From contig NZ_JAMZGM010000018.1 in NCBI RefSeq assembly GCF_024158605.1, forward strand, positions 1-55,209: a DNA stretch of 55,209 nt. Direction: 5' to 3'. The notes under the pieces are model-generated. The model ran no database searches. It was not told the origin of the DNA and saw nothing but the letters and a program-made list of their open reading frames with translations. Source of the DNA: Sebaldella sp. S0638 (lineage in GTDB: Bacteria > Fusobacteriota > Fusobacteriia > Fusobacteriales > Leptotrichiaceae). Positions 1 through 55,209 of the stretch are shown here, in pieces (the first letter of the stretch is position 1; each line of letters opens with the position of its first letter). The translations under genes were made by a program, and so were the position numbers.

Positions 1-57
1 ATTTCGGACACCTGCCTTCTCTCAATTAGTTTACACAATCAAGATTTTTGTGTCCAC
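1..57. mobile_element. possible end of an insertion sequence entering from the left
   Basis: GGACAC at 6-11 is matched by GTGTCC at 50-55. Read on the minus strand, the segment starts AGTGGACAC and runs leftward to a purine-rich GAGAGAAGG and GTGTCC at the window edge. GTGGACAC-type ends are common in IS3-family elements, so this may be the outer end of an element whose transposase lies outside the window. No transposase codons are visible here, so this is a weak call. Confidence 0.2.
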
Positions 58-61
58 TTTT

Positions 62-280
62 TCATACTAACACCATACTATTACTGTTTATCAAATCATT
101 CTTTATCTCAATGCTGCCCGGATTACTATATGCCAAAAATAATATATTATCCGCTGCATTCAGCATCATGAAGATAAAAAATAACACTCCTAAAAATTTA
201 CAAGTAAAATTAAAGTTTTCATTTCCTGTATAAGCTGTAAATAAACTAAATAAAATTCCTGATATTAATAACACTTCCAT
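62..280 (-). CDS. small hydrophobic membrane protein, 72 aa
   Basis: Not recognised. The predicted protein has two hydrophobic stretches (about residues 3-16 and 28-50) separated by a short polar loop, with a charged, asparagine-rich tail. This suggests a two-helix inner-membrane protein. The start is supported by a good GGGAAGGA ribosome binding site about 6 bases before the ATG. It follows a second small membrane protein (322-648) on the same strand after about 40 bases, so the two may be co-transcribed. The open frame on the opposite strand over the same DNA has no ribosome binding site and was not called. Confidence 0.5.
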   Translation of the reverse strand: MEVLLISGILFSLFTAYTGNENFNFTCKFLGVLFFIFMMLNAADNILFLAYSNPGSIEIKNDLINSNSMVLV

Positions 281-321
281 ATTTATTCCTTCCCTTTTAT
301 TTGCTTAAATATCCATTTTTT

Positions 322-648
322 TTAATTACCAGTCTCCAAATACTTACACATGAAATTTATCAGCATATGAATTATTTTTCTTAATGATAACAATATATTA
401 AATAATAAAATAATAACCATTATATTAAATAACAACATCCATAAATTAATATAATTCATTTTATACTGTATAAAATACTGTTCAAATTTCCATGCTAAAC
501 TAAGTATAATACTGAATTGTGCCATTGACAGCATAATCTTTACTGGTAATTTATAATATTGATGTATATTTTTTTTATTATCCAATCTTCTCCCTTTCAT
601 TGCTTTTTTAAAATTTATTATTTTTAGATTTATTTTATATAATATCAT
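322..648 (-). CDS. small membrane protein, up to 108 aa
   Basis: Not recognised. It has a basic N-terminus and two strongly hydrophobic segments (about residues 38-55 and 67-90), so probably a two-helix inner-membrane protein. Neither candidate start, the ATG at 648 nor the ATG at 600, has a convincing ribosome binding site. The shorter 92-residue form would still keep both membrane segments. It lies directly upstream of the 72-residue membrane protein. Very AT-rich sequence and weak start signals keep confidence modest. Confidence 0.35.
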   Translation of the reverse strand: MILYKINLKIINFKKAMKGRRLDNKKNIHQYYKLPVKIMLSMAQFSIILSLAWKFEQYFIQYKMNYINLWMLLFNIMVIILLFNILLSLRKIIHMLINFMCKYLETGN

Positions 649-729
649 TATATATATATTTTTGTGAAGTATATTAAAGTAAAATATATTGCTGAATATT
701 TTTATTTAAGTATACAAACTACCCTCTCA

Positions 730-758
730 TTGACTAAAAAATATATTTTTAATATAAT
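730..758 (+). promoter_or_regulatory. sigma-70 type promoter for the GNAT gene
   Basis: The -35 box TTGACT (730-735) and -10 box TATAAT (753-758) are separated by 17 bases. This gives a leader of roughly 36 bases before the ATG at 802. Confidence 0.75.
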
Positions 759-801
759 AAACTTACTATTGAAAAATAATCTTTTTATGGCGGTGATATA
801 A

Positions 802-1311
802 ATGAACATTATGATCAAAAAAGCACAGAACCCTGAACATTACAAAATTATAGAAATACTTGCAGATGAAATCTGGAATGAGTGCTATATTTCCATTATC
901 AGCAAAGAACAAATCGAATACATGCTGAAAAATTTTCAGTCGGAAAACATTATAAAAGAACAGTCAGAAAGCGGCTATCTTTATTTTTTTGCAGAATATA
1001 ACGGTAAATATGCAGGTTACTGCTGTATAGTACCTGAAAATGACGGGATTTTCCTAAGTAAATTTTATATGAAAAAAGAATTTCGAGGCAAGGGAATAGC
1101 CAAACAGCTTTTTAACCATGCACTAAAACCTTTTCTGGCTCAAAAGCCACTTCGTATACATCTTACTGTTAACAAGCATAATGCAGACTCAATTGCTGTT
1201 TACAAAAAAATGGGATTTGAAGTCTTTAATGAGTGTATAAATGATATTGGAAACGGCTTCGTAATGGATGACTTTGAAATGGAATGTTTTTTACAGCCGG
1301 ATAATTTATAA
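802..1311 (+). CDS. GNAT family N-acetyltransferase
   Basis: A 169-residue protein of GNAT fold size. The acetyl-CoA binding motif A is visible as FRGKGIAKQLF near residues 94-104, followed by the typical C-terminal pattern NKHNADSIAVYKKMGFE near 134-150. It should transfer an acetyl group from acetyl-CoA to an amine in the cytoplasm; the acceptor cannot be told from sequence. The length fits single-domain members. The start follows GGCGGTGAT, and a consensus promoter lies just upstream. It is monocistronic, ending at a bidirectional terminator shared with the convergent antiporter gene. Confidence 0.85.
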   Translation: MNIMIKKAQNPEHYKIIEILADEIWNECYISIISKEQIEYMLKNFQSENIIKEQSESGYLYFFAEYNGKYAGYCCIVPENDGIFLSKFYMKKEFRGKGIAKQLFNHALKPFLAQKPLRIHLTVNKHNADSIAVYKKMGFEVFNECINDIGNGFVMDDFEMECFLQPDNL

Positions 1312-1315
1312 AAAT

Positions 1316-1365
1316 AAAAACTGTCTGAAAATAGAAGAAGAAATCTTGTATTTCAGACAGTTTTT
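1316..1365. terminator. bidirectional intrinsic terminator
   Basis: The arms CTGTCTGAAA (1321-1330) and TTTCAGACAG (1351-1360) are flanked by an A run on the left and a T run on the right. It can terminate both the GNAT gene and the convergent antiporter gene. Confidence 0.85.
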
Positions 1366-1372
1366 CAGTAAT

Positions 1373-2548
1373 TTATTCCAAAAGATTTTTATATGATAAT
1401 TTCATAAGAACAGCCCCGGCCGGTGCAGTAATTATAATTGACAGTACTGCTATGGCAAGTATAACATCTCCGGAAGCCACTCCCGCTGCAAGAGGTATTC
1501 CCCCTATTGCGGCCTGTACTGTTGCCTTGGGTATATAAGCCAGAATACAAAATAACCTTTCTTTCATATTCAGATTACTCCCGATTGTAGCTATATATCC
1601 GCCTATACTTCTCCCTGCAAGTCCCGCCAGAATTATCACAATCCCGGTCATACCAGCATCTATCGCCACATGAACATTTACTTGAGCTCCTACCAAAACA
1701 AAAAGCAGTATTTCCGCAAAAACCCATATTTTATTAAATTTCCCGGATAAACGTCCAGCCACAGCAGGAAGTTTTTCCAGTATAATAAATCCTATTGTCA
1801 TCACACCTATAAGTGAAGCAATCTCTATTTTATCCTGAAGAAAATTTTCCATACCTTTAAGAAAAATTGAGATCGATAATATAATCAACACTTTTTTTGT
1901 ATCTCTTATATGAAATTTTTTAAAAACTCTGACCAGAATAATTCCAGTTATTATCCCTACAGCTGTTCCCAAAATTATAGACAGCGGAATTCCCAAAACC
2001 TGTAAAAAAGGATTAGCACTGCTTCCTCCGTAAAGACCCAGAAATACAGTAAATAATGTTATTGCAAAGACATCATCAGCTGAAGCTCCTGCGAGTATAA
2101 TTGTAGGAATTCCTTTTTCAGTACCTATTTTATTCTCAGTAAGAAATATCATAAACGGCACCACTACAGCCGGTGATACAGCTGCAATTATAAATCCCAG
2201 CATTCCTCCTTCTATAAATGAGAATCCTAATAATTTCATCGAAACAAACGCAACGGTAAAACCTTCGATAAGTCCCGGAATACAAGTAAATTTCAATGCG
2301 ATTGTCCCTACTTTTTTTAGCTCGCTTCTGCTGATTCCTAATCCTGCTCGTAATAAAATTATTATAAGGGCTATTGTTCTCAAATCTCCTGATATTTCAA
2401 TAAGATTTTTATCCAAAAAATTAAATCCGTAAGGCCCTGCTGCTACTCCCAGAATAATCATCCCCAGAAAACCCGGTAATTTTAATTTTGTAAATATATA
2501 ATTCAGCAGTAATCCCGCTAAAACTATAAATGCCATACTAAGTGCCAT
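1373..2548 (-). CDS. cation/proton antiporter (CPA family) under fluoride-riboswitch control
   Basis: A 391-residue polytopic inner-membrane protein with about 11-13 hydrophobic segments and the glycine-rich helices of the monovalent cation:proton antiporter superfamily (COG0475-like). The start at 2548 is chosen because AGGAGG lies 8 bases upstream; an in-frame ATG at 2623 would fall inside the riboswitch terminator. Antiporters of this type are a recognised class of genes found behind fluoride riboswitches, beside CrcB/Fluc and CLC-F exporters. The upstream RNA therefore suggests a role in fluoride stress, either fluoride/proton exchange or pH compensation. The exact ion is inferred, not shown. 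No C-terminal TrkA/RCK domain is present. Confidence 0.85.
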   Translation of the reverse strand: MALSMAFIVLAGLLLNYIFTKLKLPGFLGMIILGVAAGPYGFNFLDKNLIEISGDLRTIALIIILLRAGLGISRSELKKVGTIALKFTCIPGLIEGFTVAFVSMKLLGFSFIEGGMLGFIIAAVSPAVVVPFMIFLTENKIGTEKGIPTIILAGASADDVFAITLFTVFLGLYGGSSANPFLQVLGIPLSIILGTAVGIITGIILVRVFKKFHIRDTKKVLIILSISIFLKGMENFLQDKIEIASLIGVMTIGFIILEKLPAVAGRLSGKFNKIWVFAEILLFVLVGAQVNVHVAIDAGMTGIVIILAGLAGRSIGGYIATIGSNLNMKERLFCILAYIPKATVQAAIGGIPLAAGVASGDVILAIAVLSIIITAPAGAVLMKLSYKNLLE

Positions 2549-2564
2549 AATAAATTCCTCCTGT

Positions 2565-2661
2565 AAAAAAAATAATAGCTTCCACAACAAAAATATTGCA
2601 GAAGCTATTAACATGAAAAACATGTGGTTTTGGCATACGCCATGGAGAGCTCCATCTCCGC
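2565..2661 (-). promoter_or_regulatory. fluoride (crcB-type) riboswitch with overlapping terminator
   Basis: Minus-strand RNA reads, in order: P1 GGAG (2659-2656) with CTCC (2647-2644); loop ATGGAGCT; a small hairpin TGGC/GCCA (2642-2631); hairpin ACATG-TTTTT-CATGT (2625-2611); then TAATAGCTTCTGC. The loop bases GGAGCT (2653-2648) can pair with AGCTTC (2606-2601), forming the pseudoknot typical of crcB RNAs. The same AGCTTC strand is the 5' arm of an intrinsic terminator: AATAGCTTC (2609-2601) pairs with GAAGCTATT (2582-2574), followed by a run of eight T. Ligand-stabilised pseudoknot and terminator are thus mutually exclusive, as expected for an ON switch. The gene's ribosome binding site follows immediately. 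Confidence 0.85.
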
Positions 2662-2671
2662 TATTTAATTT

Positions 2672-2700
2672 AATATACCATATTTATATTTAAAATACAA
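2672..2700 (-). promoter_or_regulatory. promoter of the riboswitch/antiporter transcript
   Basis: The -35 box TTGTAT (2700-2695) and -10 box TATATT (2677-2672) are 17 bases apart on the minus strand. The predicted start falls about 5-8 bases before the first riboswitch stem. Confidence 0.7.
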
Positions 2701-2736
2701 ATAAATTTTATTAATCCCATATCTGCTGTTAAAAAA

Positions 2737-3531
2737 TCAGGTCTTTTCCTTATACATAATCGGTATAAATTTCGCTGCAAATTTATATTTATCCCGATTT
2801 TTAATGTAAAGAAGCCCGAATATGGAAAAAACAAATGCTCCTACAAAATTTACAATCAGGTCTTTCATTGTATCAATAAGCCCTATATCCAGATAACCGC
2901 CTTCAATCACTGTTTTATCAAGGTTATTTTCATCATTGCCTGAATATATCTCTGTGTATTTAATATTTTTGATTACTACAGGTATATTCTTCCCTTCCGG
3001 CTGTAATTCAACAGTGGAAATAATCTGTACTATACGGTCTTTCTGCATATCAGTCCTTAGGTAACGGTCAGCAGAAAACTCGAAAAATTCCCACAGGACA
3101 CCTATTGTCATAGAAAAACAAAATGCAACGAGGGCCACGAAAAGCGGTGACATCTTTATATAGAATTCCTCACTCCTGTTTAGTATATCAATAAGCGAAA
3201 ATCCTATTGCCGCACACAAAAATCCGTTAATTGTGTGAAGCATAGTATCCCAGTACGGAAATATCCCGTAAAAATTATGTATCTCTCCGAGTATTTCAGC
3301 TGAAAATATAAACAATACCACTATACTCTCCAATAATGTGGGAAACTGAACCATCAGCCTCTTTTTTATCATACTTGGTATCAAAAAAAGTATCAAAGTC
3401 AGCACACACATAAATACGCTGTGCCAGTCCTGTATAAATATCTCTCTTATCATTGTTGCCACTACAATTATTCTGAGCACTATATATATTGTCAGCTTAG
3501 TCTTTTTCTTGTTCGCCGGTTTCTTTTTCAT
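2737..3531 (-). CDS. YjdF-like (DUF2238) integral membrane protein
   Basis: A 264-residue inner-membrane protein with about six hydrophobic segments. It carries the family signatures YWDTMLHTINGFL near residues 94-106 and GVLWEFFEFSAD near 145-156. These acidic and histidine residues within helices are conserved in the YjdF/DUF2238 family, whose function is not established. A polar insert of about 50 residues separates the last two membrane segments. The ATG at 3531 is preferred over a GTG three codons earlier because the GGGG ribosome binding site is 11 bases away rather than 2. It follows the lipoprotein gene by about 100 bases and may share its transcript. Confidence 0.7.
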   Translation of the reverse strand: MKKKPANKKKTKLTIYIVLRIIVVATMIREIFIQDWHSVFMCVLTLILFLIPSMIKKRLMVQFPTLLESIVVLFIFSAEILGEIHNFYGIFPYWDTMLHTINGFLCAAIGFSLIDILNRSEEFYIKMSPLFVALVAFCFSMTIGVLWEFFEFSADRYLRTDMQKDRIVQIISTVELQPEGKNIPVVIKNIKYTEIYSGNDENNLDKTVIEGGYLDIGLIDTMKDLIVNFVGAFVFSIFGLLYIKNRDKYKFAAKFIPIMYKEKT

Positions 3532-3631
3532 ATTTATCACTACCCCGTTTCAGTTGTTTTTTATAAAATAACCGAAAAAATAATCCAATAAGCTTAAAAC
3601 ATTATGATTTTCTATTTTTTCTCTGGAAAAA

Positions 3632-4171
3632 TTACTGCAAAGTTCTGTTATTATAGCTGAGGACAGCTGTAAAAGAAGCCAGTTCATAATATTTATCATC
3701 TATTCTCACTTCTACAAGGGGAAGATCAGTTCTCACCTGATAATTCGGCTCTATAAGAGTCTTATTGCCTTTATGATAACACGCTAGTATCTTTCCTTTA
3801 TTCCCGCTGATTGCGCCTTCTACTGTCAGTCTCAGTCCCATTTCCCCTATCCACATGCTTTGCTCTCTTTTACATCTTGTTATTTTCTTGTTCGCTGTGA
3901 GTTCTTCCTTTATCTCAGCCAAAATCTCCCTGTATTTTTCTTCGGGATTATCAATTACAGTATTACTTTTATTTTCTAAAACAGATATTTTTTTGTCCAG
4001 ACCTACTTCTAAAATATATTCCGGATTCAGACTCTCTCCGGCTACGATAAGCCTTGTTCCGGGAACATATGCTATGATTTCTGCTGTGTCCCCCACCGCA
4101 TCTGTTCCTGCTGCTCTGCGCCCGCACGATAAAAGCAGTAAAAATACAAATAAAAAATATATTTTCTTCAT
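3632..4171 (-). CDS. predicted lipoprotein, about 179 aa
   Basis: The N-terminus is a lipoprotein signal: MKK, a hydrophobic core and LLSCGRR with the lipobox cysteine at residue 16. The mature part is soluble and contains two further cysteines (about residues 100 and 130). No domain was recognised. The start at 4171 (MKK) is preferred over an ATG two codons upstream because AAGGA is then 8 bases away. It probably sits in the periplasm, anchored to the inner or outer membrane. It precedes the YjdF-like gene on the same strand. Confidence 0.65.
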   Translation of the reverse strand: MKKIYFLFVFLLLLSCGRRAAGTDAVGDTAEIIAYVPGTRLIVAGESLNPEYILEVGLDKKISVLENKSNTVIDNPEEKYREILAEIKEELTANKKITRCKREQSMWIGEMGLRLTVEGAISGNKGKILACYHKGNKTLIEPNYQVRTDLPLVEVRIDDKYYELASFTAVLSYNNRTLQ

Positions 4172-4304
4172 ATACATTTTCCTTTCTATGATTTATCAGA
4201 TCTTTTGCACACTATTCTGCCAAAAGCTGCTCTATTTATCAAAACTTTTATTTATTATACAACATAAGCCTGTATTTTATCTAATATACAGTAAACACAA
4301 ATAA

Positions 4305-4349
4305 TAAAAAACGGTCTGTCTCCCTGTAAAAAACAAAGTACACAGACCG
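4305..4349 (-). terminator. intrinsic terminator of the beta-glucoside operon
   Basis: CGGTCTGT (4312-4319) and ACAGACCG (4342-4349) form the stem. On the minus strand it is followed by a run of T (the A run at 4306-4311). Confidence 0.8.
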
Positions 4350-4410
4350 ATATCCCAAATTCCGGATATTACATATTAAAAAAATTATTTTCTATTCTTA
4401 TTTTAAAATT

Positions 4411-5748
4411 TTACTCTTTTACATCAGAAGTATTCTCTATATCTGCTTTTGACATACGCTCATCCATTTTCAAAAAAGGAAGGTATATAAATATTGTAAC
4501 TATAATAATTATCAGATGTAATACTGCCGCACGCCAGTCTCCCCCTGTGGCAAGAAACGCCGAAATAACCGGAGGTGTTGTCCATGGAATCTGTACTACC
4601 ACGTGATTTATAAGCCCTATTGACGTGGCAAAATATGCAACAACCAGAGAAAACACCGGTACTATTACAAATGGTACTATAAGAAACGGGTTAAAAACTA
4701 TAGGCAGACCGAAAATCACCGGTTCGTTTATATTGAACAATCCAGGCATAAATGACATTTTAGCCACATCTTTATAGTCTTTTCTTCTTCCAAATATAAA
4801 AATCGCTATAAGAAGAGCTATTGTATTTCCTGAACCTCCTGTAATACCAAAAACATCTTTAAATGCAGAAGTTATTATGTGAGGTATCGGCTGATGATTC
4901 GCATATGCAAGCATATTTTCCTGCATATTCTGCAGCAGGAACGGATCCAGCAAAGGATTGGAAATAACAGCCTGATGAATACCAAATCCAAAAAACAGAT
5001 TCCCCAGACACATTAAAAATAAAAATCCAAAAAGACTTGTAGTAACATGACTCAAAGGTTTTGTAATAATCATGGAAATAAGCTGGTTAAAATCAACTTT
5101 GAACAGAAGATTCAGCAAAAACGAAATTATTGCAAAAACAATTACATTTATCATAATCGGAATCAGTACATTAAATGATTTTATTACTGCCGGCGGTATA
5201 TCTCCCGCTATATTTATCTGAAGTCTTTTATTTGCAGACAGCTTTATAAATATATCAGTAGCAAGAAGCCCTACTATGATTCCTACGAACATACCCGTAG
5301 CATTGGTATAATTCACAGGAATAACACCGTTTACCACGAAACTTTCATTTAGCCCTTCTGGTTTAAATGTACTCATAAAAGGTGTCACGACAAAAAGTGT
5401 GGATAAACTTACTAATACCGATGCAAGTACATTATTAAAATTTCTGTTCTGACTGAGATGATATGAAACTGATGCAGTTACAATAATAGTTATTACACCG
5501 AGTGTCCCGTTGGAAACCGAACTTCCTATTTCCTGAAGCCTTGTAAGAATTTTCGGGTCTATTATTTTCCCCATAAATCCTGATGGTTCCAAAATAACAT
5601 AATTAATAAATATCACAAAACCTGCCAGAATCATAAAAGGCATAATAGATGCAAAGCCGTCTCTCAGTGATCTCAGATGAATCTGTCCGCCCAGTTTTAC
5701 AGCTACCATTCCAAAATAATCAGATATACTTTTTTTATCTTTTTTCAT
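4411..5748 (-). CDS. PTS cellobiose/lichenan-type EIIC permease
   Basis: A 445-residue membrane protein of the lactose/cellobiose EIIC family. Visible signatures are about ten hydrophobic segments, the loop GGSGNTIALL and the substrate-site stretch FNINEPVIFGLP. It would move a beta-glucoside across the inner membrane while a partner EIIB phosphorylates it. The ATG has GGAGG 7 bases upstream. The gene starts 20 bases after the GH1 gene ends, so they form one operon. No EIIA or EIIB of this family is present in the window, so those parts must be supplied from elsewhere. Confidence 0.9.
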   Translation of the reverse strand: MKKDKKSISDYFGMVAVKLGGQIHLRSLRDGFASIMPFMILAGFVIFINYVILEPSGFMGKIIDPKILTRLQEIGSSVSNGTLGVITIIVTASVSYHLSQNRNFNNVLASVLVSLSTLFVVTPFMSTFKPEGLNESFVVNGVIPVNYTNATGMFVGIIVGLLATDIFIKLSANKRLQINIAGDIPPAVIKSFNVLIPIMINVIVFAIISFLLNLLFKVDFNQLISMIITKPLSHVTTSLFGFLFLMCLGNLFFGFGIHQAVISNPLLDPFLLQNMQENMLAYANHQPIPHIITSAFKDVFGITGGSGNTIALLIAIFIFGRRKDYKDVAKMSFMPGLFNINEPVIFGLPIVFNPFLIVPFVIVPVFSLVVAYFATSIGLINHVVVQIPWTTPPVISAFLATGGDWRAAVLHLIIIIVTIFIYLPFLKMDERMSKADIENTSDVKE

Positions 5749-5768
5749 ATTTATCCTCCGAATTTTTA

Positions 5769-7181
5769 TTATACTAATTTGTCAGTATCATATAGAAAGC
5801 CGTTTTCTTCTGTCATCTTTTTAAAAAATTCCCCGCTCTTTTTTATTGTTCTTTTTTGTGTGGCAAGATCCAGCGAAACAAGCCCGTATCTGTTTTTATA
5901 TGCATTTATCCATGACCAGCAGTCTATGAATGTCCACAGATGATATCCTTTTATGTTGCATCCTTCATTTACAGCTTTATAGAGATAAGCCAGATGGTCT
6001 TTTATGTAATTTATTCTGTATTCATCTATGATCTGTCCGTTTTCTCCGAGAAATCTTTCCTCATCTGCCACGCCCATACCGTTTTCAGAAATAAATGACT
6101 CTATATTATCATAGTTTTCCTTTATATCTATGCATAAATCATAAATTCCCTTTTCATATATTTCCCATCCGCGGTATATATTCATTCTTTTTCCAGGCAT
6201 ATTATGAAGTTCAAAAAACCATTCAGGAAGAAAAGGACTGTTTTTATTAACAGCAGTTAACCTTGCCTTCACTCTTCTCGGCTCATAATAATTAAGCCCT
6301 AGTATCTGAGCTGTATTTTCTGATATTATTTTCAAATCTTCCTCTGTATAATCAGGCATTTGATCATATTCTTTCAGAATAGACACCAGCTTTTTATTAA
6401 AAGTCCCTTTTACCATAGGATCAAGAAAACTTCTTGTGTAAAAAGCATCTGCAATTTCCGCCGCTTCCAAATCCCATTTATTGCTGCTTCTCGGATAAGT
6501 AGGGCTAAGATTCAAAATAACTCCTATTTTTGACTTCAGGTTTAGTTTCTTAAATTCCTTTATTGCTTTTGCATGTGCCAGTATTGTATAAAAAGCCGCC
6601 TGTGCTCCTTCTTTAAAATCTATAAGATTCGGATAATGAAAATCCTCAAGATATGTTCCTAATATCGGCCCGAGCGGTTCATTAGATGTAAACCAGTGAT
6701 AACCAAGATCGCCAAATTCCTTAAAGCATGAAACTGCATAATTAACATATGCCTCCACTGTTTCACGTGATGCCCAGCCTCCAAGCTCCTGTAATTCCAT
6801 GGGCATATCAAAGTGATATAAATTTATAAAAGGTTTTATATCATTTTTTATCATTTCACCCATAAGATCCCTGTAAAAATCAACGGCTTTTCTGTTTATT
6901 TCACCTCTGCCGCCGTTAGGGAACAAACGTGCCCACGATAGAGAAAGCCTGAAAGAATTATGTCCTGTTTCTTTCATGAGTTTTATGTCATCTTTATAAC
7001 GGTTAAAATGGTCAGTGGTTACCTCCGGCCCCACTCTGTCATAAAATCTGTTGGGTTCTTCACTAAACCATCGTTTCCATATAGTTTCCGCTTTCCCTGT
7101 AGCCCCTGTTCCTTCTGACTGTTCTGCAGACCATGCCGATCCCCACCAAAAGCCTTCGGGAAATATCAGCTTCTTTTCCAT
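5769..7181 (-). CDS. GH1 family 6-phospho-beta-glucosidase / beta-glucosidase
   Basis: A 470-residue cytoplasmic glycoside hydrolase family 1 enzyme. The N-terminal signature FPEGFWWGSAWSAEQSEG, the acid/base glutamate in TSNEPLG (E168) and the nucleophile in ISENGMG (E366) are all present. It should hydrolyse the beta-glucoside phosphate delivered by the co-transcribed EIIC; phospho- versus free-glucoside preference is inferred from this pairing. The start at 7181 is fixed by AGGAGG 5 bases upstream, not by an ATG 14 codons earlier. It is the first gene of the operon, divergent from the GntR gene. Confidence 0.9.
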   Translation of the reverse strand: MEKKLIFPEGFWWGSAWSAEQSEGTGATGKAETIWKRWFSEEPNRFYDRVGPEVTTDHFNRYKDDIKLMKETGHNSFRLSLSWARLFPNGGRGEINRKAVDFYRDLMGEMIKNDIKPFINLYHFDMPMELQELGGWASRETVEAYVNYAVSCFKEFGDLGYHWFTSNEPLGPILGTYLEDFHYPNLIDFKEGAQAAFYTILAHAKAIKEFKKLNLKSKIGVILNLSPTYPRSSNKWDLEAAEIADAFYTRSFLDPMVKGTFNKKLVSILKEYDQMPDYTEEDLKIISENTAQILGLNYYEPRRVKARLTAVNKNSPFLPEWFFELHNMPGKRMNIYRGWEIYEKGIYDLCIDIKENYDNIESFISENGMGVADEERFLGENGQIIDEYRINYIKDHLAYLYKAVNEGCNIKGYHLWTFIDCWSWINAYKNRYGLVSLDLATQKRTIKKSGEFFKKMTEENGFLYDTDKLV

Positions 7182-7209
7182 AAATACCTCCTGTCTCATA
7201 ATTATAAAA

Positions 7210-7293
7210 ATTATAACACTCAATTTTTAAAAAAGCAATACTTTTAACAAAAAGTATATACTTTTTGTTTTATTTTATTTTATATGTTATAAT
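7210..7293. promoter_or_regulatory. divergent promoters around a 24-bp perfect palindrome (GntR operator)
   Basis: The palindrome at 7246-7269 consists of AACAAAAAGTAT and its exact reverse complement, centred on GTATATAC. The minus-strand promoter for the GH1 operon has -35 TTGCTT (7238-7233) and -10 TATAAT (7215-7210) with a 17-base spacer. The plus-strand promoter for the regulator has -35 TTGTTT (7265-7270, inside the palindrome) and -10 TATAAT (7288-7293), also with 17 bases. One bound dimer could repress its own gene and affect the operon. Confidence 0.75.
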
Positions 7294-7314
7294 TCACTAT
7301 CAAAGGAGGATTTT

Positions 7315-8028
7315 ATGGAACCAAAAATAAAATATATGTATATATATAATGACGTAAAAAATAAAATAAATAATAATAAATATAAAATTGATACAAAACT
7401 TCCCACTGAGACAGAACTTGCCGAAATCTATAACTGCAGCAAGCTCACCGTAAAAAAAGCTCTCGGTCTTCTTGAAAGTGAGGGAATGCTTATAAGAAGA
7501 AGGGGTTCAGGTACTTATGTGAAAAGGCATTCTATTCTGAATAATGAATTCATTATAGAACCTACATCAAACCTTACTGACAAATACGGCGAAAAAAACG
7601 TGGAGTCCAAAATAGTAAAATTTCTTATAGAAAAACCGACGGAAAAAATTGCAGAGATTTTGAATATTGAAGATGACTATATTTACCATATAGAAAGAAT
7701 AAGATATATAAATAAACAGCCTTATTCAATAGAATATACCTATATGCCCCTTTCGCTGATAAAGGGTCTTGAACCAAAGCATCTGGAACATTCTATTTAT
7801 AATTATATACAGGATGTACTAAAACTAAAGATAAAAACAGGGCATATTTTTATCAGGGGAAAAGAATTTACCAAAGAAGAAAAAAAACTTCTGAATATAA
7901 AAAATGAAAAATTCAGTATCGAACTGGAAAAAAAAGTTTATCTTGATGACGGAAGTATTTTTGAATATTCAGCTACAAAGCATCTTTACGAGCATTTTGT
8001 CTTTGAGACTATATTTGTTAATAATTAA
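7315..8028 (+). CDS. GntR family transcriptional regulator (HutC/UTRA type)
   Basis: A 237-residue cytoplasmic regulator. Residues 1-70 form the winged helix of GntR proteins (LPTETELAEIYNCSKLTVKKAL and RRGSGTYV); residues about 85-235 form a UTRA ligand-binding domain. It is divergent from the GH1/EIIC operon and separated from it by the 24-bp palindrome, so it most likely senses a phosphorylated beta-glucoside and controls that operon and itself. The start follows AAAGGAGG at ideal spacing. A long terminator hairpin follows. Confidence 0.9.
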   Translation: MEPKIKYMYIYNDVKNKINNNKYKIDTKLPTETELAEIYNCSKLTVKKALGLLESEGMLIRRRGSGTYVKRHSILNNEFIIEPTSNLTDKYGEKNVESKIVKFLIEKPTEKIAEILNIEDDYIYHIERIRYINKQPYSIEYTYMPLSLIKGLEPKHLEHSIYNYIQDVLKLKIKTGHIFIRGKEFTKEEKKLLNIKNEKFSIELEKKVYLDDGSIFEYSATKHLYEHFVFETIFVNN

Positions 8029-8034
8029 TAAAAT

Positions 8035-8112
8035 AAAAAGCTGTATTCTGAATTAGAGTGTACAGAGGAATTATCCTTTGATCTTTATTCACTGAGTAAT
8101 ACAGCTTTTTTT
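8035..8112 (+). terminator. terminator with a long imperfect hairpin
   Basis: AAAAAGCTGTATT (8035-8047) pairs with AATACAGCTTTTT (8098-8110), followed by more T. The 50-base interior can fold further (AGTG/CACT and AGAGGA/TCCT), so the element is larger than a usual terminator. Confidence 0.7.
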
Positions 8113-8312
8113 ATTTGTCAAAATATGTTTTAACTGACGGAAAAAAATATAATATAATAATTGATACCATCAGACCTGTATGTACTCTGTTAAAGCAATA
8201 TTTTTTTGTTAATATTACAGCAGTACCTATAATACATATCATTGCTGCTATCAATTATTTTACCATCTTTAGAATCATTTTATAATAGTTTTTTTCATTT
8301 TCATATATAAAT
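8111..8312 (-). other. intergenic region with a possible 43-codon gene remnant
   Basis: Minus strand 8242-8111 encodes a short peptide with a hydrophobic start (MICIIGTAVILTKKY) and a second hydrophobic stretch (LMVSIIILYFFPSV). It looks like the tail of a membrane protein. There is no ribosome binding site, and a stop codon lies just upstream in frame, so a decayed gene is more likely than a live one. Nothing else is seen in this stretch. Confidence 0.2.
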
Positions 8313-8355
8313 AAAAAAACGGTTTCCCCTTGTGGAAATGGAATCCGTTTTTTAT
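8313..8355 (-). terminator. terminator of the DUF1254 gene
   Basis: On the minus strand, ACGGATTCC pairs with GGAAACCGT, followed by seven T (the A run at 8313-8319). Confidence 0.75.
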
Positions 8356-8369
8356 ACTTATCTCATAAT

Positions 8370-9731
8370 TTAACTATTCACTTTTTGTATCACAGGAGGA
8401 AACCAAGTCCCGTTCTTTACCGGCTCTTTTGGAACATACAAACGAAAGTTCAGTATAAATTCCCGTCCTTTTTCTGTTGGAATCCAGTTCTTCTGAAAAG
8501 CACCTTTAGGAAGTTCCGGACCAATCCAGACAGTTAATGAACCATCTTTGTTTTTCTGCACTCCTGTTATATTATTTAAACCGTATTTATTCAAGGCATT
8601 TTTAGCTACATGATAATCCGGTTTATTATAAAGTGTTATTGACCAAAATGCTTCAGCCATTGAATCCGGCAATGATTCTTTTGGAAATACTATTTTATAC
8701 GTATTGTTTCCGTTTAGCAGCTGACCTGTATCCACATCTTTCATCCCGCCGAAATAAATTACTTCATTTGTTGTATTTCCCCAAGTTCCGGCATAATTCA
8801 CTATATCACGAAGGATAATATCATTTCCAAACTCACCTGCTCCATAAGTAACAACCCATCCGTTTTTCTCCACTCCAAAACCATTTGTTTTTTCTATAAA
8901 TTTAGGAATTGCCTTTGTTTCCAAAATGTTATCAATATATTTTTTATTTTCGGCAGAAGCTTTCATATAATCTGCTACTTTCTTAACTGTCTTCTGATAT
9001 TCAGATGCTTTAGGCATAGAATCCGGATATGATTTCAGCACCTCATCTGTTTTTGAGAATATTTCAGAACCTATCAGCTTTGAATTAGTAAAGTCGGGTA
9101 TACTAACCACAGGAGCTATTTTTATATTTGCCGGTACTTCTAAAGTAAACATTTTCTGTAATCTTACAGCTTCATCAGGCGTCCCTTTTAATTCTATACG
9201 CGCAAGCATTTTCACCTTGTTAAACGGAACCTCTATTTTCAAAGCATCTTTTGGAACATTTTTAGGATTCGTCCCTTTTAATACAATGGCGAGTTTCCCG
9301 TACGGATGATCAGGCGATGTTCTGTCGTTTATATTTGTCAGCACTTCACCCCACCCGTCTAAAAACTGTACTGTATAATAACGGTCTTTTATTTCAGGTA
9401 CATTTAAGATAACAGCATTATCTTTATCAACAGCTATCCATGACTCCATATACACCACATCCAGATTAGGATTGGCAAATTCCGATGACCCCGGTGAATT
9501 ATATTTTATTTTATTATAACCTAATTTTTCCACATTTACATCTTGGTTTTCCTGCCTTATTAATAAATATCTTCCCAGCATGTACAGATAACTGTCAGTT
9601 ATCTCATCCTCAGTGGGTTTAGCTGCGGCAAAACTTGGAATTACAAGTAAAAAAAGCATTCCCAGTGTAAAAATTTTTAAAATATTTTTTTTGATAAATC
9701 TTATCTGACTGCTAGAATCATTAATTTCCAT
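8370..9731 (-). CDS. secreted DUF1254/DUF1214 domain protein (paralog 1)
   Basis: A 453-residue exported protein. After a long basic N-region comes a hydrophobic signal (FTLGMLFLLVIPSFAAA, residues about 22-38). The mature part has the DUF1254 half (about 40-190) and the DUF1214 half (about 310-450), including NPNLDVVYMESWIAVD and FWSITLYNKPDYHVAKN. The family is widespread but its biochemical role is not firmly known; some members are annotated as membrane or cell-wall associated. AAGGAG precedes the ATG, and a good promoter and terminator make the gene monocistronic. It is clearly homologous to the gene at 35249-36607. Confidence 0.8.
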   Translation of the reverse strand: MEINDSSSQIRFIKKNILKIFTLGMLFLLVIPSFAAAKPTEDEITDSYLYMLGRYLLIRQENQDVNVEKLGYNKIKYNSPGSSEFANPNLDVVYMESWIAVDKDNAVILNVPEIKDRYYTVQFLDGWGEVLTNINDRTSPDHPYGKLAIVLKGTNPKNVPKDALKIEVPFNKVKMLARIELKGTPDEAVRLQKMFTLEVPANIKIAPVVSIPDFTNSKLIGSEIFSKTDEVLKSYPDSMPKASEYQKTVKKVADYMKASAENKKYIDNILETKAIPKFIEKTNGFGVEKNGWVVTYGAGEFGNDIILRDIVNYAGTWGNTTNEVIYFGGMKDVDTGQLLNGNNTYKIVFPKESLPDSMAEAFWSITLYNKPDYHVAKNALNKYGLNNITGVQKNKDGSLTVWIGPELPKGAFQKNWIPTEKGREFILNFRLYVPKEPVKNGTWFPPVIQKVNS

Positions 9732-9794
9732 AAATATTCTCCTTAAATAAAGTTATTTTATTCAGTTTCATTTTCATACACAAACATATAATTA

Positions 9795-9823
9795 TTTATA
9801 GCAAAATCATTTATTATTGTCAA
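9795..9823 (-). promoter_or_regulatory. promoter of DUF1254 paralog 1
   Basis: The -35 box TTGACA (9823-9818) and -10 box TATAAA (9800-9795) are 17 bases apart on the minus strand, about 60 bases before the ATG. Confidence 0.7.
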
Positions 9824-10161
9824 TTTATTTTATTAATTTTATTTTTAATAGAGATCTGTTTGATCAATAGTTATATGATGAGAATATCTGATTATAAAAT
9901 CCACATATTATTTTTGACATGTGTAAACTAAACTGCTGAAATAAAGACCGGATTCTGCTTTAGAGAAAATCCGGTCTTTAAAATTATTGTTATTCAAAAT
10001 GATATCTTTACTGAATTTTTCGCCAAAATTACCGTAAAACAAAAAGAAAACGATCATTTTTGTTTATTACCCAAATTTTATGTAAATTTTTGTAAAACAA
10101 ACATCGTTCCTCGATTTATTTTTTCTTTTAACCTGTTTAATATCAAATAGCAAAAGTCATA
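9824..10161. other. intergenic region with one strong hairpin
   Basis: No credible gene is seen. TAAAGACCGGATT (9942-9954) and AATCCGGTCTTTA (9968-9980) form a 13-bp stem with a short loop but no long T run. It is probably the 3' end signal of the GntR gene transcribed leftward from 10911. The rest is AT-rich and featureless. Confidence 0.5.
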
Positions 10162-10911
10162 CTATCTGTTCTTTTTTCTGCTTAATGATATCTTAAATTT
10201 TGAAATAAGACCCCGGTCTTTTGAAACAGAATACTCCACGGGATTATAATTTGCATCAAATGTTACTGTTTTGACAAGCTGGATGGCAGTTTCCGGAATA
10301 ATTTCCAGTGCTTTGGAATCCTCTTTAGTGGCATTTATTGCCGCGAAAGTTTTTTCCGCATAATTTACCTTTACGTTATAATATTTATACAATACATCAA
10401 ATAATGAATTACTGGAGAAATCAAATTTTTCCAGACCTGCCGCAAGACTCTTCGGAATATATGTCATAACCAGCTCCAAAGGAGATTCGTCTATATATCT
10501 CAGCCTTTCCAGCTTATAAAATTCTTTCTCGTTTTCTCCGAAAATATCTGCTAATTCATCATTGGATTTCACTATACTAAAGTCTATCAGCTTTGTTCTG
10601 CTGACCATACCCTTTCTTTGAGCTTCCTCGTCAAAACTTCTGAGCTCTGACAGATCCCAGTAGTCAGTCTTAGGCTTTGCTATAAGTGTTCCTACTCCGC
10701 GCTTTCTCGCCAGATAATTTTCCTGTACCAGTATTTCTATAGCTTGTCTTATTGTGGTTCTGCTCACGTTATACTCTTCCATCAGCTTAAATTCCGAAGG
10801 AAGATAATCACCCTCACATAAAATTCCCGAATTTATCTTCTCTTTCATATCATCCTTTACCTGTGCGTACAACGGAATATGACTTAATTTATCAATTCTA
10901 GGCTTATCCAT
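10162..10911 (-). CDS. GntR family regulator (UTRA type) of the polyol/PTS operon
   Basis: A 249-residue regulator. The winged helix covers residues about 8-75 (LPSEFKLMEEYNVSRTTIRQAIEIL, then RKRGVGTLIAKPK), followed by a UTRA effector domain to about 245. It is divergent from the ten-gene PTS/DhaKL/HPS operon. An 18-bp palindrome just after that operon's predicted transcription start is its likely operator, which fits repression lifted by a sugar phosphate. The start has AAAGGAAA about 9 bases upstream. The effector cannot be deduced. Confidence 0.9.
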   Translation of the reverse strand: MDKPRIDKLSHIPLYAQVKDDMKEKINSGILCEGDYLPSEFKLMEEYNVSRTTIRQAIEILVQENYLARKRGVGTLIAKPKTDYWDLSELRSFDEEAQRKGMVSRTKLIDFSIVKSNDELADIFGENEKEFYKLERLRYIDESPLELVMTYIPKSLAAGLEKFDFSSNSLFDVLYKYYNVKVNYAEKTFAAINATKEDSKALEIIPETAIQLVKTVTFDANYNPVEYSVSKDRGLISKFKISLSRKKNR

Positions 10912-11045
10912 TCGCTAATATTTCCTTTCGTAACATTTATTACTTACTTTCTTTCCCAATAGTGTAACAGGTATTTTCAAATAAATCAAGATATCGCATT
11001 TAACTTCTTTATTTAATCACTTTAGACATAAATCAAAGTTTTTCG

Positions 11046-11107
11046 TTGACATATATGAAAAATTATGCTAGCATAACATCAAAGACAGTATGACGTCATG
11101 ACGTCAT
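11046..11107 (+). promoter_or_regulatory. operon promoter and downstream palindromic operator
   Basis: The -35 box TTGACA (11046-11051) and -10 box TAGCAT (11069-11074) have a 17-base spacer. The palindrome ATGACGTCATGACGTCAT (11090-11107) is perfect over 18 bases and contains two overlapping TGACGTCA units. It lies about 10-26 bases after the expected start of transcription, a position suited to steric repression by the divergent GntR protein. Confidence 0.75.
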
Positions 11108-11138
11108 TATGTGTAAAATTTTAAGGAGGTATATTTTT

Positions 11139-11942
11139 ATGAGTAACACATGGCTGGATATGACTGGAAAAGTTATTATTGTCACTGGAGGAAGCATGGG
11201 AATCGGCCTGCATATAGTCGAAGATCTTCTTTCTGCCGGGGCAACAGTCGTAATTGCAGATAAGAGCAAAAATGATGAGCTTGCATCAAAAGAAAATGTT
11301 TTTCATTTTACATGTGATATTTCTAAAAAAATAGAAGTAGATTCTTTGATGGAGGAAACAGTAAAGAAATTTGGAAAAATTGACGGATTAGTAAACAATG
11401 CCGCTGTCCACGGCCCGCGACTCCTTGTAGATTATTACAATAATGACCCTGAACGCGAAGCAAGCGAGAAAGATTTCGATTTTATGGTGAGTGTTAATCT
11501 GAAAGGAGCTTTTTTTTGCTCACAGGCAGCTGCCCGTATTATGATTAGACAAAAGAGCGGAGTTATCGTAAACATAAGTTCTGAAGCCGGCAATGAAGGG
11601 TCTCTGGGACAAAGTATCTACTCAGCTACCAAAGGGGCTCTTAATGCATTTACTCTTTCATGGGCAAAGGAACTGGGAAGATTTAATATCAGAGTTATAG
11701 GCGTGGCACCGGGAATTAATGAGCCTACACCTATGGGTAATGCTGAGCATGTCGCGGAATTCGCATATGCACGCGGTGTAAAACCTTCTGATGTTTCTCC
11801 TGATTATGCTAAAACCCTTCCACTGGGAAGAGTGGGAAAACTGGATGAAATCGCTGATCTGGTGACATATCTTTTATCAGAGCGTTCATCATATATAACT
11901 GGTACAATTGTCAATGTTACAGGCGGAAAATCAAGAGGATAG
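11139..11942 (+). CDS. SDR family hexitol-6-phosphate dehydrogenase-like oxidoreductase
   Basis: A 267-residue classical short-chain dehydrogenase. The NAD(P) site TGGSMGIG is at residues 16-23, NNAA near 86-89, the catalytic serine near 147, and YxxxK at Y161/K165. The C-terminus (LLSERSSYITGTIVNVTGGKSRG) closely resembles sorbitol-6-phosphate 2-dehydrogenases of sorbitol/sorbose PTS operons, so oxidation of a hexitol phosphate to a ketose phosphate is the best guess. The start at 11139 is set by AAGGAGG; an ATG at 11109 overlaps the operator. It is the first gene of the operon, 28 bases before EIIA. Confidence 0.8.
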   Translation: MSNTWLDMTGKVIIVTGGSMGIGLHIVEDLLSAGATVVIADKSKNDELASKENVFHFTCDISKKIEVDSLMEETVKKFGKIDGLVNNAAVHGPRLLVDYYNNDPEREASEKDFDFMVSVNLKGAFFCSQAAARIMIRQKSGVIVNISSEAGNEGSLGQSIYSATKGALNAFTLSWAKELGRFNIRVIGVAPGINEPTPMGNAEHVAEFAYARGVKPSDVSPDYAKTLPLGRVGKLDEIADLVTYLLSERSSYITGTIVNVTGGKSRG

Positions 11943-11969
11943 TTGTTTTATTAAGATTGGAGGAGATTT

Positions 11970-12401
11970 ATGAATACTTATCCCTGGATAATTATTATGA
12001 CACACGGGAACTTCGGAGCCGAATTAAAAAAGAGTGCCGAACTGGTCTTAGGTCCGCTTAAAGATGTTTACTGCCTTTCATTAAACGAAGGTGTAGACCC
12101 TATGGAACTTTCCGAAGAACTCGCCGGAATCCTTGAAAAAGCTCCGGATAACACAATCATCTTAACAGATTTATATGGCGGGACTCCGTCCAATGTTGCT
12201 GCCATATATGCAGCAAGAAAGGATTATACAGTAATCAGCGGTGTTAATTTTCCTATTCTTATCGAAGCCGAAATGAGCAGAACTCCAGAAGAATGTGAAG
12301 ATTCCGACAACTGCGGTACTACAGCCGAAAGATTAATTTCTGCAGGAACCGCAGGCATATCAGATATAAGAAAAATTATGGAGGAGATGAGGAAAAAATG
12401 A
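11970..12401 (+). CDS. PTS mannose-family EIIA
   Basis: A 143-residue cytoplasmic EIIA of the mannose/fructose/sorbose family. The phosphorylated histidine is H12 in IMTHGNFG, and the family motif LTDLYGGTPSN is near residues 66-76. It accepts phosphate from HPr and passes it to the EIIB encoded next, whose start overlaps its stop by four bases. The motif GGTPSN separates it from the related DhaM domain, which matters here because DhaK and DhaL are in the same operon. A GGAGG-type site precedes the ATG. Confidence 0.92.
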   Translation: MNTYPWIIIMTHGNFGAELKKSAELVLGPLKDVYCLSLNEGVDPMELSEELAGILEKAPDNTIILTDLYGGTPSNVAAIYAARKDYTVISGVNFPILIEAEMSRTPEECEDSDNCGTTAERLISAGTAGISDIRKIMEEMRKK

Positions 12402-12892
12402 TAGACGGTATTAAGCTGGTTCGTGTTGATTTCAGACTCATTCACGGACAGGTAATCACAAAATGGAGCAATACTATCTCTGCTAAAGAAATAGTTGTAG
12501 TTAATGATCAGCTATCTAAAGATGAATATATGGCTGAAATATATATCATGGCTGCACCGCCCGGTATGAAAGTCCATGTTCTTTCTATAAACGATTTTGT
12601 TGCAAAGGCAAAAGAAGGCACATATGCATCTGGAAATATACTGGTTCTTTTCAAAAATATCAAAGATTCAAAAGATGTGGTAGAGCTGGGAATTCCTTTT
12701 AAACAGGTTCAGATAGGCGGACTTGGAAGCGGAAACGGAAGAACCTCTGTGGTGAAAGGTATTTCCATTGATATGGAAGATGTGGAAAATCTGGCTTTTA
12801 TTCAAAATTCAGGAGCTGAAGTTTCATTTCAGGTAACTCCTGAGGAACAAAAATTATCATTAGAAAAAGCTTCTAAGAAAGTGAGGGGATAA
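12398..12892 (+). CDS. PTS mannose-family EIIB
   Basis: A 164-residue EIIB with the active-site histidine H16 in RVDFRLIHGQV. It takes phosphate from EIIA and transfers it to the sugar during transport through EIIC/EIID. The length matches single-domain EIIB proteins of this family. The ATG overlaps the end of EIIA (ATGA), implying translational coupling, and EIIC starts one base after its stop. Confidence 0.92.
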   Translation: MIDGIKLVRVDFRLIHGQVITKWSNTISAKEIVVVNDQLSKDEYMAEIYIMAAPPGMKVHVLSINDFVAKAKEGTYASGNILVLFKNIKDSKDVVELGIPFKQVQIGGLGSGNGRTSVVKGISIDMEDVENLAFIQNSGAEVSFQVTPEEQKLSLEKASKKVRG

Positions 12893-12893
12893 T

Positions 12894-13634
12894 ATGTTAA
12901 TAGTAAGTATTTTTACAGGAATTTATTATTGGATTATGAAAACCGACGTGGGATATGCTATTACCCATGCAATACGTCAGCCGCTGTTCTCTGCCCTTTT
13001 AATAGGACTCATCATGGGTGATGTGAAACAGGCCGTTATTATCGGAGCTGCTGTACAGATTTTATATATTGGTTTAGTGGCTGCGGGATCAAATCTCCCG
13101 GCTGATGACTGTCTCGCCGGACTTATTGCAATACCTATTGCTTTGAGATCAGGTCTTTCTCCTGAGCTGGCTATAGCTATTGCTGTTCCTGTGGGTGTAA
13201 TGGGTGTTTTCGTTGACCAGCTTAGAAAAACAATTAATGTAATTTTTGTTCATATGGCTGATAAGTATGCTGAAGAGGGAAACACAAGACAAATTACTCT
13301 GTGTAATGTTTTATACCCTACTTTATTAAGCTTTTTCATGCGTTTTCCCATACCTTTTCTTGCTAACTTATACGGGGCAGATGCGGTGAAATCTTTTATG
13401 GATACAGTACCACAATGGATTATCCATGGTTTCAGCGTAGCAGGAGGACTTCTTCCGGCTCTGGGGTTTGCACTTACTATGTTTGTAATAGGAAGAAAAG
13501 AACTGCTTCCTTGGTTTTTTATAGGATATTTTATGATAAGATTCAGCGGAATGCCTGTAATAGGGGCTGCAATCTTTGGATTATGCGCTGTTCTTCTGAT
13601 TACTATGTATAAAAGAAAAAGTGAGGAGGCTTAA
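12894..13634 (+). CDS. PTS mannose/sorbose-family EIIC
   Basis: A 246-residue inner-membrane permease with about seven hydrophobic segments and the family signatures QPLFSALLIGLIMGDVKQA, VQILYIGLVAAGSNLPAD and a GLLPALGFALTM loop. With EIID it forms the translocation channel. The gene starts one base after EIIB and is followed by EIID after two bases. Substrate specificity lies in EIIC/EIID but cannot be read here. Confidence 0.92.
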   Translation: MLIVSIFTGIYYWIMKTDVGYAITHAIRQPLFSALLIGLIMGDVKQAVIIGAAVQILYIGLVAAGSNLPADDCLAGLIAIPIALRSGLSPELAIAIAVPVGVMGVFVDQLRKTINVIFVHMADKYAEEGNTRQITLCNVLYPTLLSFFMRFPIPFLANLYGADAVKSFMDTVPQWIIHGFSVAGGLLPALGFALTMFVIGRKELLPWFFIGYFMIRFSGMPVIGAAIFGLCAVLLITMYKRKSEEA

Positions 13635-13636
13635 TT

Positions 13637-14464
13637 ATGGAAAATAATGAAGAAAAAAAATTAATTACCGTGAAAGATGTAAGAAGCCACTGGCTTAGAT
13701 ACTATATGACATGCGAAATGGGGATTTCTTATGAACGTCTTCAGGCTGTGGGTCTTTGTTCAGCTCTGGTTCCTGTTTTGAAAAAGCTTTATCCTAATAA
13801 GGAAGATCTTTCAAAAGCTCTTCAGAGACACCTTGTATTTTATAATACAGAAGCTGTTTTTGGTTCACTTATAAACGGGATTGTAATTGCCATGGAAGAG
13901 CAGAAAGCAAATGGGGAGCCTATTGAGGATGAAACAATTACCAGTCTTAAGACAGGTCTTATGGGACCTCTTGCCGGTATTGGCGATTCTATTGACTGGG
14001 CTACCTTAAAACCGATTATTTTCGCACTTGCAGCTACTCTGTCTGCTACGGGAAATCCAATAGGATGCTTTGTCCTTCTGGCTCTGCCGGTAATTCAGAT
14101 AGCTATCGGGCTGAATCTTTCAGTTTATGGTTATAAAACAGGACGTTCGTCTATCAGAGATATATTAAATTCAGGTCATATAAAAGAATTGATCCTTGGT
14201 GCAAGTACACTCGGACTATTTATGATGGGAGCTTTATCTTCTACATATGTGAAACTTACTTCTCCCCTTGTTATCAATTTCGGAAACGGAAATGAACCGT
14301 TTGTGCTGCAGAATGTAATTGACGGGATTGTACCCGGACTGCTTCCTCTTGCAGCAGTTTTAGGAATCTACTGGTGGCTGAATAATAAAAATCAGAAAAT
14401 GATTATGATTATGATAGTTATACTGGCAGTTTCACTTATAGGTGCAATTACAGGACTTCTTTAA
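13637..14464 (+). CDS. PTS mannose-family EIID
   Basis: A 275-residue EIID. Typical features are the N-terminal ITVKDVRSHWLRYYMTCEMGISYERLQ, the internal LKTGLMGPLAGIGDSIDW, and C-terminal hydrophobic segments ending at the membrane. It pairs with EIIC. The start follows GTGAGGAGG. A 138-base gap with a hairpin separates it from the next gene, so metabolic genes downstream may be expressed at a different level from the transporter. Confidence 0.92.
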   Translation: MENNEEKKLITVKDVRSHWLRYYMTCEMGISYERLQAVGLCSALVPVLKKLYPNKEDLSKALQRHLVFYNTEAVFGSLINGIVIAMEEQKANGEPIEDETITSLKTGLMGPLAGIGDSIDWATLKPIIFALAATLSATGNPIGCFVLLALPVIQIAIGLNLSVYGYKTGRSSIRDILNSGHIKELILGASTLGLFMMGALSSTYVKLTSPLVINFGNGNEPFVLQNVIDGIVPGLLPLAAVLGIYWWLNNKNQKMIMIMIVILAVSLIGAITGLL

Positions 14465-14498
14465 AAACAGAAACTTCTTAATATATCAATATTCCACT

Positions 14499-14549
14499 AA
14501 AAGACCCTGAAATACTTTTCAGATAATCTTTCAGATAACAGGGTCTTAA
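14499..14549 (+). other. intra-operon hairpin between EIID and the MtlD-like gene
   Basis: AAGACCCTG (14501-14509) pairs with CAGGGTCTT (14539-14547). The loop contains two copies of TTCAGATAA (14518-14526 and 14530-14538). No T run follows, so an RNA-processing or stability element fits better than a full terminator. Confidence 0.5.
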
Positions 14550-14601
14550 TAATAAAGAAAGGTAATAGCAATGCCATATTGTTATTAATAAGGTTATTTT
14601 T

Positions 14602-15795
14602 ATGAAAAAAGCAGTACATTTTGGTGCAGGAAGTATCGGGAGAGGATTTATCGGCGATCTGCTGCATGATACAGGTTATGAAATAGTTCTGGTTGATATA
14701 GATAAAAATATAGTAGAGCAAATAAATAAAACAAACTCTTATGACCTTTATATTATTGAAGAAAATTATAAAAAGAAAACAATCACTAATGTAAAAGCTG
14801 TTTTACTCACTGATACCGGAAAAATCGCTGATGAAATAACAGGAGCAGATCTGGTCACTGTTTCTGTATGGGTGGATAATCTTCCCGGAGTTGCTGTTCC
14901 GCTTTTAGAAGGGCTGAAAAAAAGATACGGTAAAAATGCTGAAAGGCTGAATGTTCTTACTTGTGAAAATGCAATTCATAACGGCTCTATTCTGAGAAAT
15001 GAGGTATTAAAACTGGATGCCGCATTTACAGAGAATATGCTGGATAAAACAGCTGCATTTCCTGATACTGCTGTAGAGCGTATGGTTCTTGCCTCGGAAA
15101 GGAACGGCGTCAGAAGTGTGGATATAGGTCTGGAACATGAACTTGTTATTGAAAAAACCAAACTGGCAGATCCTGAATCAAAGCCTGTAAAAGGCGCTGT
15201 ATATACTGAAAACATGGATAAATATATAGAGAGAAAACTGTTTATTATAAACGGCGGACATGCATGGGCAGGATATATGGGGCATGTATCCGGTTTTACA
15301 ACTATGCAGGAAGTATTTCAAAATGAGACTTTTACTTCATCTGTAAAAGAAGTAATGCAGGAAATCGGAACTCTTATTGCTCAAAAATATAATTTTTCCA
15401 CAAAAGAACTAGATGATTACATTGATTTTGTTATTAACAGATTCAAAACTCCGGGTATTACAGATTATATAAGCAGAGTTTCAAGAAATCCCATTAGAAA
15501 ACTAAAAGCAGGTGAAAGACTCACAGGCCCTTGTGTACAATGTGAAGAAAGAGGTCTGAAAAACAACAGACTGATTCAGGGTATTGCAGCAGCATTTTTA
15601 TATGATATGCCCGAAGATCAGCAAAGTGTGGAATTACAGGCACATATAAAAGAACACGGCATTGAAGAATCTGTGAGCTTTTATACAAGTATTCCTGCTG
15701 GTTCTGAACTTCACCAAAAAATAGTAGAAAATTACAAAATATTAAGTGAAAAAAAGAAACTCTCAGGTAATGTATCCGCGGGAGGTATCTTATGA
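14602..15795 (+). CDS. mannitol-1-phosphate 5-dehydrogenase family protein
   Basis: A 397-residue polyol-specific long-chain dehydrogenase. The NAD site is HFGAGSIGRGFIGDLL (residues 6-21), CENAIHNG follows near 121-128, and the catalytic lysine region is ERKLFIINGGHAW (K212). E. coli MtlD is 382 residues with the equivalent ERKLF...GHA motif. It would oxidise a hexitol phosphate to a ketohexose phosphate. A second dehydrogenase is already present in the operon (the SDR), so the true substrate may be a different polyol phosphate. Its stop overlaps the DhaL start (ATGA). Confidence 0.8.
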   Translation: MKKAVHFGAGSIGRGFIGDLLHDTGYEIVLVDIDKNIVEQINKTNSYDLYIIEENYKKKTITNVKAVLLTDTGKIADEITGADLVTVSVWVDNLPGVAVPLLEGLKKRYGKNAERLNVLTCENAIHNGSILRNEVLKLDAAFTENMLDKTAAFPDTAVERMVLASERNGVRSVDIGLEHELVIEKTKLADPESKPVKGAVYTENMDKYIERKLFIINGGHAWAGYMGHVSGFTTMQEVFQNETFTSSVKEVMQEIGTLIAQKYNFSTKELDDYIDFVINRFKTPGITDYISRVSRNPIRKLKAGERLTGPCVQCEERGLKNNRLIQGIAAAFLYDMPEDQQSVELQAHIKEHGIEESVSFYTSIPAGSELHQKIVENYKILSEKKKLSGNVSAGGIL

Positions 15796-16436
15796 CATTT
15801 TCAAACATTGAAGGAATCAAAATAGTATACAGTGTAATCAATGCCATAAAATCCAACCGTGAATATCTCAGTGAAATTGACGGTGCTGCCGGCGATGGTG
15901 ATCACGGAATAAATATGAGCAAAGGTTTTTCAATTGCTGAAGAAGAAATAAAAAGCAGAGAGTCGGCTTCGATGAGTGAAGGCTTTCTGATAATAAGCGA
16001 TGTACTTGTGAGTAAAATAGGCGGTTCAATGGGTCCGTTATACGGAAATTTTTTCCGAGGTTTATATGCTGCTTCAAGAAAGTCAGAAACAATTGATAAA
16101 AATATTATGTTATCAATGCTTGAAAAGGCATGTTCGAATCTTTCCGCACTAACTGATGCAAAACCGGGGGATAAAACATTAATTGATGTTTTGGTTCCTG
16201 CTGTTCTGGCTTATAAAAAATCTGTCGAGCAGAACTGTGATTTCAAAACTTGTCTTGAAAATATGATGTCAGAAGCCGAAAAAGGACTTGAGTCTACTAA
16301 AGACATGATTGCAAAATTAGGAAGAAGCAGCAGACTCGGTGAACGTTCACGGGGACATCTGGATGCCGGTGCGGCATCATGCTGTATTATTTTACGGGCA
16401 ATTACTGATACTGCTGTAGAATTACTGAATAAATAG
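15792..16436 (+). CDS. DhaL-like nucleotide-binding subunit of a dihydroxyacetone-type kinase
   Basis: A 214-residue all-helical DhaL domain. The Mg-nucleotide loop IDGAAGDGDHGINM supplies aspartates D30, D35 and D37; GGSMGPLYG, PGDKTLIDVLVPA and the C-terminal GRSSRLGERSRGHLDAGAAS are all typical. With DhaK it phosphorylates dihydroxyacetone or a related small ketose. In PTS-type enzymes the bound ADP is recharged by DhaM; no DhaM is in the window, so the pair may use ATP directly, as tetrulose kinases of this family do, or borrow a phosphodonor. GGGAGG precedes the start. Confidence 0.85.
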   Translation: MTFSNIEGIKIVYSVINAIKSNREYLSEIDGAAGDGDHGINMSKGFSIAEEEIKSRESASMSEGFLIISDVLVSKIGGSMGPLYGNFFRGLYAASRKSETIDKNIMLSMLEKACSNLSALTDAKPGDKTLIDVLVPAVLAYKKSVEQNCDFKTCLENMMSEAEKGLESTKDMIAKLGRSSRLGERSRGHLDAGAASCCIILRAITDTAVELLNK

Positions 16437-16445
16437 GAGGTTGAA

Positions 16446-17444
16446 ATGCAAAGATTTGTTAATGATCCCGATTTAATCGTAGATGACATGCTCTCAGGTT
16501 TTGTAAAAGCAAATCCTGAAACTGAATTATCAAATGAAAATGACCGTGTAATCAAATTTACAAAACCTTCCAATCCTGATAAAGTCGGACTGGCCACAGG
16601 CGGCGGGAGCGGTCATGAACCGGCATTTCTCGGATATATCGGCGACGGACTCCTTGATGCTGTGGCTGTGGGAGAAGTTTTTTCTTCTCCGCCGGCTCAG
16701 GCATTTTACGATGCTGTCCGGGAAGCCGATAAGGGGAAAGGGGTTGCTATTCTCTTTGGAAACTATGCCGGAGATAATATGAATGTGAAGATGGCTGTAC
16801 AAATGGCTGATGAAGATGATATATCCGTAAAATATATCGTTGCCAATGATGATATCGCATCTTCACCAAAAGAAACAAAAGAAAAGCGGCATGGTATAGC
16901 CGGCGGATTCTTTATGTGGAAAATAGGCGGTGCAAAAGCTGCTTTAGGCGGTACTCTCGATGAGGTAATAAAGTCTGCCGAAAATGTAGTCAGTAAAACA
17001 AGAAGTATATGTATAGGATTATCTCCCTGTACTATTCCCGCTGTTGGAAAACCAAATTTCCATATAGAAGACGGAACAATGGAAACCGGAGTAGGACATC
17101 ACGGAGAAGCCGGAATACAAAAGGAAGCACTCAAAACAGCTGACGGTATTGCAGAAGATATTACGCACAGAATACTGGAAGATTTTTCATTCACGGATAA
17201 AAGAGAACTTGCCGTTATGATTTCCGGACTGGGAAGTACTCCTGTTATGGAACTGTATGTTTTATACAATAAAGTAGAAAAGATACTAAAAGACAAGGGA
17301 CATAATATATATAAGGTTTATATAGGAAATTTTGTAACTTCCCTTGATATGAACGGAGCTTCTCTTACCATTGTGGATCTCGATGATGAAATAAAGTCTC
17401 TGCTTGAACAGCCGGCAAAACCGGTTGGAATGAAAAACTATTAA
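16446..17444 (+). CDS. DhaK-like substrate-binding subunit of a dihydroxyacetone-type kinase
   Basis: A 332-residue DhaK. GLATGGGSGHEPAFLGYIGDGLLDA lies near residues 48-72, and the histidine that forms the covalent hemiaminal with the ketose is H219 in ETGVGHHGEAG, where classical enzymes have GIHGEPG. It binds dihydroxyacetone or another short ketose in the cytoplasm and works with the DhaL encoded 9 bases upstream. The HHGEAG variant and missing DhaM leave the substrate open. AGGAGG precedes the ATG. A 117-base gap follows before the HPS gene. Confidence 0.87.
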   Translation: MQRFVNDPDLIVDDMLSGFVKANPETELSNENDRVIKFTKPSNPDKVGLATGGGSGHEPAFLGYIGDGLLDAVAVGEVFSSPPAQAFYDAVREADKGKGVAILFGNYAGDNMNVKMAVQMADEDDISVKYIVANDDIASSPKETKEKRHGIAGGFFMWKIGGAKAALGGTLDEVIKSAENVVSKTRSICIGLSPCTIPAVGKPNFHIEDGTMETGVGHHGEAGIQKEALKTADGIAEDITHRILEDFSFTDKRELAVMISGLGSTPVMELYVLYNKVEKILKDKGHNIYKVYIGNFVTSLDMNGASLTIVDLDDEIKSLLEQPAKPVGMKNY

Positions 17445-17561
17445 TATACAGGCTGCTTATATCAGATTTTCTTGAAATGCCTTTATATTATCAAACAAAA
17501 TTTTTTTAAAATATGTCATTAAAATTAAAAATAAAAATACTAAACCAGATTGGAGAATAAT

Positions 17562-18197
17562 ATGAAATTACAATTAGCTTTAGACGAACAAAAACTGGAG
17601 GATGCTCTGGCTTTTGCGGAGAAAGTCATTGATTATGTGGATATTATAGAAATAGGAACTCCGTTTGTTATTGATTCAGGGATGAATGCAGTAAGAAAAT
17701 TTAAGGAAAAATTTCCTGATAAAGAAATTCTGTCAGATGAAAAAATAATGGACGGCGGATATTATGAATCACAGCTGGCATTTGAAGCCGGGGCTGAATA
17801 TGTCACTGTTCTTGGTGTTACTGATATAGCCACAGTAAAACAGTGTGTAAGAGCTGCAAATGATTTTAATAAAAAACTGGTTGTGGATATGATCTGTGTG
17901 GAAGACATACCGGCTAAAGTTACACAAATGGAAGAACTGGGAGCCCATGTACTGGCGGTTCATACAGGTGCCGACCAGCAGGCTGAAGGAAGAACTCCGC
18001 TTGATGATCTCAAGGTTATGACTGAATGTGCAAAAAAAGCAAAAATTGCCGTTGCAGGAGGAATCAGCAGTAAAACAATTGATAAATATGTAGCATTAAA
18101 ACCTGATATAATAATAGTAGGAAGTGCAATTACACGTGCAGCAGACCCGGTAGAAGAAGCTCGTCTTATAAAAGAAGCTATTAATAAATCTAAGTAA
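17562..18197 (+). CDS. 3-hexulose-6-phosphate synthase (orotidine-5'-phosphate decarboxylase superfamily)
   Basis: A 211-residue TIM-barrel protein. Family motifs are LALDEQ, VDIIEIGTPF, the metal/catalytic DEKIMDGG (D59, K61, D64), VVDMICVED, VHTGADQQAEG, AVAGGIS and IIVGSAIT. The known reaction is reversible aldol condensation of ribulose-5-phosphate with formaldehyde to D-arabino-3-hexulose-6-phosphate. Related members decarboxylate 3-keto-L-gulonate-6-phosphate, but adjacency to a hexuloisomerase favours HPS. The ATG at 17562 follows TTGGAGAAT; an in-frame TTG at 17550 is part of that site. An internal promoter in the preceding gap is possible but not evident. Confidence 0.85.
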   Translation: MKLQLALDEQKLEDALAFAEKVIDYVDIIEIGTPFVIDSGMNAVRKFKEKFPDKEILSDEKIMDGGYYESQLAFEAGAEYVTVLGVTDIATVKQCVRAANDFNKKLVVDMICVEDIPAKVTQMEELGAHVLAVHTGADQQAEGRTPLDDLKVMTECAKKAKIAVAGGISSKTIDKYVALKPDIIIVGSAITRAADPVEEARLIKEAINKSK

Positions 18198-18214
18198 TAA
18201 CGGAGGAAAATAAT

Positions 18215-18778
18215 ATGACAGAATGTAGAAATCTAAAACTTATTATACAGGAACTAGCTGAAAATGCTAAAGTAATAGATAATGACCAGCTTACAGAAGC
18301 TGAAAAACTAATCAAAAAAGCAAACAGAATATTTATAGCAGGAGCAGGACGTTCAGGATTTGCCGCAAGAGGTTTTGCAAACAGACTTATGCATCTCGGG
18401 TTCCAGTCATTCTTCGTGGGTGAACCCACTACTCCTTCTATACAAAAAGGAGACCTTATAGTCATAGGGTCTGGCTCTGGAAATACCGCAAGCCTTGTAA
18501 GTATGGCGAAAAAGGCGAAAAGCCAAGGTGCTGCCATTGTTACTCTGACTATCTTCCCTGAAAATACCATAGGAAGTTTTGCTGATGTAATTATACAAAT
18601 TCCGGGTGTTACCTCTAAAGCTGACAATGAACAGGAAGAACCGGATTCTATCCAGCCGAAAGGAAACTCATTTGAGCAGTTAAGCTGGCTGATTTATGAC
18701 AGTATGATCATTGACTTGAAAAAGGAAACAGGACAAACAGAGGAACAAATGTTTGCCAGACATGCAAATCTTGAATAA
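18215..18778 (+). CDS. 6-phospho-3-hexuloisomerase (SIS domain)
   Basis: A 187-residue single SIS-domain protein. IFIAGAGRSGFAARGFANRLMHLGF (about residues 33-58), GSGSGNTASLVSMAKKAK and the C-terminal IQPKGNSFEQLSWLIYD match hexuloisomerases (IQPxGxxFEQ is characteristic). It interconverts D-arabino-3-hexulose-6-phosphate and fructose-6-phosphate. It starts 17 bases after the HPS gene behind CGGAGG, and is the last gene of the operon before a strong terminator. With HPS it completes a fructose-6-phosphate to ribulose-5-phosphate route that releases or fixes formaldehyde. Confidence 0.88.
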   Translation: MTECRNLKLIIQELAENAKVIDNDQLTEAEKLIKKANRIFIAGAGRSGFAARGFANRLMHLGFQSFFVGEPTTPSIQKGDLIVIGSGSGNTASLVSMAKKAKSQGAAIVTLTIFPENTIGSFADVIIQIPGVTSKADNEQEEPDSIQPKGNSFEQLSWLIYDSMIIDLKKETGQTEEQMFARHANLE

Positions 18779-18817
18779 TCCCGTATTTTTTATAACTACC
18801 GTATATTCCTAAATAAA

Positions 18818-18850
18818 AGGAGACAATAATATAATTGTCTCCTGTTTTTA
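18818..18850. terminator. bidirectional intrinsic terminator
   Basis: AGGAGACAAT (18818-18827) pairs with ATTGTCTCCT (18834-18843), with GTTTTTA after it. It ends the PTS/HPS operon and probably also the convergent MerR operon. Confidence 0.8.
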
Positions 18851-18863
18851 TGTTATTAAAATA

Positions 18864-19613
18864 TTATAAGGCAGCTTCATTTATACAGCTTAAGGCATTC
18901 AATGTTCTTGGAAATCCTATATACGGCATACACTGTGTTACTGCTTCTATCATTATATCCTTATCATTTCCTACACTAAGATTTCCTCCAGCATGTGATC
19001 TCAGCTGATTTTCACAACCGCCGAGTGCACTGATAATGCATAATGTCAATAATTCACGCATCTTTAAATCCAGTCCGCTTCTTGTATAAAAATCCCCAAA
19101 ACACATTGCACTGAGATAATTTTGGATATGTTTCTGATTTTCGGGGGCATTTTTATGCATCTGACTGATCCTGTTCCCAAATATTGATTCCTGAACTTTG
19201 AACCCCTCTGCAAAGCGATTCTCCTCGTTAGTTCTGGTAGAATTTTCCACCGGAAGTGTTATTCCGTATTTTTTAAATACTTTATTAGCTTTATCTACAG
19301 CTTTTATTGCTTTGGGAAACCCTGTATAAGGTGCACACTGATAAAGAGCCTCCTTGATTTCTTCAGGACTTAGTCCTGTATTTAGTCCGGCTTTTACATA
19401 TTTCTTAAATCCTTTAAAAGTACCGCCGGCTGTTAAAACACACAAAGTTATCAATATTCTCTGTTTATCAGTAAGTTTTCCGTGATTATACACCTCGCCG
19501 AATATGAACTTATCTGATATAGCCGTGAATTCAGGATCTGTATCCGTTAATAAAGAATCAGTATTTCCAAACAGCTGTTTCATTTTTTTCTCATAAAGTT
19601 CTTCTCTGTCCAT
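18864..19613 (-). CDS. carboxymuconolactone decarboxylase family protein, two-domain
   Basis: A 249-residue protein built from two CMD domains (about residues 25-110 and 150-245). Each carries the LTDKQRILITLCVLTAGG or MRELLTLCIISALGG helix followed by QCxPYxGFP. The second domain has cysteine and histidine in GGCENQLRSHAGG; the first lacks the cysteine. Members range from decarboxylases to AhpD-like peroxidase partners. The setting (MerR regulator, flavodoxin/aldo-keto regulon) suggests a response to reactive electrophiles. It starts 11 bases after merR behind AAGGAGG. Confidence 0.85.
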   Translation of the reverse strand: MDREELYEKKMKQLFGNTDSLLTDTDPEFTAISDKFIFGEVYNHGKLTDKQRILITLCVLTAGGTFKGFKKYVKAGLNTGLSPEEIKEALYQCAPYTGFPKAIKAVDKANKVFKKYGITLPVENSTRTNEENRFAEGFKVQESIFGNRISQMHKNAPENQKHIQNYLSAMCFGDFYTRSGLDLKMRELLTLCIISALGGCENQLRSHAGGNLSVGNDKDIMIEAVTQCMPYIGFPRTLNALSCINEAAL

Positions 19614-19624
19614 AAGAATCCTCC

Positions 19625-20029
19625 TTACTTTATATCTGTATCCGAATTTCCCTGATTAAGTAATTCCAGCTCTTTTGCCATTAGTCTCTGATCATAATTT
19701 TCTATTTTATAATTCAAACGTTCCAGAGTTTCCTGCATTTCCTCGATTTTTTTCGCCAGCAGATCACGCTGTTTTACTAAAAGTCCTTTCCTCTCATCAT
19801 GTGTACTCTTCCCCTGCTGGAATAAATCAAGATATTTTGTTAATACTTCTATTTGAAGCCCTGCATTACGCATACATTTCACAAAACTAATCCATTTGCA
19901 GTCTTCATCTGTATAATCTCTTATTCCGCTTTTATTTCTGTTTACATTCGGAATCAATCCTATACGTTCATAATAACGCAGAGTATCCTGAGTAAGTTCA
20001 TATTTTTTACTGACTTCTGCTATCATCAT
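19625..20029 (-). CDS. MerR family regulator, AdhR/NmlR-like
   Basis: A 134-residue MerR protein. The N-terminal winged helix (IAEVSKKYELTQDTLRYYERIGLIP) is followed by a long dimerisation coiled coil to about residue 115. Cysteine 52 in VKCMRNAGL is at the position of the thiol that senses aldehydes and electrophiles in AdhR of Bacillus subtilis. The start at 20029 follows AGGAGG by 9 bases; an upstream in-frame start lacks a site. Two promoters in the window with 19-bp spacers and a matching dyad (20750-20780 and 32259-32289) are its likely targets. Confidence 0.88.
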   Translation of the reverse strand: MMIAEVSKKYELTQDTLRYYERIGLIPNVNRNKSGIRDYTDEDCKWISFVKCMRNAGLQIEVLTKYLDLFQQGKSTHDERKGLLVKQRDLLAKKIEEMQETLERLNYKIENYDQRLMAKELELLNQGNSDTDIK

Positions 20030-20125
20030 ATAAATACACCTCCTGATATTGTATAATCTAATATTCAAAATTAACCGTGCTTTCTGCAGAATAAGCCGGT
20101 CATACGAAATTTTATTTATAAATAC

Positions 20126-20707
20126 TTATTTTATATCTGCTGCATCACGAATAGTCTCAATCAATGTAAAGTTCCCGTCCTCGTATTCATACTTAAAAAT
20201 ACAGCAGTTTGGGAATCCCTTTTTTATTTCTTCCGAAGGATCCTGCCAATGACTCAGAAAATGAAAGCATGCTCCTGCATGAGATACTGCAAGCACTGTA
20301 TTATGGTCATCCTTTTCCATTATTTCCGTACATGTTCTCACCATTCTGTCCTGTACCTGTGCCCTCGACTCTCCACCGTAACTAAGGAAAAAAGTTCCGA
20401 ATACCACTCTGTCCTTAGGATTCAAGTCTTCACTTTCTCCTTCAAAAGTCCCGAAATTCATCTCTTTCAGTCCTTTCAGCCTTGTATAAGATTTCTCCTG
20501 CCCTATTATATATTCCAAAGTATCGCTGCTTCTTTCAGAAGTAGAAGAATAAGCATAATCCAGCTCTATATCCTTAAAATATTTTCCTACTGCCTGAGCC
20601 TGCTTTATTCCCAGTTCAGTCAGCGGCGAATCACATGCTCCCTGAATCTTTCTGCGAAGATTAAATAAAGTTTGTCCATGACGCATTAAATAAAAAGTTT
20701 TTTTCAT
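20126..20707 (-). CDS. histidine phosphatase superfamily protein
   Basis: A 193-residue phosphoglycerate-mutase-like phosphatase. The RHG motif LMRHGQT contains the phospho-accepting histidine H10; YSSTSERSSDTLE and the C-terminal VSHAGAC supply further active-site residues. The substrate is unknown. It is the first gene of the MerR-controlled operon, 97 bases before merR. The start follows AAGGAG by 6 bases. Its presence with CMD, flavodoxin and aldo-keto reductase genes under the same dyad suggests a stress-linked role. Confidence 0.87.
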   Translation of the reverse strand: MKKTFYLMRHGQTLFNLRRKIQGACDSPLTELGIKQAQAVGKYFKDIELDYAYSSTSERSSDTLEYIIGQEKSYTRLKGLKEMNFGTFEGESEDLNPKDRVVFGTFFLSYGGESRAQVQDRMVRTCTEIMEKDDHNTVLAVSHAGACFHFLSHWQDPSEEIKKGFPNCCIFKYEYEDGNFTLIETIRDAADIK

Positions 20708-20749
20708 TACCTGCTCCTTTTCTATATCAACTAATTTTTTTATACTAAT

Positions 20750-20780
20750 AATATATCACTTAGAGTTGACTCCAAGTCAA
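20750..20780 (-). promoter_or_regulatory. MerR-type promoter with 19-bp spacer
   Basis: The -35 box TTGACT (20780-20775) and -10 box TATATT (20755-20750) are 19 bases apart, the overlong spacing that MerR activators correct. The spacer holds the near-perfect dyad CTTGGAGTCAACTCTAAG (20776-20759). The same dyad with two changes occurs at 32259-32289. Confidence 0.85.
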
Positions 20781-20834
20781 GCTTTTTTTCTTATATTATT
20801 TATATTATATTTTCTGTATTCTGTTTTATATAAT

Positions 20835-20880
20835 AAAAGAGGCTATACCAGCCTTTGTCATAATATAGTCTCTTTTATTT
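20835..20880. terminator. bidirectional terminator
   Basis: AAAAGAGGCTATA (20835-20847) pairs with TATAGTCTCTTTT (20864-20876) with one mismatch. It serves the DUF4189 gene on the minus strand. Confidence 0.75.
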
Positions 20881-20885
20881 ATTTT

Positions 20886-21719
20886 TTATTTTTTTCCGGT
20901 TTTTACCGAGCCTTTTTCAGCATTCAGTGTCATAAATATATAACAGTCCTTTGCATATTTGCTGCATTCTTTCAATGCTTCTTTATCCGCCGTGGCTTCA
21001 TCTTTATTTACTGCTACGCCGTATGATCCGTCTGCTTTCGAAACTGCAAAAGTCGCATATTCTTTATCAGCAAATGTCACTATAGCAGTACAGTTTTTTC
21101 CGCCCATTTTACGGCAATCTCCTTCAGCTCCGCTTATGGCTTTTGCCTCTGATTCATACTGCCACGACCACCCGTTTTTCCCCATCTGTGAGTCTATTGC
21201 AATGGCTCCCCACATTTTCGGTTCATATGCACTCGTAGACGAAGTTCCTTCCAATGCACACACATTTACAAGTACTTTACAGTTTTTTCCGCCGCTTTTT
21301 TCACATTTCTTTATTGCTTTTTCATTAGAACGCTCTACTCTGGTTTTATAGCCTATTTTAGCATACGCAGCTATTGCCGAATCTGATTCTATGACCTTAT
21401 CTGTGTCTGAATATGCTACTGCTACACAACGCTGGCTGTCTACATTAATTACCTTGCACTGTTCCCCGCATCTGGCAATAACAGATTGTCTTGCAGAGTT
21501 TTTACTGGTATGTGCAGAAGCACTTGCCCATTTCCCCGTCTGGACATCCACTGCTATTGCTCCGTAATAAGTGGGAGCTACATATACCGGTGCCTGTGTA
21601 TTCCCCGTATTTCCATAACATACATCCGGTGGAATCCCTTCACCGCATACATTAATAGCAAAAGAATTAAAACCTAATACAAAAAATAATAAGCCTGTGA
21701 TAAATAATAATTTTTTCAT
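20886..21719 (-). CDS. secreted tandem DUF4189 protein
   Basis: A 277-residue exported protein with a signal peptide (MKKLLFITGLLFFVLGFNSFA). It carries two DUF4189 units: YYGAIAVDVQTGKWASASAHTSKNSARQ near residues 51-78, and WGAIAIDSQMGKNGWSWQYESEAKAI near 170-195. Each is followed by cysteine-rich stretches (CGEQCKV; GGKNCKVLVNVC; GGKNCTAIVTFADKEYATF). The eleven or so cysteines suggest disulfides in the periplasm. The family has no established function. AAGGAGG precedes the ATG. It is monocistronic with its own terminator. Confidence 0.8.
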   Translation of the reverse strand: MKKLLFITGLLFFVLGFNSFAINVCGEGIPPDVCYGNTGNTQAPVYVAPTYYGAIAVDVQTGKWASASAHTSKNSARQSVIARCGEQCKVINVDSQRCVAVAYSDTDKVIESDSAIAAYAKIGYKTRVERSNEKAIKKCEKSGGKNCKVLVNVCALEGTSSTSAYEPKMWGAIAIDSQMGKNGWSWQYESEAKAISGAEGDCRKMGGKNCTAIVTFADKEYATFAVSKADGSYGVAVNKDEATADKEALKECSKYAKDCYIFMTLNAEKGSVKTGKK

Positions 21720-21815
21720 TCTGCCTCCTTAATTTTTTCACATATGAGTCAATTATATTTTATTAATTACAAAAATACAACTTATATTTTTTTTATAATT
21801 ATTATATCGAGAAAA

Positions 21816-21852
21816 TAAGGATAACTCCTGTAAGAAACAGTAATTATCCTTA
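21816..21852 (-). terminator. terminator of the iron alcohol dehydrogenase
   Basis: AAGGATAA and TTATCCTT pair (21817-21824 with 21844-21851). On the minus strand the stem is followed by ATTTTC, a short T-rich tail. Confidence 0.6.
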
Positions 21853-21879
21853 TGTGCCGTTAATATTTCAATTATTTAT

Positions 21880-23028
21880 TTAATATGCTTTTTGAAAAAT
21901 TCCAATTATTTCCTCTTTTGTTGCCTGTATGGGATTAGTAAAACCGCACACATCTTTCAGGGCATTTTCCGCCAATATGGAAAAATCTTCTTTTTTAACT
22001 TCTAATTTTTCTAATGATTCCGGTATTCCCACTTCCTGTGATAATTTTCTGATAAGCTCTACTGCTTTTTTTGCACCTTTTTCGTCACTCATCCCGTTTA
22101 CATCTGCTCCCATAAGTTCTGCAACCTTTTTCAGACGCGGAGCAGCAGCTTTTATATTATATTCCTGTACATGGGGAAGAAGCAGCGCATTACATACTCC
22201 GTGCGGCAGATTATAAAACCCTCCGAGCTGGTGTGCCATTGCGTGAACATATCCCAGGCTGGCATTATTAAAAGCCATCCCTGCAAGATATTCAGCGAAA
22301 GCCATGTTACTTCTTGCAGTAATATCACTTCCGTTTTCTACTGCATTTTTCAGATTATCTCTTATTAACGATATTGCTTTTTCAGCACAGGCATCTGTTA
22401 TAGGATTGGCAACTGTAGACACATATGCTTCTATTGCATGTGTCAACGCATCCATACCTGTAGCAGCTGTCAGTGATTTTGGCATTCCCGCCATTAGCTT
22501 AGGATCATTTACTGCTATAATCGGAGTTACATGTTTATCTACTATTGCCATTTTTATATGTCTTTCTTCATCAGTTATTATAGAAAATCTTGTAATTTCC
22601 GAAGCAGTTCCCGCTGTAGTATTTATTGCAACTAAAGGTATCTGGGGTTTTTCTGACTTATCCAGTCCCTCGTAATCCTTTATTTCTCCGCCGTTTGCCA
22701 ATATCAGAGCTATTCCTTTGGCACAGTCATGCGGTGATCCCCCTCCGAAAGAGATTACAAAATCACAGTTTTCTTTTCTGAAAATTTTTATCCCGTCATT
22801 TACATTAGTTATTGTAGGGTTAGGTTTTGTTTTATCATAAATATGAAACTCTATTTCATTTAGTTCTAATTCATTGATAAGCATATCAGTCAATTTTGCT
22901 TTTACCAGCATCTCATCAGTCACTACCAGCGCTTTTTTAAATTTTCTTTTTTTCACCTCAATAATTGAGTCTTTTAATGAATCTTCTCCTATAAATGATA
23001 GCATAGGCATGTAAAAATTATAGCTCAT
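21880..23028 (-). CDS. iron-containing (type III) alcohol dehydrogenase
   Basis: A 382-residue group III alcohol dehydrogenase. The nucleotide site [10 protein letters not shown] is at residues 95-104. Iron ligands are D193 and H197 in [12 protein letters not shown], then H266 (or H262) and H276 in [17 protein letters not shown]. The family interconverts primary alcohols or 1,3-propanediol with aldehydes; lactaldehyde and methanol/formaldehyde are alternatives. It is monocistronic behind GGGAGG. A formaldehyde link to the HPS operon is tempting, but there is no shared regulatory site, so it stays speculative. Confidence 0.9.
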
Positions 23029-23057
23029 CTGTACCTCCCAAATATTTTATTAGTAGA

Positions 23058-23107
23058 AGTATAACATATTTTCATCAAAAGACAAGTATAGTTTAAATTT
23101 AGTTTAA
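23058..23107 (-). promoter_or_regulatory. promoter and upstream direct repeats for the alcohol dehydrogenase
   Basis: The -35 box TTGTCT (23085-23080) and -10 box TATACT (23063-23058) have a 16-base spacer. Just upstream, TAGTTTAA is repeated at 23089-23096 and 23100-23107 (plus-strand reading), one helical turn apart, which suits a regulator-binding site. Confidence 0.6.
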
Positions 23108-23422
23108 CTAAAAAAATCACAAACTATAGAAACGTCTGTTTTAAAAGAATATTTGATAAAAATTTTTTTATTAATATTAAAAAAATAACGTATATACCAA
23201 GTGAAAAAAATAGCGCATATTCATAGTGAAATTAATCATTTTATCTTAAAACTCTGTTATCATTACATAACATCTGTTTTTCTTAACTTAATTCAAATAA
23301 TTTTGACCTATATTAAAAATTTAAATAAAATTATAAATCAATATATTTTTTATACTATATTATTATTTATAGAAAATAAATTCACAAATAATTATTTTTC
23401 ACATTAAACTCTCGAAAATATT
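23108..23422. other. AT-rich intergenic region
   Basis: No gene, hairpin or clear promoter is seen. An open frame at 23201-23407 on the plus strand lacks a ribosome binding site and has the amino-acid composition of random AT-rich DNA. Confidence 0.5.
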
Positions 23423-23703
23423 TTACTTTAGAAAAAAGTTAATATGATCATGCTCTTTTATTATATCTGTTATTATTTTAAAATTACCTTCACCTAGTTT
23501 TTCTTCACTGCTTTCTGAATTTTTCCATATTAATATTATTTCTTCATCGTCAAAAACTCCAAAACCGCCGCGCAGAATATCATTAAATGCATTGAGATTT
23601 CTTCCCGTTTTCCATGTAAGATTTTTAGTCAGCACTTTTTCTATCTCATCGTAAAATTCTGAAATATTATTTATATTTTTTCCTTCTATAATGATTTTTT
23701 CAT
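23423..23703 (-). pseudogene. barstar-like ribonuclease inhibitor, frameshifted at the start
   Basis: The frame ending at 23423 encodes a barstar-family protein: LTWKTGRNLNAFNDILRGGFGVF is the characteristic core, with an acidic C-terminal half. Reading upstream in that frame gives KIIIEGKNINNISEFYDEIEKVLTKN, the expected barstar N-terminus, but without a start codon. An ATG at 23703 with AGGAG six bases upstream is one base out of frame. The shift sits in a run of six A (23695-23700); seven would restore a 93-residue protein. Either the gene is broken, or the run varies or slips, or the read has an error. No barnase-like partner is visible nearby. Confidence 0.75.
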
Positions 23704-23786
23704 CTCATTCTCCTGTCTTTTTTCATAAAATAATATCATGTTTTCTATTGAAAATACAGTCCTTAATTAAATGTCAAACAAAATTC

Positions 23787-23829
23787 TTGCATTAATTTTC
23801 AAATTATGATAAAATAACGTGCATATGCA
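23787..23829 (+). promoter_or_regulatory. autotransporter promoter with a palindrome at the start site
   Basis: The -35 box TTGCAT (23787-23792) and -10 box TAAAAT (23810-23815) are 17 bases apart. The palindrome TGCATATGCA (23820-23829) covers the expected start of transcription and could be an operator. Confidence 0.55.
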
Positions 23830-23888
23830 AATAATAGGTTAAAAATATTTTTGTTTATGTATAAATTAATTGAAAAGGAAGTAAAATA

Positions 23889-26486
23889 GTGAGAAAAAGT
23901 TTTTATGGAAAAGTATTAAGTGCAATAGTTTGCTTAAATGCAATAGGAAATGCGCAGACTATATGGACAGAAGCTGATTTCTCTACTCCTAAGGGACACA
24001 CATGGGTTAATCCCGGGAATTATGAATATGGCGGAGATGTCTATATACAGAATACTGATCCGGTAAAATTTGCATCAGATATGAGCGGAAAACCCAATAC
24101 CGGGGTATTAAGTATAGAAAACGGGGGAAAGTTAACTGCTGACGGTGAAATCATTGTAGAACAACTTGGCCCTACTACAGGAGATGCTGTTTTGATCACA
24201 GACGGCGGAAAAGGATATTTTAACGGCGGACTTACAGCCACATTAAAAAACTCTGATAATAACTACTACGTGGTTGGTACAATAAGAGGCAATTCAGAAC
24301 TTCATGTCACAGGAAATACTAATATTTTTTCAGAATTTGAAAAAGGTTACGGCCTTTATTTAGGCGAAGGAACTATAAACAGCTTTAATAAAGACAGTAG
24401 CGGAAACGGCATTGTTAACATTTCCACAGGAGTAAGGGGTATCCACTCTATTGGAAATACAAATTTTAATCAGGAAGTACACGTAAAATTAAATGCTAAC
24501 GGTGCAACAGGTATACTGACTTTAGATACAAGTTCTTCATCAGTGACAAACTTTAGCGATAAAGTATACATTACTAATAATTCAGTAAGTAATAACACTT
24601 CTACTGCATATGGTATTGCTGTCAATAACGCAAATGGTACATTCAATTTAAATGATGGTGCAGTAATAAATTTTGGTGATACATATACAAACGGAAATGA
24701 AATTGGTTTATATTCAGGAAAAGGTACTATGAATGTACAAGGTGACCTGAGTATTAAGACAAATTCCGGAAGTATACAATCTGTTATTTATGCTACAAAT
24801 AACGGAACAATAGACATAAGAAATTCAGTAGCTGATCTGAAAGGTGACATTCTTTCCAATAACGGTGCAAGCATAACAATGGACATAAAAGACGGTTCCA
24901 AATGGGAAGGAGCATCACGTATAGGTAGTTCAGCCGCTACAGACATAACTATGACAGGAACTACATGGTACATGACAGATGATTCGGAACTGACTAATTT
25001 CAATCTTTTGGATAATTCCATAGTCTACCTGAATTCTGATCCTTCATCAGGAACATATACACCAAGAACTTTGACAATCTCAAATGACTATTTCGGGAAC
25101 AACGGAACAATAGTCTTCAACTCAGAATTAGGGGATGATCTTTCACCCACTGACAGATTAAACATTCTGGGTGATACTTCGGGAACAACTAAAGTACAGG
25201 TAAGAAATGCCGGAGGTACAGGTGCACATACCATAGAAGGAATTGAATTAATATCTGTGGGAGGAAACTCAAACGGTGAATTTGTAAAAGACGGACGTAT
25301 TGTTGCAGGTGCTTATGAATATTTCCTGAATCGCGGTAACGGTGATACAACAGATACAAGTAACTGGTACCTTACAAGCAAGATACCGTCAATAATACCG
25401 CCTATAGTAACTCCCCCTGTAATTGATCCTACAGATCCAGATCCAGTGGACCCGGTAGTTCCGCCATATGTGGAACCTCCTGTAAAACCGCCTGTATCAG
25501 GTGAGTATGTATCAGTATTCCGTCCTGAATCAGGAAGTTATATTGCCAATAATGCAGCAGCTAATACATTATTTGTTCACAGACTTCATGACCGTCTTGG
25601 TGATGCACAGTATACAGATTCAATGGCCGGTGAAGATATGGTCAAAAGCATATGGGTACGCAGCACAGGTGGTTACAACACTTTCAAAGATACTTCGGGA
25701 CAGCTGGATACCAAAGGAAAAAGTTACACAGTACAGGCCGGCGGCGATATAGCACAATGGAGTTCCAACGGTTCTGACCGTTTTCATCTGGGAGTTATGG
25801 GTGGATACGGAACTAACCATAATAAAACAGATTCAAATATAATTGACTACAGTTCTAAAGGTAAGGTAGAAGGTTATAACATAGGAATATACGGAACATG
25901 GTATTCAAATAAAAACGACAGATCCGGACTTTATGCAGACAGCTGGCTGATGTATAACTGGTTTGACAATGAAGTAAACGGTGATGAACTTGATAAGGAA
26001 ACATACAGCTCAAAAGGATTAACAGCTTCTATTGAAGGTGGTTATACTTTTGAGATCGATAAAAATTCAGATGGAAATGCATTCTTTATTCAGCCGAAAG
26101 CGCAAGCTGTGTATATGGGAGTAAAAACAGACAATCATACAGAATCGAATGGTACTATAGTGGAGCTAAACGGTGACGGAAATATTCAGACACGTCTGGG
26201 TGTGAGACTGTATACCGGGAATTCCAATTTTATAAACAGAAATGATAAAAAAGAATTTCAGCCTTTTGTTGAAGCTAACTGGATTCATAATACAAAGGAA
26301 TTCGGCGTAATTATGGATGGTGTAGAAAACAAACAAAGTAAAACAGGAGACTTGGGAGAAGTTAAATTAGGAACTGAAGTAAAATTAAATCAGAATTTTG
26401 ACCTGTGGGGTAATGTTGGATACCAATGGGGCGGCAGCGATTACAGTGATACACAGGTAACTGTGGGGTTAAAATACAGATTTTAA
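23889..26486 (+). CDS. type Va autotransporter, 865 aa
   Basis: An outer-membrane autotransporter. Residues 1-23 are a signal peptide (RKSFYGKVLSAIVCLNAIGNAQ). Residues about 25-495 are a glycine/asparagine-rich beta-helix passenger with repeated short strands. A proline-rich hinge (PPIVTPPVIDPTDPDPVDP and on to about 538) follows, then an autotransporter beta-barrel from about 590 ending VTVGLKYRF with the terminal phenylalanine. It starts with GTG behind AAGGAAG; no better start exists. The passenger probably acts as an adhesin, but no ligand domain or protease triad was recognised. Monocistronic, with its own promoter and terminator. Confidence 0.88.
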   Translation: MRKSFYGKVLSAIVCLNAIGNAQTIWTEADFSTPKGHTWVNPGNYEYGGDVYIQNTDPVKFASDMSGKPNTGVLSIENGGKLTADGEIIVEQLGPTTGDAVLITDGGKGYFNGGLTATLKNSDNNYYVVGTIRGNSELHVTGNTNIFSEFEKGYGLYLGEGTINSFNKDSSGNGIVNISTGVRGIHSIGNTNFNQEVHVKLNANGATGILTLDTSSSSVTNFSDKVYITNNSVSNNTSTAYGIAVNNANGTFNLNDGAVINFGDTYTNGNEIGLYSGKGTMNVQGDLSIKTNSGSIQSVIYATNNGTIDIRNSVADLKGDILSNNGASITMDIKDGSKWEGASRIGSSAATDITMTGTTWYMTDDSELTNFNLLDNSIVYLNSDPSSGTYTPRTLTISNDYFGNNGTIVFNSELGDDLSPTDRLNILGDTSGTTKVQVRNAGGTGAHTIEGIELISVGGNSNGEFVKDGRIVAGAYEYFLNRGNGDTTDTSNWYLTSKIPSIIPPIVTPPVIDPTDPDPVDPVVPPYVEPPVKPPVSGEYVSVFRPESGSYIANNAAANTLFVHRLHDRLGDAQYTDSMAGEDMVKSIWVRSTGGYNTFKDTSGQLDTKGKSYTVQAGGDIAQWSSNGSDRFHLGVMGGYGTNHNKTDSNIIDYSSKGKVEGYNIGIYGTWYSNKNDRSGLYADSWLMYNWFDNEVNGDELDKETYSSKGLTASIEGGYTFEIDKNSDGNAFFIQPKAQAVYMGVKTDNHTESNGTIVELNGDGNIQTRLGVRLYTGNSNFINRNDKKEFQPFVEANWIHNTKEFGVIMDGVENKQSKTGDLGEVKLGTEVKLNQNFDLWGNVGYQWGGSDYSDTQVTVGLKYRF

Positions 26487-26520
26487 TTTTATAAATATGA
26501 GATAAACTTATATAATAGAT

Positions 26521-26561
26521 AACCGGAGAATAGTGAAAATTCATTAATTCTCCGGTTTTTC
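26521..26561 (+). terminator. autotransporter terminator
   Basis: AACCGGAGAAT (26521-26531) pairs with ATTCTCCGGTT (26547-26557), then TTT. The right arm overlaps the last codons of the convergent OmpA-like gene. Confidence 0.8.
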
Positions 26562-26993
26562 AGTATTTGACACATTATCAAATTTCAATATTATCTCAAC
26601 TCTTCTGTTAAGAAATTTTCCTACCGCTGTATCATTTCTTGCCCTCGGCTTTTCATCCGCCATACCTGACAACTCTACTTCTATATCCTCTCTGAATCCA
26701 TAAAATTTCAATAATTCATATAGCTCCTCAGCTCTTTTATAACTCAATTTCTTTTTATTCTTTACTTCAGTTGTATCTGTGTATCCTACCAGTTTTATTT
26801 TTTGATTTTTTTTCAAATAATAATTTAGTATATCTGTGGTTTCTACTATGGCTGGATACTCTGACTGAGCAGGTGCTTCGCCGCCCACTCTGTATCCTGT
26901 AATTATACACATACCACTTGTTGGCATACACGCTGGAATATGCGAATACACTACTCCAAAAAATAATAAAAATGCTAAAAATATTTTTTTCAT
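26544..26993 (-). CDS. small secreted OmpA-like (peptidoglycan-binding) domain protein
   Basis: A 149-residue protein with a signal peptide (MKKIFLAFLLFFGVVYS) and a single OmpA C-terminal domain: IKLVGYTDTTEVKNKKKLSYKRAEELYELLKFYG near residues 66-99, then ELSGMADEKPRARNDTAVGKFLNRRVEIIL. This domain binds peptidoglycan in the periplasm. No beta-barrel and no lipobox cysteine is present, so how it is held at the envelope is unclear. Two cysteines (PACMPTSGMC) may form a disulfide. The start follows AAGGTGATTT. The 3' end overlaps the autotransporter terminator. Confidence 0.82.
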   Translation of the reverse strand: MKKIFLAFLLFFGVVYSHIPACMPTSGMCIITGYRVGGEAPAQSEYPAIVETTDILNYYLKKNQKIKLVGYTDTTEVKNKKKLSYKRAEELYELLKFYGFREDIEVELSGMADEKPRARNDTAVGKFLNRRVEIILKFDNVSNTEKPEN

Positions 26994-27069
26994 AAATCAC
27001 CTTATAAAATAATTTTTATCTTTATTATAACAATATATAAACACTATCTGCAATAAAAAATCAGCATTT

Positions 27070-27097
27070 AAAAAGATCTGAAAATACTCAGATCTTT
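27070..27097 (-). terminator. terminator of the aquaporin gene
   Basis: AAAGATCTGA (27072-27081) pairs with TCAGATCTTT (27088-27097), and a T run follows on the minus strand. Confidence 0.75.
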
Positions 27098-27123
27098 CAC
27101 ATATTTCTATATTTTATTGATTA

Positions 27124-27804
27124 CTAACTTTCTGTATCAAATATCAAACATTTTTTATAAACAAAACCTGCGAGTCCACCGCCCAGCAGCGGAAAAATAA
27201 TAAACAGCCATAACTGTGACAAAGCCGTAACGCTAAATAAAGCAGGCCCGAAGCTACGTGCAGGATTTACTGATACTCCGGTAATCTGTATTCCTATAAT
27301 ATGTATCATAACAAGAGTAAGTCCTATTACCAGTCCGGCAAATTTCGTATTGGAATTCTTATGTGTAGCACCCAGTATTACAAAAACAAAGATAAATGTA
27401 GCCACGAATTCAAAGACAGCAGCTGAAAATACATTATATTCTCCGCCATAACCGTAACCAAACCCGTTTTGCCCTAATCCGTCAAAACTGCTGTAATACG
27501 GCGAGCCTGAAGCTATGAGGAATATCAGTGCCGAAGCAATAACAGCACCTGCCAGCTGTGCAATAATATAAGGCAATACCTCTTTTTTCTCTATTCTGTT
27601 ACATATCCATGCGCCAATTGTAACAGCGGGATTAATATGACATCCTGATATCGATCCTATGGAATAGGCCATTGCAACAATACTAAGTCCGAAAGCAAAC
27701 GCAATTCCGAGCTGTCCCACTTCATTTTTTGCAAAAACAACAGCACCGCAGCCAAACAAAACAAGGGTAAATGTACCCAGACATTCAGCATAATATTTTT
27801 TCAT
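27124..27804 (-). CDS. aqpZ: aquaporin Z-like MIP channel
   Basis: A 226-residue six-helix inner-membrane channel. The two NPA boxes are HINPAVT (N58-A60) and SVNPARSFGPAL (N180-A182) with the selectivity arginine R183 directly after. A histidine in VMIHIIG before the second box and a compact length fit water-selective AqpZ rather than glycerol facilitators, which have a longer loop and aspartate in NPAD/NPARD. AAGGAT precedes the start. It is monocistronic. Water permeation is inferred from these residues. Confidence 0.88.
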   Translation of the reverse strand: MKKYYAECLGTFTLVLFGCGAVVFAKNEVGQLGIAFAFGLSIVAMAYSIGSISGCHINPAVTIGAWICNRIEKKEVLPYIIAQLAGAVIASALIFLIASGSPYYSSFDGLGQNGFGYGYGGEYNVFSAAVFEFVATFIFVFVILGATHKNSNTKFAGLVIGLTLVMIHIIGIQITGVSVNPARSFGPALFSVTALSQLWLFIIFPLLGGGLAGFVYKKCLIFDTES

Positions 27805-28018
27805 ACCATTATCCTTTCTCGTTAATATATTTGTATATGAAATATTATTATAGTTGTATTATAGTATAATTTTAATATCTGGTCAATAATCAAATTTTAT
27901 TTTCAATCCTTTTTTTCATATTGATATTATAAATTTTATGTAATTTTTTCCGTAAAAATCTGTTTTAAATTTTTTCAATAAATGTTATAATTTTAGAAAA
28001 GTTAAGAAAGGACTAGCT

Positions 28019-28690
28019 ATGAAATTAATGTCTGTAAATATTGGTAAAGAAAAAACATATGATTTTGATGGTTTCATTATAAAAAGCGGCCTTGAAAAAT
28101 CACCTGTTTTCGATAATGTCTTTATTCATAAATTAGGTGTAACAGGTGACGAACAGGCTGAAAAAGTAGTCCACGGCGGCGTGGATAAAGCTGTTTGCCT
28201 ATATCCTTTTGAGCATTATGAATATTGGGAAAATACATTAAACAGAAAAATGCCTGAAAACTCTTTTGGTGAAAACCTTACTGTACAGGGAATGACTGAA
28301 AAAGATGTGTGTATTGGTGATATTTTTCAGATAGGCGAAGTGGTTCTTCAGATAACTCAGCCAAGACAGCCTTGCTATAAGCTGACTTATATTCACAATG
28401 TTCCTAAAATGTCTTTTCTTTCACAGGATTCAGGCTTTACCGGATACTATGCCCGTGTTTTGAAAGAAGGAAATCTGAATGTAAATGATAAGATTACTCT
28501 GATTGAAAAAAGTCCTCATAACATAAGCGTAGAATTCACCAATCAAATTCTGCATAATGATAATAAAAATACAGAAGCTATAAAAAAGATTCTTGAAGTA
28601 AAAGAAATAGCGGCAAATTTACGAAAAAACTTTGAAAAGCTGCTAGCCGGAGAAACAATAGATCCGCGTCCAAGATTAACGGGATTATAA
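28019..28690 (+). CDS. MOSC domain protein, YiiM-like
   Basis: A 223-residue protein with a full MOSC domain: KVVHGGVDKAVCLYPFEHYEYW near residues 49-70, FGENLTVQG near 87-95, and QPRQPCYKLTYIH near 117-129 with the conserved cysteine. The C-terminal YiiM-type helical tail ends in DPRPRLTGL. The family binds molybdenum-cofactor-like pterins or sulfur species; YiiM of E. coli reduces N-hydroxylated bases. GAAAGGA precedes the ATG. It is monocistronic with a strong terminator. No molybdenum enzyme lies in the window. Confidence 0.87.
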   Translation: MKLMSVNIGKEKTYDFDGFIIKSGLEKSPVFDNVFIHKLGVTGDEQAEKVVHGGVDKAVCLYPFEHYEYWENTLNRKMPENSFGENLTVQGMTEKDVCIGDIFQIGEVVLQITQPRQPCYKLTYIHNVPKMSFLSQDSGFTGYYARVLKEGNLNVNDKITLIEKSPHNISVEFTNQILHNDNKNTEAIKKILEVKEIAANLRKNFEKLLAGETIDPRPRLTGL

Positions 28691-28733
28691 TTTTTCCTTT
28701 TACAATGTTTTATAATAAAAATATCATAATCAT

Positions 28734-28775
28734 AAAAAGAAGGAGTTCATATTTTATATGCTCCTTCTTTTTTTT
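28734..28775. terminator. bidirectional intrinsic terminator
   Basis: AAAAAGAAGGAG (28734-28745) pairs with CTCCTTCTTTTT (28761-28772), with T runs on both sides. It separates the MOSC gene from the convergent VIT/exosortase operon. Confidence 0.85.
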
Positions 28776-28857
28776 GAAAATATTATATAATAAATTCATC
28801 AAATTATTTTATATCTCTCCAAAAAAAGATAAAATCTATAAATTTTCTGATCTGATA

Positions 28858-30462
28858 TTATGATTTTTTACTATTTTTCTTTCTGTAAAAGTTTCCTTTT
28901 AAGAAAATAACAATTAATACCACTGCTGCCATTGCCAGCCAGCCTGCTTCCGACATCATAACAGACGGTGTTTCATTCCCCTTGCCGTTTAGAAATTTTT
29001 CCTGCAGTTCAAGAAGCATTTCTTCCTGTTCCTTCGTTTCCATAACTATAAAAGCTGTATTTTTCGTCAAAATCCTTTTTTGCATTGCCTCTTTAATTCC
29101 TGCGATCTGATCCTTAGCTTCTATATTCTGAATTGCATTTTTCTGCAGGACAAAAGCTTTTTCATAATCATTTCCTGCTTGTTTGCCTGATATTTTACTA
29201 TCATAGATTATTTCACTTTTATCATCATCTTTTATTACTGTCCCGTTATAATTAACAGCAGTATTTGTGATTATTCCGCCTGTTTCCTGCAATATATCAT
29301 TACTGTAAAAATCAAACGGAATCAATGATAAATCAGAATTCAGCCTGTAATAATAATCATTTTCCGGAAAAACCTTTGCTAACTGTGTCTTTTCAAATTC
29401 CACCACTCTGTTCATATTATCCGTAACCATAATAATAACAGGAAATTTCCCCTGCGGCACAGAAGAAAATATCTTCTCTACAGTATAGGCTGTATTAAAT
29501 CCTCCCTCAGATATTACTTCCGGAGTCTTTGAATTTATATCTTTTATTTCCATTGACTGATAAGACACTGCATAATATACAGGACTTTCCAGATTTTTTT
29601 CTTCTGCGTATTTTTTTGCCAGTTCAATATGCTTTTTATACGATGATTTTTTACCTGCATCTATCAAAAAGTAATATTGAGGTTTTCTTTCTATTTTTGG
29701 CAGTGATTTCTTATAATCTGCGGGAATGTACTGCAGCCCGTCCAGCTGTATCGGAGTTTTTTCTGTATTTTCAGCTTCAAGATTAATTACCTTCCCATCA
29801 ATACTAAAAGAGCCGTTCTGACTGTACATAATCTGAAAACCTGTTTTTCTCGTATATGATTTTTCAAACGGAAAAGGAAAAACTCTCAGTGACAGTTTAT
29901 TATCATTGTCATAATAGATTATTCCCGGATCTCTTTGTGTCCTTATAATACTTTCATAGGCTGTTTTTGCCGCTCTTTTATCTGTCATAATTCCACGTTT
30001 TTTTTCTTCCCCTACATACAGGTAATAATCTGTTATAAAGCTGCCGTCAGGAAGTATAAAGTTAGTCCTATATTCTCTGGGGCCGGTTTTATTCCCTGTT
30101 AGTGTTATCTCCATATCCACCCAGACCTTATATGCTCCTAATTCTTTTATATATTCCTTATCCCTTGTGGAAATCTGAAGATCAAAATCTACATTAATTA
30201 ACTTATCTTTTGCTATTACTTCAGACTCGCTTACGACTTTTTCAGGAGTAAATATTTTTTGTATTTTTTCTGCTGATTCTTCTGTAAAAACTCTATTATC
30301 AAGTACAATATACCTGTATATAGTCGATATCAGAGGAGTACCGGGATTAAAGCTGAGAAATTCCATATCTCTTGATGATCTCATAGTATTTCTTATCTGA
30401 GTTATTGATCTGTCTAATCTTTTCATATTAACTTCTTCTTGTGTATTTTCACCGGAATTCAT
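28858..30462 (-). CDS. VIT-domain protein with MSEP-CTERM-like sorting signal (exosortase K target)
   Basis: A 534-residue protein. Residues about 75-230 form a VIT domain (REYRTNFILPDGSFITDYYLY, DKRAAKTAYESIIRTQRDPGIIYYDN, LRVFPFPFEKSYTRKTGFQIMY). A von-Willebrand-A-like region follows (YYFLIDAGKKSSYKKHIELAKKY to about 370). The last 33 residues read MMSEAGW, a hydrophobic helix, then RKKNSKK: the three-part sorting signal expected for the exosortase K partner. Its ATG overlaps the end of the preceding membrane-protein gene by 14 bases in another frame, without a strong ribosome binding site. The two frames may be one gene split by a shift. Confidence 0.8.
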   Translation of the reverse strand: MNSGENTQEEVNMKRLDRSITQIRNTMRSSRDMEFLSFNPGTPLISTIYRYIVLDNRVFTEESAEKIQKIFTPEKVVSESEVIAKDKLINVDFDLQISTRDKEYIKELGAYKVWVDMEITLTGNKTGPREYRTNFILPDGSFITDYYLYVGEEKKRGIMTDKRAAKTAYESIIRTQRDPGIIYYDNDNKLSLRVFPFPFEKSYTRKTGFQIMYSQNGSFSIDGKVINLEAENTEKTPIQLDGLQYIPADYKKSLPKIERKPQYYFLIDAGKKSSYKKHIELAKKYAEEKNLESPVYYAVSYQSMEIKDINSKTPEVISEGGFNTAYTVEKIFSSVPQGKFPVIIMVTDNMNRVVEFEKTQLAKVFPENDYYYRLNSDLSLIPFDFYSNDILQETGGIITNTAVNYNGTVIKDDDKSEIIYDSKISGKQAGNDYEKAFVLQKNAIQNIEAKDQIAGIKEAMQKRILTKNTAFIVMETKEQEEMLLELQEKFLNGKGNETPSVMMSEAGWLAMAAVVLIVIFLKGNFYRKKNSKKS

Positions 30463-31537
30463 ATAGACCCATAGCTTTATTAAAATTTATGCCGTCTATC
30501 TTAAAATTTGCCGCAAGAATAAAAGGTAGAGTCAAAAATCCTATTAACGCTGTAAAAATAATAATATTATTTGAATACTTCTTTTTCAAGATCCTTATAT
30601 CTCTTATAATTTGTCTTAGCTGGACATAAAAAACAGCTGCCGGTGCGAAAACCAAAAGCCCCAGTCCGTAGACAACTATCCCCATAAAACCTATGGGAAT
30701 ATACGGAATAAAAACTACTGCAAAATAAACTATATATGCAAAACCAGCTATTTTCAGATAAAACACCAAAAGTTTTCCGGGAATGTTCTTAATATCTAAT
30801 AATAATACAAGACCATTTAGTAACGCTATTATGTCAAACCATATACTGCTGAAATCTCCCAGCACATTTCCCATCCATTTATTCAAAAACAGACCGGTTA
30901 CGGGAAGTACGATTCCTGTTATTAATACCAGAATACGGTAAAGAAGTGTGTATTCTTTTTCATCATTATCCGCCTGTATATTTTTTTTACCTTGAATATG
31001 TGACATATAAAGCTGTCTGCCTATTAAGAACAAAAATATACAGAAAAAGCCAATGGCCATTACCATGCTTAAACTATTAAAAGAAAATATTCCAAATAAG
31101 ATATAAATCACTACAGGAAAAACCACACACAGTATACTTAGTACCGTAATATCCCTTTTATCCTCTTCGCTTCCTACCCTGACAGCCTCTACTGCCAGAT
31201 AAAACATGCTAAAAGCATTGAACAGCAAATAAAAAACCGGTGCAGACATATTAAAAATCCTCAGACTTTCCCTATATAAAAAACATATCCCGAACGAAAA
31301 AACGATAAAATAGGCGAAAAGAAAAAAGTACAGCGCCTTTATCCCTATTTTTTCTTTTTGTTTATTTTTGAGATAATAACAAAATATCACAATATTCAAA
31401 ATAATTTCAAAAATAAACACAACTGAAATTTCAACTCCCGGCATCTGCCGGTTTAATATAAAACATAATGCTAAAAGTAATGCCATTATACACTGCGGCA
31501 ATATTACATAACTTAATAATTTTTTCAAATTTTCCAC
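30449..31537 (-). CDS. polytopic membrane protein, probably the N-terminal half of the MSEP-CTERM protein
   Basis: A 362-residue protein with about ten hydrophobic segments and little else. It starts 10 bases after exosortase K behind GGAAAAGGAGTGG and ends inside the start of the VIT-domain gene. From memory, exosortase K partners are usually single long proteins with a membrane part followed by a VIT part. The order and 14-base overlap here fit that protein divided by a one-base frame change near 30449-30462. The amino acids just past its stop in the other frame (NSGENTQEEVNMKRLDR) continue naturally from GINFNKAMGLYEF. Confidence 0.7.
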   Translation of the reverse strand: MENLKKLLSYVILPQCIMALLLALCFILNRQMPGVEISVVFIFEIILNIVIFCYYLKNKQKEKIGIKALYFFLFAYFIVFSFGICFLYRESLRIFNMSAPVFYLLFNAFSMFYLAVEAVRVGSEEDKRDITVLSILCVVFPVVIYILFGIFSFNSLSMVMAIGFFCIFLFLIGRQLYMSHIQGKKNIQADNDEKEYTLLYRILVLITGIVLPVTGLFLNKWMGNVLGDFSSIWFDIIALLNGLVLLLDIKNIPGKLLVFYLKIAGFAYIVYFAVVFIPYIPIGFMGIVVYGLGLLVFAPAAVFYVQLRQIIRDIRILKKKYSNNIIIFTALIGFLTLPFILAANFKIDGINFNKAMGLYEFR

Positions 31538-31547
31538 TCCTTTTCCT

Positions 31548-32042
31548 TTATGATTTTTTTTCTGATCTGTAATTTAAAAATGCATATAATCCAAGCCCTG
31601 TGCCAAAATATACCATAAGTGAAAAAATTGTATGAATCAGCTGAAAATTCTCCATCCCGCAAAAAGGTATACTTGCTGTAATTCTAAATACCGTTGCTAT
31701 ATATGCAAGAAAAACCGCTGTAATGCAAAATAACAGAATACTGCTTATTTTTTTGAAAAAACCGTCATATCTGTCTACCCGGCATATAGTAAGTATTAGA
31801 AACAAACATATAAATAATTTTGCACCAATACAGCTTTCCCCTATTATAAACAAACCGCCTGCTTCACGGTATCCTGTCCCCGGAATAAATTCGAACTGCA
31901 TGGGATACAGCAGTTTTATAGTTGAAATATGCGGTATAAGTGTAATTCTTATATCTGTTGTTAAGAATATATAAACAGCAAAAGAAACAATAGCAGTAAA
32001 TAAATAAATAATAATTTTTTCCAGCTTGATATTTTCAGACAT
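31548..32042 (-). CDS. xrtK: exosortase K
   Basis: A 164-residue membrane transpeptidase-like protein with about five hydrophobic segments. The exosortase catalytic triad is present: C71 in IGESCIGAKLF, R120 in VFRITASIPF and H137 in FQLIHTIFSLMVYF. The small size and this spacing match exosortase K. It is expected to cleave and process the C-terminal signal of its adjacent target at the outer face of the inner membrane. The start at 32042 follows AGGAG by 7 bases; an upstream ATG at 32069 overlaps the promoter. It is the first gene of a three-gene operon. Confidence 0.85.
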   Translation of the reverse strand: MSENIKLEKIIIYLFTAIVSFAVYIFLTTDIRITLIPHISTIKLLYPMQFEFIPGTGYREAGGLFIIGESCIGAKLFICLFLILTICRVDRYDGFFKKISSILLFCITAVFLAYIATVFRITASIPFCGMENFQLIHTIFSLMVYFGTGLGLYAFLNYRSEKKS

Positions 32043-32058
32043 CGGCTTACTCCTATGA

Positions 32059-32086
32059 ATTATACTCAATAAAATTTTATATCCAA
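32059..32086 (-). promoter_or_regulatory. promoter of the exosortase K operon
   Basis: The -35 box TTGGAT (32086-32081) and -10 box TATAAT (32064-32059) have a 16-base spacer on the minus strand. The leader is very short, about 10 bases before AGGAG. Confidence 0.6.
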
Positions 32087-32258
32087 AATTTCTATTCTTA
32101 ATTTATTTTATTAAGAATTTAAAAAAAGAAAATATTAAATATAAGTTACAGATATTTTATCATAAACTGCAATAATTGTGTAGCAATGAGTTTTAAAAAA
32201 TAAAACTCAACATTTTTATTTAATAATTATCAATTAAATTTATATTATATAAAAAAGC

Positions 32259-32289
32259 TTGACTTGGAGTTCACTCAAAGTGATATAGT
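32259..32289 (+). promoter_or_regulatory. MerR-type promoter of the flavodoxin/aldo-keto reductase operon
   Basis: The -35 box TTGACT (32259-32264) and -10 box TATAGT (32284-32289) have a 19-base spacer containing the dyad CTTGGAGTTCACTCAAAG. It matches the promoter at 20750-20780 almost base for base. The remaining sequence from 32087 to 32430 holds no gene. The transcript would carry a leader of about 135 bases with a small hairpin (CTGCTGCTTTGCAG). Confidence 0.85.
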
Positions 32290-32430
32290 GATAATATAAA
32301 GCCTGTTCATAAAACTTTATCTCTGTGCAAAATCTTTCAAACACCGCCGTTCTGCTGCTTTGCAGAAATAAAATATACTTACTGTCATTGTACAATTTAA
32401 AAAATAGAAAATAAGAAAGGCAGGTAATAA

Positions 32431-32913
32431 ATGGATAAAAAAATTTTAATAGCGTACTACTCTTATTCTGGTAATACAGGTGAAATCGCATCATTTATAC
32501 AAAAGCATACAGAAGGAACGCTTTTTGAGATAATTCCTGTTATTCCATATCCGCTTGGCTATAACGAAACAGTAAAGCTGACAAAACTTGAAATTAAGGC
32601 TGGAATAAAACCGGAATTAAAAACAAAAATAAATAATGTCGAATCATATGATACTATATTTATAGGTTCGCCAAACTGGTGGAGTACAATAGCTCCGCCC
32701 ATTGCTTCCTTTTTATCAGAATATGATCTTTCCGGTAAAATCATAATTCCCTTTTGTACACACGGCGGCGGCGGACATGGTTCAATATTCAGGGATATTG
32801 CCTTATTATGCCCTCATTCGGATATTCTGAACGGTTTTGAAGTTTTCGGCAAAGGAAACAGCACTGGTTCTGATAAAATTTTATCCTGGCTGAATGAAAT
32901 TGGAATTAATTAA
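32431..32913 (+). CDS. flavodoxin family protein
   Basis: A 160-residue flavodoxin-fold protein. The FMN phosphate loop is YYSYSGNTGEIA (residues 9-20); FIGSPNWWSTIAPPIASFL and CTHGGGGHGSIFRDI line the flavin site. It is a soluble FMN electron carrier or quinone/aldehyde-linked reductase partner. Its operon partner is an aldo-keto reductase, and the MerR-type promoter indicates induction by electrophiles or aldehydes. A ribosome site AAAGGCAGG lies before the ATG. Confidence 0.88.
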   Translation: MDKKILIAYYSYSGNTGEIASFIQKHTEGTLFEIIPVIPYPLGYNETVKLTKLEIKAGIKPELKTKINNVESYDTIFIGSPNWWSTIAPPIASFLSEYDLSGKIIIPFCTHGGGGHGSIFRDIALLCPHSDILNGFEVFGKGNSTGSDKILSWLNEIGIN

Positions 32914-32989
32914 AATCTTATGTTAAAATGTATAATAATTATCATTTACAAAAAATACAAATAAAATATTAGAAAGCGGGGAATTGTAT

Positions 32990-33970
32990 ATGGAATATGT
33001 AAAACTTGGAAATACCGGTCTGGATGTATCTCGTCTCTGCCTTGGCTGTATGAGTTTTGGAGATTCTGAAGCATGGGTTCATAAATGGCTGCTTAATGAA
33101 GAAGACAGCCGTCCTATTATAAAAAAAGCACTTGATCTCGGCATTAATTTCTTTGATACTGCGAATGTCTACTCTCTTGGAAAAAGTGAAGAGATACTCG
33201 GACGTGCCTTAAAGGATTATGCTAATCGTGATGAAATAGTTATTGCTACAAAGATACACGGGAAAATGCATGATGGTCCCAATGGTTCAGGACTTTCGAG
33301 AAAAGCTGTTATGAGCGAAATTGATAAAAGCCTGAAACGTCTTGGTACTGATTATGTTGATCTTTATATTATACACAGATGGGATTATAATACTCCTATT
33401 GAAGAAACAATGGAAGCGCTTCATGATATTGTGAAAGCAGGAAAAGTAAGATATATCGGTGCTTCTGCCATGTATGCGTGGCAGTTTCAGAAAGCTCTTC
33501 ATGTGGCTGAAAAAAACGGGTGGACACGTTTCGTATCTATGCAGAATCACCTGAATCTTATATACCGTGAAGAAGAGAGAGAAATGATTCCGCTTTGCAA
33601 AGAAGAAAAGATCGCTCTCACTCCTTACAGTCCCCTTGCTTCCGGAAGGCTTACACGTGATTTATCAGAAGCAACAAAACGTTCTGAAACTGATCAGATT
33701 GCCATAAGCAAGTATGGTTCTACCGAAGATGCAGACCGCCTGATAATCGAACGTCTTGCAGCTGTAGCAGAAAGACGCGGCGTTCCGCGTATTCATGTTG
33801 CTCTGGCATGGCTGCTGCAAAAAGAGCCGGTAACTATACCTATTATAGGAGCAACAAAATTTTCTCATCTTGAAGATGCAATTCCTGCTTTATCCCTGAA
33901 ACTGGAGCCGGAAGAAATTGCATTTATGGAAGAACCTTATATTCCGCACAAAGTAATAGGTGCTGTTTAA
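32990..33970 (+). CDS. aldo/keto reductase
   Basis: A 326-residue NADPH-dependent aldo-keto reductase. The catalytic tetrad is D56 (NFFDTANVY), Y61, K88 (IATKIHG) and H129 (YIIHRWD). The C-terminal IPIIGATKFSHLEDAI binds the cofactor. It reduces aldehydes or ketones in the cytoplasm. The ATG at 32990 has GGGGA 7 bases upstream; a TTG two codons earlier is part of that spacing. It follows the flavodoxin gene by 76 bases under the MerR-type promoter and ends at a terminator. Confidence 0.9.
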   Translation: MEYVKLGNTGLDVSRLCLGCMSFGDSEAWVHKWLLNEEDSRPIIKKALDLGINFFDTANVYSLGKSEEILGRALKDYANRDEIVIATKIHGKMHDGPNGSGLSRKAVMSEIDKSLKRLGTDYVDLYIIHRWDYNTPIEETMEALHDIVKAGKVRYIGASAMYAWQFQKALHVAEKNGWTRFVSMQNHLNLIYREEEREMIPLCKEEKIALTPYSPLASGRLTRDLSEATKRSETDQIAISKYGSTEDADRLIIERLAAVAERRGVPRIHVALAWLLQKEPVTIPIIGATKFSHLEDAIPALSLKLEPEEIAFMEEPYIPHKVIGAV

Positions 33971-33991
33971 TTTTTACTGTTTTTAAATTTT

Positions 33992-34032
33992 GGGAAACTC
34001 TCCGGATTGAATACCGGGCAGTTTCCCTTTTT
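33992..34032 (+). terminator. intrinsic terminator
   Basis: GGGAAACT (33992-33999) pairs with AGTTTCCC (34020-34027), then TTTTT. Confidence 0.85.
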
Positions 34033-34047
34033 ATATTTATAAAACAT

Positions 34048-34084
34048 AAAAAAAGAGCTTTCTACATATAATAAAAAGCCCTTT
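34048..34084 (-). terminator. terminator of the lytic transglycosylase operon
   Basis: On the minus strand, AAAGGGCTTTTT pairs imperfectly with AGAAAGCTCTTT, followed by seven T. Confidence 0.75.
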
Positions 34085-34094
34085 ATATAATTAC

Positions 34095-34289
34095 TTAATA
34101 TCTTTTTGCTACAACACTCTTTTTTATATCCCTCTGCATTCTGGATATACTTTTTTCTATCATTTCCATTCTTTCTTTCTGCAGTTTTATTCTTTCTTTT
34201 TTTTCTTTATCCAGTTTTATACTTCTTTTGCTTCTGATGATATATCCTAAAATCAGTAGAATCGAGAATAAAGCTGCTGAACGGTAAAT
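34095..34289 (-). CDS. small membrane/coiled-coil protein, about 64 aa, no standard start codon
   Basis: Open frame after the TGA of the lytic transglycosylase, in the same frame. The peptide has one hydrophobic helix (AALFSILLILGYII) followed by a strongly charged helix (LDKEKKERIKLQKERMEMIEKSI) and a basic tail ending VVAKRY, a believable single-pass protein. No ATG, GTG or TTG precedes the helix; ATT at 34289 or ATC at 34292 are the only starts near AAAGGAAG (about 34300). Either a rare start codon or read-through of the TGA would be needed. A terminator follows its stop. It could also be the detached tail of a longer protein. Confidence 0.4.
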   Translation of the reverse strand: MYRSAALFSILLILGYIIRSKRSIKLDKEKKERIKLQKERMEMIEKSISRMQRDIKKSVVAKRY

Positions 34290-34307
34290 GATTCTGGCGG
34301 CTTCCTT

Positions 34308-34943
34308 TCATATGTAAGACTCTTTCCAATACTTGTATTCCTTATTTTCCGGAATCTTTTCATTTTTTACATCTACCGCTATTTTATAATTTTCTATTAC
34401 TGACAAACTTTTCTCTACTGTGTTAGATGAAAAAGGATTCTCAACATTTGTATAATATAGATTTTTTATTTCGGGATATACATCATTAATTTTTTTTACA
34501 TAATTTCTGGTTTCTTTTATTCTTCTCCACGCATCATTCCGTAATCTCCCGCATCCTGCGTTATAGCATACAAGTGTTTTAGTGATATCCTGTGTATTAT
34601 CATAGTCTCTTTTCAAATGTTTTACTCCGCCTTTTATATTTCCTTTTACGGTATTATCTACGTTGAATTCGTCAAAATTCTCCGGCATTAACTGCATTAA
34701 TCCCTTTGCTCCCGCTGTAGATACCGTGGAATGGCGAAAATTACTTTCTGTTTTCATGACAGAGAATACAAGTATCGGGTCAAAGTCGTATTCAGTGGTA
34801 AACTGAACCACATTTTTATAAATATCTCTGGCCTCTTTTTCTGATAATCTGGAATTATTTTTTTTCATATAGGTGATCATTTCGTTTTCCCCTGAAAAAC
34901 TGAAAAAACTTATAAAAAACAGAATCAGAATTCTTTTTGTCAT
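34308..34943 (-). CDS. lytic transglycosylase (SLT/family 1 type)
   Basis: A 211-residue secreted enzyme. A signal peptide (residues 1-18) is followed by the SLT domain: catalytic E66 in SVMKTESNFRHS, AKGLMQLMP near 79-87, TLVCYNAGCGRL near 122-133 and ETRNYVKKI. It cleaves peptidoglycan glycan strands with anhydro-muramyl formation in the periplasm. A 60-residue C-terminal extension has no recognised domain. AAGGAG precedes the ATG. A small membrane ORF follows without a frame change. Confidence 0.88.
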   Translation of the reverse strand: MTKRILILFFISFFSFSGENEMITYMKKNNSRLSEKEARDIYKNVVQFTTEYDFDPILVFSVMKTESNFRHSTVSTAGAKGLMQLMPENFDEFNVDNTVKGNIKGGVKHLKRDYDNTQDITKTLVCYNAGCGRLRNDAWRRIKETRNYVKKINDVYPEIKNLYYTNVENPFSSNTVEKSLSVIENYKIAVDVKNEKIPENKEYKYWKESYI

Positions 34944-35194
34944 AGTCTTCTCCTTATTTTTTTAGTTTATGTCACTAATTTTTATATCATACCTCTCTCT
35001 CCATATCCTAAGTATTGTATTCATAAATTGATTTTATATTTGATGTTTCAAAACTTTACTTCATTGGTTATTTAATTTATTTTTTATTTTCAGCCAAAAA
35101 AGTAAATTTTTATATATTATACCTTATGTTCTAAAAAATGTAAATACAAACATATTGATTCCGTCTCTAAGTCACGGATATACATATTTAGAAA
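34944..35194. other. intergenic leader of the lytic transglycosylase
   Basis: On the minus strand a TTTACA and GGTATAAT promoter (17-base spacer) lies near 35120-35150, giving a leader of roughly 170 bases. Within it, 35024-34962 encodes a 20-codon ORF (MNTILRIWRERY and on) without a ribosome binding site, probably chance or a remnant. Nothing else is seen. Confidence 0.4.
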
Positions 35195-35227
35195 TAAAAA
35201 AACTGTACCAAGCCTGACTTGATACAG
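35195..35227 (-). terminator. terminator of DUF1254 paralog 2
   Basis: CTGTACCAAG (35203-35212) pairs with CTTGATACAG (35218-35227); a run of T follows on the minus strand. Confidence 0.8.
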
Positions 35228-35248
35228 CTTATATAAATTATTCATCTG

Positions 35249-36607
35249 TTATTTTACTTGCTTTATTACCGGCGGGTACCATGTCTGGTTTAATACATCC
35301 TGTTTTGGAACATATAAACGTAGAGTAAGCGCGAATCCTTTTCCGCTTGCTGACGGCAGCCAGTTTGATTCCGGAACTCCTTTTGGCTGTGTCGGTGCAA
35401 TCCAGATAGTTAATGATCCGTCTTTATTTGTTTTAACTCCTGTTACATTATTTATTCCGTATTTATTTATAGGATTCTGAACAAGACGATAGTCAGGTGT
35501 TCCATATAGAGTTACTGACCAAAAAGCATCTACTTCTGACTCTGGAAGTGCTCCTTTAGGAAATGTAATCTGATAAGTATTGCTTCCGTTTAACGGCTGC
35601 TTTGTTGTCCCTTCTTCCACTCCTACAAAGTATATTGCTTCTTTGGCTGTATTACCCCATAGTCCTGCATAGTTCACTATATCACGTGCGATATAATCAT
35701 CACCGAAATTTCCCATGACATAAGATACTATCCATCCGTTCTTTTCACTTCCGCTTCCCTTTTTTGTCATTTCCAAAAATTCAGGAATAATTTTAGTATC
35801 TACAATATCGCTGACATATTTTTTTGCTTCTGCGGAACTCTGCATATACCCTGAAATATTTTTTACTGTTTTTTGATACTGAGCTGCACTTGGCATAACA
35901 TCAGGATATGATGCCAGTACCTTATCCACATTTAAAAATATGTCTGATCCTATAGGTTTCGCATTGGTAAAATTAGTTATAGCCAGAGGAGGATCTATCT
36001 TTATTCCTTCCGGCACATCCAAAGTAAACTCTTTCTGTAATTTTTCAGCTTCTTCGGGTGTTTTCTGCAGCTCTACACGAGCCAGCACCTTAACTTTATT
36101 GAACGGAATCTCTATCTTTTGTGCATCTTTCGGTACATTTTTAGGATTTGACCCTTTTAGTACAAAGGCAAATTTCCCATACGGATGATTTGGATAATTT
36201 CTTTCGTTAATATTTGTTACTACTTCTCCCCAACCGTTTAAAACCTGTACAGTATAGTAACGTCCTTTTATTTCCGGTACATTCATTATTACCGCATGAT
36301 CTTTATCTACTGCTATCCATGACTCCAAATACGCTACATCCATGTTAGGATTAACAAATTCTGCTGAACCGAGAGGATTATACTTTATTTTGTTATATCC
36401 TACTTTTTCAACATTAATATCCTGATTTTCCTGTCTGATTACTATATATCTCCCTATCATATACAAATAGCCGTCTTTTATTTCCTGCTCACTAGGTTTT
36501 ACAGCAGCAAACCCGGGAATTGTGATTAAAAGCATTAATATCATCAGAAAAACTTTCCAGATATTATTTACAGCAAATTTTTGTTTCTTAATCATATTAA
36601 CTGTCAT
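35249..36607 (-). CDS. secreted DUF1254/DUF1214 domain protein (paralog 2)
   Basis: A 452-residue exported protein with a signal sequence (VFLMILMLLITIPGFAA, about residues 19-35). It has DUF1254 (about 38-190) and DUF1214 (about 310-450) regions. It aligns end to end without gaps of note with the protein at 8370-9731, sharing IRQENQDxNVEKxGYNKIKYNxxGSxEFxNPN and the C-terminal pattern, and most positions are identical by eye. Function is not established. AAGGAG precedes the ATG, and a consensus promoter and terminator flank it. Older duplication or separate acquisition are both possible. Confidence 0.8.
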   Translation of the reverse strand: MTVNMIKKQKFAVNNIWKVFLMILMLLITIPGFAAVKPSEQEIKDGYLYMIGRYIVIRQENQDINVEKVGYNKIKYNPLGSAEFVNPNMDVAYLESWIAVDKDHAVIMNVPEIKGRYYTVQVLNGWGEVVTNINERNYPNHPYGKFAFVLKGSNPKNVPKDAQKIEIPFNKVKVLARVELQKTPEEAEKLQKEFTLDVPEGIKIDPPLAITNFTNAKPIGSDIFLNVDKVLASYPDVMPSAAQYQKTVKNISGYMQSSAEAKKYVSDIVDTKIIPEFLEMTKKGSGSEKNGWIVSYVMGNFGDDYIARDIVNYAGLWGNTAKEAIYFVGVEEGTTKQPLNGSNTYQITFPKGALPESEVDAFWSVTLYGTPDYRLVQNPINKYGINNVTGVKTNKDGSLTIWIAPTQPKGVPESNWLPSASGKGFALTLRLYVPKQDVLNQTWYPPVIKQVK

Positions 36608-36645
36608 AAATACTCTCCTTTGTAATAGTTTACTTAACCTGCTTT

Positions 36646-36674
36646 ATTATACTTCTTTTTTACCTATTATTCAA
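36646..36674 (-). promoter_or_regulatory. promoter of DUF1254 paralog 2
   Basis: The -35 box TTGAAT (36674-36669) and -10 box TATAAT (36651-36646) are 17 bases apart on the minus strand. Confidence 0.7.
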
Positions 36675-36783
36675 TTAGAGTTTTATTTGATTTTTTTATT
36701 ATATTTAAATATATTCGTTTTCTTTGAAGAATAACTGTAATATTTCAATTTTTTCTTCAAGTATTAATATTCTAAAAGATTTT

Positions 36784-36828
36784 TGCTTTGGAAAAAGGAG
36801 AAAAATACCCAAAGCATCTTTCTCCTTT
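36784..36828 (-). terminator. autotransporter 3' end with two competing hairpins
   Basis: AAAGGAGAAA (36794-36803) pairs with TTTCTCCTTT (36819-36828), giving a terminator with a T-rich tail on the minus strand. TGCTTTGG (36784-36791) can instead pair with CCAAAGCA (36809-36816), which would interfere with the first stem. Confidence 0.65.
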
Positions 36829-36870
36829 ATTTTAATTATATATTTTTATTTTACACTTTCAAATCAGAAA

Positions 36871-39800
36871 TTAAAACACTGCTTTTAGAACAAGTCCTGC
36901 TCTGTAATCATTCTGTTTGTCGTTTCCTGCTTTATATTCTCCTGTTAAGAATATTCCGTATCTGTCTTCTACTTCTACTCCGATACTTGCTCCTCCTCTG
37001 AAAGCTCCTTTTTCTTCGTCAGGCTTTGCCAATTTATGATATCCGTCTTCTATTGCTACCAGCCTTGCCTTTTCTCTTTCATTCAGATTTGCCAGCTCAT
37101 ATTCATATCCAAGATCGAGAGCTCCTTTTAGTTTCCATGCATTTAAGTTCCCTAAAGGTATTGATGTCTTTAATTCTACCCCCAATTTAGGTTTTACGCT
37201 CCATGCATCATTTCCTTCCACTTCCAGTTTCTCAAGCCCTTTTTCTTCAAAGTCCGGTCTTGTCACATACATTGCCCTAAGTCCGCCGTATGGTGTAATA
37301 CTTGTATTTTTACCTATGTTCAGCTCTTTACCGAGTATATTATTACTTGTTATGCTGTATGTTTCATATGAACCGTTCAGTTCTGATCTTCCATATGGTG
37401 AAGGCCAGTTTATATTTCTGTCTATATTATGGAAACTCACTCTTCCTGTAAGGTCATTTCTTAATACCCAGCCGTTTGACTTATATTTATTATGTCCGCC
37501 TATCTGCAGTGTATCCACAAGTTCTTCACTGTTCATACCGTCTTTGAATTCAAAATCTGTATGCATATACCCAAGTGAATATCCGAATGTATGTTTATAA
37601 GTTCTTTCTACTTCTCTCAGAGCAAGCACTCCCGCCATTTCATAGTCATAACCTGTTACTCCCTGTGTATCTTCCGTAGTTTTCCCTTTTGCTGCTATTA
37701 CATTCACTTTCATATTTTCTTTAGTATTATTATGAGAATTCTGAAGAAGGCTCAGTGAATTTTCAAATGCTCTTGCTATGTCGTCTTCTCTTTCATTTAT
37801 ATTCGCATAAATATTTCCGCCGAGACTTTCCATTATCGTCTTGAAGTCATTCCCGTTTTTTATTCTGTCTATTTTATCAAATATATTTCCTGCATCTCCT
37901 GTTGATCCTGCATATTTTTCATCCATTGCAGAACCAAATTCTTCATACCATTCACCTTCCATCAGATCCTTATATGCTATCTTTTTCATCCAGATATCTA
38001 CATTTCCGTCTGCATTAGTCACAGGTATTGCGTCCCATGTATAAGATTCACTGTATACACTTGCTATTCCTGATGTTACACCTGCACTTGATGTTCCCGG
38101 CATAAATACATTTTCAAGTTTATATGTGAGCGCATTTGTTCCTTCTGTAAAGTCTGATGTTACTGTTACATCTTTTACATTAAAGCTGTCTGCCTGATAC
38201 TTTACTGCATTTGATATCAGAATTACATTTTCAAGGTCTAAAAGATCATATCCTGATGATACTTTTTCTGCATGTGTCAGTTCTCTTATTGAGTCTGGAT
38301 CTACTTTTACTTTTACTACTCCGTCATACGGCACTTCAAAGTTTCCTTCTACTTTTATTATTCCGGAATTTATTATCTGCGGCGCTTCATAAATCGGCAC
38401 CGAAGCCAGTGAAGGCAATGTTATCGAACTATCTGACAGTGAACCGGCACTTATATTAGATGAACTTGTACCGTCAGCTAATATTCCCAGACTTCCGGAA
38501 CCTAGTATCAATGTTGCTCCCGAGTGGTTTATGAACGTCGATTTATCTTTTAATACTACTGCTACTGAATTAGTTCCCGATACATCTATTGTATTATAGT
38601 TATTTACCACTGAGTTACTTTCGGCAAGTACCGCAATACTTTCATTACCATTTACCTTTATAGTTCCGTGGTTATCCAGAATTCCGCCTTTATTTATTGC
38701 CACCCCTATTACACTGTTACCTGCCAGGTCTATTAAACCATTATTTACTACACGGCTGTTCTTACCTACTTCTGAGAATATTCCTATTGCCTTGTCTCTT
38801 GTTGATGTTATCTGACCGCTGTTTGTTATATCTCCGCTCTGTGCATAAGAATATATTCCTATTCCGTTTTCTCCCACAGTAATATTACTGCTGTTATCTA
38901 TTTTACTTCTTTCTCCGTATATTCCCACAGAAAATCTGTTATCCTTATTACTCAGGTCATTCGGATAAGGAATATGAGAGTCTCCCAATACAATTACTGC
39001 TGTATTCTTTATATCAGAGCCACTTCCGTATATTCCTACACCGTAACTATGCGATGCTCCGTTTATCTGTCCGTTATTTTCAATTATTCCGTTATTCCCG
39101 TACAGATAAATTATCCCGTTTCCTGCTGAGCTTAAAGTTCCGGAGTTCACTATATGTCCGTTATTTGTGTAGAACCCTACCCCTTCTTCCTGTATTGACA
39201 ATGCTGCCTTGTTATCAAGCTTTGTACCGCTGTCCTTTGCATAACCTATTACACTGCCTGTTCCTGTTGTTATACTTGTTGAGTAGTTTGTTAATACTGC
39301 ACCGTTATTGGCATATAATGCCACAGCTCCGTTATCTCCCACTGTTATTGATGAACCTGCGTTTATATCCGCTGTTCCGCCTGAAGCATACACCCCTACT
39401 GAACCATGTGACAGATTTATTACTGAATTATGATTCAATGTACCGCCGTTTGAGTACAATCCTACGGAATTTGTACCGCCTGTTATTGTTCCGTTATTGG
39501 TGATATTTACTCCTGCTGTTCCGTATATTCCTACTGATGCATCTGCTATTGCTCCTGCACTTCCAAGATTAATTGTACTGCTGTTGTCTATATTTATAAT
39601 TCCAGCAGGAACTCCTGAACTATTTAGTGTTGTCCCGTATATTCCAATTGATTTATCACTTAAAAGACTTATATTATTGCTGTTTTTCAGATTATAGGTA
39701 CCGCCGTTTTCTGCTTTCAGCACTATTCCTTTGTTCAATGAACCTGACGAGGTAATATTACTTGTATTTTCAATATTGGAATTAATACCCATTATTGCCG

Positions 39801-42800
39801 CAGAATTTGACCCGTTTATTTCTATGGCTCCGCCGAGGGTATAGTTTACCATTCCTATTGTTACAGGTTCCAGATCAGCATTTTTCAGATAAATCCCTGT
39901 AGCATTATTTCCCAGTATTAGTTTTCCCAGTGACTTTATCGCTGACTGCTGTACCGGCCCTGCCTGTGTATTAGTCACATACATTCCTACACCATTATCA
40001 AGAACCATGAATTCTTTTGAATTAAAATCTGCTGTACTGTTATCCAGATAGAAACCTATCTTTTCTCCTAATACTGTATTTCCTGCTGCATAATTAACAT
40101 CTGATTCATTTGAAGCATAAACGAGTATTCCTTTTCCTGTATTAAAACTTCCGCCTGTTATATTAAGTGTACTGTTGTCCAGATAAAATCCAAGCCCGTT
40201 TTCTCCTGCTGTTATTGTTCCCCCTGTATTATTTATTACAGATTTTTTACTTCCGTATACTGCTACTGAGTTTCCTGATACTGTATCTCCTACAGTTATA
40301 TTTCCGGAATTATTTATATTGCTGTTTTCGGCAAATATTCCAAAACTGTCATTCTTCAGCAGTATATCTTTATTATTTGTTATTACTGCCAACGGCACAG
40401 GACTTACTATTCCTGTCGATGACAGTTTTGAGTATATTCCAAGGGTATCATTTTCTGCTGAACGAATAATTCCGTTATTTATTATATTTCCGCCTAGCTC
40501 AGCTGAATCCAGATATATTCCTATTCCCGATCCCTGTGTTTCTATTATTCCTGTTGCTGTATTTTCTGCTTCTGCTGTTACTAAAGCTGCACTTTCTGCA
40601 AGTATTCCTATACCTGAGCTTGTACTGCTGGATTTTCCTGCTTTTATTGTCCCTTCATTTTTTACTCTGGCACCTTCAAGCACTTCTACTCCTATACTTC
40701 CCAGAGAGTTAGTCATATCTATTGTTTTTCCTCCTGATATGAACACTTCTTCCGTTCCGCTGGTATATCTCCCCTGTGCCAGTATTCCGTACGTTCCCTG
40801 AATGTTATTATTTGTATAAATATTTCCGTTTAATTCTATTCTTCCGCTGACTGCGTGATAACCATAATGTCTCACAGCCGGATCCAAAGTTATATCTTCT
40901 GTTATTATCTCCTGTTTATCAGAATAAACAAATCTTTCTACCATTGGATCAAGTCCCAGTTTATCAAGATCACTGTTTGTAATTGCCACTCCGTTTACTG
41001 TTACCTGTGAACCTGCCCCTTTCAGAAGGAAAGCTATTCCGTTATTCATGGTAAGAGTACTTGCAGTCAGCGCATTAGACGAATAATCTAAAACTGAATT
41101 CTCAAGATAATATCCTATTGATTCTGTATTTGTACTTCCAGAGAAAATAGTTGACTTACTTGGATCTCTTGTTAATGTTCCGCCGTTTTTATATATACCA
41201 AGAGAGTTTTCTCCTACCTGTACATTTCCGTTATATGTAATATTTCCTGTGTTTGATCCAAAATATGATGCCACTGTTTTATTTCCTGATGTTACATTAG
41301 TATTTACTGTTCCCGTAACTATTGTATCTTCAAGAAACATTCCTACTCCTGCCTGTGTTCCCGGAGCTTCTGTAGTATCACCTATTATAATATCAGAAAT
41401 CATATTTGATACCTGTGCATTTTTCAGATAAAGACCTATACTGTCATTCCCCAGATTTATATTTCTTGTTCCTGTACCGAAATCCACGATATTATGTCCT
41501 GCTGATCCGTTTATATAAATACCGAATGAACTGTCCAGAGCTTTTATATTTATATTTCCTGTATTTTTAAAGCCGCCGTTTCCTATGTATATTCCTGTTG
41601 ATTTGTTCTTGGCATTCTGCATATCCAGGCCTGCTATTTCTGCATCAACTGCTGCTGCACTTCCATTGGCATAAATACCAATCATGCTGTCTTCGCTTCC
41701 TATAAGCGACACACTTCCCACAGACAGTTTCCCTGCTGCTGCACTGCTGCTTTCCTGATAAATACCGGTTTTACCTGCTTTGATACTTCCTGCAGTTATT
41801 TCAGAAACATTTTTCCCAAAAATCCCTATTCCTGATTTTTGATATACATGAACATAATCTGCTTTAATTTTACTGTCCTGTGCCGTGGCTCCCTCTAAGA
41901 ATATACCAAATCCTTCTCCAGCAGCTTCTGCGATTCCTATCATTACATTCCCTGCATCTATTTCTGCTTTATTCGTTATACTTTTTAGTGCTATTCCGCC
42001 GGAATTCTGTGTTGCAGTGCTGTTCCCTGCTGATATATTATTTACCTTTATAAGAGAATCATTCTTTATATCCTCAAGATATATTCCGACTCCTCCTGAT
42101 CCAAGGGCTATATTCGTAAAATCTGAACGGTTTACACTTGTGATTGCATCAGTATATGTAAGAGATTTTCCAAAAATCCCTATATTGTCTTTACCTCCCA
42201 GCTCTATATTTACTTTATTTCCTATTTTCAGATCAGACGATTCTGTAACTATACCAAATGCTTCTGCTACTTTCATCGAAGTTATCGGATCTGTCCCTTT
42301 TATATTCAAATCATGAATATTTGCTTTTCCATTTTTAAAATATGTTCCTATAGCTTTTTCACCAATTATATTTATATTCCCGGAAATTCCTGTTTTTGAT
42401 GTTACTGAATCTGTTTTGTCAGAATCTGCATAACTTCCGTATACTCCCACACCCATATTACCTGCTGTACTTCTTATCTCTATATCACCGCTTGATATTA
42501 GTGTTATCATATCGGAAGCAGTTCTTCCTACACCGACTACAGCTTTTCCGCCTGTCCCCAATGTTATTTTTCCGGTGTTTACTATAGATCCTGCACTTCC
42601 ATTTGCTATTGCTTTCTTCTCTACAAATATTCCTATTCCATTCTTTGAATAATTATCACTAATGCCGTTACTTTCTTTATCAGTAATATATCCGCTGTTA
42701 TACACACTGCTTCCATTACCGTATATTGCTATATACTGCTCCTGAGCTGCGGTTACCCCTTTTTCTGTTTTCACACCATCTCCGCTCCCGGCAATTGTTC

Positions 42801-45171
42801 CAGCCTGAGGAAGCAGCCCCAGAAATATATCTCCTTTATTTTCCAGTGAAGCATATTGTCCCGCAATTCCTATAGAATAATTCCCTGTAGCATTTCCTGA
42901 AGCATAGACAAATATTTTACCGTCTATATTATTCACTGCCTTTGCATAATCTATATGTGATGCATCAGGCAGAGCTGAAGAATTAGGATTAAACAATCCG
43001 TTTCCGCTGAAACCGCTCGTAGTAAAAGCATTCTTAGTTTCGGCATAAAGACCCGCAGCATTCTGTCCGCCTACGAATATTACCCCGTCTTTTGTACTGT
43101 AAGTTTTGCTGTTTAATGTAAATGTCACTGTTTTTGCTTCATCCAGAGTCTCTTTTACCGTTACAAGACCGCCCATATTTGCACCGTAAGCATTCACATT
43201 ACTTCTGTCTATATCCAAGTTATGTGATTCTCCAGCAGTGTCGTTCTGATCTATATCAATACCGTTTACTATTCCGTCGCCGTTCTCTACTATTATTTTT
43301 GATTCTGCATTATACACAAGATGTCTGCTGTTAACATTATCATCAATTCCATTTCCGTCATAACCCATTCCTTTTATTCCAAGAACATCTTTAGCAGAAG
43401 TGGAAATATTGATAATACCGTCATTCACAGCTCTTGCCCTTGAATTCGCGGCATCCCAGAGTGTATGACTTGTAGTTGTGCTGGATGAAGTTACTGTGTA
43501 TCCTCTATGACCTATATTTTCTCTGATCATACCTATTGTCTGTCCTGATGCTATATCCAAAACTCCGTTATTTATCATCTGTCCGCTTCCCTTATGCTGC
43601 ATAAGCATATTATTTCCGCTTACAGACTTTATTGTCCCTTCATTGTACATAAAAGTCGTATTATCGAATATCATTCCTCTGTAGTTTGCAAACGGAGTTC
43701 CAAGATTAGGTTCCAGAGCTTTTTCCTGCGCAAAAGCGCTTAATGCCACATTCCCGTACTGACTGTCAAAATTGCCTGTTCCCTGAGTTTTCTCTACTAC
43801 GATATTCCCCTGATTTAATATTACATTGATATCAACCTCACCGTTTGCTTTAGGAATAAATTTTCCCGGATTTGCAGCATCCCCGAATCTGTCGTTTATA
43901 TGTCCTGCACTTCCGTATCCCCGTACTGTATGATCCATATTTACATTTAATATCCCATAATTTCCGAATCCTTTTATATTTATTGTGCCGCCTTCACCGT
44001 TAATAAGATATTTATTTGAATTGACACCAGAAATTATCTGATTAGGCTCTGTATGATTCGTAGGAATATACATCATGGCTCCTCCGCCCGAAGGTGTATC
44101 TGTACCTGCATTTAATGTTTTATGTGTCTGAGCAGCAAATATATTCATTGTTCCGCCGTTATATGTAGTAGCTCTCGCATCACCATCCACAGTATCCCCG
44201 ACTACATAGTTTGTTTGTGAATTCGGAAGTATTGTCACTGTTCCCAGTATTGATATCATTGTTGCTCCCGGACTGTTTTCAAATGTAAAATATCCATTCC
44301 CGTCTTTTTCATTACGAGCTGTAAGAGTTACATCGGAAGCTATTATTTTTGACTGACCTGCACCTGTTGAAATAGAAGCAAATCTCCATACAGAGTTAGT
44401 AGATTCTAGAACTGTTTTGCTGAAATCTGCTGAAGTTACAATACCATTATTTTTTGGTGCTACATTTTCATTTGAATATCCTATAAGCGGTCCCGGAGGT
44501 GCTCCTGCATTATGACCCGCGGCAAATGAAAAGTTTACACTCGGCGGTGTAATATTAACCTGCGGGTTTAGTGTCAGAGTCAAAGCCGGTGCTGTCATTG
44601 ACGGACCAGTTATATTCGGCAGTGAAATTGACTGTGCCTTCTCTATTTTTGTTACCGGCGGCTGTATATTAATAGGAGCTATATCTTTTATTGTCAGGTT
44701 TACATTAGGATTAATGGTGAAATCAGCAACAGTTTTTATTGGGATTGTAGCCCCTATCTGAATATATTTTTTCGTTCTCAGATCTTTTATCTTCTGCTCT
44801 GACGAATTTTGATCAGAATTCGATATAAGATTTCCTTCGCTGTCATAACTCAGATTGTACTCATCTCTGTCTCCCCTGTCCTTTTCCGTGTAAAATCCTG
44901 AAGCGAATATCTGCCACTCAAGATATTCAGGCTTTACCACATAATCTCCCTGCATGTACAAATCTTTTAGCTCTTTATTTCTCTTTTTTAATATCTGCTC
45001 TATAATTTGATAATTTTTCTGGTTAGATTTTCCCTGCTCTAAATTTTTTACCATTTTATTATACATATTATCGTATTTTACTGATTCAGAAACAGCAGCT
45101 CCTTGTGCATAAGCCGGTAAAATCGCATTTAGGGCTAACAATGGTACTAATAATTTTTTATTTTTTTTCAT
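36871..45171 (-). CDS. giant RadD-like type Va autotransporter, about 2,766 aa
   Basis: An outer-membrane surface protein. A signal peptide (MKKNKKLLVPLLALNAILPAYA) leads into the fusobacterial autotransporter N-terminal region: a coiled-coil stretch (QIIEQILKKRNKELKDLY) and QGDYVVKPEYLEWQIFASGFY near residues 76-96. A proline/threonine-rich segment follows (about 150-235), then a very long beta-helix passenger with repeated G(I/V)G(I/F)Y units, and a C-terminal autotransporter barrel (about the last 280 residues) ending GLVLKAVF. This architecture matches RadD/Fap2-type adhesins of Fusobacterium. The second ATG (45171) has better spacing to AGGAGG than the first (45174). Confidence 0.9.
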   Translation of the reverse strand: MKKNKKLLVPLLALNAILPAYAQGAAVSESVKYDNMYNKMVKNLEQGKSNQKNYQIIEQILKKRNKELKDLYMQGDYVVKPEYLEWQIFASGFYTEKDRGDRDEYNLSYDSEGNLISNSDQNSSEQKIKDLRTKKYIQIGATIPIKTVADFTINPNVNLTIKDIAPINIQPPVTKIEKAQSISLPNITGPSMTAPALTLTLNPQVNITPPSVNFSFAAGHNAGAPPGPLIGYSNENVAPKNNGIVTSADFSKTVLESTNSVWRFASISTGAGQSKIIASDVTLTARNEKDGNGYFTFENSPGATMISILGTVTILPNSQTNYVVGDTVDGDARATTYNGGTMNIFAAQTHKTLNAGTDTPSGGGAMMYIPTNHTEPNQIISGVNSNKYLINGEGGTINIKGFGNYGILNVNMDHTVRGYGSAGHINDRFGDAANPGKFIPKANGEVDINVILNQGNIVVEKTQGTGNFDSQYGNVALSAFAQEKALEPNLGTPFANYRGMIFDNTTFMYNEGTIKSVSGNNMLMQHKGSGQMINNGVLDIASGQTIGMIRENIGHRGYTVTSSSTTTSHTLWDAANSRARAVNDGIINISTSAKDVLGIKGMGYDGNGIDDNVNSRHLVYNAESKIIVENGDGIVNGIDIDQNDTAGESHNLDIDRSNVNAYGANMGGLVTVKETLDEAKTVTFTLNSKTYSTKDGVIFVGGQNAAGLYAETKNAFTTSGFSGNGLFNPNSSALPDASHIDYAKAVNNIDGKIFVYASGNATGNYSIGIAGQYASLENKGDIFLGLLPQAGTIAGSGDGVKTEKGVTAAQEQYIAIYGNGSSVYNSGYITDKESNGISDNYSKNGIGIFVEKKAIANGSAGSIVNTGKITLGTGGKAVVGVGRTASDMITLISSGDIEIRSTAGNMGVGVYGSYADSDKTDSVTSKTGISGNINIIGEKAIGTYFKNGKANIHDLNIKGTDPITSMKVAEAFGIVTESSDLKIGNKVNIELGGKDNIGIFGKSLTYTDAITSVNRSDFTNIALGSGGVGIYLEDIKNDSLIKVNNISAGNSTATQNSGGIALKSITNKAEIDAGNVMIGIAEAAGEGFGIFLEGATAQDSKIKADYVHVYQKSGIGIFGKNVSEITAGSIKAGKTGIYQESSSAAAGKLSVGSVSLIGSEDSMIGIYANGSAAAVDAEIAGLDMQNAKNKSTGIYIGNGGFKNTGNINIKALDSSFGIYINGSAGHNIVDFGTGTRNINLGNDSIGLYLKNAQVSNMISDIIIGDTTEAPGTQAGVGMFLEDTIVTGTVNTNVTSGNKTVASYFGSNTGNITYNGNVQVGENSLGIYKNGGTLTRDPSKSTIFSGSTNTESIGYYLENSVLDYSSNALTASTLTMNNGIAFLLKGAGSQVTVNGVAITNSDLDKLGLDPMVERFVYSDKQEIITEDITLDPAVRHYGYHAVSGRIELNGNIYTNNNIQGTYGILAQGRYTSGTEEVFISGGKTIDMTNSLGSIGVEVLEGARVKNEGTIKAGKSSSTSSGIGILAESAALVTAEAENTATGIIETQGSGIGIYLDSAELGGNIINNGIIRSAENDTLGIYSKLSSTGIVSPVPLAVITNNKDILLKNDSFGIFAENSNINNSGNITVGDTVSGNSVAVYGSKKSVINNTGGTITAGENGLGFYLDNSTLNITGGSFNTGKGILVYASNESDVNYAAGNTVLGEKIGFYLDNSTADFNSKEFMVLDNGVGMYVTNTQAGPVQQSAIKSLGKLILGNNATGIYLKNADLEPVTIGMVNYTLGGAIEINGSNSAAIMGINSNIENTSNITSSGSLNKGIVLKAENGGTYNLKNSNNISLLSDKSIGIYGTTLNSSGVPAGIINIDNSSTINLGSAGAIADASVGIYGTAGVNITNNGTITGGTNSVGLYSNGGTLNHNSVINLSHGSVGVYASGGTADINAGSSITVGDNGAVALYANNGAVLTNYSTSITTGTGSVIGYAKDSGTKLDNKAALSIQEEGVGFYTNNGHIVNSGTLSSAGNGIIYLYGNNGIIENNGQINGASHSYGVGIYGSGSDIKNTAVIVLGDSHIPYPNDLSNKDNRFSVGIYGERSKIDNSSNITVGENGIGIYSYAQSGDITNSGQITSTRDKAIGIFSEVGKNSRVVNNGLIDLAGNSVIGVAINKGGILDNHGTIKVNGNESIAVLAESNSVVNNYNTIDVSGTNSVAVVLKDKSTFINHSGATLILGSGSLGILADGTSSSNISAGSLSDSSITLPSLASVPIYEAPQIINSGIIKVEGNFEVPYDGVVKVKVDPDSIRELTHAEKVSSGYDLLDLENVILISNAVKYQADSFNVKDVTVTSDFTEGTNALTYKLENVFMPGTSSAGVTSGIASVYSESYTWDAIPVTNADGNVDIWMKKIAYKDLMEGEWYEEFGSAMDEKYAGSTGDAGNIFDKIDRIKNGNDFKTIMESLGGNIYANINEREDDIARAFENSLSLLQNSHNNTKENMKVNVIAAKGKTTEDTQGVTGYDYEMAGVLALREVERTYKHTFGYSLGYMHTDFEFKDGMNSEELVDTLQIGGHNKYKSNGWVLRNDLTGRVSFHNIDRNINWPSPYGRSELNGSYETYSITSNNILGKELNIGKNTSITPYGGLRAMYVTRPDFEEKGLEKLEVEGNDAWSVKPKLGVELKTSIPLGNLNAWKLKGALDLGYEYELANLNEREKARLVAIEDGYHKLAKPDEEKGAFRGGASIGVEVEDRYGIFLTGEYKAGNDKQNDYRAGLVLKAVF
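38400..42700 (-). repeat. degenerate tandem passenger repeats of the giant autotransporter
   Basis: The protein repeats units of roughly 25-40 residues built around (G/S)(I/V)G(I/F)(Y/F), an asparagine/serine turn and GxIxxG, for example SFGIYINGSAG, GVGIYLEDIKND, GFGIFLEGATAQD, STGIYIGNGGF, SIGLYLKNAQV and SVGIYGERSKID. Well over twenty can be picked out by eye. DNA copies are diverged, so recent expansion is not obvious. Confidence 0.7.
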
Positions 45172-45223
45172 CATTCCTCCTGTTTACTTCGTTTTGTATC
45201 TTTTTTCTTTGATTATTCTAAGT

Positions 45224-45304
45224 CTAAATGCTGTAAAAAACCTGTACATTTGAACCTAAAAAGATCATATTCCCTTTTTTCTCCTCCTTATAGATTTCAT
45301 TCAT
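45224..45304 (-). CDS. 26-codon upstream ORF in the giant autotransporter leader
   Basis: An ATG at 45304 has AAGGA five bases upstream and opens a 26-codon frame (MNEIYKEEKKGNMIFLGSNV and on) ending TAG at 45224, 52 bases before the autotransporter start. A second purine-rich stretch (AAGGAGGAGAAAAAAGGG) within it precedes an internal in-frame ATG. It lies inside the predicted 180-base leader. It could be a leader peptide tuning expression, or chance. Confidence 0.4.
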   Translation of the reverse strand: MNEIYKEEKKGNMIFLGSNVQVFYSI

Positions 45305-45355
45305 AAATTCCTTATCTTACTTAACAAAAATCATTTTCTGGAATTTCTTATCAAT

Positions 45356-45384
45356 ATTTTACTAAATTTACTTATTAAAGTCAA
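45356..45384 (-). promoter_or_regulatory. promoter of the giant autotransporter
   Basis: The -35 box TTGACT (45384-45379) and -10 box TAAAAT (45361-45356) are 17 bases apart on the minus strand. The leader is about 180 bases long. Confidence 0.65.
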
Positions 45385-45722
45385 TTTAACTATATTGAAA
45401 TTCATGTTTAAATTTGTCTGACTATTCCTGGAAATAAATTCTAATAAACTAACTGTTCGAATAATAGAATATATATTTGAAAAATAAGAACATTTTTTTA
45501 TTTTACAATATATTTTATTTTTTATTTTTCAAATTTATAAATACTTTTTTTATATGTAGTCTCATGAATTTTAAATTTTATAATTTCATTCTTTCAAAAA
45601 TATAATTTCAAAATAAAAGATTTTTTCAGAATTATCCTTTTGAATAATTGAAAATTTTCTATAACAATAAATTCATATAAATCCCTGATCAATTTAACAG
45701 AAAAAAATATTTTGATTAGATA
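45385..45722. other. very AT-rich intergenic region between divergent promoters
   Basis: No gene or stable hairpin is seen. The stretch is mostly A/T runs, which could bend DNA or act as upstream promoter elements for either side. Confidence 0.5.
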
Positions 45723-45782
45723 TTGACAATTACACTTTTTCGTTGTATATTTTAATATATAATTTTATGCAAACGTTTGCAT
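45723..45782 (+). promoter_or_regulatory. mannosylglycerate-type operon promoter and LacI operator
   Basis: The -35 box TTGACA (45723-45728) and -10 box TATATT (45746-45751) have a 17-base spacer. ATGCAAACGTTTGCAT (45767-45782) is a perfect 16-bp palindrome with the central CG typical of LacI-family operators, placed about 10-25 bases after the start of transcription. The LacI gene at 50483-51517 is its likely repressor; a catabolite-control protein of the same family would be an alternative. Confidence 0.8.
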
Positions 45783-45817
45783 AAAACAGATTAAAAGCCA
45801 GAAACGGAGGTATAAAA

Positions 45818-46276
45818 TTGATTTTAGAGAATAAACAGATTTTTTTAGATGAAAATTTAAGCACTAAAGATACCGTTATGTCATTTATAGCAGAAAAGTC
45901 AAAACTGCTTGGTATAACAGATGATGAAAACGGATTATATCAAAAATTATGGGAAAGAGAAAAAGAATATCCTACAGCTGTGCTGGATCTTATAGCAATA
46001 CCGCATGTAAAGAGTGATTTGATAAAAACTTCAAAGCTCTTGTTTATAAGACTTACAGATGCTGTAGACTGGGACTCTCCTGATGGTTTTAAAGTAAAAT
46101 CTGTTTTTGTAATACTGGTACCTGAAAAAGATGCCGGGCAAAAACATCTGGAAATATTGTCTAAAGTAGCTGTCAGTCTTCTTGAGGAAGATTTCCAGAG
46201 TATGATTATGAATATGAAAACCGGTGATGAATTAATAAAATATATAAAAGAAAATTTGGATGGTGATTTGTTATGA
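45818..46276 (+). CDS. PTS fructose/mannosylglycerate-family EIIA
   Basis: A 152-residue EIIA of the fructose/mannitol family. The phosphorylated histidine is H63 in LIAIPHVKSD. It starts with TTG, because GGAGG lies 8 bases before it and no ATG is near. It passes phosphate from HPr to the EIIB encoded next, whose ATG overlaps its stop. In E. coli MngA these parts are fused in one polypeptide; here they are separate. It is the first gene of an operon ending in a GH38 mannosidase. Confidence 0.88.
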   Translation: MILENKQIFLDENLSTKDTVMSFIAEKSKLLGITDDENGLYQKLWEREKEYPTAVLDLIAIPHVKSDLIKTSKLLFIRLTDAVDWDSPDGFKVKSVFVILVPEKDAGQKHLEILSKVAVSLLEEDFQSMIMNMKTGDELIKYIKENLDGDLL

Positions 46277-46590
46277 AAATAGTCGGAGTAACTTCGTGTA
46301 TTGCAGGACTTGCCCATACCCCGATGGCTGCAAAAGCTCTGGAAAAAGCGGGGACAAAACTGGGACACAATGTACGGATAGAACAGCAGGGAGCAATGGG
46401 AAAAATAGACGAGATCACAAAAAGTGAGATAGAGTCGGCAGATCTTGTACTTATTGCAGCGGATAAAGTAATAGAAGATGAGGACAGATTCGCGGGAAAG
46501 CAGATTGTTCGTGTAAAAATCAGCCAGTGTGTATCAAATGCTGAAGGTGTACTGAAAAAAATCGTTGAAACTATGGAAAAAAGAAAATAA
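46273..46590 (+). CDS. PTS fructose/mannosylglycerate-family EIIB
   Basis: A 105-residue EIIB with the phosphorylated cysteine C9 in VTSCIAGLAHTPMAAKAL, the typical P-loop of fructose-family EIIB. It phosphorylates the incoming sugar bound by the EIIC encoded 21 bases downstream. The length is normal for a single-domain EIIB. The start overlaps the end of EIIA (ATGA). Confidence 0.9.
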   Translation: MKIVGVTSCIAGLAHTPMAAKALEKAGTKLGHNVRIEQQGAMGKIDEITKSEIESADLVLIAADKVIEDEDRFAGKQIVRVKISQCVSNAEGVLKKIVETMEKRK

Positions 46591-46611
46591 ATCAGAAGAG
46601 GAGATATCATT

Positions 46612-47712
46612 ATGAAAAAGAAACTTTATGAGGCAAGAGACCACCTCATGGGTGGAATTTCCTATGCACTTCCTGTGATAATAGGCGGTTCACTTGTTGT
46701 AGCAGTGGCAAAGATAATAGGCTTTGCAGGAGGGGTCAGCAATCTGGACGATTATGCTAAGACAGGCGGTTTTTTCCATTATGTATGGATGTTCCAAAAT
46801 GTAGGGTGGAGTGCAATCGGACTTCTTAACTTAGTTCTTTCAGGATATATTGCTTATTCAATAGCCGGAAAGCCGGCGCTTGCCGCAGGTTTTGTAGGCG
46901 GGGTACTGGCTACCAGCACAAATGCCGGATTTCTCGGTGCAGTAGTAACAGGTTTTTTCGCAGGATGGATTACTAATAAAATAAAAAACACCATTAAAAT
47001 TAAAGGTGCTGCTGCCAGTTCAGTGCCGCTCATTATTCTTCCCCTGCTCACGATTGGATTAACCGGTATTTTAATGGCTCTGATATTAGGCGGCCCTTTG
47101 GGGTGGATTAATACTACCCTTCTAAACTGGGTTACAAGAATGTCGGAAAATAATACAAATGTGATTATTCTTGCTGTTGTACTTGGTGCAATGATAGGTT
47201 TTGACCTTGGCGGCCCTGTGAACAAAGCAGCATGGATGGCAGGAAATGCATTGTTTATGAGCGGAGTCTATCTGCCTTCTATTTTAGTCAATGTAGCAAT
47301 ATGGATTCCGCCTTTAGGCTACGGACTTGCAACAGTTATTAAAAAGAGAAATTTCTCCGAAACATTCAAAGAAGCAGGAAACGGCGCCCTTATCATGGGA
47401 GTCATCGGCATTACCGAAGGTGCTATTCCGTTTACACTGCAAAGTCCGGGTAAGCTTATTCCCCTGAATGTAATAGCATGTGCAGCAGGAACTGCAATTA
47501 CAGCAATACTGGGAATATATGTAAAAATGCCTCCAATAGGAGGAATGTACGGATTTTTCAGTGTGGGTAACGGATGGGCATATCTTGCAGGCGGAATAAT
47601 AGGAGCTTTAATAATAGGCTTTGGTGCTAATTTTCTCGTAGACTTTACTGAAAAAGAAAAAACAGCTGCTGTTGAAACTGATTCTGAGGAAATAGAACTC
47701 AGCTTTGATTAA
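46612..47712 (+). CDS. PTS fructose/mannosylglycerate-family EIIC
   Basis: A 366-residue inner-membrane permease with about ten hydrophobic segments. Family motifs are HLMGGISYALPVIIGGSLVVA near the start, IAGKPALAAGFVGG, GFDLGGPVNKAAW near residues 197-209 and GITEGAIPFT near 262-271. It channels the sugar, probably a mannosyl compound given the GH38 enzyme that follows after 30 bases. AGAGGAG precedes the ATG. Confidence 0.9.
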   Translation: MKKKLYEARDHLMGGISYALPVIIGGSLVVAVAKIIGFAGGVSNLDDYAKTGGFFHYVWMFQNVGWSAIGLLNLVLSGYIAYSIAGKPALAAGFVGGVLATSTNAGFLGAVVTGFFAGWITNKIKNTIKIKGAAASSVPLIILPLLTIGLTGILMALILGGPLGWINTTLLNWVTRMSENNTNVIILAVVLGAMIGFDLGGPVNKAAWMAGNALFMSGVYLPSILVNVAIWIPPLGYGLATVIKKRNFSETFKEAGNGALIMGVIGITEGAIPFTLQSPGKLIPLNVIACAAGTAITAILGIYVKMPPIGGMYGFFSVGNGWAYLAGGIIGALIIGFGANFLVDFTEKEKTAAVETDSEEIELSFD

Positions 47713-47742
47713 TAAATAATTTTACAAGGAGATTAAATTAAT

Positions 47743-50379
47743 ATGCAGAAAACAAAAGTACATATAATCCCGCATTCACACTGGGATAAAGAATGGTATT
47801 TCACATCTTCCAGATCAAAAGTGTATCTGGTAAAACACATTAAGGAAGTTTTGGATGTTTTGGAAAATAAAAAAGATTTCGGCTTTTTTCTTATGGATGC
47901 ACAAAGTTCCCTTGTGGAGGACTATTTAAAATACTGCCCTGAGGATGAAAAAAGACTGAAAAAGCTGATTTCTGAAAAAAGATTTTTAACAGGCCCTTGG
48001 AATACACAGACAGACCAGCTGGTAATATCTCAGGAATCCGTAGTTAGAAACTTATATTACGGAATTGACAGTGCCGAGAAAATGGGGTATTCAATGCCTG
48101 TAGGATATGCTCCGGATATCTTTGGGCAGGGCGGGAATATGCCGCAGATATACAAACATTTTGATATTCATAAATTCCTTTTTTGGAGGGGAGTGGCTGA
48201 TAACCGTTTAAAGCAGACTGAATTTATATGGGAAGGTGACGACGGTACGCAAATGCTTGCAGTACAGATTCCTTTCGGCTATTATTACGGTGCGAATATT
48301 CCTGAAAATGACGGGGAAATTATACACTATCTTGAAGAAAAAATTGGCGCACTTGAAAATAAAGCCTCTACAAGACATGTTTACTTTCCGAACGGCCTTG
48401 ATCAGGCACCTGTAAGGAAAAATCTTCCTGAATTAACTGCAAAATTTAATAAACTGGATTCTAAAAGGGAATACATCATAGATTCTCCGGAAAATTTTTT
48501 AGCCGAGATAGAGAAAGATTCCAAAAATCTCCCGGTAATACACGGAGAATTAACAGAAGGAAAAAACAGCCGAATTCATAAGTCTATTTTTTCTTCACGT
48601 GCTGATTTGAAACAGGCAAATAATAAAATAGAAAATTTTTTAGTAAATATACTTGAGCCTGTACTTTCTATAAGTTATTCACTGGGGAACCGTTATCCGC
48701 ACGAAGAGCTTTCCGAAATCTGGAAACTGATGTTTGCCAATGCTGCTCATGACAGTATCGGTGCTTGTAACAGTGATTCCACAAACAGAGATATCGCAAG
48801 CCGTTACAAACTTGCACAGGATATGTCGGAAAATCTTCTGGATCTGAATATGAGGCTGATAAGCCAGAAAACAAATCATAACAGTGATTTCAGCTTTAAT
48901 ATTTTCAATCCTCTGCCATATGAAAGAAAAGGCGTCGCTGAATTCACTGCCTATATTCCCGAAGATGATTTTTCAATCTGTGATCTTAACGGTAAAGAAT
49001 TAAAATACGTGATAAAGGAAAAAACAGAACTTACTGATTATGTTCTAAATCAGCACATATATCTAAACCCAAGTAAAAAGGCATTCATTCCCGAGAAAGT
49101 GTATAAAGCCAGAATACTTGCAGAGCTGGACTCTGTTCCTGCAATGGGATATACTCAGTTTTTCATGGATTTGACAAAGAAGGAAAAACAAAAAGCAGAA
49201 AAAGAATATCACTCAAATGAAATAGAAAATAAATTTTATCATATTACTTTTGAAGCAAATAATACACTTACCATCAAAGACAAAAAAGCCGGCAGAATAT
49301 ATCACAATCAGATGGTATTTGAAGAAAACGGCGACGACGGCGATTCATATAATTATTCACCGCCCAGAAAAGATATGATAATAAGATCTGATGATTTGGA
49401 GTATACAAAATCAGAGAATGTAAAAGTATATAAATCAGATGTTGAAAATGTGCTGAAGTTTCAGCTGAATATGATGGTTCCGAAAGACCTTGAGAACAGA
49501 AGCAGAGGAATAAACAGCGAAAATTTCAGACTGGATATAGAAATTTCACTTAGAAAAGATGAAGATTTGGTAAGATTTCATGTGAAAGCAGACAATCAAG
49601 TGCTTAGTCACAGACTGTGTGTATGTTTTGATACAGGAATAGCAAGTAAATTTTCCACTGCTGATCAGCTGTTCGGCATTGTTCAAAGACCGGTATATCT
49701 TCCGGAAATGGAAGTGTGGGAAAAAGAAAAATGGCAGGAGACCCCTGTATCTATAGAACCTATGCAGAGTTTCACCAGTCTTCATGATGAAACCCACGGC
49801 ACTGCTCTTATTACCGAAGGAGTACGTGAGTATGAGATAACAGGAGAAAAATACGATACAATACGTTTAACTTTATTCAGAACTTTTGGTTATATGGGAA
49901 AAACCGACCTCTTATACAGACCGGGACGGGCTTCGGGAGAATCGATAATAGAAACTCCTGATGCACAGCTTTTGGGAGAGCTTGAATTTTCCTTTTCGGC
50001 AGCTTTTTTTGAAGGCAGCTTTGATAATGCATCTATTGCTAGAAAAGCTAAGGAATATCTTACTCCTATGCCTGTTTACCAGTTTTCGGAATTTTTGAAC
50101 GGAAGACTGATTTATGTGTATTGTGATGAAGAAAGAACACTTCCTCAGACATACAGCCTGTTTTCTTATGAAGATACCGAAGCTGTAATGAGTGCATTTA
50201 AAAAAGCGGAAAATGACAGCGGATATATTATAAGATACTTCAACCCGTTCGTATCAAAAAGTATCAAGATAAGAAATGACATTTCAGATAAAGCTGTTAT
50301 GCTTAATGAGAAACAGAAAACGGAAGCTAAAAGTGTGCTAAACTGCTGTGAATTCCAGACTTATCTGTTAAAGCTGTAA
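47743..50379 (+). CDS. GH38 alpha-mannosidase, MngB-like
   Basis: An 878-residue cytoplasmic enzyme, almost the length of E. coli MngB (877). Zinc ligands are in IPHSHWDKEWYF (H13, D15), the nucleophile is D125 in GYAPDIFGQGG, and NAAHDSIGACNSD supplies the further zinc histidine. The C-terminal half is the usual beta-sandwich. MngB hydrolyses 2-O-(6-phospho-alpha-mannosyl)-D-glycerate after PTS import. The same pairing with a PTS here supports that substrate or a related phospho-mannoside. AAGGAG precedes the ATG. It is the last gene of the operon. Confidence 0.9.
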   Translation: MQKTKVHIIPHSHWDKEWYFTSSRSKVYLVKHIKEVLDVLENKKDFGFFLMDAQSSLVEDYLKYCPEDEKRLKKLISEKRFLTGPWNTQTDQLVISQESVVRNLYYGIDSAEKMGYSMPVGYAPDIFGQGGNMPQIYKHFDIHKFLFWRGVADNRLKQTEFIWEGDDGTQMLAVQIPFGYYYGANIPENDGEIIHYLEEKIGALENKASTRHVYFPNGLDQAPVRKNLPELTAKFNKLDSKREYIIDSPENFLAEIEKDSKNLPVIHGELTEGKNSRIHKSIFSSRADLKQANNKIENFLVNILEPVLSISYSLGNRYPHEELSEIWKLMFANAAHDSIGACNSDSTNRDIASRYKLAQDMSENLLDLNMRLISQKTNHNSDFSFNIFNPLPYERKGVAEFTAYIPEDDFSICDLNGKELKYVIKEKTELTDYVLNQHIYLNPSKKAFIPEKVYKARILAELDSVPAMGYTQFFMDLTKKEKQKAEKEYHSNEIENKFYHITFEANNTLTIKDKKAGRIYHNQMVFEENGDDGDSYNYSPPRKDMIIRSDDLEYTKSENVKVYKSDVENVLKFQLNMMVPKDLENRSRGINSENFRLDIEISLRKDEDLVRFHVKADNQVLSHRLCVCFDTGIASKFSTADQLFGIVQRPVYLPEMEVWEKEKWQETPVSIEPMQSFTSLHDETHGTALITEGVREYEITGEKYDTIRLTLFRTFGYMGKTDLLYRPGRASGESIIETPDAQLLGELEFSFSAAFFEGSFDNASIARKAKEYLTPMPVYQFSEFLNGRLIYVYCDEERTLPQTYSLFSYEDTEAVMSAFKKAENDSGYIIRYFNPFVSKSIKIRNDISDKAVMLNEKQKTEAKSVLNCCEFQTYLLKL

Positions 50380-50445
50380 ATTCAGGAATATAGGAAAATT
50401 TCATATCCGAATATTCTTTTTACTATCATATCATATCATTAAAAT

Positions 50446-50485
50446 AAAAAAGGCTGTATTTTATTCAGAATTTACAGCCTTTTTA
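50446..50485. terminator. bidirectional terminator
   Basis: AAAAAGGCTGTA and TACAGCCTTTTT pair across 50446-50485. It ends the mannosidase operon and overlaps the stop codon of the convergent LacI gene. Confidence 0.85.
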
Positions 50486-51517
50486 TGTTGTTTCCCTATT
50501 AACAAGAGATACTGGAATAACAATGTGTTTTTTATTTTTTACTTCGTTCGGCAGTTCTGTTCCATTCATAAGATCAAACAAAAGATTGGAAACCTTATGG
50601 ATAATGGCTTCTCTGTCTTGATTTACAGTAGTTATCTTGGGATAAGAATACTTGGAAATGGAAATATTATCAAAGCCTATGATTTTTACTTTTTCAGGTA
50701 CAGAAATCCCGTGTTCTTTTAGTGAAATCAAGGCGCCGTATGCACGCCAGTCACTGGTAGCAAAAATTCCGTCAAATTCAATACCTTGTGAAACAGCTTC
50801 ATCCACTACTTTTTTTGTTTCATCAAAACTGGAAAGATGACCGTCGAATTTCATCACCAGATTCTCATCAAAAGGTATATTATATTTTTTCAGTGCTTCC
50901 TTATACCCTTCAAATCTCTTCTGGCTGGCAGAAAAACTTCTCTTTTTTGTTAGAATCATTATTTTTCTGCATCCCTTTTTTATCAGTTCTTCTGTTGCGA
51001 GAAAACCGCCTTCATGATGATTAGATTCCACATAAAAAGTATCAGAAGCATGGGGATCAAATATTCTGTCTATACATACCATAGGTATCTTTCTGTAATT
51101 AGAATAAAAATCTTTCGGTGTTTTTTCAAGTGCAGAAATGCAAATAATCCCGTCAACCAGCTTGGAGTCCAGAATCTTGAAATACTCCATCTCTTTTTTG
51201 GAATTCTGGCTGGTATTGCAGATGAAAACAGAATAACCTACTTTAAAAAAGAAATCTTCAATTCCCAGAACAATTTCCGAGAAAAATTCATTTTGAATAT
51301 TGGTTATGATAATTCCTATTGATTTTGACTTGTTCATTTTCAGACTTTTAGCGACCATATTAGGTGTATAATTATACTTTTTCATTAGTGAAAAGACTTT
51401 CTTTTTTGTCTTTTCGGATATCTGCCCGCTGTTATTAATGATTCTCGATACAGTACTGGCAGAAACGCCTGCTAATTTCGCTATGTCTTTCATAGATATT
51501 TTTTCTTTAGGATCCAT
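50483..51517 (-). CDS. LacI family transcriptional regulator
   Basis: A 344-residue repressor. The helix-turn-helix and hinge helix are residues about 8-62 (SMKDIAKLAGVSASTVSRII and YTPNMVAKSLK), followed by a periplasmic-binding-protein-like effector domain (VDGIICISAL, GIFATSDWRAYGAL, IIGFDNISISKY). It lies next to, and convergent with, the PTS/GH38 operon, whose promoter carries a LacI-type palindrome, so it most likely represses that operon until a sugar or sugar phosphate binds. GAGGGG precedes the ATG. No copy of the same palindrome was found at its own promoter. Confidence 0.9.
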   Translation of the reverse strand: MDPKEKISMKDIAKLAGVSASTVSRIINNSGQISEKTKKKVFSLMKKYNYTPNMVAKSLKMNKSKSIGIIITNIQNEFFSEIVLGIEDFFFKVGYSVFICNTSQNSKKEMEYFKILDSKLVDGIICISALEKTPKDFYSNYRKIPMVCIDRIFDPHASDTFYVESNHHEGGFLATEELIKKGCRKIMILTKKRSFSASQKRFEGYKEALKKYNIPFDENLVMKFDGHLSSFDETKKVVDEAVSQGIEFDGIFATSDWRAYGALISLKEHGISVPEKVKIIGFDNISISKYSYPKITTVNQDREAIIHKVSNLLFDLMNGTELPNEVKNKKHIVIPVSLVNRETT

Positions 51518-51566
51518 GTGAAGCCCCTCTATATTTTTGATGTTTTTTTGGTTTCAACTTGATTTT

Positions 51567-51594
51567 ATTTTACCATATATGCCATAAATGTCAA
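51567..51594 (-). promoter_or_regulatory. promoter of the LacI regulator gene
   Basis: The -35 box TTGACA (51594-51589) and -10 box TAAAAT (51572-51567) are 16 bases apart on the minus strand, about 50 bases before the ATG. Confidence 0.65.
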
Positions 51595-51740
51595 TGGTTT
51601 TTAGGTATTTTCCGTTTCATTTTGTTTACGTTCTTTTTTGGTTTAAATCTTAGTATTTTATATAATTTTATAAAATAAAAATTACATGATATAATAAAAT
51701 ACTTAGAAATAGTAATACTAAATAAACAGGAGGATAAAAT

Positions 51741-54032
51741 ATGAATCAAAAATTTTTTGCTTTAATTATACTCATATTTTTAATAACATGCTGTACTAAA
51801 GAAACTAATACTAATAAATCTATGCAGAATCTTTATAAAGATTTTTCATATAAAGTAGATCCGGAAACATTTGATCTCACAATTACTGTTGACGGAAAAG
51901 AAAAAAGTGTTTCAGGCGGTCAGGATAAAATGAAAGTCGCTGATTTGAAGAAAAGCAATGACGGGGTTTCGTGGGAATATCCGGAGAAATCTGTTAATGT
52001 TACAATAAAAAAAGAAAATAATTATCTGGATATCACTATAAAATCAACAGAGAAAAAAGGTATAAAGAATGAATTTGTCTGGCCTTTAGTTTCAGATAAA
52101 TATTACAGTCTTCCATTTGGTGAAGGGAAATATATCCCTGCTGATGACAAATATTTTTCCGAATATCTTGATGCTATGGAAATTGATCCTTTGGAATATT
52201 TTTCTATGAGCTTTTTTTCAGCATCAGACAATGATACTGCTTTTGTGTATATTATAAAAAATATATTTAATAATAAAATAAAATTTGATACAAAAAATAG
52301 CATTGGATTTCAGTTTAGTCATGATTTTACTTCCATAACAGATGATCCGGAATACGGATTCAGGATTTATGTTACCGAAAATAATCCTGTTAATATTGCA
52401 AAAATATATAAAAACTACATTGCGGAACAAAAAAAGTTTAAGACACTTGCTGAAAAAGCAGAAGAAAATAAGAATATCACAAAGCTTTTCGGGGCAGTCC
52501 ATATTTATTTATTTGATAAAACAGTAATTTCTGATGAAGATATAAACTGGGCTAAATTCAGGGAGTATTTATCTTCTGATTCTATGAATCATATAGAGTC
52601 TTTGATTATTAATCATTCTGAAAATAGCCAGGAAGTAATAAATGTTTTTGAGCAAATAAAAAATCAGGACTATGTTGACCAATATCAAAAAAATATTATT
52701 TCACAAGCTTTAAGCCAAAGTTTACTGCTGCAGGAATTTTATGACGAAAAAGCTTTTCCTTTGAAAGGACAAAAAGCGGAAGAACTTTTAAATAAAGGAA
52801 TTGGCAATCTGAATGAAATGGAAATAATCGAACTGAACAAGCAAATCCTGAGCCTTAATTTTCCCGGTGTCTTCAAACCTTATGAAACATGGTCTGCTGA
52901 CAGAAATATAAATCTGATAAAAGGCATACATTCTTCTGGAATTACCAGAGCATGGCTTGGGCTGGACGACTGGACACAGGCATATATAAGTCCTCAGATG
53001 CTGGAATATGCTGAAAGTATCGGATTCTTAACTGCACCTTATGATTCTTACCATTCCATTCATGAACCATTGAAAGAAAAATGGAATACAGCAACATTTT
53101 CAGACAATACTCTTTATGAAAATGCCACAATTACAGATGAAAACGGAAAGAAAATTTCCGGATTTCAAAATGTGGGGAGAAAATTAAATCCCGTTTTATC
53201 TTTATCAGCTGTTAAAGAACGGGTGGGAAATATTTTGGATACAGGTGCAAAATTTAATTCATGGTTTATTGACTGTGATGCAACAGGTGAAATTTATGAT
53301 GATTATTCAAAAAATCACGTCACTGCAAAACAGCAGGATTTAGAGGCCCGAATGAAAAGAATTTCTTATCTGGCTGTTGATAAACATATGGTTACCGGTT
53401 CTGAAGGCGGAAATGATTTTGCCGCACCTTATATAGCCTTTGCACATGGTATTGAGCTGCAGTCTTTTTCCTGGATGGATGACGATATGTCTAAAAATAA
53501 GGAAAGCATGTACTATATAGGGAAATACTATTCAGCAGACGGCGGTGTTCCTGAAAAAATGTCGCTTGAAATTCCTGTAAAAGAAAAGTATAAGAAAATT
53601 TTTCTGGATAATTCCTATAATATCCCTCTTTATAAACTTGTGTACAATGATTCTGTTATTACCACATATCACTGGGATTGGTCTACGTTTAAGATCAAAG
53701 ATGAGGTACAAAACAGAATGCTTTATGAAATATTGTATAATGTTCCCTCTTTATACCATCTTGATAAGTTTCAATGGACGAAGTATAAGGATAGAATTAT
53801 CAAGCATTATGAAGTCTGGTCTCCTTTCAGCCGTGAAGCTGTGATGAGGGAAATGACAGATTTCAGAGTTTTGTCAGATGACAGACTGGTTCAGCTTACT
53901 CAGTACGGAGATGATATAAAGGTAGTCGCCAATTTTTCAGATGGAGAATTCAAATATGAAGGTGATATTATAAATCCACATTCTTTAATTATTTATAATA
54001 AAGATAAGAAAATCGTTTATATTCCTGAATAA
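51741..54032 (+). CDS. lipoprotein resembling a TIM-barrel glycoside hydrolase, family not assigned
   Basis: A 763-residue surface or periplasmic lipoprotein. The signal ends in the lipobox LITC with C17. Residues about 40-260 look like a beta-rich N-terminal domain. Residues about 370-690 have the look of a glycosidase barrel: GITRAWLGLDDW, GFLTAPYDSYHSIHEP, SWFIDCDATGEIYDDYS, VTGSEGGNDFAAPYIAFAHG and TYHWDWS. Candidate catalytic acids are the aspartates in DCDATGE and the glutamate in GSEGG. GH101/GH129-like enzymes came to mind, but this is not certain. AGGAGG precedes the ATG. It follows the mannosidase locus and may feed it. Confidence 0.65.
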   Translation: MNQKFFALIILIFLITCCTKETNTNKSMQNLYKDFSYKVDPETFDLTITVDGKEKSVSGGQDKMKVADLKKSNDGVSWEYPEKSVNVTIKKENNYLDITIKSTEKKGIKNEFVWPLVSDKYYSLPFGEGKYIPADDKYFSEYLDAMEIDPLEYFSMSFFSASDNDTAFVYIIKNIFNNKIKFDTKNSIGFQFSHDFTSITDDPEYGFRIYVTENNPVNIAKIYKNYIAEQKKFKTLAEKAEENKNITKLFGAVHIYLFDKTVISDEDINWAKFREYLSSDSMNHIESLIINHSENSQEVINVFEQIKNQDYVDQYQKNIISQALSQSLLLQEFYDEKAFPLKGQKAEELLNKGIGNLNEMEIIELNKQILSLNFPGVFKPYETWSADRNINLIKGIHSSGITRAWLGLDDWTQAYISPQMLEYAESIGFLTAPYDSYHSIHEPLKEKWNTATFSDNTLYENATITDENGKKISGFQNVGRKLNPVLSLSAVKERVGNILDTGAKFNSWFIDCDATGEIYDDYSKNHVTAKQQDLEARMKRISYLAVDKHMVTGSEGGNDFAAPYIAFAHGIELQSFSWMDDDMSKNKESMYYIGKYYSADGGVPEKMSLEIPVKEKYKKIFLDNSYNIPLYKLVYNDSVITTYHWDWSTFKIKDEVQNRMLYEILYNVPSLYHLDKFQWTKYKDRIIKHYEVWSPFSREAVMREMTDFRVLSDDRLVQLTQYGDDIKVVANFSDGEFKYEGDIINPHSLIIYNKDKKIVYIPE

Positions 54033-54160
54033 ATAATGGTTTGTACGAGGGAAAACTGCGGAGTATAACGGGAATTACAGAATATATAGTTTTTGCTATT
54101 AGCACCGGGAATACTGTATCTTTGAATCAAACTTTATTTTAATAACACAAGGAGGAATAA

Positions 54161-55114
54161 ATGAAAAAAGTATTACTTTTTATTTTTATAAGTTTAAAAT
54201 TATTTGCCGGGTATTCTGTGGATAACGGAACTGTTTCTATTTATGGAAGACCTGTTATTGGTGCTGATATTGACAGTTTTGAGATATTATCTGATTCTTA
54301 TGCTAAAGATAAGTCAAATGTTTATAATGCTGACAGAGTGATAAAAGACGCTGATCCGGCAAGCTTCGTAATATTAGGCGATCCGGCTTATACTAAAGAC
54401 AAGTTGAGGGTTTATCGCTTGGGAACAGTTATTGAAGAAGCTGACCCGGATAGTTTTAAAGTATTTGGAGATTCTGATTTTGCAAGGGATAAAAACAACA
54501 TATATTATGCCGGCTTTATATCAGAAGCAGATGCAGAAAGTTTTGAAATACTGGAAAGTCCGTATGGAAAAGATAAAAATAACTTTTACTTTGGAAATAT
54601 TTTGTTAGGCAAAATTGATAATAAAAGTTTTAAGGTACTGAACTCTACTTTTTCCAGAGATAAGAATCATATTTATTATGGTGATTATCTTAATTACGGA
54701 AATATTATTGTATTCAGAATTGCTGATGTCAGAAGTTTCAGAGTATTAAACGAGTATTATTCAAAAGATAAAAACAATGTTTATTTTTATGATTCGAGAA
54801 TGAGAGGGGCTGATCCGGCGAGTTTTACAATATTGGACAATAGTTACACTAAAGATAAAAATAACGTGTATTATTTCGGTGATAAAATAAATGGTGTTGA
54901 TCCAGCTACTTTTGAAGTTTTGGAAGAGAATCTCGCTTTGGATAAGAGAAATGTTTATTTTAAACAGGTGAAACTCACAGATATTGACAGAAAAAGCTTT
55001 GTTTTTCTCGGTACTAAATGTATTGACAAACATTCATGCTTGGAAAAAGTCTCGTTTTTTAAAGATAAGAATGGTGAATATAATACTTATGAAATAGAAG
55101 AGAATTGGTACTAG
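54161..55114 (+). CDS. secreted DKNYY-repeat protein
   Basis: A 317-residue exported protein with a signal peptide (MKKVLLFIFISLKLFAG). It is made of about nine repeats of roughly 30-35 residues with the DKNYY-family core: (D)SFxxL, a short link, then (S/A)KDKxxVYY, for example FEILSDSYAKDKSNVYN, FTILDNSYTKDKNNVYYFG and FRVLNEYYSKDKNNVYFYD. The repeats probably stack as beta-strands. The family is common in Fusobacteria and Bacteroidetes but its role is unknown. A cysteine pair (TKCIDKHSCLEK) lies near the end. AAGGAGG precedes the ATG. Confidence 0.85.
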   Translation: MKKVLLFIFISLKLFAGYSVDNGTVSIYGRPVIGADIDSFEILSDSYAKDKSNVYNADRVIKDADPASFVILGDPAYTKDKLRVYRLGTVIEEADPDSFKVFGDSDFARDKNNIYYAGFISEADAESFEILESPYGKDKNNFYFGNILLGKIDNKSFKVLNSTFSRDKNHIYYGDYLNYGNIIVFRIADVRSFRVLNEYYSKDKNNVYFYDSRMRGADPASFTILDNSYTKDKNNVYYFGDKINGVDPATFEVLEENLALDKRNVYFKQVKLTDIDRKSFVFLGTKCIDKHSCLEKVSFFKDKNGEYNTYEIEENWY

Positions 55115-55209
55115 TATAGGTTTTACAAAAATAGGGAGTGTGCAAGAAAGTCTGTAAATTAAATCTGATATAATAAAAGATTTGTTTTTCATATATTGAT
55201 TTATCTATT

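Follow-up and report, generated by a model that had tools for sequence, protein, structure and literature searches.

Ten co-directional genes occupy positions 11139..18778 on the forward strand of the window, the whole 55,209-nucleotide stretch analyzed, and a GntR gene diverges from them. The ten encode, in order, an SDR, PTS subunits EIIA, EIIB, EIIC and EIID, an MtlD-like protein, DhaL, DhaK, HPS, and PHI. This arrangement, put forward in an earlier note, was confirmed by gene coordinates and NCBIfam matches; the start given there, 11046, is where a promoter-like TTGACA-N17-TAGCAT site begins. The features are as follows.

10162..10911, minus strand: GntR/UTRA-family regulator, divergent; an orthologue adjoins the same operon in a congener (91%) and in Propionispora (61%)
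11046..11074, plus strand: promoter-like site TTGACA-N17-TAGCAT; consensus match, with the same hexamers in congener locus L045
11092..11105, strand unassigned: operator-like palindrome GACGTC-AT-GACGTC; Propionispora counterpart GACATC-AC-GATGTC upstream of SDR
11139..11942, plus strand: SDR, sorbitol-6-phosphate dehydrogenase subfamily (PRK06171; NCBIfam)
11970..12401, plus strand: PTS EIIA, mannose family (NCBIfam)
12398..12892, plus strand: PTS EIIB, mannose family (NCBIfam)
12894..13634, plus strand: PTS EIIC, mannose family; 99% to congener G090, 83% to Propionispora
13637..14464, plus strand: PTS EIID, mannose family (NCBIfam)
14465..14601, plus strand: 137-base gap ahead of MtlD; a 9-pair stem and one further hairpin are predicted both here and in L045
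14602..15795, plus strand: MtlD-like polyol-phosphate dehydrogenase, HPS-linked clade (NCBIfam, tree, residues)
15792..16436, plus strand: DhaL, kinase subunit (NCBIfam)
16446..17444, plus strand: DhaK-type ketose kinase subunit, DhaM-less clade (NCBIfam, tree)
17562..18197, plus strand: HPS (NCBIfam, active-site residues)
18215..18778, plus strand: PHI, 6-phospho-3-hexuloisomerase, SIS domain (NCBIfam)
18818..18843, strand unassigned: terminator-like stem-loop of 10 pairs, 3' of PHI, found on both strands

The most likely start codons are ATG 11139 for the SDR and ATG 17562 for HPS, each with a GGAG-type ribosome site upstream. Four proteins exceeded their NCBIfam cut-offs: SDR in the sorbitol-6-phosphate dehydrogenase subfamily (388 vs. 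304 bits), HPS (TIGR03128; 273 vs. 200), PHI (TIGR03127; 232 vs. 160), and DhaL (TIGR02365; 173 vs. 138). The MtlD-like protein scored under the cut-offs of the MtlD models (best 328 vs. 356 bits), as did DhaK under those of dhaK1 (354 vs. 406) and the fused family (415 vs. 492). All four EII subunits matched mannose/sorbose-family models, each under every cut-off shown, so the PTS is assigned to the mannose family and to no substrate. The operon itself contains no DhaM gene, no MDR-type gene (sought as a sorbose-1-phosphate reductase), and no dihydroxyacetone-forming enzyme; no HxlR-like, zwf, gnd, or pgi gene lies beside it.

Control region and conservation of the gene set

The operator-like palindrome occurs once per genome in the window genome, congener G090, and Propionispora G098, always at this operon's promoter, as found with a search pattern built from the window and Propionispora (L061) sites themselves. 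Together with the GntR gene, it suggests control by a sugar. Promoter-like matches in 9000–21000 were no commoner than in shuffles (38 found vs. a mean of 42.6). The hairpins of the gap ahead of MtlD fell within the shuffle range of stability (z −1.47; −1.02 in L045), and the stem-loop 3' of PHI was matched in stability by 0 of 200 shuffles (z −3.89).

All 11 genes, GntR included, recur in congener G090 (85–99% identity) and in Propionispora (53–83%), a member of the Negativicutes that lies outside the window's phylum, being missing from the list of all 98 genomes of that phylum in the set analyzed. The earlier note had named a lack of conserved gene order as grounds for refutation. Taken literally, this applies: The set is kept in both relatives, but the order differs in Propionispora, where the EIIABCD block is shifted relative to MtlD-DhaLK. 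Conservation of a set despite changed order is a stronger sign of joint function, and the reappearance of all 11 genes, reordered, at L061 rules out a chance neighborhood. MtlD, HPS, and PHI are kept in all three full operons. An EIIC search of the order of Propionispora G098 (four genomes) matched G098 itself, and a related-locus search with the MtlD protein returned no relative. Congener G090 also has a second operon, which ends in an iron alcohol dehydrogenase.

Clades, residues, and neighborhoods of the enzymes

The MtlD tree comprised 32 rows: 25 of the 29 places found (L026, L029, L033, and L034 were left out as partial matches), L061, L062, and L082, and four plasmid records. The window protein groups solely with other HPS-linked MtlDs, in a single clade (support 100/99) that unites those of Sebaldella-type, Negativicute, and Lachnospirales genomes. 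K212, N217, and H220—the K-N-H motif, whose residues we take to be catalytic—are present. Near this motif, three positions separate the six HPS-linked proteins from the 23 others (19 from the window's phylum, 4 from plasmids): T218 is replaced by C or G, G90 by W or L, and W181 by L, in 6/6 against 23/23 at each. Where canonical-clade membership and T218 mark a mannitol-1-phosphate 5-dehydrogenase, the window MtlD has neither; its separate clade makes mannitol 1-phosphate an improbable substrate. The window genome carries a separate MtlA-MtlF-MtlD set at C8, which, with the MtlD clade, rules out that the operon is the genome's ordinary mannitol operon.

Among 26 chosen rows, the window DhaK belongs to a 20-row DhaM-less clade, apart from DhaM-linked DhaKs (100/99). 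Several members of the clade adjoin genes read as RpiB-, SDR-, MDR-, or ABC-like. In 391 genomes of one class, 16 loci carry a close DhaK, and HPS lay beside just one of them; three of the 16 contexts are cut (L117 is a 7.1-kb contig, and in L118 and L119 only 50 bases precede DhaK). DhaK therefore failed to mark the HPS pathway. DhaK-DhaL-DhaM sets occur elsewhere in the window genome, so DhaKL may use PEP; its candidate substrates are dihydroxyacetone and a tetrulose. DhaKL could even be the core of a tetritol or small-polyol operon, phosphorylating the ketose, with the genes for the hexitol and for HPS/PHI in an accessory role. The DhaM-less clade and its neighbors favor this, yet a PTS would deliver a substrate already phosphorylated and MtlD, HPS, and PHI are kept in every full operon; we consider it extremely improbable.

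HPS carries the D-x-K-x-x-D motif and HPS-type residues rather than those of UlaD (E112/R139/T169/R192). In an alignment of 34 chosen rows, all 17 sugar-linked HPSs have D113 and A169 and lack Arg at 141 and 192, whereas the 5 UlaD-like rows all have E113, T169, and R192; these residues rule out a mislabeled UlaD. Position 141 is A, T, or V in sugar-linked rows and Y or L in 12 plasmid hxl HPSs. The tree of these rows, with 4 of 8 weak matches and one plasmid UlaD as outgroup, places the sugar-linked group on one side with weak support (63/46), and sampling by similarity to the window HPS partly created the groups.

Of 15 genomic loci with a close HPS, 14 lie near a PTS or ABC sugar transporter; the other has DhaKL alone. 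Their partners include MtlD, an SDR, NagB (over the cut-off), and a ManA-like protein (below the cut-off); neighbors outside the query set, here and at DhaK loci, were read from only the N-terminal 60 to 70 residues. One Salmonella plasmid, which was viewed, joins ptsG, a Pgi-family gene (no NCBIfam match at 1e-15 for its protein), PHI, and HPS, and the same combination occurs in 132 of 5426 E. coli genomes at a cover of at least 80%, one of which was viewed. By contrast, plasmid regions with HPS at 37–47% identity have no PTS gene annotated alongside in 12/12, as judged over narrower flanks (5 kb in one case, 2.5 kb in the rest) and with gaps in the gene table; one of them (L. sakei) has a sugar-porter gene less than 2 kb away. 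In the genomes of G099's class, 391 in all, an HPS search matched G099 alone. An HPS scan with two patterns gave two loci, and absence from that scan means little.

PHI without HPS accompanies MtlD and RPE-like genes at L014, L047, and L048, and HPS without PHI occurs at four Gat-PTS loci, each with a GatD-like dehydrogenase; the HPS/PHI pair is thus separable. A PHI-DhaK-HPS-DhaL unit in Anaerostipes includes no transporter, and the window genome has a further locus of PHI, split transketolase, and glucose-type PTS.

Candidate route and competing readings

Our best reading of the gene context is that a hexitol or ketohexose is converted to fructose 6-phosphate (F6P) or a related hexulose phosphate, on which PHI and HPS would act toward ribulose 5-phosphate (Ru5P) and formaldehyde. 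The mannose-family PTS, with no substrate assigned, would import and phosphorylate the hexitol or ketohexose, and the SDR and MtlD-like enzyme, judged by family, would yield F6P or a close hexulose 6-phosphate. PHI would turn F6P into 3-hexulose 6-phosphate, which HPS would cleave to Ru5P and formaldehyde; the enzymes are placed by family and residues, and the cleavage direction by operon context. F6P is the expected product of the enzymes that recur with HPS/PHI, namely MtlD, S6PDH-type SDR, NagB, ManA-like, and Pgi-family proteins. In the weakest step, formaldehyde might be drained, for example by transketolase and xylulose 5-phosphate (Xu5P) to dihydroxyacetone, which DhaKL would phosphorylate, or else reduced or oxidized elsewhere. 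GntR may act as a repressor bound to the palindrome, close to the transcription start, until a sugar phosphate releases it, as the conserved site suggests. The earlier note's proposal that an imported hexitol phosphate would become a ketose phosphate and lose one carbon gains support from context, in that HPS/PHI recur near sugar transporters and partners expected to form F6P and that the genome has its separate MtlA-MtlF-MtlD set; the note's interpretation as a whole is supported in part. On sequence evidence, we give about an even chance that this is a regulated operon for the catabolism of a sugar alcohol (or ketohexose), with HPS/PHI as its one-carbon-shortening module.

The HPS–PHI equilibrium favors F6P. 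A review, in the part available, calls the HPS and PHI steps an irreversible condensation (PMC8879981). On both counts, cleavage would depend on formaldehyde being strongly drained, and the operon itself encodes no such sink. A further reading is a fermentative shuttle with formaldehyde as internal carrier: hexitol would pass through F6P to Ru5P and formaldehyde, Ru5P would be epimerized to Xu5P, and transketolase would move two carbons onto formaldehyde to give glyceraldehyde 3-phosphate and dihydroxyacetone, which DhaKL would make into dihydroxyacetone phosphate. Neither phosphofructokinase nor aldolase would then be needed to obtain two triose phosphates from a hexose phosphate. The PHI/split-transketolase/glucose-type PTS locus and the Anaerostipes unit hint at such a shuttle, which we nonetheless think quite unlikely.

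HPS/PHI may instead have been recruited to act on a different hexulose phosphate: The MtlD clade would oxidize some other hexitol phosphate, and HPS/PHI would process the ketose so formed, perhaps yielding something other than formaldehyde. The shared MtlD changes at 218, 90, and 181, the separate MtlA-MtlF-MtlD set, HPS position 141, and the four Gat-PTS operons with HPS and a GatD-like dehydrogenase but no PHI are consistent with this; the partners NagB, ManA-like, and Pgi-family all indicate F6P, however, and HPS and PHI lie far above equivalog cut-offs. We rate it as unlikely, though deserving of weight.

The pair could also fix formaldehyde, capturing it in the gut while the sugar genes maintain Ru5P/F6P and DhaKL salvages transketolase-made dihydroxyacetone. 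Bacterial HPS/PHI act in fixation or dissimilation according to the part of PMC8879981 available, the Anaerostipes unit lacks a transporter, and the second G090 operon ends in iron alcohol dehydrogenase; a Pgi gene adjoining HPS/PHI also fits formaldehyde dissimilation. Against this, of 12 plasmid hxl loci, 9 carry an HTH gene (annotated simply as helix-turn-helix or winged helix) and 5 carry zwf, gnd, or pgi, whereas HxlR-like, zwf, and gnd genes are absent beside the window operon and were unrecognized at the other sugar-linked copies, where unlabeled neighbors were read by their first residues. Sugar transporters would be superfluous, and both the GntR gene and the operator-like site point to control by a sugar. 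Fixation is, in our estimate, distinctly unlikely.

In archaea lacking the oxidative pentose phosphate pathway, HPS/PHI supply pentose phosphates. Such a role here would suit the four of 12 HPS-bearing genomes in which zwf was not found (the window genome G000, G090, G099, and G777), but zwf is present in the other 8, including Propionispora with its whole operon, which weakens pentose supply as a general role; inducible-looking sugar operons are also ill suited to a constant need. We hold this very unlikely.

The sugar-catabolic reading matters because HPS and PHI are treated and annotated as a signature of formaldehyde fixation or detoxification. Should a whole HPS subfamily instead act in sugar breakdown, both in anaerobes and in some E. 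coli and Salmonella, these labels would be misleading, and formaldehyde, formate, or methanol would arise in the gut from sugar alcohols, an origin so far unrecognized. With its dedicated MtlD clade and conserved operator-like site, the reading lends itself to direct testing.

Comparison with known systems

In line with the earlier note, which knew of no pathway with the full set, no description of that set was found in open-access literature. A related annotation, in the available part of PMC2657157, is a Streptococcus uberis RPE-PHI-MtlD-mannitol PTS operon, which likewise joins PHI and MtlD to a hexitol PTS but in which HPS, DhaKL, and SDR are not listed. An operon of this kind also lies at C59 of the window genome. 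The available part of PMC10101011 concerns tagatose in engineered E. coli.

The mannitol operon mtlAFD shares the MtlD family and catalytic K-N-H motif, but the window MtlD lies in a separate clade and the transporter family differs. DhaKLM, the PTS-dependent dihydroxyacetone kinase, has the DhaK and DhaL families in common with the window operon, which lacks DhaM and has a DhaK of another clade.

The bacterial ribulose monophosphate module (hxlAB, or hps-phi) has the same HPS and PHI families and the same HPS active-site residues. In formaldehyde detoxification, hxlAB adjoins an HxlR-type HTH gene and often zwf/gnd/pgi or a dehydrogenase; unlike many plasmid hxl loci, the window operon adjoins no zwf, gnd, pgi, or HxlR-like gene and joins HPS/PHI to a PTS, two dehydrogenases, DhaKL, and a GntR gene. 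The archaeal reverse route, F6P to Ru5P and formaldehyde, runs this enzyme pair in the direction that we propose for the operon, but it supplies pentoses, whereas the window pair sits in a sugar operon of a kind also found in zwf-bearing genomes.

The L-sorbose/sorbitol operons sorFABCD of lactobacilli encode an S6PDH-type SDR, mannose-family EIIA-B-C-D, and a sorbose-1-phosphate reductase. The window operon resembles them in its S6PDH-type SDR followed by mannose-family EIIA-B-C-D and in its two dehydrogenases; it differs in having an MtlD-family enzyme in place of the reductase and in the addition of DhaLK, HPS, and PHI.

Operon layout and operator-like site

Gene positions together with NCBIfam and Pfam families bear out the earlier note's ten-gene set with a divergent GntR gene:

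10162–10911, GntR gene, divergent from the ten-gene run
11092–11105, operator-like site GACGTCATGACGTC, just 3′ of a promoter-like site
11139–18778, ten co-directional genes: SDR, EIIA, EIIB, EIIC, EIID, MtlD-like, DhaL, DhaK, 3-hexulose-6-phosphate synthase (HPS), and 6-phospho-3-hexuloisomerase (PHI)
18818–18843, stem-loop of 10 pairs, downstream of PHI

SDR, DhaL, HPS, and PHI pass curated cut-offs; the MtlD-like enzyme, DhaK, and EII subunits fall below them, with family membership still clear. EIIA–EIIB and MtlD–DhaL overlap, the two wider intergenic gaps precede MtlD and HPS, and the ten genes likely form one transcript.

The congener G090 carries an identical copy of the operator-like site, and the counterpart in Propionispora sp. 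2/2-37, GACATCACGATGTC, lies upstream of SDR. A pattern covering these sites—built from the window and Propionispora sites, so that the independent evidence is its uniqueness—matches once per whole genome in all three genomes, each time at this operon (0.01 matches expected in the window); the reversed control matches 1, 0, and 2 places. One unrelated match occurs at locus L088.

Other window features include a fluoride riboswitch (Rfam RF01734; 2592–2668, minus strand) overlapping the start of an antiporter-like gene (cation:proton; 1373–2623), and, on the opposite strand 3 kb away from the operon, an iron alcohol dehydrogenase (21880–23028, minus strand) that exceeds the L-threonine dehydrogenase cut-off (PRK09860). 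A MerR gene adjoins a carboxymuconolactone-decarboxylase-like gene (19625–20068); a MerR 66% identical to it sits 1.5 kb behind the Propionispora operon, with no match at the G090 operon locus.

Conservation of the gene set

The operon is real, conserved, and unusual. All eleven genes recur in G090 in identical order (85–99% identity) and, by an HPS-alignment scan, in Propionispora (Negativicutes; 53–83%), which is absent from the 98 genomes searched of the window's phylum and so lies outside that phylum. There the order is GntR, SDR, MtlD, DhaL, DhaK, EIIA-B-C-D, HPS, PHI; the PTS block has shifted with respect to MtlD–DhaLK, which argues that the gene set itself, beyond mere order, is conserved. 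The earlier note named a gene order not conserved elsewhere as refuting its idea; the order is kept in G090 and differs in Propionispora, with the full set present in both.

Across the 98 genomes, HPS above 60% identity occurs at three places, in this genome and G090 only. The remaining eight HPS-like places reach 31–35%, and the four checked (L053, L054, L058, L059) carry residues typical of UlaD. In the genome G088 (87% complete), no HPS was found beyond a UlaD-like match. This distribution looks like horizontal spread.

HPS searches covered 350 genomes (Propionispora class), 392 (Anaerostipes order), and 391 (Anaerostipes class), the last two sets overlapping at least in the centre genome; matches occurred in 6, 4, and 1 genomes at E 1e-60, 1e-60, and 1e-55, centre genomes counted. 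These matches, the window, and two G090 copies make up the tabulated set.

Gene neighborhoods of HPS (15 loci)
SDR-PTS-MtlD-DhaLK: 3
MtlA-MtlR-MtlF-MtlD: 3
Gat-PTS with RPE-like and GatD-like genes, without PHI: 4
ABC transporter with ribokinase-like and RPE-like genes: 2
ManA-like with mannose-family PTS: 1
NagB with mannose-family PTS: 1
PHI-DhaK-HPS-DhaL, unit without transporter: 1

The second HPS/PHI operon of G090 (L046, 5649–13120) has MtlA-MtlR-MtlF-MtlD and ends in an iron alcohol dehydrogenase. In another genome (G830, L089), two genes read as a two-component system lie between the ABC genes and PHI–HPS.

Enzyme families

The best PDB match of the window HPS is 3f4w, titled putative hexulose 6 phosphate synthase and presumably from Salmonella. 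At the positions separating HPS from UlaD, each of the 17 sugar-linked rows and of the 12 hxl rows from plasmid regions (a contrast set at 37–47% identity) is HPS-like, and none of the 5 UlaD-like rows is. The sugar-linked rows carry A, T, or V at position 141 and the plasmid rows Y or L, and the tree places the two on separate sides at weak support (63/46).

Six HPS-linked MtlDs (window, G090 twice, Propionispora, G126, Anaerostipes) form one clade (100/99), sister to three MtlDs from PHI-RPE loci and separate from 23 others. They retain K212, N217, and H220 and are changed at T218, G90, N92/V93, M124, and W181, positions that may line the substrate pocket, judging by sequence nearness to catalytic residues. 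The PHI-RPE MtlDs share these changes partly (A at 218, but G at 90 and W at 181). Elsewhere this genome holds an MtlA-MtlF-MtlD set (C8) and an MtlD-family gene (C7), so the substrate of the window enzyme is probably a different one. The C7 locus (L043, 304–3574), an unexplained polyol locus, places that gene beside one read as DeoC (deoxyribose-phosphate aldolase), with EIIA-like and GntR genes. Three genomes of the genus have RPE-like, PHI, MtlD-like, and MtlA-type genes together but lack HPS there (L014 at C59 of this genome, 8080–10531; L047; L048).

The window DhaK is 63–92% identical to other HPS-linked DhaKs and 40–42% identical to those of its own genome linked to DhaM, the phosphodonor subunit. 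HPS-linked DhaKs do not form an exclusive clade in the DhaK tree: A six-row clade (100/100), nested in a DhaM-less group, joins them with two Gat-PTS-linked DhaKs. Among 16 close DhaK loci (391 genomes), one has HPS and six a gene read as RpiB-like; others have SDR-, MDR-, ABC-, or PTS-like genes. DhaM-less kinases of this type include erythrulose kinases, so dihydroxyacetone and a tetrulose are equally possible substrates. At loci L108 and L109, Gat-type PTS-like genes stand with a pair of DhaK genes and what reads like a class II aldolase gene; this may be a polyol pathway not yet described.

Proposed direction of the pathway and known systems

The operon's role is most likely catabolic. In the best-supported reading, a hexitol (or ketohexose) would be imported and converted to fructose 6-phosphate (F6P) or a related hexulose phosphate, on which PHI and HPS would act towards ribulose 5-phosphate plus formaldehyde; the case for cleavage is that recurring HPS/PHI partners have F6P as expected product. 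The HPS–PHI equilibrium runs against cleavage. Both steps are also regarded as an irreversible condensation (PMC8879981). A formaldehyde sink would be needed: Candidates are transketolase with DhaKL, an alcohol dehydrogenase such as the one ending L046, or folate. The earlier note's hexitol-to-pentose-phosphate idea is partly supported: The recurring F6P-type partners speak for it, the equilibrium and condensation view against it. For the alcohol dehydrogenase at the end of L046, the top hits are threonine dehydrogenase and lactaldehyde reductase, both below cut-off. Locus L013 (C19 of this genome, 396–5092) has PHI over cut-off, a split transketolase, an EIIBC of glucose type, and what reads like an RpiR-like gene, without HPS, and is a possible partner for transketolase formaldehyde transfer. 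Pentose supply is unlikely as a general role, since zwf was found in 8/12 genomes with such HPS (not found in four).

The literature covered, open-access rather than, for the most part, subscription papers, yielded no description of HPS/PHI in PTS sugar operons. RPE-PHI-MtlD-mannitol PTS genes are listed together in S. uberis (PMC2657157), and PMC6685057 deals with the utilization of arabitol and mannitol by a RuMP methylotroph. No annotated PTS gene adjoins HPS in the 12 contrast regions, within flanks of 2.5 kb (one 5 kb) that are narrower than at sugar-linked loci and an incomplete gene table. An HTH or winged-helix gene is present in nine of these regions and a LysR or IclR gene in another two; zwf, gnd, or pgi occurs in five and an alcohol-dehydrogenase-type gene in three; the L. 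sakei region has a sugar-porter gene <2 kb away on the opposite strand. In the S. aureus region, hxlAB adjoins pgi and gnd, so the presence of a Pgi gene is by itself no proof of a sugar-to-formaldehyde direction.

HPS at 60–80% identity appears in six plasmid-collection records (Salmonella 5, E. coli 1); the one Salmonella plasmid viewed carries ptsG, a Pgi-family gene, then PHI and HPS, under an SgrR-family gene. This ptsG–Pgi family–PHI–HPS DNA matches at 80% cover or more in 132/5426 E. coli genomes, all chromosomal (one viewed), and shorter matches occur in 375 further genomes. According to PMC8281233, one Salmonella clade has lost a PTS along with hexulose synthases. At L126 and L123 (E. 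coli, Salmonella), a glucitol-type PTS and a Gfo/Idh/MocA oxidoreductase lie on the opposite strand near ptsG–Pgi family–hxlB–hxlA. The E. coli/Salmonella operon could be a glucose-primed formaldehyde dissimilation system.
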